Assembly: GCA_017645765.1 (NCBI GenBank)
Contig: JAGCNV010000039.1
Span: 1-42,123, forward strand
DNA: 42,123 nt
Origin: a bacterium
Lineage (GTDB): Bacteria; UBP6; UBA1177
Direction: 5' to 3'
Positions 1 to 42,123 of this stretch are shown here, piece by piece. The stretch's first letter is position 1. Every line of letters starts with the position of its first letter. Both the position numbers and the translations under genes were made by a program. The notes beneath the pieces are model-generated. The model was given only the letters and a program-made list of their open reading frames with translations, was not told the DNA's origin and ran no database searches.

Positions 1-1633
1 CGTCAGTGATAAGATTTATCGCTTCGTATTTTTCTTCGCGCTCATGCACTTCAAAAGGATAAATGAGATTAGTCTTTTTTGCAGTTATCGTGGGAATTTT
101 TTCTTCTTCGCGCAGATATCTCCAGTCCATTCTGAGCGCATTGCCTTCAACGATCGTCGCACTTGTCGAAAGCGGCAGGAAATCGAGGTCTTCATCAACA
201 ATTTCTTCGGTTTCTTTCATCATCTGTGATTCTGCAATCCAGAGTGCCGTTTTTGCGACTGTGACAGCAAAATCGTTGATTTCAATGCCGTAAAACTGCG
301 AAATTTTGATTTTTATGGGTGAAAAGTCACTGCCTAAAAGCTGTTGGTTTCCGTGAATCTTTTTAAGGATTTCATTTTCCAGGCGGCGCAGTGAAATATA
401 GGTTTCGGTAAGAAAATTTCCGCTTCCGCATGCAGGGTCGAGAAATGCCAACGATGCGATTTTATTGCGGAATTGTTCTAATTCACGACGTTTCCGTAGA
501 GATGTAACCTGATACGTCTCTTTTGAGGGAATCGTGGTTTTGGGTTTATGAGCCGTTTCAGGAAACGGCTCTACAATTTGGTGAAATTCTTTCCTCAAAT
601 CATTCAGAAAGAGCGGATCAATCACTTTGTGGATGTTCTCGATGCTCGTGTAGTGCATTCCGCCTTTTCTGCGTGTTTCGGGATTAAGCGTCGATTCAAA
701 AACAGCTCCGAAAATCGTTGGTGAAATTTTTGACCAGTCGAAAGGAGCACAGTGGTTAACTAAAATATCTACAATTTCTTTAGTAAAATTAGGAATTTCA
801 ATCGTGTCATCGGCAAACAAACCGCCGTTGACATACGGGAATGAATTGATTTTTGTATCGTATTTGTCTCGGTCTTCCGGTTTTGTGTTCAGGATTTTGA
901 ACAAATCAATAAGTCCGCGTCTCAGATTTTCAAGCGAAAATGACTTTATATAATCCTCAAAAGCCGTTCGTGTCTCGAAAAGCCCGGCATCTTCGGCATA
1001 AAGGCAGAAAACAATGCGGACACACAGAATATTAAGGCTTCGGAAGCTGTTTTCATCGGGATTTATATATTCCTTGATGAGTGCGTCGTAGAGTTTTCCG
1101 ACAAGTTCTCCGGCTTTTAGAGAAATTTGTTCTTCCGGCGAAACCGAAGTTTTTTTAGTATCGATCATAAACTGCAAATATTCGAATTTATTCGGTAAAT
1201 CCTCAAGAAGAACCTGAATCGGCTCGCCTTGAGGTTTTTCCATGTCATAAATCAGAAATTCCTGAAAGTTGCAGGTGATTATCCAGCGCGGATGCTGTGA
1301 AAGCGGAAGTTCCGTCACATATCTTTTTGCTTGCTGGAATGGCGTAAGAAGACTGCCGTCGCTCTGTTTTATCGGTTTGACTAAATCTTTGCCGCAACTT
1401 TTCTGTTCGATCATAACGTGGGTTGAGGGAATATAGGCATCAATAAAACTCGTATGGTCGAGATGGACTTTATCTTCAAAAATTATGAAATCACTAATGT
1501 TTTCGACATTGTAAACATGCTCAAGTAAATCAATCCAAAAAAGTTGGCTTTCTCCTTTTTCGTAGCCTTTGCCCCGCCATTTTTCCGCGAATTCCTTTGC
1601 GGCTTTTTTGCGATTTATTGCAGTTTTTGCCAT
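1..1633 (-). CDS. MmeI-like type IIG restriction-modification protein (5' part, cut by window edge)
   Basis: The reading frame is open on the minus strand from ATG at 1633 (GGAG seven bases upstream) to the left edge, giving about 544 residues without a stop. Residues about 1-180 look like an MmeI-type nuclease domain, with D65 and a downstream E76-Q77-K78 that fit a PD-(D/E)xK site. A helical linker follows. Near residue 390-400 is LDPACGSGNFL, motif I of gamma-class N6-adenine methyltransferases, which binds S-adenosylmethionine. The catalytic NPPY/F motif and the target recognition domain would lie beyond the edge. Such enzymes are single-chain: they methylate one strand of the recognition site and cut unmodified DNA. 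No separate restriction or specificity gene is visible. The family call is firm; activity and specificity cannot be judged from this fragment. Confidence 0.85.
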   Translation of the reverse strand, partial: MAKTAINRKKAAKEFAEKWRGKGYEKGESQLFWIDLLEHVYNVENISDFIIFEDKVHLDHTSFIDAYIPSTHVMIEQKSCGKDLVKPIKQSDGSLLTPFQQAKRYVTELPLSQHPRWIITCNFQEFLIYDMEKPQGEPIQVLLEDLPNKFEYLQFMIDTKKTSVSPEEQISLKAGELVGKLYDALIKEYINPDENSFRSLNILCVRIVFCLYAEDAGLFETRTAFEDYIKSFSLENLRRGLIDLFKILNTKPEDRDKYDTKINSFPYVNGGLFADDTIEIPNFTKEIVDILVNHCAPFDWSKISPTIFGAVFESTLNPETRRKGGMHYTSIENIHKVIDPLFLNDLRKEFHQIVEPFPETAHKPKTTIPSKETYQVTSLRKRRELEQFRNKIASLAFLDPACGSGNFLTETYISLRRLENEILKKIHGNQQLLGSDFSPIKIKISQFYGIEINDFAVTVAKTALWIAESQMMKETEEIVDEDLDFLPLSTSATIVEGNALRMDWRYLREEEKIPTITAKKTNLIYPFEVHEREEKYEAINLITD

Positions 1634-1661
1634 ATTTCACTCCGCTAATCACGATTAAAGC

Positions 1662-1686
1662 GTTTGTTTGTATCACATAAACAAAC
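1662..1686. repeat. Inverted repeat in front of the restriction-modification gene, operator candidate
   Basis: GTTTGTTT at 1662-1669 and AAACAAAC at 1679-1686 are perfect reverse complements separated by nine bases. The repeat lies 29-53 bp upstream of the MmeI-like start codon, where a promoter would be expected. Many restriction-modification genes are controlled by repressors that bind palindromes near the promoter, but no controller (C) protein gene is visible here, so the role is inference. Confidence 0.35.
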
Positions 1687-1855
1687 AGAAAACAAGTTTT
1701 AGACGGAGTTTTATTTTCGGAATCTGCATCAATTTCTCAAACTTTCCAAAATAGACCGGACATTACCATTTTGCGCTTACAAACCGGAAATTTTTCTTGA
1801 TTTAACTTGTTCCGACAGCATAATTAGTTGTTTTTTTGATGTTTAAAGGTGTGAT

Positions 1856-2800
1856 TTGGCTGAAAATTTCAAAAATATTCTTGTTTTCGACGCTTCTTCT
1901 TCAAACATTTTTTTCGGCGGTGAGTGCGGCGGCAAAACGGTTTTTATGGCTGAAAATTTCGAGAAATCAAAACTCAGCCGCTATCTGCCGGAAGAATTTG
2001 GAAAAATTGTCGGAAACCTTGATTTTACGGACCTTCCGCGCGTTATCATCGGCAACGGACCTGGCGCTTTCACGGGAATAAAAACGGGAACGGCATTCTT
2101 TTTAGCGTATATTTATTCGCTCGGGGTAAAAACTGTAGAAACGGTGAGTTCTTTTTCGTTTATTTCTGCACTGTTTGAGCCTTGTGCCGAAGATGTCAGG
2201 ATCGTTCTGATTCCCTTCAACAAAGGCGAATATTTCGCGGCTGTTCTCGACAAAAACAACAAAATTCTGCGCGGCGATATCTTCATAAAGCCGCCTTACG
2301 ACAATATTTCCACTTTTTTTGCAGGTTTTTCGGGAAAAAAAGCTGACATCGTTGCTCCGACAGAGTGCGGAAGCGAGATCATTCCTGAACTTGAGAGGAT
2401 TTTTTCTGTCAAAGAGAAGCGTTTCGACGGTTTTTCTTTCAAGAGAGGCAGATTTGATGCGATTCCCGACACGAAAACAGTTGATATTACTGCGGAACCT
2501 TATATCGTAAACCATGTGATAATGCCTGCAAATCTCAATAGTAACGGCAATTTCTATGTTGAAGTAAAACTTCAGGAGGCAAAAATGGGCCAGGATAGTT
2601 TTTCGCGGGAAGAAATTCTTGCAAAGTTGGCGCAGCTTAAGGAAGAACATTCGAAATTGAATGAACTCTCAGGCGAACTCTCGTCGAAAAAAGTTTTTAC
2701 GCCTGCTGATGAAGCGGAACTCAACCTTGTCAGAAAGAAAAAACTCCGCGCGAAAGATATGATCGCCTACTTTGAACATCTTCTGAAAACCAAGGAATAA
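1856..2800 (+). CDS. tsaB: TsaB-like tRNA t6A protein fused in frame to a DUF465/YdcH-like C-terminal helix
   Basis: The start is TTG at 1856, preceded by AAAGGTG; ATG codons just upstream are out of frame. Residues 1-243 resemble TsaB, the non-catalytic partner of TsaD in making N6-threonylcarbamoyladenosine on ANN-decoding tRNAs: an N-terminal ASKHA strand (ILVFDASSSN) and the GPGAFTGIKTG motif near residues 71-81. The usual TsaB length is about 220-240 residues. The frame then continues without a stop into 71 residues with the DUF465/YdcH signature (KEEHSKLNELSGEL, then TPADEAELNLVRKKKLRAKD), normally a free-standing protein of about 70 residues. A strong GGAGG and an in-frame ATG at 2585 sit exactly at the junction, so two products are likely: a fusion and a free DUF465 protein. 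The gene converges on clpA with a 3 bp gap. Confidence 0.75.
   Translation: MAENFKNILVFDASSSNIFFGGECGGKTVFMAENFEKSKLSRYLPEEFGKIVGNLDFTDLPRVIIGNGPGAFTGIKTGTAFFLAYIYSLGVKTVETVSSFSFISALFEPCAEDVRIVLIPFNKGEYFAAVLDKNNKILRGDIFIKPPYDNISTFFAGFSGKKADIVAPTECGSEIIPELERIFSVKEKRFDGFSFKRGRFDAIPDTKTVDITAEPYIVNHVIMPANLNSNGNFYVEVKLQEAKMGQDSFSREEILAKLAQLKEEHSKLNELSGELSSKKVFTPADEAELNLVRKKKLRAKDMIAYFEHLLKTKE
2575..2587 (+). promoter_or_regulatory. Internal ribosome binding site and in-frame ATG for a DUF465 protein
   Basis: GGAGG at 2575-2579 is followed after five bases by ATG at 2585-2587, which is codon 244 of the TsaB-like frame. Spacing and match to the Shine-Dalgarno consensus are near ideal. Starting here would give a 71-residue protein, the typical length of stand-alone DUF465 proteins. 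This suggests that the two genes were once separate and that the stop codon between them has been lost. Confidence 0.7.
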
Positions 2801-2803
2801 TCA

Positions 2804-5068
2804 CTATTTTCTTTCAAAAACGAATTCGTTGTCCCTGACACAGCATAGAAAATCGGTCTGTTTCTCCGAATTTTTGTAGTATTCTTCGAGGAATGCACCT
2901 TCAAAAAATTTGCCGACGATCCTTTTTACGGCTCTTGCCCCCATGAGTTTGTCGCGAGCCGTCATCTTTGAAACGATGAGTTCCTGAGCCGACTTAGGAT
3001 CTTCGATAGAGAGCGAGCAGTTTTCCATGGTGTTGACTTTTTTCAGAGTTTCGTTGAATGCGACTCCTGCAAGTTTCACGAAATCTTCCTGTGTAAAAGG
3101 TTTGAAAAGGACTATGTCGTCAACGCGGTTTACAAGTTCCGGCGAAAGAAAACCTTCGATTTTATTAACTATTTCGGCAGACTTTGCGCTGGTGTCAGCC
3201 TCGCCGAATCCGACTTTTCCGGCTGAAAAAAGTTCTGCTCCCAAATTGGTAGTCATGATGACTATCGATTCGCTCATGTCTGCCGTGAATCCGCGCGTGT
3301 CGGTTATTCTTCCTTCTTCAAGAATCTGCAGCAGGACGGTAAGAACTTTCGGATCGGCTTTTTCTATTTCGTCAAGCAGCAGAAGCTGGTAAGGTTCGCG
3401 TCTGAATGCTTCGGTCAGTTTGCCGCCGTCGTCATAACCGGAATATCCGGGAGGCGCACCGATAAGTTTAGATACGGCATGCGATTCCTGGAATTCGCTC
3501 ATGTCGAAAACGACCATTCTGTCGGGGCTTCCGAAAAGGAACGATGCCAGTTTTTTCGCCGTTTCGGTTTTTCCCGTGCCTGTAGGACCTGCAAAAATCA
3601 TTGAAGCAAGCGGTTTGCCGACAGGTTTGTTACTGAATTTTCTAGCAAAAATCCTCGAAATACGCTCTTTCGCGCTTTTTTGACCGACTATCGAGCGGTC
3701 GAGAACTTCCGGCAGAGTGTTCACGATTTTCGCTGTATCGATCATAAGATTTTCCTGCGGGATCCCTGTCTGGTTCGAAACTAAGGATATGAGATCGTCT
3801 TTAGTCGCTTCAGTTCTTCTTTCCCGTTTCAGAATGCTGCCTAAAGTGTCAAGCAGCGAAAGGACTTTGTCGGGCTGGCTTTTGCCGGAAATATAGCGGT
3901 CGCTCAGTGTTATTGCAGCTTTTATGAAGTTTTCATCACCGAAATTCACTCTATGATAATTTTCAAGAGTTTTCGCAGCGTTTGAAACGATAAGGAGAAG
4001 CTCTTCGTTTTTCGGTTCTTCAACTTTCACGATTGAAAAACGTCTCTCCATTGCAGGATCTTTTGCAATGAATTTATTGAATTCTTCAGTGGTCGTCGCT
4101 CCGATAAGCGGGAAATTTCCGCGTGAAAGGGCAGGTTTGAGCATATTTGCCAGTGTATCGTTGCCTGAAGAGTAGAGCAAGTGTATTTCATCAATGAAAA
4201 CAATGATTTTTCCTCGATTTTTGTCAACAAAATCAAGCAGTTCAGTGATCCTCTTTTCCAAAGAGCCGCGGTATTCCGTTCCGCCGACGAGTGATGACAG
4301 CCTGAGTTCCCAGATTTCGATATCGGGAAGCAGACCTTCTTTCTGCCTGAGTGCGACAGCTTCGACAATTGCAGTTTTTCCGCTTCCGGCAGGGCCGATG
4401 ATCATTGGATTGTTGCTGTTTTTTCTTCCAAGAATGTCGATTATCGTTTCGATTTCACGGCTTCTTCCGAAAACAGGATCGATTTTTCCTTCAAACGCTT
4501 CCTGCGTAAGGTTTCTTCCGAAGAGCGAAATAGCATTGTTGTCAACCAAACCTGCCGGATCGCTTCTAGTTTCGGTTTTGAAAGAAGGATAGACTTTCGT
4601 CGATTCCTGCTGCATCTCGTTTGCACGGTTCGTGGCTTTTTTTATCGGAGCGTCTATGTGCGACATCGCCGATGTGCGGATCTTGGATACCACTCCCATT
4701 GTGTCGAGTATTTTGTATGCGATAGTTTCTCTCGTGCTCGTCAAAGCTGCCAGAAAATGAGTCGGATTTACAGGCTGTCCTTTGTTTGAACAGTATGAAG
4801 CGGCGCTTTTTTCCAGTAATTTTATCATCCCTTTCTTTTCTTCCACGTTTATGCCGGAAAGTTTTGCATCCTTCAGCATGGAATTGTAGGTTTTTGCAAT
4901 TGTCTGATACGAGATCTGAAGACTTTCGAGTATTGCCGCTGCCTCGCTCGGAGCTGAGAAATAGGCGAGAAGAAAATGGAGAGATGTCAGAGGCGTCTGC
5001 ATCCTTTCTGCGAAATCAATAGCTTCGCCGTAAAGCGAAACCAGAGCTTCATCCTGAATTTCAGACAA
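2804..5068 (-). CDS. clpA: ClpA-type AAA+ unfoldase of the Clp protease
   Basis: The protein has a Clp_N double repeat at the N-terminus (from EIQDEALVSLYGEAIDF), a first AAA+ module with Walker A GPAGSGKT near residue 222 and Walker B VFIDEIHLL, and a second with GPTGTGKT near residue 492 and LLLLDEIEKAD. No long ClpB-type coiled-coil middle domain separates them, which fits ClpA rather than ClpB. A VGFG tripeptide loop in the second module could be the ClpP-docking IGF/IGL loop. The frame is open up to an ATG at 5182, but those extra 38 residues are hydrophobic and unlike the family. TTG at 5068 with GGAGG five bases upstream gives a Clp_N start and 754 residues. Its role is to unfold substrates and feed them to ClpP. 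No clpS or clpP is adjacent. Confidence 0.9.
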   Translation of the reverse strand: MSEIQDEALVSLYGEAIDFAERMQTPLTSLHFLLAYFSAPSEAAAILESLQISYQTIAKTYNSMLKDAKLSGINVEEKKGMIKLLEKSAASYCSNKGQPVNPTHFLAALTSTRETIAYKILDTMGVVSKIRTSAMSHIDAPIKKATNRANEMQQESTKVYPSFKTETRSDPAGLVDNNAISLFGRNLTQEAFEGKIDPVFGRSREIETIIDILGRKNSNNPMIIGPAGSGKTAIVEAVALRQKEGLLPDIEIWELRLSSLVGGTEYRGSLEKRITELLDFVDKNRGKIIVFIDEIHLLYSSGNDTLANMLKPALSRGNFPLIGATTTEEFNKFIAKDPAMERRFSIVKVEEPKNEELLLIVSNAAKTLENYHRVNFGDENFIKAAITLSDRYISGKSQPDKVLSLLDTLGSILKRERRTEATKDDLISLVSNQTGIPQENLMIDTAKIVNTLPEVLDRSIVGQKSAKERISRIFARKFSNKPVGKPLASMIFAGPTGTGKTETAKKLASFLFGSPDRMVVFDMSEFQESHAVSKLIGAPPGYSGYDDGGKLTEAFRREPYQLLLLDEIEKADPKVLTVLLQILEEGRITDTRGFTADMSESIVIMTTNLGAELFSAGKVGFGEADTSAKSAEIVNKIEGFLSPELVNRVDDIVLFKPFTQEDFVKLAGVAFNETLKKVNTMENCSLSIEDPKSAQELIVSKMTARDKLMGARAVKRIVGKFFEGAFLEEYYKNSEKQTDFLCCVRDNEFVFERK

Positions 5069-5186
5069 GATTGCCTCCAAAAAATCAAAAGCGCAGAATA
5101 TTAGATTATAGTTAATGTTTTTGCAATAAATTGAGAACAAAATAAAAATTTGACCTGACAAAACAAGCGAGGAAAATAACAAATTT

Positions 5187-5200
5187 GAGCAACCTTGCTC
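5187..5200. repeat. Short perfect palindrome upstream of the LPP20-like lipoprotein gene
   Basis: GAGCAA, CC, TTGCTC forms a perfect inverted repeat with a two-base centre, 30-43 bp before the lipoprotein ATG. The centre is too short for a stable RNA hairpin loop, so a protein-binding site is the more natural reading. There is only one copy and no known match. Confidence 0.25.
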
Positions 5201-5229
5201 TTTAGTGGTCTTTAAATCGGGAGAAAATC

Positions 5230-5805
5230 ATGAAAAAATCATGGCTCGCTATTCTTGCAATTTTCATTTTACTCTTGTCGTCATGCGGAACTACGGACAA
5301 AAAAGAAACAAACAACATTATAAAGCAGGAATTCGACGGTGCACCGCAGTGGGTGATCGGAAACGCAAGTACGCCTTCTCAAATATGCGGAGTAGGAAGT
5401 GCGGCAGCCTCAAGAAATGTTTCGATGATGCGTACTACTGCAATGCAGAGAGGCAGAACGGAAATTTCAAAAATTATAGGAACAAAAGTTTCTGCCGTAC
5501 TTACTGATTATAGTTCAAAAACGATCAGCAGTAACGAGTTACAAAAATCAGTAAGCAGCGAGCGTCAAATCGAGGATATTTCGAAACAGATAACAGAATC
5601 CGTTCTTTCAGGCAGTGAACAGAAAGACCAGTGGACCTCTAATTCCTCCGGAACCCTTTATGTTCTTATGTGTACAGACGTTGAAAAATTCAAAGAAATA
5701 GTAAAAAACATGAGCCAAATCAGCGAAAATATCAGAAACGTCGTAAGCGAAACGGCAGACGAGGCTTTTAACGAAATTTCAAAAGAGACAGAGAGACCTG
5801 AATAA
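5230..5805 (+). CDS. LPP20-like lipoprotein
   Basis: The 191-residue protein begins with a lysine pair, a hydrophobic core and the lipobox LLSSC, so it should be cleaved by signal peptidase II and lipidated at Cys20. The mature part contains PQWVIG and GVGSAAASRN followed by an ARTEIS-like helix (MQRGRTEISKIIGTKVSAVL), the pattern of the LPP20 family of outer-membrane-associated lipoproteins. The biochemical role of that family is largely unknown. Start ATG 5230 is preceded by GGGAGA. The MORN-repeat gene follows after 16 bp on the same strand, so the two probably form an operon with an envelope function. Confidence 0.7.
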   Translation: MKKSWLAILAIFILLLSSCGTTDKKETNNIIKQEFDGAPQWVIGNASTPSQICGVGSAAASRNVSMMRTTAMQRGRTEISKIIGTKVSAVLTDYSSKTISSNELQKSVSSERQIEDISKQITESVLSGSEQKDQWTSNSSGTLYVLMCTDVEKFKEIVKNMSQISENIRNVVSETADEAFNEISKETERPE

Positions 5806-5821
5806 TCCGGAAGTTTAATTC

Positions 5822-6631
5822 ATGAAAACCGCGTTCGCACTCCTTTTTCTTATTTTATTTTCCTTTTATGCATCAGCGGAATCCGATGACATAGAATCGG
5901 CTGAAACACTAACGGAAGGCCGGGAAATCGCGCCTCTGCCGCGTACTGACGAAAGGATAAACGGTTATCGTGAAGACTATAGAAAACCGAAGGAAAGTCT
6001 AATAGAACTCCCGAAAAAATACAGAAAAAAGGATAAAGAAAAAAAGAAGACCGAACCGCAGAAAGAAAATCTGAAATTGCCGGAATCCGAGGGACCTAAA
6101 CCATCCGAAGAAGCGGAAAAAACTGAAGAAAATAAAAATGTTTCACATGAAACACTGCCGCCGAAAGCGGATCCTGGAGCAGAACAGAAACCGGCGGAAA
6201 AGCCAAAGCCGAAGCCGGGATATTACGGTGAGACTTTTGACGGGCTGCGCGACGGAAAAGGAAAACTTGTTCTTGAAAACGGCGATGTTTACGAAGGTCA
6301 CTGGAGAGAAGGGAAGAAGGAGGGACACGGAATTTATGTCTATGCAAACGGCATAAAGTACAACGGAACCTGGAAAAATGACAAAATGGACGGTTACGGT
6401 TCGCTGATTTTTCCCGACGGGAGCTCTTTCTACGGCGAGTTTGAGGGCGGTTCGATATCTGGCACAGGTACTTTCAAATATGCCGACAAGGCCGAATATT
6501 CAGGCGAATGGAAAAACGGCAAATGGCACGGACGAGGCCGTTTCAGACTTGCCAACGGAAGGGAAATCAACGCCGTTTTCTGCGATCAGCAGATAGTAGA
6601 ATTTATAAAAACTGAAGAAGATTCAGAATAA
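5822..6631 (+). CDS. Secreted MORN-repeat protein
   Basis: The 269-residue protein has a Sec signal peptide (FALLFLILFSFYASA) with no lipobox cysteine. A long charged Lys/Glu/Pro-rich linker (residues about 20-135) is followed by about five MORN repeats, for example GLRDGKGKLVLENGDVYEG, YEGHWREGKKEGHG, YNGTWKNDKMDGYG and YSGEWKNGKWHGRG. MORN repeats form beta-hairpin rods that mediate membrane or protein contacts; no catalytic domain is present. The gene is co-directional with the LPP20-like lipoprotein gene and converges on the RavA-like gene 3 bp downstream. A periplasmic or surface scaffold role is an inference. Confidence 0.8.
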   Translation: MKTAFALLFLILFSFYASAESDDIESAETLTEGREIAPLPRTDERINGYREDYRKPKESLIELPKKYRKKDKEKKKTEPQKENLKLPESEGPKPSEEAEKTEENKNVSHETLPPKADPGAEQKPAEKPKPKPGYYGETFDGLRDGKGKLVLENGDVYEGHWREGKKEGHGIYVYANGIKYNGTWKNDKMDGYGSLIFPDGSSFYGEFEGGSISGTGTFKYADKAEYSGEWKNGKWHGRGRFRLANGREINAVFCDQQIVEFIKTEEDSE

Positions 6632-6633
6632 TT

Positions 6634-7500
6634 TCAGAATAAATTTCCTTCTTTATGTTCCATTTCAAGCTTTTTGTCGTCGATCGAAGCCTTGAGGATT
6701 TCGTAGTATTTCTGGCGCGTAAAGATGTTTGCTTTGTACTGGGCGTGCTGTTTGCTGTCCAGTTTGCTGTCAACAGCGTACCGTTTCAGAATCTCTTCGA
6801 CGAAACGGTTCGGGATCGCGTAGTCGATAAGCAGGCAGTCAATGAGATCGACTTTGCTTCTGCCGTTGAGAAAAGCGCAGGTTTTAAGAAGGTGGACGAT
6901 TCTTTTCCAGCGGGAGTCGCTTACATAGTACTCGAAGCACTTCCTTCTGATTTCAGAAATGACTTTTTTTGCTTCTTCGCTTAGTCCTACCCTGTCGATT
7001 ACCGGCTGCCAGTTTTCTATTTCTTCACCGGTAAGCAGCGCAGCTTTTTGTTCTTTGTTAGGATTCGGGATCGTATTGAAGTCGGGACTGTTTACGAAGT
7101 GGAAAAAATCGTCGTCATCCGCAATTGGTTTTACCTCGACATTAAGGACCAAAGTTTCATTATTTTCCGCAGCTTTATACGGATCTGAGTTTTCCATACG
7201 GAATAAATTATACAACAAATCTCCAATAAAAGTAATAGGGCTTATAGGGTCAAAACAATAATCGCTTGTGTAAAACTCTTCGAACGCGCTTTTAATACAT
7301 GACTGAATAAGTTTTTTGTCGTCGGTGGTCTGCCCAAAAAGAACAATTTTTTCCGTAGCTATGGCCGAAAGCAGCGAAAGGTTTATCGCTTCTTCTTTGC
7401 CGCGCAGATTCTGGTTCAAAAAGGCAAGAACAGTTTCAATGCGGCTGCGCATCTCCTTGCCGGTCAATTTCTTTTTTTCGCCTGAATTGTTGTCGCTCAT
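6634..7500 (-). CDS. Degenerate RavA-like MoxR protein lacking the ATPase core (RavA-like 3)
   Basis: The start chosen is ATG 7500 with GAGGTT six bases upstream; an ATG at 7512 has no such site. The 288-residue protein shares the leader (RIETVLAFLNQNLRGKEEAI, compare RIKTLLKYLNQNLYGKEEAV) and the C-terminal lid region (SDSRWKRIVHLLKTCAFLNGRSKVDLIDC) with the two RavA-like proteins at 29995 and 32963. The Walker A position reads GQTTDDKK, and about 77 residues that carry Walker B, sensor 1 and the arginine finger in the intact paralogue are missing. It cannot be an ATPase in the usual way. It could be an inactive subunit that mixes into or caps a RavA ring. It is the last gene of unit A, with an 85 bp gap after the 489-residue gene. 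Confidence 0.75.
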   Translation of the reverse strand: MSDNNSGEKKKLTGKEMRSRIETVLAFLNQNLRGKEEAINLSLLSAIATEKIVLFGQTTDDKKLIQSCIKSAFEEFYTSDYCFDPISPITFIGDLLYNLFRMENSDPYKAAENNETLVLNVEVKPIADDDDFFHFVNSPDFNTIPNPNKEQKAALLTGEEIENWQPVIDRVGLSEEAKKVISEIRRKCFEYYVSDSRWKRIVHLLKTCAFLNGRSKVDLIDCLLIDYAIPNRFVEEILKRYAVDSKLDSKQHAQYKANIFTRQKYYEILKASIDDKKLEMEHKEGNLF

Positions 7501-7597
7501 CTTCAACCTCATAAAAAGTGCTCAAAAACTGCGTGATTTTAAAGACATTGAGATTTTTGACAATTTTTTATCTAAACATCTTTCAAGACGATCGCTA

Positions 7598-9067
7598 TTA
7601 TTGCTCCACAAATTCAACATCTTTAATACCTGCTTTTTTTATTTCTTCTTTATTCATTTCTTTTTCAGCAGCATCGAGATCGCTTGCTGATTTTAAGGCA
7701 TATTCCCAGCTGTTTTTTACTTTATACAAAGTTCCGTAACGTGGTTTGTCAAAAGAGGGGAGTTTGAGTTTGTTGTTAAATTTTGCGAGAGTCTCTTTCA
7801 CAAGTCGGCAATCTTCCACAGTTTCAGGATTCTCGGGCAGAGATTCGGCGTCATATTTGGGAATGCTATCATCTAATTTTTTCAAAGCCAGATTCCGCTG
7901 CTTGTTAAACTCTTCGTATTCCGTATAAACAGGCGCGGGGGTTGCGCCGGGAGTCCGTTTTTTGACTTCCATAGTGATGTCGAAAGTAACTTCTACAGCT
8001 GGTTTATTTGAATTAAGTAACTTTTCTTTTTCGAAAGACTCTTTTCTGTCATTTTCATTCATATCTTCAATGGCTCTGTACTTTTTATAATCATAAGAAA
8101 CTTTCCGAGTATCCTCACGGTTTCTTTTTGCAACAGAAACTTTTGAATTATCCAAATCAAACATATCTTTGCCGGAAGCTTCACGATAGGTAATCGAATT
8201 TTTGAAGAGATAAACATTTGTAAAAACAGGTTCTTTTTCCATTTTTACAGCGAAAAATTTCCCGGTATTGTCAGCTTTGCTCAAATTGTTGTTCAGAATA
8301 TACCAAGCTCCGTTGTAACGGCACAACGGAATGTCGGGACCTTCTGCATATTTAATTTTTCCTCCGCTGATTTTTGAAAGCCAGTCTTTTGAATTTTTGA
8401 GGATCGTCTTGTCAATATAGGTGGTAAAAGAGTTTTCGTTTGCTTTGTTCTTTATCCAGTCAGTCAGATTTTTCTGCGCGGCATAGCATTCTGCATTCTC
8501 AAGACAGTTCTGATACGGTTTTGTTTCCAGAGCGGAGCGGTCTATAAGAACCGTTTCGTTTCCTTCAACCGGAGCAACGTCAAAAGTCTGTTCTGCAACA
8601 GGTTTGATTCCTGAAACAAATTCTCTTTTCGCATTGTTCCAGAATTCATATATAAAAATATCATGCAGTTTCTTTACGGTTTCGTGGTTGGTCACAGAAT
8701 AACCTTCCAAGTTTTCATCAAAGAAAAACGCGAGGGTCTCGCCGCAAATCAGATAGTTGCCGCTGATTGAGAGGACTTCGCGGATAATGCAGTTGTTTTT
8801 GAGCTGTTCAAAAGCGGAAGGTTGTAAATTCTTGACGATGCCGTAAATCCTAATCCCTGATTCCTGTCTTGTCTTATAAAGAAGTTTCATGAGTTCCTGG
8901 GAAAACGCAGTCTCTGCGACGACACAGACAGTTTCGCAACGGTTCAAAGCTGATGAAATTTTGAATAGAGAAGTATTCGTGGTTTGTGGAGCATCTTCTT
9001 CTTTTACAAAAACTTTGTTTAAAGTCTTGTTTCCGAAGTCTTTTGTTATAGTAAAAATTTTCTCCAT
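7598..9067 (-). CDS. Unknown 489-residue protein, possibly a PLD-like fold without an HKD motif
   Basis: I do not recognise a named family. The N-terminal 120 residues have an alternating strand/helix pattern (CVVAETAFSQELMKLLYKTRQ, GIRIYGIVKN, NYLICGETLAFFFDEN) that resembles half of a phospholipase D fold, but no HxK motif is present. The C-terminal end (RYGTLYKVKNSWEYAL, then EMNKEEIKKAGIKDV) resembles the tail of its neighbour (RYYKVVRTDGRIEWYVL, then EMTFAKIKQAGVPDV), so the two may be distant paralogues or share an interaction module. The start ATG overlaps the stop of the upstream gene by one base (TAATG) with GGAGG in place, which implies tight translational coupling. It is the fifth gene of unit A. 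Confidence 0.5.
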   Translation of the reverse strand: MEKIFTITKDFGNKTLNKVFVKEEDAPQTTNTSLFKISSALNRCETVCVVAETAFSQELMKLLYKTRQESGIRIYGIVKNLQPSAFEQLKNNCIIREVLSISGNYLICGETLAFFFDENLEGYSVTNHETVKKLHDIFIYEFWNNAKREFVSGIKPVAEQTFDVAPVEGNETVLIDRSALETKPYQNCLENAECYAAQKNLTDWIKNKANENSFTTYIDKTILKNSKDWLSKISGGKIKYAEGPDIPLCRYNGAWYILNNNLSKADNTGKFFAVKMEKEPVFTNVYLFKNSITYREASGKDMFDLDNSKVSVAKRNREDTRKVSYDYKKYRAIEDMNENDRKESFEKEKLLNSNKPAVEVTFDITMEVKKRTPGATPAPVYTEYEEFNKQRNLALKKLDDSIPKYDAESLPENPETVEDCRLVKETLAKFNNKLKLPSFDKPRYGTLYKVKNSWEYALKSASDLDAAEKEMNKEEIKKAGIKDVEFVEQ

Positions 9068-10776
9068 TATTTCGCCTCCATAAGTTTTGCAACTACATCA
9101 GGAACCCCTGCTTGTTTGATTTTTGCAAAAGTCATTTCCTTGACAGTTCCTTGTTCTTTAGCAGAAACATCCTCTCTGATTCGCGGGTAGTCATTTTTAA
9201 AGCGGAGTGAATCCAGTTCACCGGTAAGAACATACCATTCGATTCTTCCGTCTGTCCGTACAACTTTGTAATAGCGGTCGTGAATTGATTCAATTTCTTT
9301 AACAGGCTTTTCTTTTACAGTAGCAACCTCTTTCATTTTCTCAAACCAAAAACGGTCACTTTCTGCAAATTTTCTGTTATGGCTTGGGCGGAGTTCCTCT
9401 TTTGTGGTGAAGAGAACAGGTTTTACTCCAAAATGCGAGCTGACACTTTGAGCGAACAAATTTATTGCTCTGGCATTCCTTCCGTTTGCAGCAGTATATT
9501 TGCTGAGCATAAAAATTTCTTTTACATTCCGTTCTGAACCGAACACTTCTTCTACCAAATCATAAAAAGAAATACTCTGGTTTGTCAGATTTACAGTAGA
9601 TTCTTCTTCAATATACGGTTTTATAGTGTTTTCCGGTGACAAATCCATAAAGGCCTGCAGATGAAGATATGCTATCGGATTTCCTGAGGATGTTTGTTTT
9701 GCACGTTCTACAAGCCCGGTATAAATTTCTTCGGTTGTCTTCATAATTTGCGGACAGGCTTGTGTATTTTCATCAGGAGATGTGAATAAATCCTGAAATT
9801 CATTGACTAAATGACCGACTTCGGAATATCCGATATATGAAGTCTCTGCTTTTCTCAAAAGGTATTCATTCAAGAGGGCATAAGTTGTTTCGGTTTCATC
9901 ATCATCAATATAGAGACAAACATCGCTGATTTCACAAGAAGTTGCCTTGTTATCTATGAAAACAATCCTTTTGAAAGTGAAATTTCCGGCATCGAAGAAT
10001 GATTCCAGCCAATCTTTATTTAAAAGCTGATCCTCGGAAGTAACTGCAAGTCTGATGGATTTTCTGTCTTGATTTAAGAACTCAAACACACCTTCGTTGT
10101 TTTCTCGTTCTTTGAGTAATTCAAGAGCTTCGTAGCGTTTTAAAATTGAAAAACAGCTTTCTTCAGTTGTGACAAAAGCACATTTTTTGTTCTTTTCTCC
10201 GTCTTTCCAGGAGACGTCAACTGTGCAAGTTTCGGTTTCATAGTCAAAGCTGAATTTTACAGAAGATTGAGATGGTTGAAATGTGGATTTTGCCCAATTG
10301 GAATCGGATTCAATGTTTCTGATTGTAGAATCAGCTGTATTGTATTCCTTATCTTCGAAATCAACAGATCGCTCTGTATTCTGAAAATCTACAATTAATT
10401 TGCCGTCTTTAGGATTTTTAATATTCTGTTCATCTACAAGTTCTGCATCCAACAAATATGGGATTCCGTCATATTCAAGAACTGTAAAGAAAAAAGCTCC
10501 CTGCAGAGCGCGCCATGCTTTGCCGCTTGTCACTATCTCTTCTCCTGCCGAAGTAAGAGAATCATCAGCATTTATGAGACCTTCCGCTTTGAAACTTGCG
10601 CGCATTCCTTTTGCAAAATTCTTAAGTTCGCTGTCGTTCAAAAATGCATTCATTCCGCCGTCTTTGATTTTTCGAAGCATTTTTTGTAACGCAGAATTGT
10701 CGACCTTCTTTTCAAGCGAGCCGGTAATATAGTATTTTTGCAAAACGGGAGTTCTAAGTTCTCCTTTAAATTTCAT
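9067..10776 (-). CDS. Unknown 569-residue protein with a degenerate PLD-like C-terminus
   Basis: ATG 10776 is chosen over the upstream ATG at 10806 because AAGGAGG lies seven bases before it. The first gene product overlaps the helicase stop by 11 bp, so the two are coupled. The C-terminal third runs IFMLSKYTAANGRNARAINL, then PVLFTTKEEL, then IHDRYYKVVRTDGRIEWYVL and TGELDSL. This order resembles PLD-like domains whose second motif is HDRY...W...G..L..L in place of HxKxxxxD. The middle has acidic segments and the N-terminus could hold a small winged helix. No full catalytic HKD motif is seen. Its conserved place behind a helicase suggests a partner in nucleic-acid recognition or processing. 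Confidence 0.5.
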   Translation of the reverse strand: MKFKGELRTPVLQKYYITGSLEKKVDNSALQKMLRKIKDGGMNAFLNDSELKNFAKGMRASFKAEGLINADDSLTSAGEEIVTSGKAWRALQGAFFFTVLEYDGIPYLLDAELVDEQNIKNPKDGKLIVDFQNTERSVDFEDKEYNTADSTIRNIESDSNWAKSTFQPSQSSVKFSFDYETETCTVDVSWKDGEKNKKCAFVTTEESCFSILKRYEALELLKERENNEGVFEFLNQDRKSIRLAVTSEDQLLNKDWLESFFDAGNFTFKRIVFIDNKATSCEISDVCLYIDDDETETTYALLNEYLLRKAETSYIGYSEVGHLVNEFQDLFTSPDENTQACPQIMKTTEEIYTGLVERAKQTSSGNPIAYLHLQAFMDLSPENTIKPYIEEESTVNLTNQSISFYDLVEEVFGSERNVKEIFMLSKYTAANGRNARAINLFAQSVSSHFGVKPVLFTTKEELRPSHNRKFAESDRFWFEKMKEVATVKEKPVKEIESIHDRYYKVVRTDGRIEWYVLTGELDSLRFKNDYPRIREDVSAKEQGTVKEMTFAKIKQAGVPDVVAKLMEAK

Positions 10777-13700
10777 TATTTGCCTCCTTATTGGAATTTT
10801 CTGCAAGACTTTTTAACAAGGCAGATTTATTTTGCTTTTTGAAATACTCTCTGCTGCCCACGATTACGCGCTGAAATTTAGCACGGGTAAGAGCAACGTT
10901 CAGACGGTTCGGGCTATCCATAAATCCAAGCGGCGCTTTGCCTGTTTTTACGAATGAAATGAATACGACATCCGCTTCACGGCCTTGGAATTTATCCACC
11001 GTATAGATGAAGACTTCAATATTCCGGTTTTTATCTGCATAGCGGGCTGTTTCCTTCTGCTTGTTGAACAATTCTTTCACTTTATTTTTTAATTTCCGCT
11101 CCTGTTTTTTGTAATAAGTAAGGCAGGCGACAGACCACATACCGGTTGGATCTTTGCGCTTCGGATTGTCTTTTGTCCATTCGGTAAAATCCTTTATTTT
11201 TTGTGTTATCACATCGATTTCAATCTGATTTTCATTTGTGCAGTCGCGGTTGCTGTTACCGTCAGTATTAAGCCACAAATCACGGTTGTTTCCGAATACA
11301 CCACAGCTCCAGTCTCTGCCATCTGTCATTTCTGAACCGTCTTTAAGTGCCTCTCCATGGTAGATATGTTCTGCCGGGAAAGCGGAAATTTCAGGATGCA
11401 TTCTGTGCTGATAGGTGAGCATTGTGTGGCGGGGATCAAAATCATCCTGCTCAAAACCGTCATTGAGGGTCGTTTTTTTTCTATTCTGTTTGACATCTTC
11501 ATTCAAACCTTCTTGCAAAAGCTGAAGAATCGAAGGAAGTGCAATTCCTGTAAGCGCGTTGCAATACTCTTCTACTTTTTCTTTTTTATCTTGAGAAGAC
11601 GGCATTCTTTCTTCAATTTCTCTTTTATAGCGTTCAACAGTTTCGTTGTCATTATCTTCAAGAAACAATTCCTGAATACGGCACAGTCTCCATGTTATTT
11701 CCTGAGCCCAGCTGTGTTCTTTTCTTGCCTTTGTCCAGTAATCGGCTATCTCCTCCGCTTTTCTGCAAGTTCTTTTGTCGCGGGATGAGCCGAGTTCTAT
11801 TTGCGGGCGTTTTTTTGAAAAATAGTGTTTTGCGGCTGCCGCAAGAAACAAATCTGAATAATGCTTATCATTTGCAATGTCATACATCGGAACAAAATCC
11901 GAAGGAAGAAAGTTGCGAACCTGTTCAAGCACAGAATCTTCAATAAACAAAATCTTGGCTCCGTAGAGAATAACAGCCTTGCTGTCAGCATTTTTCAATT
12001 CATTAACGGAAACGGCATAAGGATTTAAGCTTTTATTCTTGCAGATAATTCCGGTTTTGTCAGATGGATCTGTGACGAGTTCTTTAGCAGCTTTTATTAA
12101 ATCAGCAGAAACTGTAATGTAGAAACGCATGTTGTTTTTGATAATTTGTTTGTTCCTGCAAAGACAGAGTATAGTTTGAATGTCCTGCATCTTCTTGTCA
12201 AATTCAGGCATTTCTTCAAGTGATGACTGAATAGTTTCCTGCTCGACATAAGGTGTCAGCTGTTTCAAATCGCCGGAAAGAATCCAGCGTTTTGAGTATA
12301 TGGCGGGAATTAGAAAATCCTGAAAAGTCGTTTTGCTTGCTTCATCGATTATCAAATAGTCGTAAAGCGGTCTTACGGGCTGATTCCGGTCACTCAAGTT
12401 GAATGCAGGGTGTTTTAACACGCCGAAAATCGTTCCGCATACTAAATTGGCACGGTGAAGAATTTCTTCTCTATATTCTTCCGGAACATTTGTAAGAGTG
12501 TAATCGTTTACGGTGTCGGATATTGAACCTTCGTTTCCGATTCTTACGGCGAGAATCTTGTCCTGAATTTCCTGAGGTAATTTGTTCAGCCGCTCCAGAA
12601 TATTGTCAACCGCGGCATTTGTAGACGCAGTAAGCAGAATCTTTTTTTCTTGAACGGCAAGTTGTGCTATCAGTTCCAAAAGGGTCGTGGTCTTTCCGCT
12701 CCCGGGAGGTCCGTCAAGAAACGCAAAATCTGGAGTTGCAAGTGCTTTCTTTACAAATTCCCGCTGTTCATTACAACCGTCATAATCTTCTTTTGTGAGA
12801 AGATACCAGTTTTCAACAGGTGTAGGACTAAAATGATCCCAGTTTCTGACAGTCCGACCGCGTTCATCTTTTGTTCTCTCAAAAAGCTCAAGAAGACCTG
12901 CTTGTTCGCTGCAGGGCATTTTGCTTAATTTTGTAATTGCAGACTGCTGTTTTTTGAGCTGCCAGTCATTAGGAACTGCAAATAAATGCGACGGCAAATC
13001 TTCAATTTTGACAAGCCCGTTTTTAGTTTCTTCTGCGATTTCAAGAAGATTCTGGTCTTCATCTGTCCATCCGATTTTAAAAGAGCGAGATTTTCCCTGT
13101 CTGTATGGTAAAGAATCAGTTAAGCGTTCCGTTGTTTCCTTAAAAAATGCGTCGGTATTTGATTCCAGATCTTTTATGCTTTTGCTGTCGGTCAGAACTT
13201 CAATCACGGTGCCGATATATTTTCCGTTTTTATCGCGAAGCATTTTTCTGAACGAGAGTTTTTCAGAACAGATTTTGAAAGAAAGTCCTATAAAATTAAC
13301 ATTCTTTTCAGTATTACCGCTGTAGGCAAGGCGACCGTTCTGGATGGTGATATCTTTTGTATGAAACAACTTCTGTAACTTAGCTTCTTCAAGATCGGTA
13401 ATTGATATGATTGAGTAATCAACAGGATTGCCGTTTGCCAAAAGAGTCGTTTTTTTGTTTTCCTGAAGAGCGGGAATCACCGCATACAGAAAATCATCCA
13501 GCATCTTAATGCGGCGATCCGGGCTTGTGATTTCTGCTTTTCGTATTTTATTTGTTCCAGTTACTTCATGCTTTTCACCGAAAATTTCAATTTCTTTCAG
13601 ATATGACACATCAGCATTTGTTCGGAAAACAAGTTCATCTTCCTTCACCGCTTCTATCGTTACATCTGTTACACCGTCAATTCTGTAGTCAGAAATCTTA

Positions 13701-14200
13701 GCATAATTTATTTCACGAATCTGACATTCTATTGCTTCATCTTTGAGGTCTTCATCATCGTAAAGAGAAAATTTACCGGGACGTATAGATTCGCCTCTGA
13801 TAAAATAATTCCCGTTAAAGATGTCGCAACAATTTTCATGCGTACAGATTCTTCCTCGTCTCCCGTTAACCTCGAAGCTTTGAGAGTCAAATTCTTTATC
13901 AGCCGTCAGCATAAAAACATTCTCAGGCTTTTTGACCGAAAACGAAGAACCTGCGATCTGCGGTTTTATCAGAGAAAATTGAGGCTCAAGATATGTATCC
14001 TGTAATTTATCTGCAATAACAACATCTGCACCTTCAGCTGTACTGTTTCCGATATGATCAATGCTGGCTTGTATATATCTGCGGAAGGGCATTAGGTCCA
14101 AACGTACATTGTTTTGCATATTTTCCGCTTTAGTCCTTCTGTCATACGTGTTATTGAAATAAAATTCCTTTAGGAAATCTTTATTATCGGTGTTTGCCAT
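10766..14200 (-). CDS. SF1 UPF1-like (DNA2/NAM7) helicase with a large insertion
   Basis: The start is ATG 14200 (GAGGT upstream; a TTG directly before it is less likely). The 1144-residue protein has Walker A GPPGSGKTT near residue 496, motif II IIDEASKT near 615, motif III GDLKQLTPY, motif IV YQHRMHPEIS near 927, motif V DKFQGREADVV near 1067 and motif VI LNVALTRAK. These are the AAA_11/AAA_12 halves of an SF1B helicase. About 270 residues separate motif III from YQHRMHP, where related helicases have some 30-50, so a separate domain is inserted there. The N-terminal 480 residues are not recognised. It should act on DNA or RNA with 5'-3' polarity, as is usual for the family. It lies in unit A between the sigma-like gene and the two PLD-like genes. 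Confidence 0.9.
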   Translation of the reverse strand: MANTDNKDFLKEFYFNNTYDRRTKAENMQNNVRLDLMPFRRYIQASIDHIGNSTAEGADVVIADKLQDTYLEPQFSLIKPQIAGSSFSVKKPENVFMLTADKEFDSQSFEVNGRRGRICTHENCCDIFNGNYFIRGESIRPGKFSLYDDEDLKDEAIECQIREINYAKISDYRIDGVTDVTIEAVKEDELVFRTNADVSYLKEIEIFGEKHEVTGTNKIRKAEITSPDRRIKMLDDFLYAVIPALQENKKTTLLANGNPVDYSIISITDLEEAKLQKLFHTKDITIQNGRLAYSGNTEKNVNFIGLSFKICSEKLSFRKMLRDKNGKYIGTVIEVLTDSKSIKDLESNTDAFFKETTERLTDSLPYRQGKSRSFKIGWTDEDQNLLEIAEETKNGLVKIEDLPSHLFAVPNDWQLKKQQSAITKLSKMPCSEQAGLLELFERTKDERGRTVRNWDHFSPTPVENWYLLTKEDYDGCNEQREFVKKALATPDFAFLDGPPGSGKTTTLLELIAQLAVQEKKILLTASTNAAVDNILERLNKLPQEIQDKILAVRIGNEGSISDTVNDYTLTNVPEEYREEILHRANLVCGTIFGVLKHPAFNLSDRNQPVRPLYDYLIIDEASKTTFQDFLIPAIYSKRWILSGDLKQLTPYVEQETIQSSLEEMPEFDKKMQDIQTILCLCRNKQIIKNNMRFYITVSADLIKAAKELVTDPSDKTGIICKNKSLNPYAVSVNELKNADSKAVILYGAKILFIEDSVLEQVRNFLPSDFVPMYDIANDKHYSDLFLAAAAKHYFSKKRPQIELGSSRDKRTCRKAEEIADYWTKARKEHSWAQEITWRLCRIQELFLEDNDNETVERYKREIEERMPSSQDKKEKVEEYCNALTGIALPSILQLLQEGLNEDVKQNRKKTTLNDGFEQDDFDPRHTMLTYQHRMHPEISAFPAEHIYHGEALKDGSEMTDGRDWSCGVFGNNRDLWLNTDGNSNRDCTNENQIEIDVITQKIKDFTEWTKDNPKRKDPTGMWSVACLTYYKKQERKLKNKVKELFNKQKETARYADKNRNIEVFIYTVDKFQGREADVVFISFVKTGKAPLGFMDSPNRLNVALTRAKFQRVIVGSREYFKKQNKSALLKSLAENSNKEANNEI

Positions 14201-14215
14201 CAATGACCTCGGTTG

Positions 14216-15049
14216 TCAGAGTTTTAAGTCAGGGAGAAATCTGTGTAGAGCATGGCTTGCCGCAGATTTGCTCTTACCGTATTTTTTGGCGATTTCATAT
14301 TCTTCCGGAAATTTATAGTTTAGCGGATCGGCAAAGTATTCCTTTAAAATGACAGTGTCTATAAAGCCGTAATTTAATTCGTCTTCTTCAATGTCAACAT
14401 TCTTTTTCAATATCCGGACTGTGAGAATTTCGGAAATCATCTTGTCAGGTTTCTTTTTCCAGGCAGCTTCTATTTCACAAAGTTTTTCTATCTGTTTTTC
14501 GCGTGAATCTGTTTGTTTCTGTGGGGCCGCAGGTTCTGCCTCGGTTCTTCTGGCAGTTATGATCTGCAGATAACGCATAGCGGTATTTCTTTTTACCCCC
14601 AATGATTTGGCTATTTCTTCAACAAGCAATTCGCCTGTCAAATTCGGATCGATTCTTTTTAATGTTTTTTTTAGTCTGCTAACCATTTTTAGTGTGTGTT
14701 CGGATATGGTGATTCCGCCGTTTTTTTCTTCAAGTGCTTGTTTTTTCAGGTGATAACCAATCATCTTGTTGATTGCGTTGCAAAGGTATTGACTGAAAGG
14801 AGTCCCTTTTGCACGTGCCTTAGATTCAGGAAAAGATTGCAGGCAGATATGAACCTTTTCAAAAACTTCTATGGAATATTTTCCATATCCGATATTTTGG
14901 CCGTATTTTTGGTATTTTAATTTCAATACTTCTTCTTGGATCTTCCACGCCATTCCTTCTTTTGCTTTTTCAGAGATTTCTGAACTGACTGCATCTGCGT
15001 ATTCGGAATAACGCCTGTCTATGCTGCTGTATTGATCTTCCTGCTGCAT
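14216..15049 (-). CDS. Sigma-70-like transcription factor, divergent
   Basis: The 277-residue protein shows sigma-like order. A region-2-like segment lies near residues 65-105 (FEKVHICLQSFPE, then GTPFSQYLCNAINKMIGYHL, compare the F-S-T-Y-x-x-x-x-I motif). A region-3-like helix bundle follows near 110-170 (ITISEHTLKMVSRLKK, then TGELLVEEIAKSLGVKRNTA). A C-terminal helix-turn-helix (EEYEIAKKYGKSKSAASHAL) stands where region 4.2 would be. There is no recognisable anti-sigma gene nearby. AAGGA lies seven bases before ATG 15049, inside the end of the CARF-like gene, whose stop is 3 bp away. Because a repeated promoter-like element precedes five units here, this protein is the natural candidate to read it. 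An HTH regulator that is not a sigma factor remains possible. Confidence 0.65.
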   Translation of the reverse strand: MQQEDQYSSIDRRYSEYADAVSSEISEKAKEGMAWKIQEEVLKLKYQKYGQNIGYGKYSIEVFEKVHICLQSFPESKARAKGTPFSQYLCNAINKMIGYHLKKQALEEKNGGITISEHTLKMVSRLKKTLKRIDPNLTGELLVEEIAKSLGVKRNTAMRYLQIITARRTEAEPAAPQKQTDSREKQIEKLCEIEAAWKKKPDKMISEILTVRILKKNVDIEEDELNYGFIDTVILKEYFADPLNYKFPEEYEIAKKYGKSKSAASHALHRFLPDLKL

Positions 15050-15052
15050 ACT

Positions 15053-15685
15053 TTAATCCTTAAACAATGCTTCTATTGCTTTTATTGCGTGTTCACTGCT
15101 GGATGTTTCGATCAGATTGGTGAAACTGTTCATGAGATACAGCGGAGTTATGTCGTAAATCATTTCCGAACCATCTATGATTTTTTTGTTTTCATCGAAT
15201 TCGACTTTTGCATAAACGATATAGCTGATGGAATTATCAAAAAATTTCTCGGCGAACTGAAAGACCGGGAAAAGCAGAAGCGGAAGAGTTCTAGGTCCGA
15301 AGGTTATGTCGGCGTAAATTTCGGCATTATGCTCAAGTTCGTTGAGCAAGTCTTTGAAAATGTGCTTAAAATTAGTTTGTGAAAGGTCAAACGGGCTTGA
15401 AATGGGTTTGTATTCGATTTTAGCACCGATCGCTTTGTTAAAATGATCAAGTTCGTCCTGAAAAAGTTTTGCATTTTCATCCCCGGCATTTTCTCCGCCT
15501 TCGGTTTTAACAAGAACGACTTTAACTTCGTCTTCGGCTTTTAGTGTACTGACAATGGCAGCTGTTGCTGCAAAGTATATCGGTTCCTTGATTTCAAGCA
15601 AAGAGTTGCCGTTGACGGGATAAATTCGTCTGTCGTCATCACTCATTTTTTTTAACTGAAGTGTTACGAATAAGATTTTTTTCAT
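15053..15685 (-). CDS. Stand-alone CARF-like protein (TM1812/Csx-type Rossmann fold)
   Basis: The 210-residue protein starts with a Rossmann strand (KKILFVTLQ), then YPVNGNSLLEIKEPIYFAAT. At residues 126-135 it has DITFGPRTLP followed by a hydrophobic helix, close to the DITHGFRxLP motif of Csx1/Csm6-type (TM1812-like) CARF proteins, where it helps to bind cyclic oligoadenylate. No HEPN, nuclease or DNA-binding domain is attached. CARF proteins usually sense cyclic oligonucleotides made by type III CRISPR complexes, but no cas gene is visible here. It is the first gene of unit A, 85 bp from the promoter-like element, with GAGGT before its ATG. It may sense a nucleotide signal and act through its neighbours. 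Fold call moderate, ligand unknown. Confidence 0.65.
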   Translation of the reverse strand: MKKILFVTLQLKKMSDDDRRIYPVNGNSLLEIKEPIYFAATAAIVSTLKAEDEVKVVLVKTEGGENAGDENAKLFQDELDHFNKAIGAKIEYKPISSPFDLSQTNFKHIFKDLLNELEHNAEIYADITFGPRTLPLLLFPVFQFAEKFFDNSISYIVYAKVEFDENKKIIDGSEMIYDITPLYLMNSFTNLIETSSSEHAIKAIEALFKD

Positions 15686-15770
15686 TTTTTTACCTCAAAT
15701 AAACAAATAAATCTGTTCAGTTTTATAAGTTTGCGAAATTTTCGCAATAAAAAGAGCATCTCTTGCTATG

Positions 15771-15807
15771 TATAAGCGGCGAAAAACGGATAAGTTGACA
15801 AAAATTT
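15771..15807 (-). promoter_or_regulatory. Shared promoter-like element, copy A (CARF/sigma/helicase unit)
   Basis: On the minus strand the element reads TTTTTGTCAAC, a 17 bp spacer with TTTTTC in its middle, then CTTATA (15771-15776). The CARF-like ATG is 85 bp further on. The same arrangement with identical spacing recurs at 22221, 24198, 29921 and 34717. The layout resembles -35 and -10 boxes, though not the sigma-70 consensus at 17 bp spacing. Confidence 0.75.
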
Positions 15808-15822
15808 CTCTTTTTTTTTAAT
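15795..15822 (+). promoter_or_regulatory. Possible divergent sigma-70-type promoter for the STAND-HEPN gene
   Basis: On the plus strand TTGACA (15795-15800) is followed after 16 bp by TTTAAT (15817-15822), five of six matches to TATAAT. The start codon of the STAND-HEPN gene is 43 bp downstream. TTGACA here is also the outer end of shared element copy A, so the two divergent units could influence each other. The very T-rich stretch makes a chance match to the -10 box possible. Confidence 0.4.
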
Positions 15823-15865
15823 TTTTTGGCTTTAAGGCGTTTGATTCACTGAACTGGAGGATCCT

Positions 15866-17662
15866 ATGACGGACGGAAAGAAAACGGAAAACGGTAAAAA
15901 AGGGATGTCTACCGGACAAAAATGGGCTGCTGGTTTGGGGGTCGCCGGAGCAATCGGCCTGGGAGCATATGCCCTTTGGAAACAATCAAAATCCGATGAC
16001 GAAGAAACTGCCAAAAAGACTGATTTTCCGCAAGAGAACCGCCTGAAAAATGTCGGCAATATTATGAAAGACAAATTTTATATCCACAGAGTCGAAATAG
16101 AACAAAAACTATTGGACAAAACGGTGGATCATTGTCGTTCCGTGAATTTGGTCGGAATGCGGAAAATCGGAAAATCCTCTCTGATTTACAATGTTTTTGA
16201 GGTCAGAAGCGCCGAGTATTACCAAAAGAATATTATCGTGGCAAAAGTACTGTCCAAAGTTTCCGATTCAGCCGATGTTTTTTTCAAAAATATGACTCAA
16301 TCGATTTGTGAAGTTATTGAAAGAGAAGCCGGTTTCTGGGGTGACTGCGAAGATGCGCTTCAATTAAATGAAAAAATCAAAAGCGAGAATATCGAAAAAG
16401 ACGGATACTTCACTTTATACAAATTTTTCGAAACAATAAAAAGTTATGGAAAAAGGGTTGTGTGCATTGTTGATGATTTCTACAATTCATCAGAATTATT
16501 AAAAAATTATTCTGGTTTTTTTACTGTTCTCAAAGAATTGGTAACCAATCCTTCGAGATACGGAACTGCATTTGTTTTTGTATCGGAAACATCTGTGAAA
16601 GAGCTGGATTTCATTGGCGACAACAAATTTTATCTCCGCGGATTTTCCGATACAGAGCTGGAAAATTACTACAGATACAATAAAATATCGGAAAACAGTC
16701 TGAATTACGAAGAGACGGCATATCTCAAATATTTTAAAGAGTTTGCCGGATGTCATCCATATTGGCTGGATCTTATTTTTAAAGCGTATAAAGAAGAAAA
16801 AGATTCCGGCAGACAAGTTGATTTCGGTATGATTTCCCGTTCAAAAATGAAACTTATTCATGATGAATTTGAAAAAACTCTGAATTCGCTCGGCGAAAAC
16901 CTGAAGAATAAACTTTACCAGATTGTATTCGGACCTATGGATTCGACATGCACACAGATTGATATCGACACTTTATATGATTACGGAATCATTATCGATA
17001 TTGATAATGAAAATCCGAAACTTATTTCCGGCGGACTCTATGAGTACATGAAAATGAAAGAAAAAGAAGTCGAATTCTTCCCGCTTTGGAATAAAACCGA
17101 AACCGGTTTGCGGAGAATCCTTAAATCCAAAATGAAAAAGGAATATTCCGAACGCTGGGAAGACAAAATTCTTTATGTGTATATTTTAAAAAATCCTGAA
17201 AATATCATGCAGATTCTGCAAAATTATTTCTTCCCGAACGATGTTCCAAGACAAAATGCCAAAAATTACGAGTGTCAAGGCAAAATTTACACAAGAAAGC
17301 AGTATCAGCTTTCCTATGACCTGAAAAAAGCGGAAGAACTAAAAGAAAACATGATAAAAGACCAACAGTCAGGCACTATAAAAAGCGATATTGAAATCTC
17401 TATTCTGGAGGCGTTATTTACAAAAAGCCTGTTTTTCCTCTATGAATTTGAATATGACAAACTCAAACTGAAAGAAATATTCGGAGATTATAAAAAATTC
17501 ACCGAAAAAGCGAAACACTTGAGCGTGGCGCGTAATCCTTACCAGCACAACAACGGTTATATGCTGACTGATGATTATAGGAAGAAAACCACTGATTACT
17601 GCAAATATCTATGCGACTGCATCAGGAAAGCGGAGGAAGTAAATCCGGCGCAGCAACAGTGA
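15866..17662 (+). CDS. Membrane-anchored STAND ATPase with C-terminal HEPN motif
   Basis: ATG 15866 has GGAGG six bases upstream. The 598-residue protein has one short hydrophobic, glycine/alanine-rich segment (AAGLGVAGAIGLGAYALW, residues about 20-38) that may anchor it in the membrane. A STAND/AAA_16-type NTPase follows: Walker A GMRKIGKSSL near 98, Walker B VVCIVDDF near 199, and a winged-helix-like region after FAGCHPYWLDLI. The C-terminus is helical and contains ARNPYQHN near 555-562, an Rx4H signature of HEPN ribonucleases. STAND-effector proteins are often defence or abortive-infection switches in which ligand-driven assembly turns on the effector. It is divergent from unit A and converges on the PLD gene 3 bp away. 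The STAND call is firm; HEPN is likely. Confidence 0.75.
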   Translation: MTDGKKTENGKKGMSTGQKWAAGLGVAGAIGLGAYALWKQSKSDDEETAKKTDFPQENRLKNVGNIMKDKFYIHRVEIEQKLLDKTVDHCRSVNLVGMRKIGKSSLIYNVFEVRSAEYYQKNIIVAKVLSKVSDSADVFFKNMTQSICEVIEREAGFWGDCEDALQLNEKIKSENIEKDGYFTLYKFFETIKSYGKRVVCIVDDFYNSSELLKNYSGFFTVLKELVTNPSRYGTAFVFVSETSVKELDFIGDNKFYLRGFSDTELENYYRYNKISENSLNYEETAYLKYFKEFAGCHPYWLDLIFKAYKEEKDSGRQVDFGMISRSKMKLIHDEFEKTLNSLGENLKNKLYQIVFGPMDSTCTQIDIDTLYDYGIIIDIDNENPKLISGGLYEYMKMKEKEVEFFPLWNKTETGLRRILKSKMKKEYSERWEDKILYVYILKNPENIMQILQNYFFPNDVPRQNAKNYECQGKIYTRKQYQLSYDLKKAEELKENMIKDQQSGTIKSDIEISILEALFTKSLFFLYEFEYDKLKLKEIFGDYKKFTEKAKHLSVARNPYQHNNGYMLTDDYRKKTTDYCKYLCDCIRKAEEVNPAQQQ

Positions 17663-17665
17663 TAT

Positions 17666-19003
17666 TTAGTTGAATTTTTCAATCTGCTTTAAAATCTCAT
17701 CTTTATTCATGTTGATCGTCGATGTTTCGCCGCGTGCATCAGGTTCGTTTCCGCCGCCGAAGCTAAACCAGTTGAAACTTCCCATTATCATGAACTCATC
17801 GTCGTGGATAACGATCTTGGAGTGGTCGTCTGCTTTTATCAGACGGAAATGGTCTTTGCCGAGCGAGTCAAAAAACTTCTGGGACTCATTGTCAATGCCG
17901 ATTTTATCAAATCTGTTTCGAGGTTTCATTCCGTATTTTACGGTTACTGTTACTCCTCTTTTGACTGCATTCTGAATATGTTCCTTGTAGATCTTAAGAG
18001 TTCGCCAATTGATCCATGGAGACTGGATGTAAATATTTTTCTTGGCATTTTCAAGGATATAGACGAAATATTTCTTGTGTTCGTCAACTTCTATGGTTTT
18101 TCCGTCAATGATGGAAATATCCTCTAGCGGCTTGGTTTTTTCTTTAATGATTTCAGGAGTCGTTTCATCGAAGCGGTCTGCATTCTTTCCTAATGTGTTT
18201 CTGCTGTTAGGCGAAATATGTTCGTAGTCGAATTTCTGCTCGCTCAGAATACGGTCAACCAGCTGTGTGGCTTCAAAATCCTCTTCGTAATCTTTGTTGA
18301 GAACCAGAAACCTTTCATTTGTATCTTCATCTTTATAGAACAAACAGACGTATCTGCGGAAAAACTTGCCGGGCAAAACTTCAAATATATCCGTTATATC
18401 GTTTTTGTCCTGTAGATTTTCTATAATGACCTGCCTGAGAGTTTTGTTTTCATAAAACTCATCATCCAGACATTCCGTTCTCGGTCGTGATTTTATATTG
18501 GGTTTGAATTCGATAGCACCGTCTCTTGCTTTTTGATCCAATTTTCCCGTATCCGGCAGAACAGTTCCGTATATTCCGTCAAAATAGAGCCAGTCAGAGG
18601 CATTTTCCGTAACCAGTTCCTTTTCTTTTTCCAAAATCTCTTTTCCTTCTTTGGAAAGTTTCAAATCCTCCTGTTTTATGTCATTCTGCTTCAGATAGCC
18701 TTTTGTCGTGATGTCTGCCAGAATACTGTCCAGAATCTCTTCATCCAGCCGGGTGATTTTATGCAGATATGAATAAGGATCCGGCTCTTTGATTGTTTCA
18801 AGGAACTGGATAATCTTCAATACAGAGATGATTATCGGATGGATTTCCCGTTCTTTCGTAAGCGCATACTGTATTTTGGTTTTGTATACCGGATAATCGA
18901 TTTCGAGGACGTCATACATTACAAATCCTTCGTAATGGTCGCTGTATTGGTGGGTAAGCAGTTCCCAATCCAGTTTTATGGTCTTATTTTGTTTTTCAGT
19001 CAT
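17666..19003 (-). CDS. Phospholipase D-family (HKD) nuclease-like protein with winged-helix region
   Basis: The 445-residue protein ends in a clear HKD module: DDHSKIVIHDDEFMIMGS with NWFS after it (His near residue 391, then Lys and Asp at the family spacing), preceded by IYIQSPWINW, a typical PLD strand. Only one HKD motif is present, so two chains would have to pair to form an active site, as in Nuc-type nucleases. The N-terminal part (VLKIIQFLETIKEPD, SILADITTKGYLKQND, LKLSKEGKEILE) looks like a winged-helix DNA-binding domain. The start ATG 19003 overlaps the helicase stop by 8 bp and has GGGAGGG in place, so it is coupled to the kinase-helicase gene. A DNA-cutting partner of that helicase is the likely role. 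Confidence 0.8.
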   Translation of the reverse strand: MTEKQNKTIKLDWELLTHQYSDHYEGFVMYDVLEIDYPVYKTKIQYALTKEREIHPIIISVLKIIQFLETIKEPDPYSYLHKITRLDEEILDSILADITTKGYLKQNDIKQEDLKLSKEGKEILEKEKELVTENASDWLYFDGIYGTVLPDTGKLDQKARDGAIEFKPNIKSRPRTECLDDEFYENKTLRQVIIENLQDKNDITDIFEVLPGKFFRRYVCLFYKDEDTNERFLVLNKDYEEDFEATQLVDRILSEQKFDYEHISPNSRNTLGKNADRFDETTPEIIKEKTKPLEDISIIDGKTIEVDEHKKYFVYILENAKKNIYIQSPWINWRTLKIYKEHIQNAVKRGVTVTVKYGMKPRNRFDKIGIDNESQKFFDSLGKDHFRLIKADDHSKIVIHDDEFMIMGSFNWFSFGGGNEPDARGETSTINMNKDEILKQIEKFN

Positions 19004-22000
19004 TTTTCCCTCCCAATTTGATTATTTCATAAGAGTCTTTGTGCTGATTTATATAGTCAATAATGCTTTCGAACGGATTGTTTTTGTCGGAGACCCTGGC
19101 TTTATGAAGAAAATCCATATCTCCAACGATTATCAAAAGCTTTTTTGCTCTCGACAGCGACACATTGAGACGTTTTTCGTCCGCGATGAAGTCTATCTTC
19201 GCTTTGCCTTTTAACTTTCCGGATCTTACGCAGTCATAGATGATGATGTCCCTGTCACTTCCCTGAAAACTGTCGACAGTTCCGATCTCTATGCTGCACT
19301 CTGCAAAATTTTTCTTTAAGGCAAGTTTTTTGCGCAGCAATCCGGCCTGGGCTTTATAAGGGGTAATTATGCCGATGCTGTAGTTTATACCGCTCTTTCT
19401 CATCTCTGCCTGGATATTCTTTAATGTTTTCCCGATAATGGCGGCGTTGCATCGGTTTATTTTTCCTGTTCCTTCCTGTTCGTCTTCCTTATCAGGCAAC
19501 ATTCCGGTGTCACACCATACGACGCTTGATCTGAAGCTGAGAGAATGCTTTTTTGTGGCGTTTACTGCATCAGTCGTTTTTAGTGCGCCGTCATAGAATG
19601 CTTTACTGTACAGGTCGCAGATGCTGCGCTCCGCACGGTAATTGTAAGTCAGCGTATGAATCAGATTCGGTCTGCCGGCACGCTGAATACGCTCAAATTC
19701 CCGCTGGAAGAACGAAGTCTTGGCTTCTTCCCGGTCTTTGATTTTTTCGATCACATCGTCATCAATGACAGGAGCAAGCTGCTTGTGATCACCGACGAGT
19801 ATCAGCTTTCTCGCCTTTATGCACGGAACGAGCAGTTCGCTCAAGGTAGCTCTGCCGGCTTCGTCAACGATTACGGTGTCAAAAACGATTTCTTTGAAGC
19901 TTTTCCATGACGAAATACCGATCAGCGTCCCGAAGATCAGTCTTATATTCCGCGTGAAAAGCGCCGCCAGTTCGGAATCTTTTCTGCTGTTTAGCATTTT
20001 TGAGGTTATATGCTGTAGTTTTTCCCGGAAATCCTTTTGCAGATCCAGCATCTTATTTTGTATTCCATCCTTGGAGTACGAGACTGGATTTGCGTCTAGA
20101 CGCTTTATGTTTTCATAAATTATTTTATTGAGTGTTCTCAACGGCATATAATTTTGTGCCGTTTTGCTGATTTTTGTCTCGTCGTTCCCGATGCGGAGAA
20201 TCTTGTCTTCAATGCCGCAGATTTTTTCCAGAACATTATCTACAGCCTGATTGCTCTGGGATGCAACAAGTATTTTCTCATGAGGCCGTGTTTTTAAAAG
20301 TTGTGTTACTATCTCGGTTATGGTTACTGTCTTTCCTGTTCCGGGAGGGCCCTGCAAGACCATTACTTCGCATTTGTCATCCAGCGACAGGGCTTTACGA
20401 ACAGCCATCTGCTGATTTTCGTCAAGGCTGCTATTGTAGAACTTTTCGATATCGATAAGATCGTTTTCTATGAATTCCTGCGGTCTGTTTATCTTTCTAA
20501 GAAAGTTGTGAATATAGACATCCCCGTTCTGCAACATGTAGAGAGCATAGTTTTTCTTGTTCCAAACAGCTTCTTCCGCCTGGTAGTCATAACTCAGAAA
20601 ATATTCGCCTCCCTTTTCCAGGTGAAAATTCGTGTTTTGATCATCAGTATATTTCCCGACCTCGTAGTTCCCTACTTTTACAGTTACGGAAAAACCAGAT
20701 TCAGATCGCTCCACTACACCTTTGAGAGCATATTCGGAGTTCAGATCCTTCTGCAGGATCACATTCTGTTTCTGCTTGAAATCCCTGTCGGAACAAATGT
20801 CTTCCGTTATATTTTCCGCCGTATCGTTTTCATGACTATTCTTATCTTTGTCTATTATATATTCCAATGTCAAAGTGTCATTGCCGCGGTTCAATTCCTT
20901 CAAAATCACTTTTCTGGTGTTTTTCTTTTCGTCTATAGTCTTTTTCTCAGCCGTAAGCAGTTCCTCTTCGGTGACAATGCTTTTGATATCGGTTTCATAA
21001 CGTTCGTTTTCGAGTTTTTTCTGCTCATAACGCTCTTTTAATTTTTCAATCATCGCTCCTGCGTGATCACAACTCATATCCCGTTCATTTGAACCGAGTA
21101 TCTCGAATATATCATCCGTCGGAAGCCCGTATTTCTGCAGGAGTTCCGTTTTTGACGGGCTTTCGAGAATATTGAAGCAGAAAAAATAACGACTATTTTC
21201 TTTTGCTGAACAGCAGAATGTCAGATCTCCGATGGCGATTCTTATTTCATCGCGGTCGTTCCTGTCTTTTCCGAACTCTAAATATGCGCGGTAGTTTTCG
21301 ATTCTTTCCCTGATATCATCTTTTTCAGCAAAGGGTTCGCAATCGTGATAGTCTCTCCATTTTTCAAGTACGCGACCGCCTATTTGAATGCCGAAAGTCT
21401 TGCGCGGTAAGATAGTGTCCAATAAATCGTTGAGTTTTTTGCGGACATCAAGCAGTTTTATGCGTTCTTCGGGATCTGCTTTCAGCATCGCCTTTATGAT
21501 CAGAAGCAGTTCGGAGTTAGTTTTGTCAAGCATGTCTGACTGCTCTGCAATATGTTCGTATATCTCTTCCAGAGAGTCGAAATCTTTGTAAATGTCCGGA
21601 AATTTGAAAGAATCAAAATGTGACTCAAGCAGAAGAGCGAGCATACAAAGTCCGAACGAGTAGATATCGCTTTCTTTGCAGCATTCGTCCTTGGCGATCT
21701 GTTCCGGAGCATAGAAGTGTTTGTCCGGCGAATTGCTCATCATCGCATAGATGTAGCATCTGCCGAAGTCGAGCAGATATGCGTTTTCATTTCTGTCGAT
21801 CAGTATGTTTTTGGGGTTGATATTGCCGTGATAGAAGCCTTTCTGGTGAATATACTCAACGGCATCAACGATCTGCTGATAACATTTTATGAGCGAAACA
21901 TAGTTCGGACCGAACCATTCCGGTTTCAATTCGGAATATTCTTCGCCGAAATCCCTGTCAACAAAATAGAAGTTTCTGTCATCTTCTTCGATTTTAAGAT

Positions 22001-22178
22001 TGCTGATGTTCTGGTGCGAGATCAAGTTGATGTTTTTCGCGATATTAGAGTATTTCCCGCTGAAAGGGGTTTTTGCGACGATCTCTATGCGGTAATCGCA
22101 ACCATTGTAGCGCGCGATTTTGAGAGATTCTGATTCTTCACTAATGATTTCGTATTTTCCCAAGATTTTTTTACTCAT
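18996..22178 (-). CDS. Predicted pseudokinase fused to SF1 UPF1-like helicase
   Basis: Residues about 1-260 have a Ser/Thr protein-kinase fold (LGKYEIISEE, VEYIHQKGFYHGNI, YLLDFGR, FYAPEQIAKD, SDIYSFGLCML). The catalytic loop reads HGNINPKN in place of HRDLKPEN, so the catalytic Asp is Asn, and the glycine-rich loop is poorly conserved. A catalytically weak or dead kinase is predicted. After a coiled, charged linker the C-terminal half is an SF1 helicase: GPPGTGKT near residue 610, IVDEAGRATL near 770, GDHKQLAPV, YNYRAERS, DSFQGSDRDII near 968 and LNVSLSRAK. GGGAGG precedes ATG 22178, which is 42 bp from shared element copy B. The kinase part may bind nucleotide or a phospho-ligand and gate the helicase. 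Confidence 0.85.
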   Translation of the reverse strand: MSKKILGKYEIISEESESLKIARYNGCDYRIEIVAKTPFSGKYSNIAKNINLISHQNISNLKIEEDDRNFYFVDRDFGEEYSELKPEWFGPNYVSLIKCYQQIVDAVEYIHQKGFYHGNINPKNILIDRNENAYLLDFGRCYIYAMMSNSPDKHFYAPEQIAKDECCKESDIYSFGLCMLALLLESHFDSFKFPDIYKDFDSLEEIYEHIAEQSDMLDKTNSELLLIIKAMLKADPEERIKLLDVRKKLNDLLDTILPRKTFGIQIGGRVLEKWRDYHDCEPFAEKDDIRERIENYRAYLEFGKDRNDRDEIRIAIGDLTFCCSAKENSRYFFCFNILESPSKTELLQKYGLPTDDIFEILGSNERDMSCDHAGAMIEKLKERYEQKKLENERYETDIKSIVTEEELLTAEKKTIDEKKNTRKVILKELNRGNDTLTLEYIIDKDKNSHENDTAENITEDICSDRDFKQKQNVILQKDLNSEYALKGVVERSESGFSVTVKVGNYEVGKYTDDQNTNFHLEKGGEYFLSYDYQAEEAVWNKKNYALYMLQNGDVYIHNFLRKINRPQEFIENDLIDIEKFYNSSLDENQQMAVRKALSLDDKCEVMVLQGPPGTGKTVTITEIVTQLLKTRPHEKILVASQSNQAVDNVLEKICGIEDKILRIGNDETKISKTAQNYMPLRTLNKIIYENIKRLDANPVSYSKDGIQNKMLDLQKDFREKLQHITSKMLNSRKDSELAALFTRNIRLIFGTLIGISSWKSFKEIVFDTVIVDEAGRATLSELLVPCIKARKLILVGDHKQLAPVIDDDVIEKIKDREEAKTSFFQREFERIQRAGRPNLIHTLTYNYRAERSICDLYSKAFYDGALKTTDAVNATKKHSLSFRSSVVWCDTGMLPDKEDEQEGTGKINRCNAAIIGKTLKNIQAEMRKSGINYSIGIITPYKAQAGLLRKKLALKKNFAECSIEIGTVDSFQGSDRDIIIYDCVRSGKLKGKAKIDFIADEKRLNVSLSRAKKLLIIVGDMDFLHKARVSDKNNPFESIIDYINQHKDSYEIIKLGGKND

Positions 22179-22220
22179 TTTAAATCCTCCCTTTACAATT
22201 GACCTTTACCTTACGCCACC

Positions 22221-22257
22221 TATAAGCGGTGAAAAATCTGAAAGTTGACAAAAATTT
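22221..22257 (-). promoter_or_regulatory. Shared promoter-like element, copy B (pseudokinase-helicase/PLD unit)
   Basis: Minus strand: TTTTTGTCAAC, 17 bp, CTTATA (22221-22226), with ATTTTTCACCG at the right end of the spacer. The start codon is 42 bp downstream. It differs from copy D at only a few spacer positions. Confidence 0.8.
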
Positions 22258-22286
22258 TTTAAAAAAGATTTAATGCTGAAAAATTG

Positions 22287-24164
22287 TTAGTTATTTCTTA
22301 CGCATACGACTTTAAGCTTATAGTCGTAAAAATTCGGGGCACGGAATGATCCCAAGTCGTCGTAAACATCGATAAACATTGTCATCTGACCGACTTTGCC
22401 GTTTATAAAATCGACTCCCCATACTTCGCCGGTATTTTCAGGGTCAAGAGTTGACGACCAGAAAGGCTCTTTTGAATGGATCTTGCTGAAATCGGATTCC
22501 TTGAAATCGGCAGTTTCCCGCTGTTCGTATTCATGCTGTAATTGCTTGTATTTTTCATACTCTTCAACACTTAGTCCATTCATCTCCATTTTTTCCAGCT
22601 CAAAAAACCAGAAATCGCCATAATCTTCCCTCAAATTTTCTTCCAAGGCCGCGATTTTATTTTTTAACATCGATGTCCCGTTCTGGTAACAGCCGTTGCA
22701 GTCAGAAGACCAGCATTTTTCGCCGAGGCACTGTCTGTTTTCGCTGATTCTGCAGCTACCGCCCGGTTCCGTAAGGTCACAGTTCTGAATCAAAGTTCTG
22801 AGTTCGTCGATATTCGGCAGTCTCCAGTCCGACAAACCGTTTTCTTCAAGATTGGAACAGTAAGAATCGGCTTCTTTCCAGGTCATAGCTTTCCGAGCAA
22901 TATCCGACCATTTCAGTTTTTTCGGGTCGGGGAGCGGTTTTACGGGTTTTTTCTGCGGTTTTATGCTGCGGTCGTTCTCTTTTTTATCTCTGACACATAT
23001 TACATTCGTATCTCCGGCAAAGCTTTTGACTTCTGAGGCGGCGGAGTGTCTTGCCAATATGCTGATCAAAAGAGTTCTGTTTTGTAACGGGTCAAAGATC
23101 CAGCTGCCGTATTTGCCGGTTTTGTTTTGTGAAAGAAAAAGGGCGTAATTTTCCCGAATACCGTTTTTTTCATGTTTTTTGACTTTTAAGGCTTTAAGTT
23201 CTTCAAGTGTCGGGAGCCTCCAGTCGGAAAAACCGCCTTCCCGCAAGTTGCCGCAGTAAGAATAGGGATCGTGGACACCGAAAATTTCATACGTGCTGCA
23301 GTCCATAGGGTCGTATCCGCAGGGAATCGTTTCTTCTTCGCGTTTTTTCAATTCGCTTTCTGAACAATATGTGTCCTGACACAAGCGCATATTGCAGCCG
23401 TAATCACAGTTAAGGCCGGTATATCTGTTGTGCGCAGGGGAGAGCAGCGATGTTGAGTAATTTTTCTGGTCAAACATCGTGTTTTGGGACCATTGCAGCT
23501 TCTTCAAATCGACTTTTGGGGTCTCCGCTTCCGCTTTTTGAACGCTATCTTCCGGCGAAGCATTCCTGACGCAGAATACATTGCATGTGTCCCACTGGCA
23601 TTGGTTGCACGGAGTCCAGCTGTCAACAATGCACTTTTCGGGAATAATAATTTCATAAGCATTCCAATCGTCTTTTTGGGATTCTTCATCGTTCCTGAGT
23701 CCCCAGAAACAGCCGTCAAGATGCCAGTAGTTACCGAGAGCGACATCAAGCGAATAGTCTCCGTTACGGTTCGGAAGCTCTGTAAATTCTTTGCACTCTT
23801 TCATTGTTGATTTTATTTCAGCAGGAGTGGCAGGACGCCAGTCGGAGAATCCGCCTTCCCTCAGCTCTTTGCAGTAATCCTGAATATAGCCGTAATACAT
23901 CGGTCCCGGCGAAGGCTCGGACCACATGAGGTTAGGGGAAACCGGCTCATCCTTGACTTTTTTACGGACAGGTTCCGCTTTCGCTTCTTGAGGTCTGCAT
24001 ACCCCGTAGGAGACAGGCTCTTCCTCTTCCGATTCCTGAAAAACGCGCTCGATTTGAGCGACCTTTTCATCAGTTTCCGCTTTTTCTTCTTTTGAAGAAC
24101 AACCGAGAAACAACAGAGAGATTAAAACCATACAACTAATCGAAATCGCAAAAGATTTTTTCAT
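22287..24164 (-). CDS. Lipoprotein with three Lcl/DUF1566-type units, in the shared regulon
   Basis: The 625-residue protein starts with a lipobox signal peptide (ISLLFLGC), so it should be a lipoprotein exported across the inner membrane. A Glu/Lys-rich linker follows. Three cysteine-containing units have the Lcl_C/DUF1566 pattern: DYCKELREGGFSDWRPATPAEI, SYCGNLREGGFSDWRLPTLE and SYCSNLEENGLSDWRLPNID, each followed some 70-130 residues later by VRN- or VRD-type ends (CVRNA, CVRDK, CVRNN). The fold is a C-type-lectin/FGE-like module often found on surface proteins; ligand unknown. AAGGAG lies before ATG 24164, and shared element copy C is 34 bp upstream. Its link to an otherwise intracellular regulon is unexpected and could point to a surface-sensing or adhesion role. 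Confidence 0.75.
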   Translation of the reverse strand: MKKSFAISISCMVLISLLFLGCSSKEEKAETDEKVAQIERVFQESEEEEPVSYGVCRPQEAKAEPVRKKVKDEPVSPNLMWSEPSPGPMYYGYIQDYCKELREGGFSDWRPATPAEIKSTMKECKEFTELPNRNGDYSLDVALGNYWHLDGCFWGLRNDEESQKDDWNAYEIIIPEKCIVDSWTPCNQCQWDTCNVFCVRNASPEDSVQKAEAETPKVDLKKLQWSQNTMFDQKNYSTSLLSPAHNRYTGLNCDYGCNMRLCQDTYCSESELKKREEETIPCGYDPMDCSTYEIFGVHDPYSYCGNLREGGFSDWRLPTLEELKALKVKKHEKNGIRENYALFLSQNKTGKYGSWIFDPLQNRTLLISILARHSAASEVKSFAGDTNVICVRDKKENDRSIKPQKKPVKPLPDPKKLKWSDIARKAMTWKEADSYCSNLEENGLSDWRLPNIDELRTLIQNCDLTEPGGSCRISENRQCLGEKCWSSDCNGCYQNGTSMLKNKIAALEENLREDYGDFWFFELEKMEMNGLSVEEYEKYKQLQHEYEQRETADFKESDFSKIHSKEPFWSSTLDPENTGEVWGVDFINGKVGQMTMFIDVYDDLGSFRAPNFYDYKLKVVCVRNN

Positions 24165-24197
24165 TTTCGCTCCTTAAACAGTCAAAAACACACCATA

Positions 24198-24234
24198 TAT
24201 AAGGGACGGAAAATCGGAAAGTTGACAAAAAAGA
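24198..24234 (-). promoter_or_regulatory. Shared promoter-like element, copy C (Lcl lipoprotein unit)
   Basis: Minus strand: TTTTTTGTCAAC, 17 bp, CTTATA (24198-24203). The spacer keeps the T-rich middle (GATTTTCCG) but differs near the -10 side (CGTCC for CACCG). The lipoprotein ATG is 34 bp downstream. This is the most divergent of the five copies. Confidence 0.7.
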
Positions 24235-24249
24235 TAGTTTTTTTGTTTG

Positions 24250-24897
24250 TTATACCCTTAAGATTGTTTTTCCTTTTTCATTTATTATTTTTTTTGACCA
24301 GTCGAAATTCGTTACCAGAGCGAATCCGTTGTAGAACGGTTCAATGTTCAGATATCGTTCGGCATAAAGAGGTTCGCCTCTGACATCCGAATGAAACCAG
24401 CCATTTTCGTCACGGGCTGGAGCGATATTTTTGTGGAAAACTCCCAGATCCAGAAAGCCTTTTGAGTTCAGAAAAGTGCCGTCTGCCTTTATATGCCGCC
24501 AAAAACCGTCGGAACATTTTACGCAGGCAATTCCGTCGCGGAAATCACCGGCATAAAGGTAGTTTTCTTTGTAAAGCCGTTTTCCGTCAGTATCAATGTG
24601 AAAATAGCTGCCGTTTTTGTCACGTACAGTGCAGATGTTTTCCTGAAAATTTCCGCACCATGCATATCGTTCGGCATAGACCGCTTTTCCGTCCGTTCCG
24701 ATGTGAAAACAACCCTCTTTTGATGTTGCTGCAGCACGGCCGCAGTAGAAGCCGAAAGTCCGCTCGTAACGCTCCGGATATATTGCATTTTCGTTGACAT
24801 CAATATGATACCAGCCGCTTTCATCCTCAACAGGTGCGAGTCCAGGTTCATGGAATTTCAATATGTTTATATATTTTTTCTTTAACTGACAACTCAT
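24250..24897 (-). CDS. WG-repeat (KWG-like) beta-propeller-type protein
   Basis: The 215-residue protein has no signal peptide and consists of about five repeats of roughly 35-38 residues: DESGWYHIDVNENAIYPERY, KEGCFHIGTDGKAVYAERY, KNGSYFHIDTDGKRLYKENY, SDGFWRHIKADGTFLNSKGF and ENGWFHSDVRGEPLYAERY, each followed by an aromatic-rich strand (GDFRDGIACV). This is the WG/KWG repeat pattern, thought to form beta-rich solenoids or propellers for protein binding. The start overlaps the stop of the phosphatase-methyltransferase gene by four bases (ATGA), so it is the last gene of that operon. Function unknown; a binding or scaffold subunit is the most that can be said. Confidence 0.75.
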   Translation of the reverse strand: MSCQLKKKYINILKFHEPGLAPVEDESGWYHIDVNENAIYPERYERTFGFYCGRAAATSKEGCFHIGTDGKAVYAERYAWCGNFQENICTVRDKNGSYFHIDTDGKRLYKENYLYAGDFRDGIACVKCSDGFWRHIKADGTFLNSKGFLDLGVFHKNIAPARDENGWFHSDVRGEPLYAERYLNIEPFYNGFALVTNFDWSKKIINEKGKTILRV

Positions 24898-26417
24898 TTT
24901 TCAAACCTCAATATTGTTTGCAACTCATTTAATTTACAATGTTTTTTGAATTTAAAACCGACAGATGAAACAATTTTTATGTATTCGTCGCTACTTCTCT
25001 CGATACTGTTGCAGATAACAGCCATATTCAGAGAGAGGAAAGATAAATCAGATTCTGTTTTATCAGAACAGTTTTCTATAACATAGAGGGTACCGCCGGA
25101 AGGTAAGGCTCTGAAACAATTCTTAACTATCTGAATTGCTTTTTTGTCGTTCCAGTCATGAATAACACGCGATAAAATAATGGCATCTGCTACAGGTGGT
25201 ATTTCCAAAAAGAAATCACCGCCGATTTTTTCGATATTTTTTACATTCGCTTTTTCTATAACTTTCGGCAGATCAAAAAGGTGACAATGCAAATCGGGAT
25301 AACACTTTTTTATGTTTGAAATGCATGCGCCGTATCCGCCACCGACATCCATAACGCTGTGATGCTTCGAGAAATCAATAATTTCCCCGATTTTTTCATA
25401 GTCGTCACGTGCATATTCATACATTGCACGATGATAGAGGTCGAGTTCTATTGGGTTTTCGTTCAGATATGTCCAAAATGTTTTTCCGTAAATTTTGTCA
25501 AATGATGGTGATTCTGTCAGGATGGTATAATCCAAATTTTGCCAGGCAGTCATGTGAACCCCTGACCAGTTCAGACAAGCGTATTTCAAACTATCTTCGG
25601 AAGTTTCTGTAAATAGTTTGCCCTTTTCTGTAAGTCTGAGAATATCCCCGTCAAGACAAATAAGTCCGCAACAAACAAGAGCCTGCAGGAGTTTTCTTTT
25701 CAATCCGGAATATGTTCCCGACTTTATGTTTCCATCGGCTATGGAGTCAAAAAGATTCATTTTGCAAGCGGTACTTATTGTCAGATATTGCCAATATTGG
25801 GTGAATAAATTCTTATAATATTTTTTGTAATCGGTTAAATCCATTATACAACCGTCAAGGTACTCAACCCAATCATTTTCGGGATCGTAGGTTTTGATGT
25901 GGTTTGCGAATGCGAAATTTGAAATAAGGCTGTCGTGGGTTATAAACAGAGTAATTCCGTCATTTTCCATCCTTGATTTCAGGAATTCTACAGCGTGGGT
26001 TCGCAAATATTCAACCGAAGCCCAACCCTCCGGTGTGATTCCTGAAACGAAATCGTTGAAGATTTTTCTTAATCCGTTTTTTAAAAAAGTTTCCCCTGCT
26101 GCTTTTGCATCTAAAACATGGAATCCGGGATCCCCCAATTCGTTGTTGATTACAATTTCCACATTTTTTCCCAGACCTTTTTTGATGTATTCGGCTGTTT
26201 GCACGCAACGATGTATCGGGCTGGTATAAATCTTTTGCACATTATAGACTGATAATTTTTTTCCTAAGTCTTCGGCATCTTCTTTCCCTTTTTCTGTCAG
26301 GAGAATTTCGTTTCCGAAAGTTCCTTCAGGTATTTCGGCTCTTTCAGCATGTCTGAGAAGAACAGCGATTTTCTTTTCCTGAATGCGGTCCGTTTTTGAT
26401 AAATTTTCTATAATCAT
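24894..26417 (-). CDS. Histidine phosphatase fused to a SAM-dependent O-methyltransferase
   Basis: Residues about 15-205 are a histidine phosphatase (phosphoglycerate-mutase-like) domain with LLRHAERAEI (RHA in place of RHG), YTSPIHRCVQTAEYI and the second catalytic His in LFITHDSLISNF. Residues about 210-507 are a Methyltransf_2-type O-methyltransferase: a winged-helix dimerisation part (QYWQYLTISTACKMNLFDSI) and a SAM-binding core with VMDVGGGYG near 355, HLFDLPKVIEKA and LSRVIHDWND, which carries the usual catalytic His. The order phosphatase then methyltransferase suggests that a phosphate is removed and the freed hydroxyl methylated on one metabolite, but the substrate is unknown. The gene lies 2 bp after the GT-like gene; no shared promoter element precedes this operon. 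Confidence 0.8.
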   Translation of the reverse strand: MIIENLSKTDRIQEKKIAVLLRHAERAEIPEGTFGNEILLTEKGKEDAEDLGKKLSVYNVQKIYTSPIHRCVQTAEYIKKGLGKNVEIVINNELGDPGFHVLDAKAAGETFLKNGLRKIFNDFVSGITPEGWASVEYLRTHAVEFLKSRMENDGITLFITHDSLISNFAFANHIKTYDPENDWVEYLDGCIMDLTDYKKYYKNLFTQYWQYLTISTACKMNLFDSIADGNIKSGTYSGLKRKLLQALVCCGLICLDGDILRLTEKGKLFTETSEDSLKYACLNWSGVHMTAWQNLDYTILTESPSFDKIYGKTFWTYLNENPIELDLYHRAMYEYARDDYEKIGEIIDFSKHHSVMDVGGGYGACISNIKKCYPDLHCHLFDLPKVIEKANVKNIEKIGGDFFLEIPPVADAIILSRVIHDWNDKKAIQIVKNCFRALPSGGTLYVIENCSDKTESDLSFLSLNMAVICNSIERSSDEYIKIVSSVGFKFKKHCKLNELQTILRFEK

Positions 26418-26419
26418 GC

Positions 26420-27079
26420 TTAACCTCTGTAATTTTTTAACATAGAAAAATTTTTCAAATGAAGGAAATATGTTTCTGATGTTACATCTTGAAACTCTAT
26501 TTCATCCCAGATATTTACAACAAAACTGTTTAACCAATATTCTTTCTGTTTCCTTACGTCCGGCGGGAGTACGCTTGTCCACAATAACTCGTCATTAGGT
26601 TCGGATACTTTTGCTGAAAAACTTTTCTTCATAAGTTCCAAAGAACTTTCATTCAAATAATATACGGCGCAGTTTACTGTGGCCCAATAATTTTTTATCC
26701 AAGTAAATTTTGGATTTGGAGTGGCAAGACAGTAGTTTATAAACGGTTCGTCAATCGGTTTTCTGTTATATGTATCCCAGTCAATCCAAAGGACATTTTT
26801 AAACTCTTTGACAGCATTATACATTATCCAATGTTTCATTTTGTGTTTTGTATCAAATATAATGTCAGCAGGCGCATCATCAAATACCTTGTGAACATAA
26901 CACCCTTCTTTTTTTAGGAAGTCTGATGTTTCGGTGCAATCAGCATAACAGACCAATTGCTTGCGGTAATGAGGGTTTATTTGCAGAGAATTATGCACTT
27001 CCTCTAATGTCTTTTTGCAAGACTTTTTAATTCCGCCGCAAATGTTTTTGTATAATCCGGAGATGCAAGTTATCTTCAT
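26420..27079 (-). CDS. Putative GT-A-type glycosyltransferase
   Basis: ATG 27079 is preferred to an in-frame ATG at 27103 because GGAGG precedes it and it makes an ATGA overlap with the upstream gene. The 219-residue protein begins with a Rossmann-like strand (MKITCISGLYK) and has LWIDWDTYNRKPID near residue 100, which resembles the metal-binding DxD motif of GT-A glycosyltransferases, followed by a typical acceptor-side stretch (NYWATVNCAVYYLNESSLEL). No membrane segment is present. Sitting directly behind a GT4/radical SAM fusion, it may add a second sugar in the same pathway. The family is not certain; a related nucleotide-diphospho-sugar transferase fold is the best guess. Confidence 0.5.
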   Translation of the reverse strand: MKITCISGLYKNICGGIKKSCKKTLEEVHNSLQINPHYRKQLVCYADCTETSDFLKKEGCYVHKVFDDAPADIIFDTKHKMKHWIMYNAVKEFKNVLWIDWDTYNRKPIDEPFINYCLATPNPKFTWIKNYWATVNCAVYYLNESSLELMKKSFSAKVSEPNDELLWTSVLPPDVRKQKEYWLNSFVVNIWDEIEFQDVTSETYFLHLKNFSMLKNYRG

Positions 27080-29283
27080 GATCTTTTCCTCCTCATATTG
27101 CACTTCTTGCAGTTTTCACTCTCTCCCCAGTTCGCAATAAAGTCGCGGTATTTCCTGCCGTTCCACATTTCAAGAGGGGAAAGTTCCGTGACATTGCCGA
27201 ACTCTCCGAACTCTCTGCGCACTTCGTCGGGACAGCAGCAGATCTGGTAAGAGCCGTCGTATTCTATCCAGAGTTCCTTTCCGAGGAATTGGCAGAATGT
27301 GTCGCTTGAATCAAGGTCAGGTTCGTTCAAATCAACCGGAGTGAAGTTTTCAAGTCTGATTCTGCCGTCGGCAGTTTTATGACATTCTTCGCAGACAGCG
27401 TTCCAAAGCGGTGCGTTTTCCTTGGTTCTGAGCATTTCGTTGTCCAGAGAATCGGAAGTTTTCCACAAATGGTGACCTTTTATTCTGTCAACGCCGTGTT
27501 CGATTCCCCAGAGAATGATGTTTTTCAACTCGTAAAGGTTCGACTTCATGAATGTGCATTGGAGCGTGACGGTACTTGTATTTCCGAGTTGTTTGCGGAT
27601 ATTCAAGTAATATTCGATGTTTGCGAGCTGTTTTTTTGTGTTTGCCCCGCACATGATTTTTTCATTTATATCGGGATTTATTCCGTTGATCGAAAATTTT
27701 ACGTCCGAGATGACTTCAAGCAACTTCGGAGCCCAGAATTCAACACCTTTCGAAAAAGTTCCGTTGGTCGTGAGGTTCATTCTGATATTGTTTTTCCTGC
27801 ACAAATCCACAAGTTCTTCAAAGTGCGAATAAAGAAGCGGTTCGCCCATCGTTGAAGGGATTATTTCTTTCAGTCCGTGCGGGGCAAGAAGGTTTACTGC
27901 CTTTTCGACAACGGCGAAATCCATTTCTGAACGAGGTGATTTTGTCAGCCGACTGCGGTTGTCGGCAGAAAAAGTGTCACACATTTTGCAGTGAAGGTTG
28001 CACTTGTCGGGATTGGTGATAAAAGTCACTCTCCACGGTGCCGGGCGGTGCGGATAGACAATCTGCGTTTTTGAGAGCTCTTTGTATTTCTGAACACAGA
28101 AATCAGCATCCTCTTTTATTGAGCGGACTTTTTCAACAGGGGCTTTCAGGTTCAGCAGTTTTTGGGGGTTGTCAACAATATCCTGCATTTTTGAACGCAG
28201 ATCATCTGCGTCTCCGAGTTTGAATGTAAAGCCGTCGATTCCGTCGTGGACGAGTTCCGCCATTCCGCCTTTGTCGCTCACCAGAACAGGAATTTCAGTT
28301 GCCTGAGTCTCCTGAATTACAAGCGGCGCGTTTTCGAGCCAGATCGACGGGCAGACAAGAACATCAAAAGAATCAAGGACTTCCTGTAATTTGTCGTTGT
28401 GATACGCTCCTTTGAATTCTATGCCGCAACAGGAATATTTTTTGACCAGATCCTGACCGTATTCGCTATCGTAATCCCCCCAGATTACAAGTTTTGCGTT
28501 TCCGCGGATTTTGCTGAAAGCCTCGCACAGAAGATGGAGTCCTTTTGTGAGGATTATGCGCCCCGTGAAACCGAAAGTGATTTTGTCATGCAGAGATTTT
28601 GGACTTTTTTGGATTTTTGAAAGGTTAAAACCGTATTTCGAATAAAAAATCCTAGAGGAATCAACGCCCATATTGATGTAGAAATTTTCCAAAGTGTGTG
28701 ACGGAGCGAAGAATACATCGATGCACTCAAGAACATTACGGATATGATCGTCGCGCTCTTTTATAAGTTCTGTGCTGAAATCGGGCTTTTTGTAGTGAAA
28801 AGCGGCACATTCCGTACATTGACCGGTATTCGGCAGAGGGCAGATCTGCCAGTTCTTCGGATTTATCAGCTGGCCGCGGTGACAGAACATCCAGAAATCG
28901 TGAATCGTGAACAAAACCGGCAACCCGAACTCCCGTTTTGCTATAATCGGGATCTGTGTCGAAAGATGTGACAAGTGACCGATATGCACGACATCGGGTT
29001 TAACTAACTTTACATAATCGCGGAAAGCGTCATCAACAGCAGGATTCAGATATTTGTCATAAAATGTCGCGTTATCCGGCTCATAATTGTTGATATAGCG
29101 GATATTTACTCCGTCTTTAGTCGTATCAGCAACTTGATAAAGCGGTTTCGTTTTGTCTTCGATGCGGTGAAACACGAAAACATCGTTGTTTTTTGCTAGT
29201 TCTCTTGCGAGATTGTAGGTGTAAACCTCGGATCCTGCCATGTAAAACGGCGGATATCCGTGAATTACCAGAAGAATACGCAT
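27076..29283 (-). CDS. GT4 glycosyltransferase fused to a radical SAM/SPASM-like enzyme
   Basis: AGGAGG precedes ATG 29283. Residues about 1-400 form a GT-B glycosyltransferase of family 4: HGYPPFYMAGSEVYTYNLA, VHIGHLSHLS, TIHDFWMFCHRG, FGFTGRIILTKGL and the C-terminal ENAPLVIQETQATEIPVLVS with the EX7E-type motif. Residues about 410-735 are a radical SAM domain with the 4Fe-4S cluster motif CNLHCKMC near 425 and a TMGEPLL stretch matching the GGEPL-type SAM motif. Cysteines near the C-terminus (CQFLGK, CCCPDE, CKKCNMRRK) fit an auxiliary SPASM-like cluster. A fusion of sugar transfer and radical chemistry is unusual. It leads a four-gene operon. The substrate could be a peptide, a glycan or a small metabolite. 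Confidence 0.85.
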   Translation of the reverse strand: MRILLVIHGYPPFYMAGSEVYTYNLARELAKNNDVFVFHRIEDKTKPLYQVADTTKDGVNIRYINNYEPDNATFYDKYLNPAVDDAFRDYVKLVKPDVVHIGHLSHLSTQIPIIAKREFGLPVLFTIHDFWMFCHRGQLINPKNWQICPLPNTGQCTECAAFHYKKPDFSTELIKERDDHIRNVLECIDVFFAPSHTLENFYINMGVDSSRIFYSKYGFNLSKIQKSPKSLHDKITFGFTGRIILTKGLHLLCEAFSKIRGNAKLVIWGDYDSEYGQDLVKKYSCCGIEFKGAYHNDKLQEVLDSFDVLVCPSIWLENAPLVIQETQATEIPVLVSDKGGMAELVHDGIDGFTFKLGDADDLRSKMQDIVDNPQKLLNLKAPVEKVRSIKEDADFCVQKYKELSKTQIVYPHRPAPWRVTFITNPDKCNLHCKMCDTFSADNRSRLTKSPRSEMDFAVVEKAVNLLAPHGLKEIIPSTMGEPLLYSHFEELVDLCRKNNIRMNLTTNGTFSKGVEFWAPKLLEVISDVKFSINGINPDINEKIMCGANTKKQLANIEYYLNIRKQLGNTSTVTLQCTFMKSNLYELKNIILWGIEHGVDRIKGHHLWKTSDSLDNEMLRTKENAPLWNAVCEECHKTADGRIRLENFTPVDLNEPDLDSSDTFCQFLGKELWIEYDGSYQICCCPDEVRREFGEFGNVTELSPLEMWNGRKYRDFIANWGESENCKKCNMRRKRS

Positions 29284-29368
29284 ATTGCCTCCTTCGGTTA
29301 TTTTTGTTGGAAAGAAATATTTCGGGAAGAATTTGATCTTTGTTTCGTTCTTGCACTTTGTCTCCTCC

Positions 29369-29542
29369 TTAAACGGAATCGATTACAACCGTAGAAACAT
29401 TGCCAGTTGCCCCAAAGCATTTCTGCTTCAGGAAAAAGCGTTTATCCGGCGTGATACTAAGAAAAAAGATATCCTTGTCAATAGGCTTTTTTTTGAAAAT
29501 TTTTCGCTTCCAGTAAAAGTCGCCGGAATAAACAACTGGCAA
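29369..29542 (-). CDS. Possible small unrecognised ORF ahead of the radical SAM gene
   Basis: In the 300 bp between the radical SAM gene and the zinc-ribbon gene, one minus-strand frame reads like protein (PVVYSGDFYWKRKIFKKKPI, then FFLKQKCFGATG, then VSTVVIDSV and stop). TTG at 29542 would give 57 residues; the frame stays open further upstream to about 29640 but has no ATG or GTG and no clear Shine-Dalgarno site. Directly after its stop, GGAGGAG precedes an out-of-frame GTG (29356). It may be a remnant, a small partner protein or a precursor peptide of the radical SAM enzyme. Support is weak. Confidence 0.25.
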   Translation of the reverse strand: MPVVYSGDFYWKRKIFKKKPIDKDIFFLSITPDKRFFLKQKCFGATGNVSTVVIDSV

Positions 29543-29583
29543 AGTCCGGATGTTTTTGTCATGATTCTGCTCACTCCCTCTTG

Positions 29584-29877
29584 TTAGTCTGACATTAAGA
29601 GAGAATATTCTTCGCGCCAGAGTTTTTTGTATTCGAAAGCCATAATTTTATTCCGCTTCAGATAGTAGTTGCGTTTTGAGCAGCTCTCTTTCTCTGATTT
29701 CTGGCTTGTCAGGTGAAAGCATCCGCATTTTTTGCAGAAATATTTTCTCTGCGGAATCTTTTTTGCCCTGTTGCCATGATGTCTGACCCCGTTGAGAGTG
29801 TTTCCGGCCTCTCTTTCCGTGTAGCAGATTTTTCCTTCGCTTTCGCATCTGATTTCTCTTTCGAATTCGTCTTTCAT
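29584..29877 (-). CDS. Small zinc-ribbon-like protein in the shared regulon
   Basis: ATG 29877 with GGAGG four bases upstream gives 97 residues; an in-frame start at 29901 has no such site. The core is EGKICYTEREAGNTLNGV, then PQRKYFCKKCGCFHLTS, i.e. a CxxC followed by C/H in a short ribbon (YxCxxCxxxHLTS), a pattern common in small proteins of phages and mobile elements. The rest is highly basic, which fits nucleic-acid binding. Shared element copy D lies 44 bp before the start, and the gene seems to be transcribed alone. Its function is unknown; a regulator, an anti-sigma-like factor or a nucleic-acid-binding accessory are all possible. Confidence 0.6.
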   Translation of the reverse strand: MKDEFEREIRCESEGKICYTEREAGNTLNGVRHHGNRAKKIPQRKYFCKKCGCFHLTSQKSEKESCSKRNYYLKRNKIMAFEYKKLWREEYSLLMSD

Positions 29878-29920
29878 GTTGCCTCCGTGTTTTGTTGTCA
29901 ATCAAACTGCCTGCACGAAG

Positions 29921-29957
29921 TATAAGCGGTGAAAAACCGGGAAGTTGACAAAAAAGA
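29921..29957 (-). promoter_or_regulatory. Shared promoter-like element, copy D (zinc-ribbon unit)
   Basis: Minus strand: TTTTTTGTCAAC, 17 bp, CTTATA (29921-29926), spacer with GTTTTTCACCG. The start codon is 44 bp downstream. The element stands between the 3' end of RavA-like 2 (29995) and the small gene, so it is not the promoter of anything on the other strand. Confidence 0.8.
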
Positions 29958-29994
29958 GAAAATTTTTGAAAGAAGATTGAACTTTATCGTTTTT

Positions 29995-31230
29995 TTATTT
30001 TTCTGCATAAAGTGAATGCAGTCTGTTGAGTTCGGTCTTTTCTTTTTCAAGCTTCGCAATAAGTGTGTCGTTTTTCTCCAAAATGATGTCGAGATTTTGT
30101 TGGTTTGCAAAAATATTGTTTGTAAATTCTGCTCTCACATGGTCTTTGAATCGTTTCCCTAATGCAATTTTTGAATTTATCAGTTCGTCAAGCGAAGCAT
30201 ATTCCTGCTTTTCAAAAGCGGTCAGTTCCTTTTTGTCTTTAAAAGCCTTGACCTGTTCCGGAATATCTCCTATGTGAGTATCCAAATCCAAGTATCTCCC
30301 GACATAATTAACTGCATTATCGTGTTGTTTGTCTGTATCCCAGATGCAGTATTCTATCAGTGAGAGATCAGTGAAATTTGTAATTTCGCGACCGTTCAGG
30401 AAAGCACTTGTTTTGAGGATATGCACTATTTTTTTCCAGTGCCGGTCACTGATGTCTTTCCGACTTTCTCTGATTCCGGAAATCCATTTTTTAGATGTTT
30501 TGTCCAACTCAACTTTGTTGATTTCCTGTTGCCAAAGTTTTACTTCTTCAATGCTTAACAAAGCCGCTTTTTGTTCTTTATCCGGTTTCAATTCATCATC
30601 TTCCGAGTCTATAGATGTGAAAAAATCATCGTTATTTTGAATAGGATTTACGAGTACCCGTATAGTGAAACTGTCGCGCAGAGCAGCAAGGAGAGGCTTG
30701 TTTGGCGGAAATGAAATTTCTTTCGCAGCTGCTATGACAGATAGAAGAGGTGCCTCCTGAATGGAATTCCCGTTATAATACTTTTTATCATTTATGATTT
30801 TAAGTATTGTGCTTAAAACAGTCGGACGGATATTCCAGATTTCATCAAGAAGGACAATGTTTGCATTGGGCAGATAATTTTCAGTCTGATGCTGCTTTGT
30901 AATGCGGTCAACGGGGCCGAAAATATCGTTTGGTTCGTCGTTTCCATTCATAAAATACTCAAAATAATGACCGTTCCAGATGTTGATTTTGCCGTTTTTA
31001 TAAAAATCGCTGAAAGCGGCTGCAATACGGCGGCTGACAGTACTTTTGTCAGCTCTTGAAGCTCCTAATAACAGGATGTTTTCTCCTGCAATTGCGGAAA
31101 GCAGGGCGAGACGGAGAGCTTCTTCCTTTCCGTAAAGGTTCTGGTTCAAGTATTCAAGAAGAGTCTTTATGCGGTCAGGTAAATTGCTGCTTTTGTGTTG
31201 TTTTTGTGTGTTTGAATTGCTGTCTTTCAT
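29995..31230 (-). CDS. RavA-like MoxR protein with damaged Walker A (RavA-like 2)
   Basis: The 411-residue protein aligns with the intact RavA-like 1 for most of its length (RIKTLLEYLNQNLYGKEEAL, SRRIAAAFSDFYKNGK, FGPVDRITKQ, DRHWKKIVHILKTSAFLNGR). At residues 56-63 the P-loop reads GASRADKS against GLPGTAKS in RavA-like 1, so the glycine and alanine that shape the loop are lost while Lys and Ser remain. Walker B (NIVLLDEIW, near 124-132) is kept. It may bind nucleotide weakly or act as an inactive ring subunit. The C-terminus is a charged helical extension. The start overlaps the VWA stop by four bases (ATGA), so it is coupled to the VWA gene as the last gene of unit E. Confidence 0.8.
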   Translation of the reverse strand: MKDSNSNTQKQHKSSNLPDRIKTLLEYLNQNLYGKEEALRLALLSAIAGENILLLGASRADKSTVSRRIAAAFSDFYKNGKINIWNGHYFEYFMNGNDEPNDIFGPVDRITKQHQTENYLPNANIVLLDEIWNIRPTVLSTILKIINDKKYYNGNSIQEAPLLSVIAAAKEISFPPNKPLLAALRDSFTIRVLVNPIQNNDDFFTSIDSEDDELKPDKEQKAALLSIEEVKLWQQEINKVELDKTSKKWISGIRESRKDISDRHWKKIVHILKTSAFLNGREITNFTDLSLIEYCIWDTDKQHDNAVNYVGRYLDLDTHIGDIPEQVKAFKDKKELTAFEKQEYASLDELINSKIALGKRFKDHVRAEFTNNIFANQQNLDIILEKNDTLIAKLEKEKTELNRLHSLYAEK

Positions 31231-32951
31231 TTTCGACCTTGTAAAAAGTTATTATTTATTTCATTCAGCTTGTGAGTCTGCCTGACTAAATGGTGCATCG
31301 CATCGCGCGAATTGATGTTGTAGCTCCAGTTTTCATCAAAAACTTCAATGACGTTTTTATTGCCAGAATTGCCCACAAGCAGGGAGTAGAATTTTGTTTC
31401 TTTCGCCTGTTGTGAACGGATGCTTGATTTCACTGATTCTGATAAATTGCCCATAATCATGTCGCTTACAACAAGAACATCCGCGTTTTTCCAGTCATTT
31501 TTCTGTAAAAGTGTCAGAGAATGCTGCAAAGCAGGTTCTGCGTCTGTTCCGCCGTTGAAAGATTTCCGCAGTAACTTTGCCAGTTCAAGCAATCCGTTAC
31601 CTTTTTCAAATTCCGAGAAGTCCTGCACTTCGATTCCGGTTGAAAAGGAAATGAGGTAACATTTGCGCTCTTCTTCCAAACATTTTTTTGCAAGGGCGAA
31701 CGTTATAGTTTTTGCCACGCGCTCCGGAGTACCGTTCATCGAACCGCTTGTATCAACGCAGATGATTACCGGTCCTTTCTGCTCTTTTTCTTTTACAGGA
31801 ACCTCAACTTCTTCAGTTCCGCGTTCTTCCCGGTAAAATTTCTGCCGGTTGATATATGCATAAGAAAGGAGTTTGTTCTCGGCGAATTTCTTGGCGAAAT
31901 ATAGTCTTGTTGCATCGTTTTTCGACATGGCAAGTTCGCTCGGCAGTGCGGACGAAATTTCTCCGCTCAAACGTAAACCGCTTATTTGTCCGCGGTATGC
32001 CGGTTTCGGATGAAATTCGGTTTTTATCTCGACTTTTTCGCGCAGCTCTTTTTCGTAACGCTTGGTTTCGCTGTTCTGTCTGCCGATCAAATCGGCCAGT
32101 TCCTGCAAGGATTTGTCATTTTCAAGCAGGTCGGCGAAATCACTTAAAATTTCGAAACCGTAATCATTAAAATCGGCTGAAGAAAGATCCCATAAACGTC
32201 CGAAATTTTTAAGGAAAGGTGAAAGAAGCTCCTCAAGTTTTCTGAATTGTGCGATTTTTTTGTAAAGTTCTTCAAGATAGGCTTTGCGTTTTTTGTCGAT
32301 TTCTTCAAGCTGCCATGCAGTGTAGCGTTCCTGTAAAGATTCCTGAAGGTCTTTTTTCAGGTTGCGCGAAAGAATTTCGAGCTGGTGCTTATCTATTTTT
32401 GTTTTCGGTTTTTGCTCTGTATTTTCGTCGGATTCCGGCTCCAAGAGTTTTTCGTACTGTTTTTTGTAAAAATCGAAATTTGCGGAGTTGTCTTTCCCTG
32501 TTTTGGTTTTGTAAAGCAGCGTTTGAAGGTCAGGAATACGTTTCAACAGCACTTCATCGGAAAGATTTTTCAAACTGCGCATGAAAACATTTTCATTGTA
32601 GAACGGATTCTTCGGGTCTGTGATTTCTGTTTCATCGTAAACAGTTTGCAGCGTCTTGAGAATTTCTTCCTGAATCTGCTGATTAAGCTCTTCGTGATTC
32701 TTTGCAAAATCAAGCAGTTCTTTCTGCTCCTGATTTTCGGGCTGCAGGAATTTTTTTGTCTCCTGATGACTCTGCAAATCACTGAACTCGATTTTTTCAT
32801 CATCTTTCAGATAGGTGTCACATTCATCCGCAATGCTTTGGGCGAGATGTTTGCGTTCTAATTCGTTGCCAAATTCTGTCGAGCCGAATTTCTCGAACTT
32901 GCGGATTTCCTTGTTTTGGGAATAGTCGCGTTTGTTTGAAATTTGTTTCAT
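31227..32951 (-). CDS. ViaA-like VWA-domain protein
   Basis: The 574-residue protein has a long helical, charged N-terminal part (residues about 1-380) and a C-terminal von Willebrand A domain with a complete metal-ion site: DTSGSMNG near 396 (DxSxS), the Thr in FNGGTDAEPAL and the Asp in LVVSDMIMG. This matches ViaA/CoxE-type VWA proteins, which pair with RavA/MoxR AAA+ ATPases. In Escherichia coli RavA-ViaA is linked to respiratory complexes and aminoglycoside sensitivity; MoxR-VWA pairs in general act as chaperones or metal-cofactor inserters. AGGAG before ATG 32951 overlaps the stop of RavA-like 1. Being flanked by an intact and a damaged RavA suggests that it bridges a mixed ATPase complex. 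Confidence 0.85.
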   Translation of the reverse strand: MKQISNKRDYSQNKEIRKFEKFGSTEFGNELERKHLAQSIADECDTYLKDDEKIEFSDLQSHQETKKFLQPENQEQKELLDFAKNHEELNQQIQEEILKTLQTVYDETEITDPKNPFYNENVFMRSLKNLSDEVLLKRIPDLQTLLYKTKTGKDNSANFDFYKKQYEKLLEPESDENTEQKPKTKIDKHQLEILSRNLKKDLQESLQERYTAWQLEEIDKKRKAYLEELYKKIAQFRKLEELLSPFLKNFGRLWDLSSADFNDYGFEILSDFADLLENDKSLQELADLIGRQNSETKRYEKELREKVEIKTEFHPKPAYRGQISGLRLSGEISSALPSELAMSKNDATRLYFAKKFAENKLLSYAYINRQKFYREERGTEEVEVPVKEKEQKGPVIICVDTSGSMNGTPERVAKTITFALAKKCLEEERKCYLISFSTGIEVQDFSEFEKGNGLLELAKLLRKSFNGGTDAEPALQHSLTLLQKNDWKNADVLVVSDMIMGNLSESVKSSIRSQQAKETKFYSLLVGNSGNKNVIEVFDENWSYNINSRDAMHHLVRQTHKLNEINNNFLQGRK

Positions 32952-32962
32952 GATTTACGCTC

Positions 32963-34666
32963 CTAATTTGCGTAACGTTGCCTTTCTTTCTCCAATTTGA
33001 GTTTTGCATCCTCAATCTGTTTTCGAGAATCTTTTACAGCGGACAAAATTATTTCACAGAATTTTTGTTCGACGAACTGATTTTGCCTGAAAGGTTCAGC
33101 CTGCTTTGCTTCAAAGTCATCAATTTCTTTTAAAGAATTGTTGATGTTGGTAAGGATTTTTTGATACCACTCGGTGTCGGATTTTTGCTGGCGAAGTTCC
33201 AAAAAATCGGGATGCTCAAAAACAGCAGGATTTTTTATTAAACCTTGACCTTTTGTGGTTGAAAAATCTACCTGTCGTTCATATTCTTGATTATTATGAG
33301 AATCTATCCAATTTAATTTTTGGGAAGAAATATCCAAGTTGACTGAAGTGGCTCGGTGTTGTTCTCCGATTTGTTGTTTTGTGTCATCGTAATAATTTCC
33401 CGTTTTTGATATGTATTTAACAGCGACATCTTTGTAGGTAGTGAGGCGAACGCGAATGCCTGGAGGCAACGGCAGACATATTTTTAAATTTACCGTTTGA
33501 ACTAACTCATAAGCTTCGCAACCGTCCTGCATCAATGAAGTTTTTACTCCGAAAGGAGTTTCCTCTTCTGTGTAAAACTGCTTTGTTATGTAGTCATGAA
33601 AATCTTTAATCTGATCCTTGATATCATCAATGTCAAGATTTAAGCTTATACCGTTCTGTTTCAGGATTTGCTCTATAATTTCAGATGTTTCGCTCTGTTG
33701 TTTGTCGGTATTCCAGATACAGTATTCAATGAGTGAACAGTCCATAAGATCCACGGAATCGCGTCCGTTCAGAAACGCACTTGTTTTAAGGAGATGAACG
33801 ATTCTTTTCCAGCGGCGGTCGGAGACATAATAGGTTTCGTCACCTTTGTGGTTTGTGTCATTGTTACGTCGCACGAGTTCTTTTCTGATAGCTGTGATTA
33901 CATTTTTTGCTTCACTACCGAGTTCGATTTTATCGATTTCAGCCTGCCAGCTTTTCACATCAGAAATGCTAAGGAGAACAGCCGTAAGCTCTGCAGTAGA
34001 TATAAGCTCTTTGTTGCTGTCTTCATCAACGACTTTGAAAAAATCCTCCTCGTTTGAAACAGGATTTACCTGCACGCGCAGGATGAACCTGTCCCACAAA
34101 GCATCAAGTCCGCGGTTTTTCTCAGGAAGTTCGTTGGATGCCGCTGCGAGGGATACGAGAGGCACTTTCTCGATTTCGCTTCCGTTGTGGAAAATCCTTT
34201 CGTTTACAATGGGAAGGAGAGTATTCAGAATCGCGGGACCGCTTTTCCAGATTTCGTCAAGAAAGGCAACTTTCGCGCTGGGCAGATAACCTTTTGTTTC
34301 ACGGGTGTAGCGGCTCGGCTTTTCGTTGAGAGCCGAAAGATCGACAGGACCGCATATTTCATCAGGAGTGGAGAACTCGTTCATCAGATATTCAAAATAT
34401 CCGCCTTTTTCAGTGTTGAATTTGCCGTCCTCGTAAAAATCGCTGAATGCACTTGCTATGCGGCGGCTAATCATGCTTTTAGCCGTTCCCGGAAGCCCTA
34501 AAAAGAAAATACTTTCTCCTGCAACAGCGGAAAGAAGCGCGAGACGGACCGCCTCTTCCTTTCCGTAAAGGTTCTGGTTCAAGTATTTGAGCAGAGTTTT
34601 GATTCTGTTCGGCAATGTTGTTTTGTCTACAGTCGCGCTTTTGTTTTCACGATTTGTGTCTGTCAT
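32963..34666 (-). CDS. RavA-type MoxR AAA+ ATPase, intact (RavA-like 1)
   Basis: ATG 34666 with GGAGG eight bases upstream gives 567 residues; an upstream in-frame ATG at 34708 has no site and lies too near the promoter element. The AAA+ core is complete: Walker A GLPGTAKS (57-64), Walker B VAFLDE (133-138) followed by IWKSGPAILNTLLPIVNER as in RavA, sensor 1 region SLAAASNELP (172-181) and WDRFILR, whose Arg193 fits an arginine finger. The lid and the following region (SDRRWKRIVHLLKTSAFLNG, then an extended basic segment and C-terminal coiled coil) correspond to RavA's LARA and helical domains. It is the first gene of unit E, 51 bp from shared element copy E. It is likely the active ATPase of the set. 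Confidence 0.85.
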   Translation of the reverse strand: MTDTNRENKSATVDKTTLPNRIKTLLKYLNQNLYGKEEAVRLALLSAVAGESIFFLGLPGTAKSMISRRIASAFSDFYEDGKFNTEKGGYFEYLMNEFSTPDEICGPVDLSALNEKPSRYTRETKGYLPSAKVAFLDEIWKSGPAILNTLLPIVNERIFHNGSEIEKVPLVSLAAASNELPEKNRGLDALWDRFILRVQVNPVSNEEDFFKVVDEDSNKELISTAELTAVLLSISDVKSWQAEIDKIELGSEAKNVITAIRKELVRRNNDTNHKGDETYYVSDRRWKRIVHLLKTSAFLNGRDSVDLMDCSLIEYCIWNTDKQQSETSEIIEQILKQNGISLNLDIDDIKDQIKDFHDYITKQFYTEEETPFGVKTSLMQDGCEAYELVQTVNLKICLPLPPGIRVRLTTYKDVAVKYISKTGNYYDDTKQQIGEQHRATSVNLDISSQKLNWIDSHNNQEYERQVDFSTTKGQGLIKNPAVFEHPDFLELRQQKSDTEWYQKILTNINNSLKEIDDFEAKQAEPFRQNQFVEQKFCEIILSAVKDSRKQIEDAKLKLEKERQRYAN

Positions 34667-34716
34667 TGTTTTTTCCTCCAAATTCTTTCTATTAAAAATC
34701 AATCGCACACATCATA

Positions 34717-34753
34717 CATAAGCGGTGAAAAACGTGGAGGTTGACAAAAAAAG
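34717..34753 (-). promoter_or_regulatory. Shared promoter-like element, copy E (RavA/VWA/RavA unit)
   Basis: Minus strand: TTTTTTGTCAAC, 17 bp, CTTATG (34717-34722), spacer with GTTTTTCACCG. The RavA-like 1 ATG is 51 bp downstream. It is the only copy in which the last base of the -10-like box is G. Confidence 0.8.
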
Positions 34754-34849
34754 ATTTTTTTAAAAGAATTTTTTTGGCTAACTATTTAATTTGTCTATAG
34801 ATTTTCTGACAATTCCATCCTTGCAAGAAACTCTGTTTCCTTAATCGGC

Positions 34850-35191
34850 TCAGATGTTCTCGCAGGATGCGGTTCCCAGATTTTTCAGAGCATCTGGATT
34901 GTTGGCGGTGATCATTCCGAGTGTAGGGCATTTTTCCATATCGGCGCAGTCTCCGCAGGTCGTAAACCCTTTTTTCATCGCACACTGGCGGATGGCGCAG
35001 AGTTTTTCGCAGTAAACGGTTTTGACTCCGTCTGCACGGCATCCGGTGCAGTTGATCTGTTCCGGCAGAATTGTTGTGTGGTTCAGTTCGCTCCAAAGTT
35101 TTGCGGTTTTTTCACGCAGCACCTGATCGTTGTTTTTTGTCGCTATGAATACGTCGCATTTTTCGCAGTCAAGCCCGCAGTATGCAATCAT
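34850..35191 (-). CDS. DUF3795 cysteine-rich protein
   Basis: The 113-residue protein has the DUF3795 layout: an N-terminal YCGLDCEKCDVF, a central INCTGCRADG, then YCEKLCAIRQCAMKKG and FTTCGDCADMEKCP. The many paired cysteines suggest a metal or iron-sulfur site. GGAG precedes ATG 35191. No shared promoter element is present and the gene stands alone. The biochemical role of the family is unknown. Confidence 0.8.
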   Translation of the reverse strand: MIAYCGLDCEKCDVFIATKNNDQVLREKTAKLWSELNHTTILPEQINCTGCRADGVKTVYCEKLCAIRQCAMKKGFTTCGDCADMEKCPTLGMITANNPDALKNLGTASCENI

Positions 35192-35328
35192 TATTCAGCT
35201 CCAAATCAGTAAAAAACAGGAATTTATATCAGAATCGCCAGAATAATGAAGCTTTTGCAAAAAGTGCTGATTCTATCGAAAAATTGGATGATCCTAGATT
35301 TTTGGATTGATTCTATTCAGTGTAAAGC

Positions 35329-37164
35329 TTAGCAGCCGGGAACGTTCGGAGTGTACTGTGCGCACTCAGGAGTTTCGAATGTCGGCAGAACAAGTGCGAC
35401 ACCGGTTGTCATCCAGCATGGATCGCAGACACATACTCCTTTTTCACCTGAGTAGTCACAGTGACCGTGGCTTGCAGGGTTGATAAGGAAGCTTGCCTGT
35501 CCGCATGACGAGTCGCAATCTTTGATACAAAGGGTGCCTGCATCATTGAGGTGGTATTTTTCTTCGCATTCGTTACAGGTCGGGCCTGTGAAATGATCTG
35601 TGCATGCACAGGTCGTTTTGCCGGTTCTGTCTGCCGTGCATGTTCCGTGTCCGTTGCAGAAGTGAGCTCCGTCACAGTTGAGGCAGCCGTTGCCGGAGTA
35701 GTATTCCGCGCACTGGCATGTCGATTCATCCCAAGAAGAACATTCGCTGCAAAGGGCTTCGCTTTCTGCCGAAAATATGGGAGCAATTTCTTTGCACGAT
35801 TTGGTATTGCCGTCGCATATTTCGTTTGCATCTGCAACTTCGGTGCAGTTGTCGTAACCTGTGCAGCCTGCACGCTGAGTGACTCCGTCACCGCAGACCA
35901 TAAGGCTTGTGCATTCTGCGTTGCACTGCCCGTAGATCGTTCCGTTCGTAGCTTTGCCGTCATCGCAGACTTCGCCGTTAAGCTCGACTATAGCTGCATC
36001 TCCGCAGTAGCTGAGGGTAGCATCTTCTTCGGAGAGTTTGCAGTCTGTCGTGCAGCGTTTGCAGGTCACGCCTTCCTGTTCTTCCTCGCCGTATTTGCAG
36101 TATTCTGTTCCGTTGTTTACGCCGTAGTCGCATTCTTCGTTTATGCCTTCAGTTACTACGCAGTCTTCCCCGTAGCCTTCGCAGTTTTCGCGCTGGAGTT
36201 TTCCGTCACCACAGCCGTAGAAGCCCGTGCATTCAGCATTGCAGTGTCCGTAAACACCGTTGAGTTCGCCTTCATCGCAATTTTCGTTAGCCAGTTCATT
36301 GACAACACACATTTCCTCCGGCTCAGTCGGATCTGTGTCTGTAGTTTCCGTATCGGTATCTGTATTTTCTGTATCTGTAGTTTCTGTGTCTGTGTCTGTA
36401 GTTTCTGCATCTGTATCTGTATTTTCTGTATCTGTATCAGTTTCTTCTTCCGGCAGTTCACATACTGCTCTTTGAATAACAGCGTCGCCGCATCTTTCGC
36501 CTAAACCGGTGCATTCGGTATTGCACTTTCCGTATTTGCCGTTGTTCTCGCCGTCGTCGCAAGCTTCTTCGCCGTTGACAACTCCGTCTCCGCAGTAGTC
36601 GCCTACACCAGTGCAGATGGCGTTGCAGTATCCGTAAATGCCGTTGTTTTCGCCGTCGTCACACTCTTCGGTGCCGTTTTTAACGCCGTCGCCGCATCTT
36701 TCGTCAAGCGTGCAGTCAGCCTTGCAGCCGTTGTAGCCGCCGACATTGGCATCTGTTCCTTTGTCGCAGGCTTCTTCGCCGTTGACTGTGCCGTCGCCGC
36801 AGTAGTCTGCCAAAGTGCAGTCCTCGTTGCAGCCGCCGTAATGACCGTCATTAGCGTCTTTGCCGTCGTCGCAGGCTTCGGAGCCGTTGACAATTCCGTC
36901 TCCGCAGTATTCTGTAGGCTCGACAGTTACGCAGGAACCGTCTTTACATTCTTTACCGTCCTGACAATCCTCGGAAGTGACGCACTCAGGCTTCGTTTCC
37001 GGTTTTTCCTCAGGCTCTTTGTCAACACAAAAACCTTCTTTGCATTCACGACCGTCACCGCAGTCGGAATTGGTAACGCATTCCGGCTTTTCCTTTTTGT
37101 CCCCGCCGCAGGAAACAATAAAAGCCAGAATAAATACTACAGCCAGACATTTGAATTTCTTCAT
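35329..37164 (-). CDS. Lipoprotein with DUF4215 (Myxococcus cysteine-rich) repeats and EGF-like modules
   Basis: ATG 37164 (AGAGGT upstream) gives 611 residues with a lipobox (LAFIVSC). Two short modules (CVTNSDCGDGRECKEGFC and CVTSEDCQDGKECKDGSC) precede about nine DUF4215 repeats of the form YCGDGxVNGxEACDDGxxxN...GxCNxxCT. After these come EGF/laminin-like modules (CNGHGTCTADRTGKTTCAC, then TGPTCNECEEKYHL). A Thr/Asp/Glu-only stretch lies inside the array near residues 240-290. Such disulfide-rich proteins are exported and found on the surface or outer membrane of Myxococcota and relatives. It probably is a structural or adhesive surface protein. It has its own promoter region upstream, downstream of the tRNA genes. 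Confidence 0.85.
   Translation of the reverse strand: MKKFKCLAVVFILAFIVSCGGDKKEKPECVTNSDCGDGRECKEGFCVDKEPEEKPETKPECVTSEDCQDGKECKDGSCVTVEPTEYCGDGIVNGSEACDDGKDANDGHYGGCNEDCTLADYCGDGTVNGEEACDKGTDANVGGYNGCKADCTLDERCGDGVKNGTEECDDGENNGIYGYCNAICTGVGDYCGDGVVNGEEACDDGENNGKYGKCNTECTGLGERCGDAVIQRAVCELPEEETDTDTENTDTDAETTDTDTETTDTENTDTDTETTDTDPTEPEEMCVVNELANENCDEGELNGVYGHCNAECTGFYGCGDGKLQRENCEGYGEDCVVTEGINEECDYGVNNGTEYCKYGEEEQEGVTCKRCTTDCKLSEEDATLSYCGDAAIVELNGEVCDDGKATNGTIYGQCNAECTSLMVCGDGVTQRAGCTGYDNCTEVADANEICDGNTKSCKEIAPIFSAESEALCSECSSWDESTCQCAEYYSGNGCLNCDGAHFCNGHGTCTADRTGKTTCACTDHFTGPTCNECEEKYHLNDAGTLCIKDCDSSCGQASFLINPASHGHCDYSGEKGVCVCDPCWMTTGVALVLPTFETPECAQYTPNVPGC
36322..36450. repeat. Low-complexity repeat coding for a Thr/Asp/Glu linker
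   Basis: The stretch is built from tandem variants of a six-base unit (on the plus strand GTATCT, GTGTCT, GTTTCT and alike), which on the minus strand code for repeated TDT, TETT and TDTEN peptides. It is flanked by cysteine-rich repeats. Such arrays can change in copy number by slippage, always in frame when the unit is six bases, and so alter linker length on a surface protein. Confidence 0.7.
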
Positions 37165-37282
37165 TTTCATACCTCTAAATAAAAAAAGTGAATAAACAGG
37201 CCCAAGCGAAGATACCACAAGGCCTGCTGAATTATATTCGGTTTTTTTTTATTGCAAAGATTTTTTCATTAAGTGCTGTAAA

Positions 37283-37370
37283 TGGTGCCGGAGACCGGGC
37301 TCGAACCGGTACAGGAGGTTGTCCCGAGGGATTTTAAGTCCCTTGCGTCTACCAATTCCGCCACTCCGGC
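37283..37370 (-). tRNA. tRNA-Leu(UAA)
   Basis: On the minus strand the acceptor 5' strand GCCGGAG pairs with CTCCGGC, followed by discriminator A and an encoded CCA (37283-37285). The anticodon loop CTTAAAA gives UAA. A long variable arm (CTCGGGACAACCTCCTGT region) marks a class II tRNA, and the T loop is GGTTCGAGCCC. It is the last of three tRNA genes in line. Confidence 0.95.
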
Positions 37371-37387
37371 GGTTATGAGTTTGAAAA

Positions 37388-37461
37388 TGGAGGCACCTTC
37401 CGGATTCGAACCGGAGATGGAGATTTTGCAGACCTCTGCCTTACCTCTTGGCTAAGGTGCC
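37388..37461 (-). tRNA. tRNA-Cys(GCA)
   Basis: On the minus strand GGCACCT pairs with AGGTGCC, followed by discriminator U, which is the cysteine identity base, and an encoded CCA (37388-37390). The anticodon loop CTGCAAA gives GCA. The T arm is CCGGTTCGAATCCGG. It is 17 bp upstream of tRNA-Leu in the same direction. Confidence 0.95.
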
Positions 37462-37498
37462 GACCAAAGAATTTCGATTGAAAAAGGACATAAAAAAA

Positions 37499-37573
37499 TG
37501 GAGCGGGAAACGGGATTCGGACCCGCGACGTCTACCTTGGCAAGGTAGCACTCTACCACTGAGTTATTCCCGC
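37499..37573 (-). tRNA. tRNA-Gly(GCC)
   Basis: On the minus strand GCGGGAA pairs with TTCCCGC, followed by discriminator U and an encoded CCA (37499-37501). The anticodon loop TTGCCAA gives GCC, and the T arm contains GGTCCGAATCC. It is the first of the Gly-Cys-Leu cluster, a common grouping for co-transcribed tRNAs. Confidence 0.95.
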
Positions 37574-37680
37574 TCTGGCAGGCGACAAGATAGTCAGAAA
37601 GTTTTGAATGTCAAGTTTTTTCTTCAATTTTGCAGCTGTCTCCTGAGACAAATTTAAAAAACTGGTGTTTTTATTGAGTT

Positions 37681-37760
37681 TTTGTAAAATACTGTGTTTT
37701 TGGAATTGAAACTTCGCGAGGTTCCAAATGAAGAAAATCACGACAGTTTTTTATGTTTTT
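37681..37760 (+). repeat. Duplicated leader and signal-peptide region, copy 1
   Basis: From about 37681 the sequence (GTAAAATACT, then CGAGGTTCCAAATGAAGAAA) closely matches 41707-41786 in front of the second Lcl-type lipoprotein. The match includes a possible -10 box (TAAAAT), the Shine-Dalgarno GAGGT and the first codons. The two genes are thus recent paralogues that kept their promoter. Confidence 0.7.
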
Positions 37761-39632
37761 GCCGTTCTGGCGCTTTTTGTGCTGATGACGGGCTGCGGCA
37801 GTTCAAAAAAGGAAACAGCAGAGAGCGATGCCGTAACGGATGTCGACAATGACATTGCAGCGGATAGCGATGTTGATGCCGACGCTGATCCTGAAGATTC
37901 GGAGATGGATGCCGACTCTGACGAAACCGAAGATGCGAATTCATGGCAAAAACTTCCTGATCTTGACTCTGGCGAGACAACTGATTTAGAAGAAATTATA
38001 GTATATGATGAAGACGATAGTGCCTGCGACAATGACGACAGTGAACCGATCAAAGACGACAGCTGTGCAATAATCAATGACAATATGTGGGCACCGCGCG
38101 CATCCGGCAATATGGGACACACTGATGCATCCAATTATTGCTATAACCTGACAGCTTGCGGCTATGATGACTGGAGGCTGCCCTCGATAAGTGAACTCAG
38201 AACTCTGATCAAGAACTGTCCGAATACTGAGACGGGCGGAAATTGCGAACTTTCAGACAGTTGTCTGATCCTCACTGATTGCTGGAATGCTGACGACTGC
38301 TATTCTTATGTTTGCAATCCAGGCTGCAATTACAGCAAATTCAAAGACAAAGGCTGGTACTGGTCATCTTCTGGTTTTTCCCAAACATTTGCTGTGGATG
38401 ATCCGGGTTTTGCATACGGTGTTGACTTTAATTACGGTGCAGTAGGTCGTAATGCTTGTACGAATTCAGGCGGAGTCCGGTGCGTTCGAAAAATTGACGG
38501 TTTTAACACAAATACCGGATGTAATGTTGTTGACGGCAATATGTGGTCATCAAAAAAATTTTTCTGGGGAAATAGTTGCGACAGTCTGACAGAGTGCGGA
38601 TTCAGCGATTGGCATCTGCCGACGATCGATGAACTCCGGACACTGATACGGAACTGCGAAGGCACTGTGACGGGCGGAGAATGCGGAGTTACAGATGAGT
38701 GCCTTTCAAAAAAGGATTGCTGGGCGCAAAATGTATGTTCTTCCTGTCCTCGTGATTCAAGCGGCAAATACAGCAAACTCGGTGACATTGATGTGCTTTT
38801 TTCTTCTTCCGCACAAGCCGATTACTCCAGCGACGATTGGTATGTCAACTTCATTTACGGCACAGTTGCCAGTGGTTCGCCGGGAACTTACACTGAATAT
38901 TTTTACCGTTGTGTCAGAAAATATTCAGATGACGAAACAGGCGGTAAAGGATGTATGTCCGACAAACACAAGTGCATAAACTCCCAATCGCTACATTGTG
39001 AAGAGGATTATTGGATTCCAGAAGAATATTGCGACTACACTTGTGATCCATCAACAGGAAAATGCCTCGAGGCGGAATGTGTTACTGACGAATACAGCTG
39101 TGGGGAAGGAAATCCTTCAACAAAATCCAGATATTGCAAAAAAGGTCATTGGAAAATCAAAAATTGCGAAGGAGAATGTGATCCGTCAACTGGAAAATGC
39201 CAAGATGTCTGTCACAATGTGGAAGGAAAAATGTGGTCGCCGCTGGCTGCAGAAACAATTTATGATGCGACTATGAGATGGCAGGATGCTGTAAATTATT
39301 GCGAAAATCTGACATCTTGTGAATATTCCGACTGGCATCTGCCTACAATCAGTGAACTTAGGACACTGATCCAAAACTGCCCGGACACGGAAACTGGCGG
39401 AGCGTGCGGTGTTACGGACGACTGTCTGGAATCCGATTGCTACGTGTACAAAAAATGCGAACCTAATAATTATGCTGTCATGAACGGTTATTTCAGTAAG
39501 TTGGGTGACATCAGAACATTATGGTCGTCTTCTAGTAATGGAAACAATTCTGCATGGACTATAGGCTTCACAGGTGGCTACATCTACTCCGGTTCAAAGT
39601 CATCAGAATATTATGTCCGCTGCGTGAGATAA
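37728..39632 (+). CDS. Lipoprotein with three Lcl/DUF1566-type units
   Basis: The 634-residue protein has a lipobox signal peptide (FVLMTGC) and then about 90 residues rich in Asp, Glu and Ser. Three Lcl_C/DUF1566 units follow: YNLTACGYDDWRLPSISELR, DSLTECGFSDWHLPTIDELR and ENLTSCEYSDWHLPTISELR, each with TLIxNC, TGGxC and a C-terminal WSSS or SSSA and RCVRK-type end. Between units two and three are two short cysteine modules (CDPSTGKCLEAEC, CDPSTGKCQDVC). It should be exposed outside the inner membrane, likely on the cell surface, as a binding protein of unknown ligand. GAGGT precedes ATG 37728. The promoter and signal region are duplicated at 41754. Confidence 0.8.
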   Translation: MKKITTVFYVFAVLALFVLMTGCGSSKKETAESDAVTDVDNDIAADSDVDADADPEDSEMDADSDETEDANSWQKLPDLDSGETTDLEEIIVYDEDDSACDNDDSEPIKDDSCAIINDNMWAPRASGNMGHTDASNYCYNLTACGYDDWRLPSISELRTLIKNCPNTETGGNCELSDSCLILTDCWNADDCYSYVCNPGCNYSKFKDKGWYWSSSGFSQTFAVDDPGFAYGVDFNYGAVGRNACTNSGGVRCVRKIDGFNTNTGCNVVDGNMWSSKKFFWGNSCDSLTECGFSDWHLPTIDELRTLIRNCEGTVTGGECGVTDECLSKKDCWAQNVCSSCPRDSSGKYSKLGDIDVLFSSSAQADYSSDDWYVNFIYGTVASGSPGTYTEYFYRCVRKYSDDETGGKGCMSDKHKCINSQSLHCEEDYWIPEEYCDYTCDPSTGKCLEAECVTDEYSCGEGNPSTKSRYCKKGHWKIKNCEGECDPSTGKCQDVCHNVEGKMWSPLAAETIYDATMRWQDAVNYCENLTSCEYSDWHLPTISELRTLIQNCPDTETGGACGVTDDCLESDCYVYKKCEPNNYAVMNGYFSKLGDIRTLWSSSSNGNNSAWTIGFTGGYIYSGSKSSEYYVRCVR

Positions 39633-39822
39633 GCGAAGCTAATTCCCGCAGAGATTCTCTTTTTCTTCGTAGTTAAGGCCCGAATTATGACAATTCGCGA
39701 AAGCAATCTTGCAATTTGGCAAAATTTCATTCGGTAATTTGGCTAGTTTTTATTCGGTGTTTTGGCTTTAAAACTTCTTCAGGATTTCAGATTTGCTGGA
39801 AAATGTCGTGGAAAGCAGATTG

Positions 39823-39859
39823 TTCTTAAAAAGTGCCTACAGGTGACACTTTTTAAGAA
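39823..39859. terminator. Strong hairpin at the end of the AlbA_2-type gene
   Basis: TTCTTAAAAAGTG (39823-39835) and CACTTTTTAAGAA (39847-39859) are perfect 13-base inverted repeats with an 11-base loop. The hairpin includes the stop codon of the minus-strand gene and lies after the plus-strand lipoprotein gene, so it may end transcription from both sides. The stem is AT-rich and lacks a long T-tail, so this is not a textbook intrinsic terminator. Confidence 0.5.
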
Positions 39860-41333
39860 TCCGTTGGTTGAGGTAAATTTATTTTCCAATGTCCACTTTT
39901 ATCGGGACCTATACGTTCAATCAAGTTAAGTTCTTTTAACTGGCTAAACAATCGTTCTGCCTGACGTTTGCTTATTCCTAAACTTTCGCTTGCTGCAACA
40001 GCAGAAATACTTGGGTTTTCAAAGATTAAATCTAATAATTTTTTAGCATTTACACCGACGTTTACACCGACATTTACTATGCTTTTCTGAATCTTTTTCA
40101 CCAAAGGAAGAGTCACTATCGTTTTACTCGGGCTGTTTTCGCCAAAACATTCTTCAATTACAGGCTCGCTTAATCCTGCGGTTTCCCACGTTTCAAAAAT
40201 ATCGGGAACACCGCTTCCTGCATGCTCTCCGAAACCAATCAGATTCAACATTTTCATAATATTTGCATTTCTCGGCTCGGAATCTCCGCCGCGAAGCATC
40301 TGTTTTTTCCCGACAATCGCTGTTCCGGGATTTTTGAGAACGATCTTGTCAGGATATTTGTCGATAACAATACCTCGGGGCAAAAAATAATCGGCATTTA
40401 CAAGACAGTTGACGAGTGCTTCTCGGACGATTTGTGAATAATTGTTTCATCAACTCTCACCATGCCGTCAAGCTGAAAAGGCTTTTCAAGATCTCTTGTC
40501 AGTTTGGCGGAAACCATAGTGAAAAAATCAAACACATTTCCCGTCCAATCCGGCGACTGTGACTGAATTCTGTCTGTCCATCTGACAGAAGGCAGAGCAT
40601 GATCTTTGTAATCTAAAAAGAAATTCGGATACTCTCTTGTAATAGTGTGTTCCAATCCGAACATCAGAAGTCCGGCGCAGGTCGGATGCATGTATTTATC
40701 CCTCAAATCGTTGCCTGCCGCCCCGATTCGTTCCAAAAATTCATCATCCGGAAGTTTCGCCCATGCATTTCCGCGATGTTCGTTTTCAAACCAGATGCGA
40801 TATGATTTGACAGATTCTTTGTCAAACACGGAAAGATCAAGATTTTCCAGAATTTTCATGTCTGTTGTCAATCTGCTCTGATCACGGAGCATTGCTTGAA
40901 CTTCGTCTCTGGTGCAATGGTAATCGCCTTCCAGCGTTCTTTTGAAAGTGCCTTTATACATATCTCCGTTTATATAGACAGGTTTATGCTCTCTACTTGC
41001 AGCCGGGACATTAATGACCACAATCACTGAATCCGCGATTTCGTAAATATTGACGTCCCTTTCATCAAGAAGATTAACACTTACTTTCTTGGAATCGTTG
41101 ATCTGATTCCAAAAATTCTTTATCAGTTTGGGAGCATCTTTCATGCCGGTCGCAAACCAAGAACCGTCTTTTCTTTCGCGGACTCCGCAGATAATCACAC
41201 CTCCGTAAGTGTTTGCCATCGCTGAATAAGTTTCCCACAAATTTTGAGGAAGACCTCCTTCCGCGGCCTTAACTTCGCGCCGATTGTCTTCTCTATATTT
41301 ATCAAACTTTTCAATAACAAAAACTTCATTCAT
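39853..41333 (-). pseudogene. AlbA_2/Schlafen-type ATP-binding regulator, split by a one-base frameshift
   Basis: Two minus-strand frames form one protein of about 490 residues. The first part (start 41333) is an AlbA_2 domain (NRREVKAAEGGLPQNLWETY, ANTYGGVIICGVRERKDGSW, YINGDMYKGTFKRT). The second, read from about 40428 on, continues with VREALVNCLVNADYF, PRGIVIDKYPDKIVLKNPG and FGEHAGSGVPDI, the usual HATPase-like part, and ends in a winged helix (NPSISAVAASESLGISKRQA). The frame breaks near 40425-40431: adding one base after AAATC restores the conserved KSVREALVN. Either the gene is broken or the sequence has an error. Family members are DNA-binding regulators or toxin-antitoxin and defence-linked proteins. 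It is not tied to the shared promoter regulon. Confidence 0.8.
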
Positions 41334-41753
41334 GGCTTCAAATCACCCTTAACAAAATAATTTAGAAATTCCAATAAACACCAATAACTACAATATTATA
41401 TCGACAAATTTTATAAATAAAAGTAAAAATATTTAAATATCTAATATTTGAAAAAGAGAGACTGTTTTGAGATTGTCTTAAAAACTACATTAAAAGGCTC
41501 GAAAGGACAATCAAACATCCCATGCTCCAACCGAATCACATTGCTCAACATGACGAATAGCATCAGCGCAAACATTTTGCGGAAAGTGCGGTTTTGGGCA
41601 AAAAAAATTCTGCTTTACACCAAAGACTACCAGAAAGAGGGCGAAGTTCAGTGTATTTCTGATTATTTCGCGTGGCTTTTGTGATTTATTGCCAAAACAT
41701 AGAATTTTTATAAAATACTTCGGTTTAAAAATCGAGACTTGTCGAGGTCGCAA
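41334..41753. other. Intergenic stretch without a convincing gene
   Basis: The first 130 bp are very AT-rich. Open frames in the rest (for example 41448-41684 plus, and a minus-strand frame from 42002) have no Shine-Dalgarno site and no recognisable motif, and the latter overlaps the signal peptide of the next lipoprotein gene. The last 50 bp hold the leader copy of that gene, with TATAAAAT near 41709-41716 as a possible -10 box. Confidence 0.6.
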
Positions 41754-42123
41754 ATGAAGAAAATCACGACACTTTTTTGTGCTCTGGCAATTTTGGCGCT
41801 TTTTGTGCTGATGACGGGTTGCGGTAGTTCGAAAAAAGAGACCGAAACCGGAGAAATTGCTGATAATGATGCGGTCGATGCCGATATTTACGACGGTGAT
41901 GACGCATATTCGGAGCCAAATGACGACTTTAACAAAACCGAAGATGCTGATGCCGGAAGCACTGAACCGGGCGATGATGACGCTGTAACTGAAACCGAAC
42001 AACAGGACGATGAAATAGATGACACCCGTTTCAACTATGATTGTTTACCCGGCGAATATACCTGCGGCGGCAATTTATTAATGTCCTGCAACGGTAGCGG
42101 TTATTGGGAAAATATAGAAGATA
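41754..42123 (+). CDS. Lcl-family-type lipoprotein, paralogue of 37728 (cut by window edge)
   Basis: The frame is open from ATG 41754 (GAGGT seven bases upstream) to the right edge, 123 codons. The signal peptide KKITTLFCALAILALFVLMT with the lipobox Cys in TGCGSSKKET is nearly identical to that of the lipoprotein at 37728. An Asp/Glu-rich linker follows, then YDCLPGEYTCGGNLLMSCNG, a small cysteine module similar to those between the Lcl units of the paralogue (compare SCGEGNPSTKSRYCKKG). The Lcl units themselves would lie beyond the edge, so the family is inferred from the N-terminus and duplicated leader. Confidence 0.8.
   Translation, partial: MKKITTLFCALAILALFVLMTGCGSSKKETETGEIADNDAVDADIYDGDDAYSEPNDDFNKTEDADAGSTEPGDDDAVTETEQQDDEIDDTRFNYDCLPGEYTCGGNLLMSCNGSGYWENIED

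Follow-up and report, generated by a model that had tools for sequence, protein, structure and literature searches.

Two CRISPR-linked sigma factors have been described as precedents, and both are controlled by proteolysis of an inhibitor. CalpL, CalpT and CalpS are the Lon protease, the anti-sigma factor and the ECF sigma factor of a type III CRISPR system (PMC11417357), in which the sensor, a SAVED-Lon protein, cleaves the anti-sigma factor. In the type III-E Craspase system with Csx29, Csx30 and CASP-sigma (PMC10028731), RNA-guided proteolysis of Csx30 controls an ECF-type sigma factor, and neither CARF nor a nucleotide is involved. CARF sensing is likewise coupled to transcription control in Csa3 and other CARF-HTH regulators (PMC4012209), the Csa3 type having a fused winged-helix DNA-binding domain. 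Further, the text of PMC10910872 contains an entry UAS-58, a 'two-component RNAPol + CARF' near type III CRISPR, and also lists CARF with vWA-MoxR-VMAP.

Here we describe a locus in a stretch of 42,123 nt (the window; contig JAGCNV010000039.1 of assembly GCA_017645765.1, lineage UBP6, UBA1177), which would encode a nucleotide-gated alternative sigma factor that amplifies its own expression and switches on the defence operons of its island. We give this reading a probability of roughly 0.7. The proposed module resembles CalpL/T/S in that a nucleotide-sensing protein would be tied to a sigma factor, leading to an antiviral transcriptional response. In contrast to CalpL/T/S, the sensor is a stand-alone CARF protein with no protease or third protein (SAVED-Lon protease and CalpT anti-sigma domains were not found among the scanned neighbours in the window), the CARF-paired sigma family mostly has a region-3-like segment whereas CalpS is an ECF factor, and the putative regulon is a non-CRISPR defence island. 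CASP-sigma is similar in that a CRISPR-linked sensor controls a sigma factor whose target promoters surround its own locus, but its mode of activation differs from that expected for a CARF-sigma pair. Unlike the Csa3 type, the window CARF has a separate sigma factor. UAS-58 also pairs a CARF gene with a gene labelled as RNA polymerase, and it may be an earlier sighting of the same module, although the text of PMC10910872 gives it a single phrase and describes neither a sigma family nor a promoter, a regulon or an occurrence outside CRISPR loci. The models of the Mokosh defence system, which are matched by two helicase units of the island, one of them with a PLD protein, contain neither a CARF-sigma pair nor a shared promoter, and the Mokosh units are proposed here as targets. 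No account of a CARF-sigma module that governs a defence island through a shared promoter was found in the open-licence literature, and hardly any defence regulons linked to a sensor in this way are known.

The operon in question lies on the minus strand in the order CARF gene, sigma-like gene, SF1 helicase gene and two uncharacterised genes. The CARF gene (15053-15685, 210 aa) is located 3 nt before the sigma-like gene (14216-15049, 277 aa, ATG start in the ORF listing). The third gene encodes an MkoA-like SF1 helicase of 1145 aa (10766-14203; family searches and PADLOC), and the last two encode proteins of 579 and 489 aa (7598-10806), for which searches of Pfam, NCBIfam and PADLOC gave no family match. 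The preliminary description had let the operon of the sigma-like gene start with a copy of a shared promoter element (copy A below). This was correct, but the sigma gene is the second gene, and the CARF gene in first position had been overlooked. This partner shifts the proposed mechanism from a stress sigma factor to a signal-gated defence sigma factor. A predicted ATPase gene on the plus strand (15866-17662) adjoins the pair and is divergent from its operon; it is kept in the sister loci L014, L017 and L019 and carries no element of its own.

Evidence that the 277-aa protein belongs to the sigma-70 family comes from profile, alignment and fold searches. With a profile of 12 homologues against all PDB sequences, SigA/RpoD proteins were the top 16 matches (best E=9e-5; next non-sigma match 0.068). 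With 61 homologues, SigA was matched at E=4.1e-13 and RpoD at 7.7e-12, and nearly all of the matches listed were sigma factors, besides one low-complexity chain (CAP repeat, 3e-8). HHalign against the genus's own sigma-70 alignment, for which searches with PF04545 and PF04542 served solely to gather true sigma factors, gave a probability of 96% and was colinear across all regions. The AlphaFold2 model was of moderate quality (pLDDT 81, pTM 0.48); its top 33 Foldseek matches in the PDB were sigma factors throughout, with probabilities of up to 1.00 but a best E of 1.9e-3, none being below 1e-3. The three approaches agree with the segments resembling regions 2, 3 and 4, in this order, that had been noticed earlier. 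As a constant feature, region 3 did not hold up: it is missing in the homologues L020, L021, L037 and L038 and is therefore optional. Because of these results we consider the protein almost certainly a divergent sigma-70-family member. It is encoded in addition to the genome's own RpoD.

Some observations would also fit a sigma-derived activator or repressor that has lost core binding, with the element as an operator beside a housekeeping promoter. The TWW melting motif of housekeeping sigma factors (region 2.3) is absent, TYATWWIR being aligned with SQYLCNAIN by HHalign. Taken alone, the protein matches Sigma70_r4_2 at 0.0099 and TIGR02937 at 0.012, both short of the curated Pfam/NCBIfam cut-offs, which are practical annotation thresholds and not biological defining features. 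Pfam matches of the single protein favour generic HTH domains, a label which we set aside after the profile and fold searches. Moreover, the element can be read with housekeeping-like boxes, TTGTCA and TATAxx, but these would have a spacer of 21 bp. Against such a regulator stand the colinearity of regions 2 to 4 and the shape of the element, which is asymmetric with the canonical 17-bp spacing, has its second block placed like a -10 box and is followed by a conserved base where transcription would be expected to begin. We therefore regard this alternative as improbable.

The sigma-like protein is partnered by a stand-alone CARF of Csx1/Csm6 type. This CARF protein matches the PADLOC model CARF2 at E=2e-70 and TIGR02221 at 3.9e-12, the latter below the cut-off of that family. 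The AlphaFold2 model (pTM 0.83) is closest to effector CARF domains, with Foldseek values of 4.3e-6 for Csx1-Crn2 and 6.8e-5 for Csm6 with cA4. Sso2081 and Sis0455 are among the weaker matches, and some stand-alone CARF proteins of this size, about 200 aa, are ring nucleases. Hence it could be imagined that the sigma factor reads the element while the CARF protein removes the nucleotide signal as a timer and does not regulate the sigma factor directly. We consider this unlikely, since the best structural matches are effector CARFs and the strict adjacency to the sigma gene, usually with no Cas10 nearby, fits a regulatory partner better.

This adjacency was seen in two lineages (all genomes compared are MAG data). 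In the genus, the sigma gene is directly behind the CARF gene in all seven sister loci that have upstream sequence. In the Treponemataceae, the family around a Treponema relative, the CARF gene is present in 54 of 274 genomes. An iterative sigma profile, built with CARF proteins excluded (the CARF ORF of L171 was left out), detected a sigma homologue right after CARF in 64 loci, with gaps of -32 to 23 nt. Further sigma genes following CARF were recognised by position in L154 and L162 and by eye in L180. The exceptions are L182, where the two genes are tail-to-tail, and L171, which keeps a sigma remnant only. In the latter locus, the sigma profile matches the C-terminal tail of a CARF ORF of 265 aa (8737-9534), which seems to have been left behind by a deletion in the pair. 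Judged by these gene orders, the CARF gene is a near-obligate neighbour of the sigma gene. Plasmid and viral copies were looked for, and none were found. Within the genus the sigma proteins are only about 28-57% identical, and the CARF proteins 67-93%; the alternative sigma factor evolves rapidly. It has changed least in the recognition HTH, where identity averages 0.58, compared to 0.30-0.42 elsewhere.

The element consists of GTCAAC-N17-CTTATA and is present in five copies, all of them inside the island and on the minus strand, which is the coding strand. Copy A (15771-15799) is located 86 nt upstream of the CARF start codon, copy B (22221-22249) 43 nt before the MkoA gene of the Mokosh pair, copy C (24198-24226) 34 nt before the Lcl_C lipoprotein-like gene and copy D (29921-29949) 20 nt before the gene of a 105-aa protein. 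Copy E (34717-34745), which has one mismatch, precedes the bpMoxR-VWA-MoxR operon. For the gene right behind this copy, a GTG start is listed at 34708, which is probably too early, a GGAGG being present further downstream. In the 2.65-Mb window genome these are the only matches with up to one mismatch, and the reversed pattern has none. A chance repeat was rejected, as the weakest copy scores about 76 bits above any other site of the window and the genome holds no other match. Alignment of 36 non-redundant sites from the genus revealed an A/T-tract, TTTTTGTCAACT, six variable bases, TTTTTCaCCGCTTATA and then, after about 7 nt, a conserved G, with the spacing fixed in all 36 sites. Start codons are mostly found 20-86 nt downstream of the element. 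Read as GTCAAC-N17-CTTATA, the pattern has standard sigma-70 geometry.

The eight genus genomes with an intact pair each hold four to five copies on the contig of the pair, while genomes with no pair hold none or one, in line with the co-occurrence expected earlier. Orphan copies persist in G005 (L054:9843) and G014 (L053:9749, before a viperin-like radical-SAM gene), both genomes lacking CARF-sigma. Since the pair and all copies are parts of one island and would be gained or lost together, co-occurrence in the genus alone could be due to co-inheritance. Along with the orphan copies, this would fit an element read by another factor, housekeeping or ECF. The Treponemataceae, in which the same architecture is found beside diverged homologues and is restricted to their loci, make such a reading very improbable, and the correspondence between helix type and -35 base (see below) also speaks against it.

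A repeat search confined to L035, L036 and L038 revealed no common element; one emerged when all CARF upstream regions were pooled. RTCAAC-N17/18-CTWATW precedes the CARF gene in 12 of 55 non-redundant Treponemataceae upstream regions, where resampling by dinucleotides leads to an expectation of 0.02 (maximum 1 in 300), and the antisense strand of the same 55 regions has no match. Apart from one spacer of 14, only 17 and 18 occur. Among the other upstream regions in these loci, 10 of 601 carry the element, some of them before genes for MoxR, VWA and radical-SAM proteins. In whole genomes it is rare, with zero to four exact matches each. Those with a T after RTCAAC are almost confined to CARF-sigma loci, and RTCAACT matches are absent from the nine scanned Treponemataceae genomes listed as CARF-free. 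On these grounds a generic promoter was ruled out. In this family, the expected co-occurrence applies to a part of the homologues: for well over half of them no element was detected upstream of CARF, and these may depend on different sequences or on promoters further away.

Where the element was found, its first -35 base follows the recognition helix of the sigma factor. DEGxIS helices go with ATCAAC in 7 of 7 loci and K[ST]xAS helices with GTCAAC in 7 of 7 (Fisher 2.9e-4, a value that overstates independence, since the DEGxISN sigma factors are one clade and represent a single evolutionary change). The ATCAAC site of L160, which lacks the -10 block, was left out of the counts. Taken together, co-occurrence, the Treponemataceae promoter and the -35 base suggest that the sigma factor very probably reads the GTCAAC-N17-CTTATA element, as had been supposed for a shared element.

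According to the copy positions, the window regulon likely comprises the following operons, all on the minus strand: the CARF-sigma-helicase operon; MkoA (18996-22178; PADLOC E=1e-201) and MkoB-like PLD protein (17666-19003; PADLOC MkoB E=1.8e-56, PLDc_2 2.8e-8), which provide the kinase-helicase and PLD partners that Mokosh requires; the Lcl_C lipoprotein-like protein (22287-24164); the 105-aa protein (29584-29901), which is kept in sister islands; and bpMoxR, VWA and bpMoxR (29995-34708). These positions fit the previously suggested self-amplifying control of both helicase/PLD units, the MoxR-VWA set, a lipoprotein and a zinc-ribbon protein. For the last one the place behind an element was right, but a family search with the 105-aa protein gave no match. 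In sister islands the element is followed, in addition, by the gene of a viperin-like radical-SAM protein, by an NrdD-like operon and by genes for VWA, phosphatase and kinase proteins, recognised partly by eye. The NrdD-like (anaerobic ribonucleotide reductase) operon is behind the element at L019:1303-2997 and near position 8655 of L051; nucleotide metabolism may thus belong to the regulon. Near the Treponemataceae pairs, bpMoxR and VWA are the commonest proteins (13 of 87 each), and AbiD/Abi_2, Card1-type CARF nucleases and Cas10/Cas6 also occur. Three proteins near the pair in L123-L182 match Card1-type CARF nucleases, which are a second likely cyclic-oligoadenylate effector.

We propose the following mechanism. 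The CARF protein and the divergent sigma factor would form a two-gene module, CARF first and sigma second, with the genes nearly touching. The sigma factor would direct RNA polymerase to the A/T-tract, (T5)GTCAAC, 17 bp and CTTATA, with the likely start about 7 nt further on. Copy A before the CARF-sigma operon would provide positive feedback, and the other four copies would drive the Mokosh, MoxR-VWA, lipoprotein and small-protein operons. The CARF protein would be the ligand-switched partner of the sigma factor, as anti-sigma factor or co-activator, and an infection-induced nucleotide of the cyclic oligoadenylate type would bind it, whereby the sigma factor is freed or activated. Contact between the two proteins, the sign of the switch, the ligand and transcription from the element are what we infer here from sequence. 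Direct gating of the sigma factor by CARF is probable in our view, and for the CARF ligand we lean, a little less firmly, towards a cyclic oligonucleotide; by analogy with the family this would be a cyclic oligoadenylate.

Regarding the signal source, the CARF-sigma pair in L038 heads a Cas6-Cas10-RAMP operon, and Cas10 is adjacent to the pair in 4 of 69 loci. This suggests cyclic oligoadenylates as the signal. In the window genome neither a Cas10 palm domain nor a SMODS cyclase was detectable, so that Cas10 in the same genome or locus, the mark of a type III CRISPR ancillary gene, was not found for this pair. Only one of the eight pair-bearing genomes of the genus has Cas10. A CD-NTase (SMODS) as signal source of the island was rejected, being present only in G008. 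In genomes that carry the pair but no detectable Cas10 or SMODS cyclase, the signal presumably comes from a producer of another kind. There is about an even chance that a CARF sensor and a dedicated sigma factor turn a nucleotide alarm from such a source into coordinated defence expression of the whole island, through its one shared promoter, in cells devoid of type III CRISPR.

The usual view of a defence island is that of a set of systems each under its own regulation. In the island described here, unrelated systems (Mokosh and MoxR-VWA, and in sister islands viperin-like radical-SAM and NrdD-like genes) share one promoter, which most likely would answer to a single sigma factor linked with a sensor of nucleotides. 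Such control of an island would be a bacterial counterpart to coordinated antiviral gene induction, and it leads to a testable prediction of one promoter, one sigma factor and one ligand. Last, the element can serve as a motif in the search for defence genes that have yet to be described.

Three further ORFs of the window were noted. At 27076-29283, a GT4 glycosyltransferase is fused to a radical-SAM/SPASM domain, for which the PADLOC viperin match is weak. At 24894-26417, a histidine-phosphatase domain is fused to an O-methyltransferase domain. The ORF at 35329-37218 is repeat-rich and contains several short in-frame repeats of 51-nt and 48-nt families.
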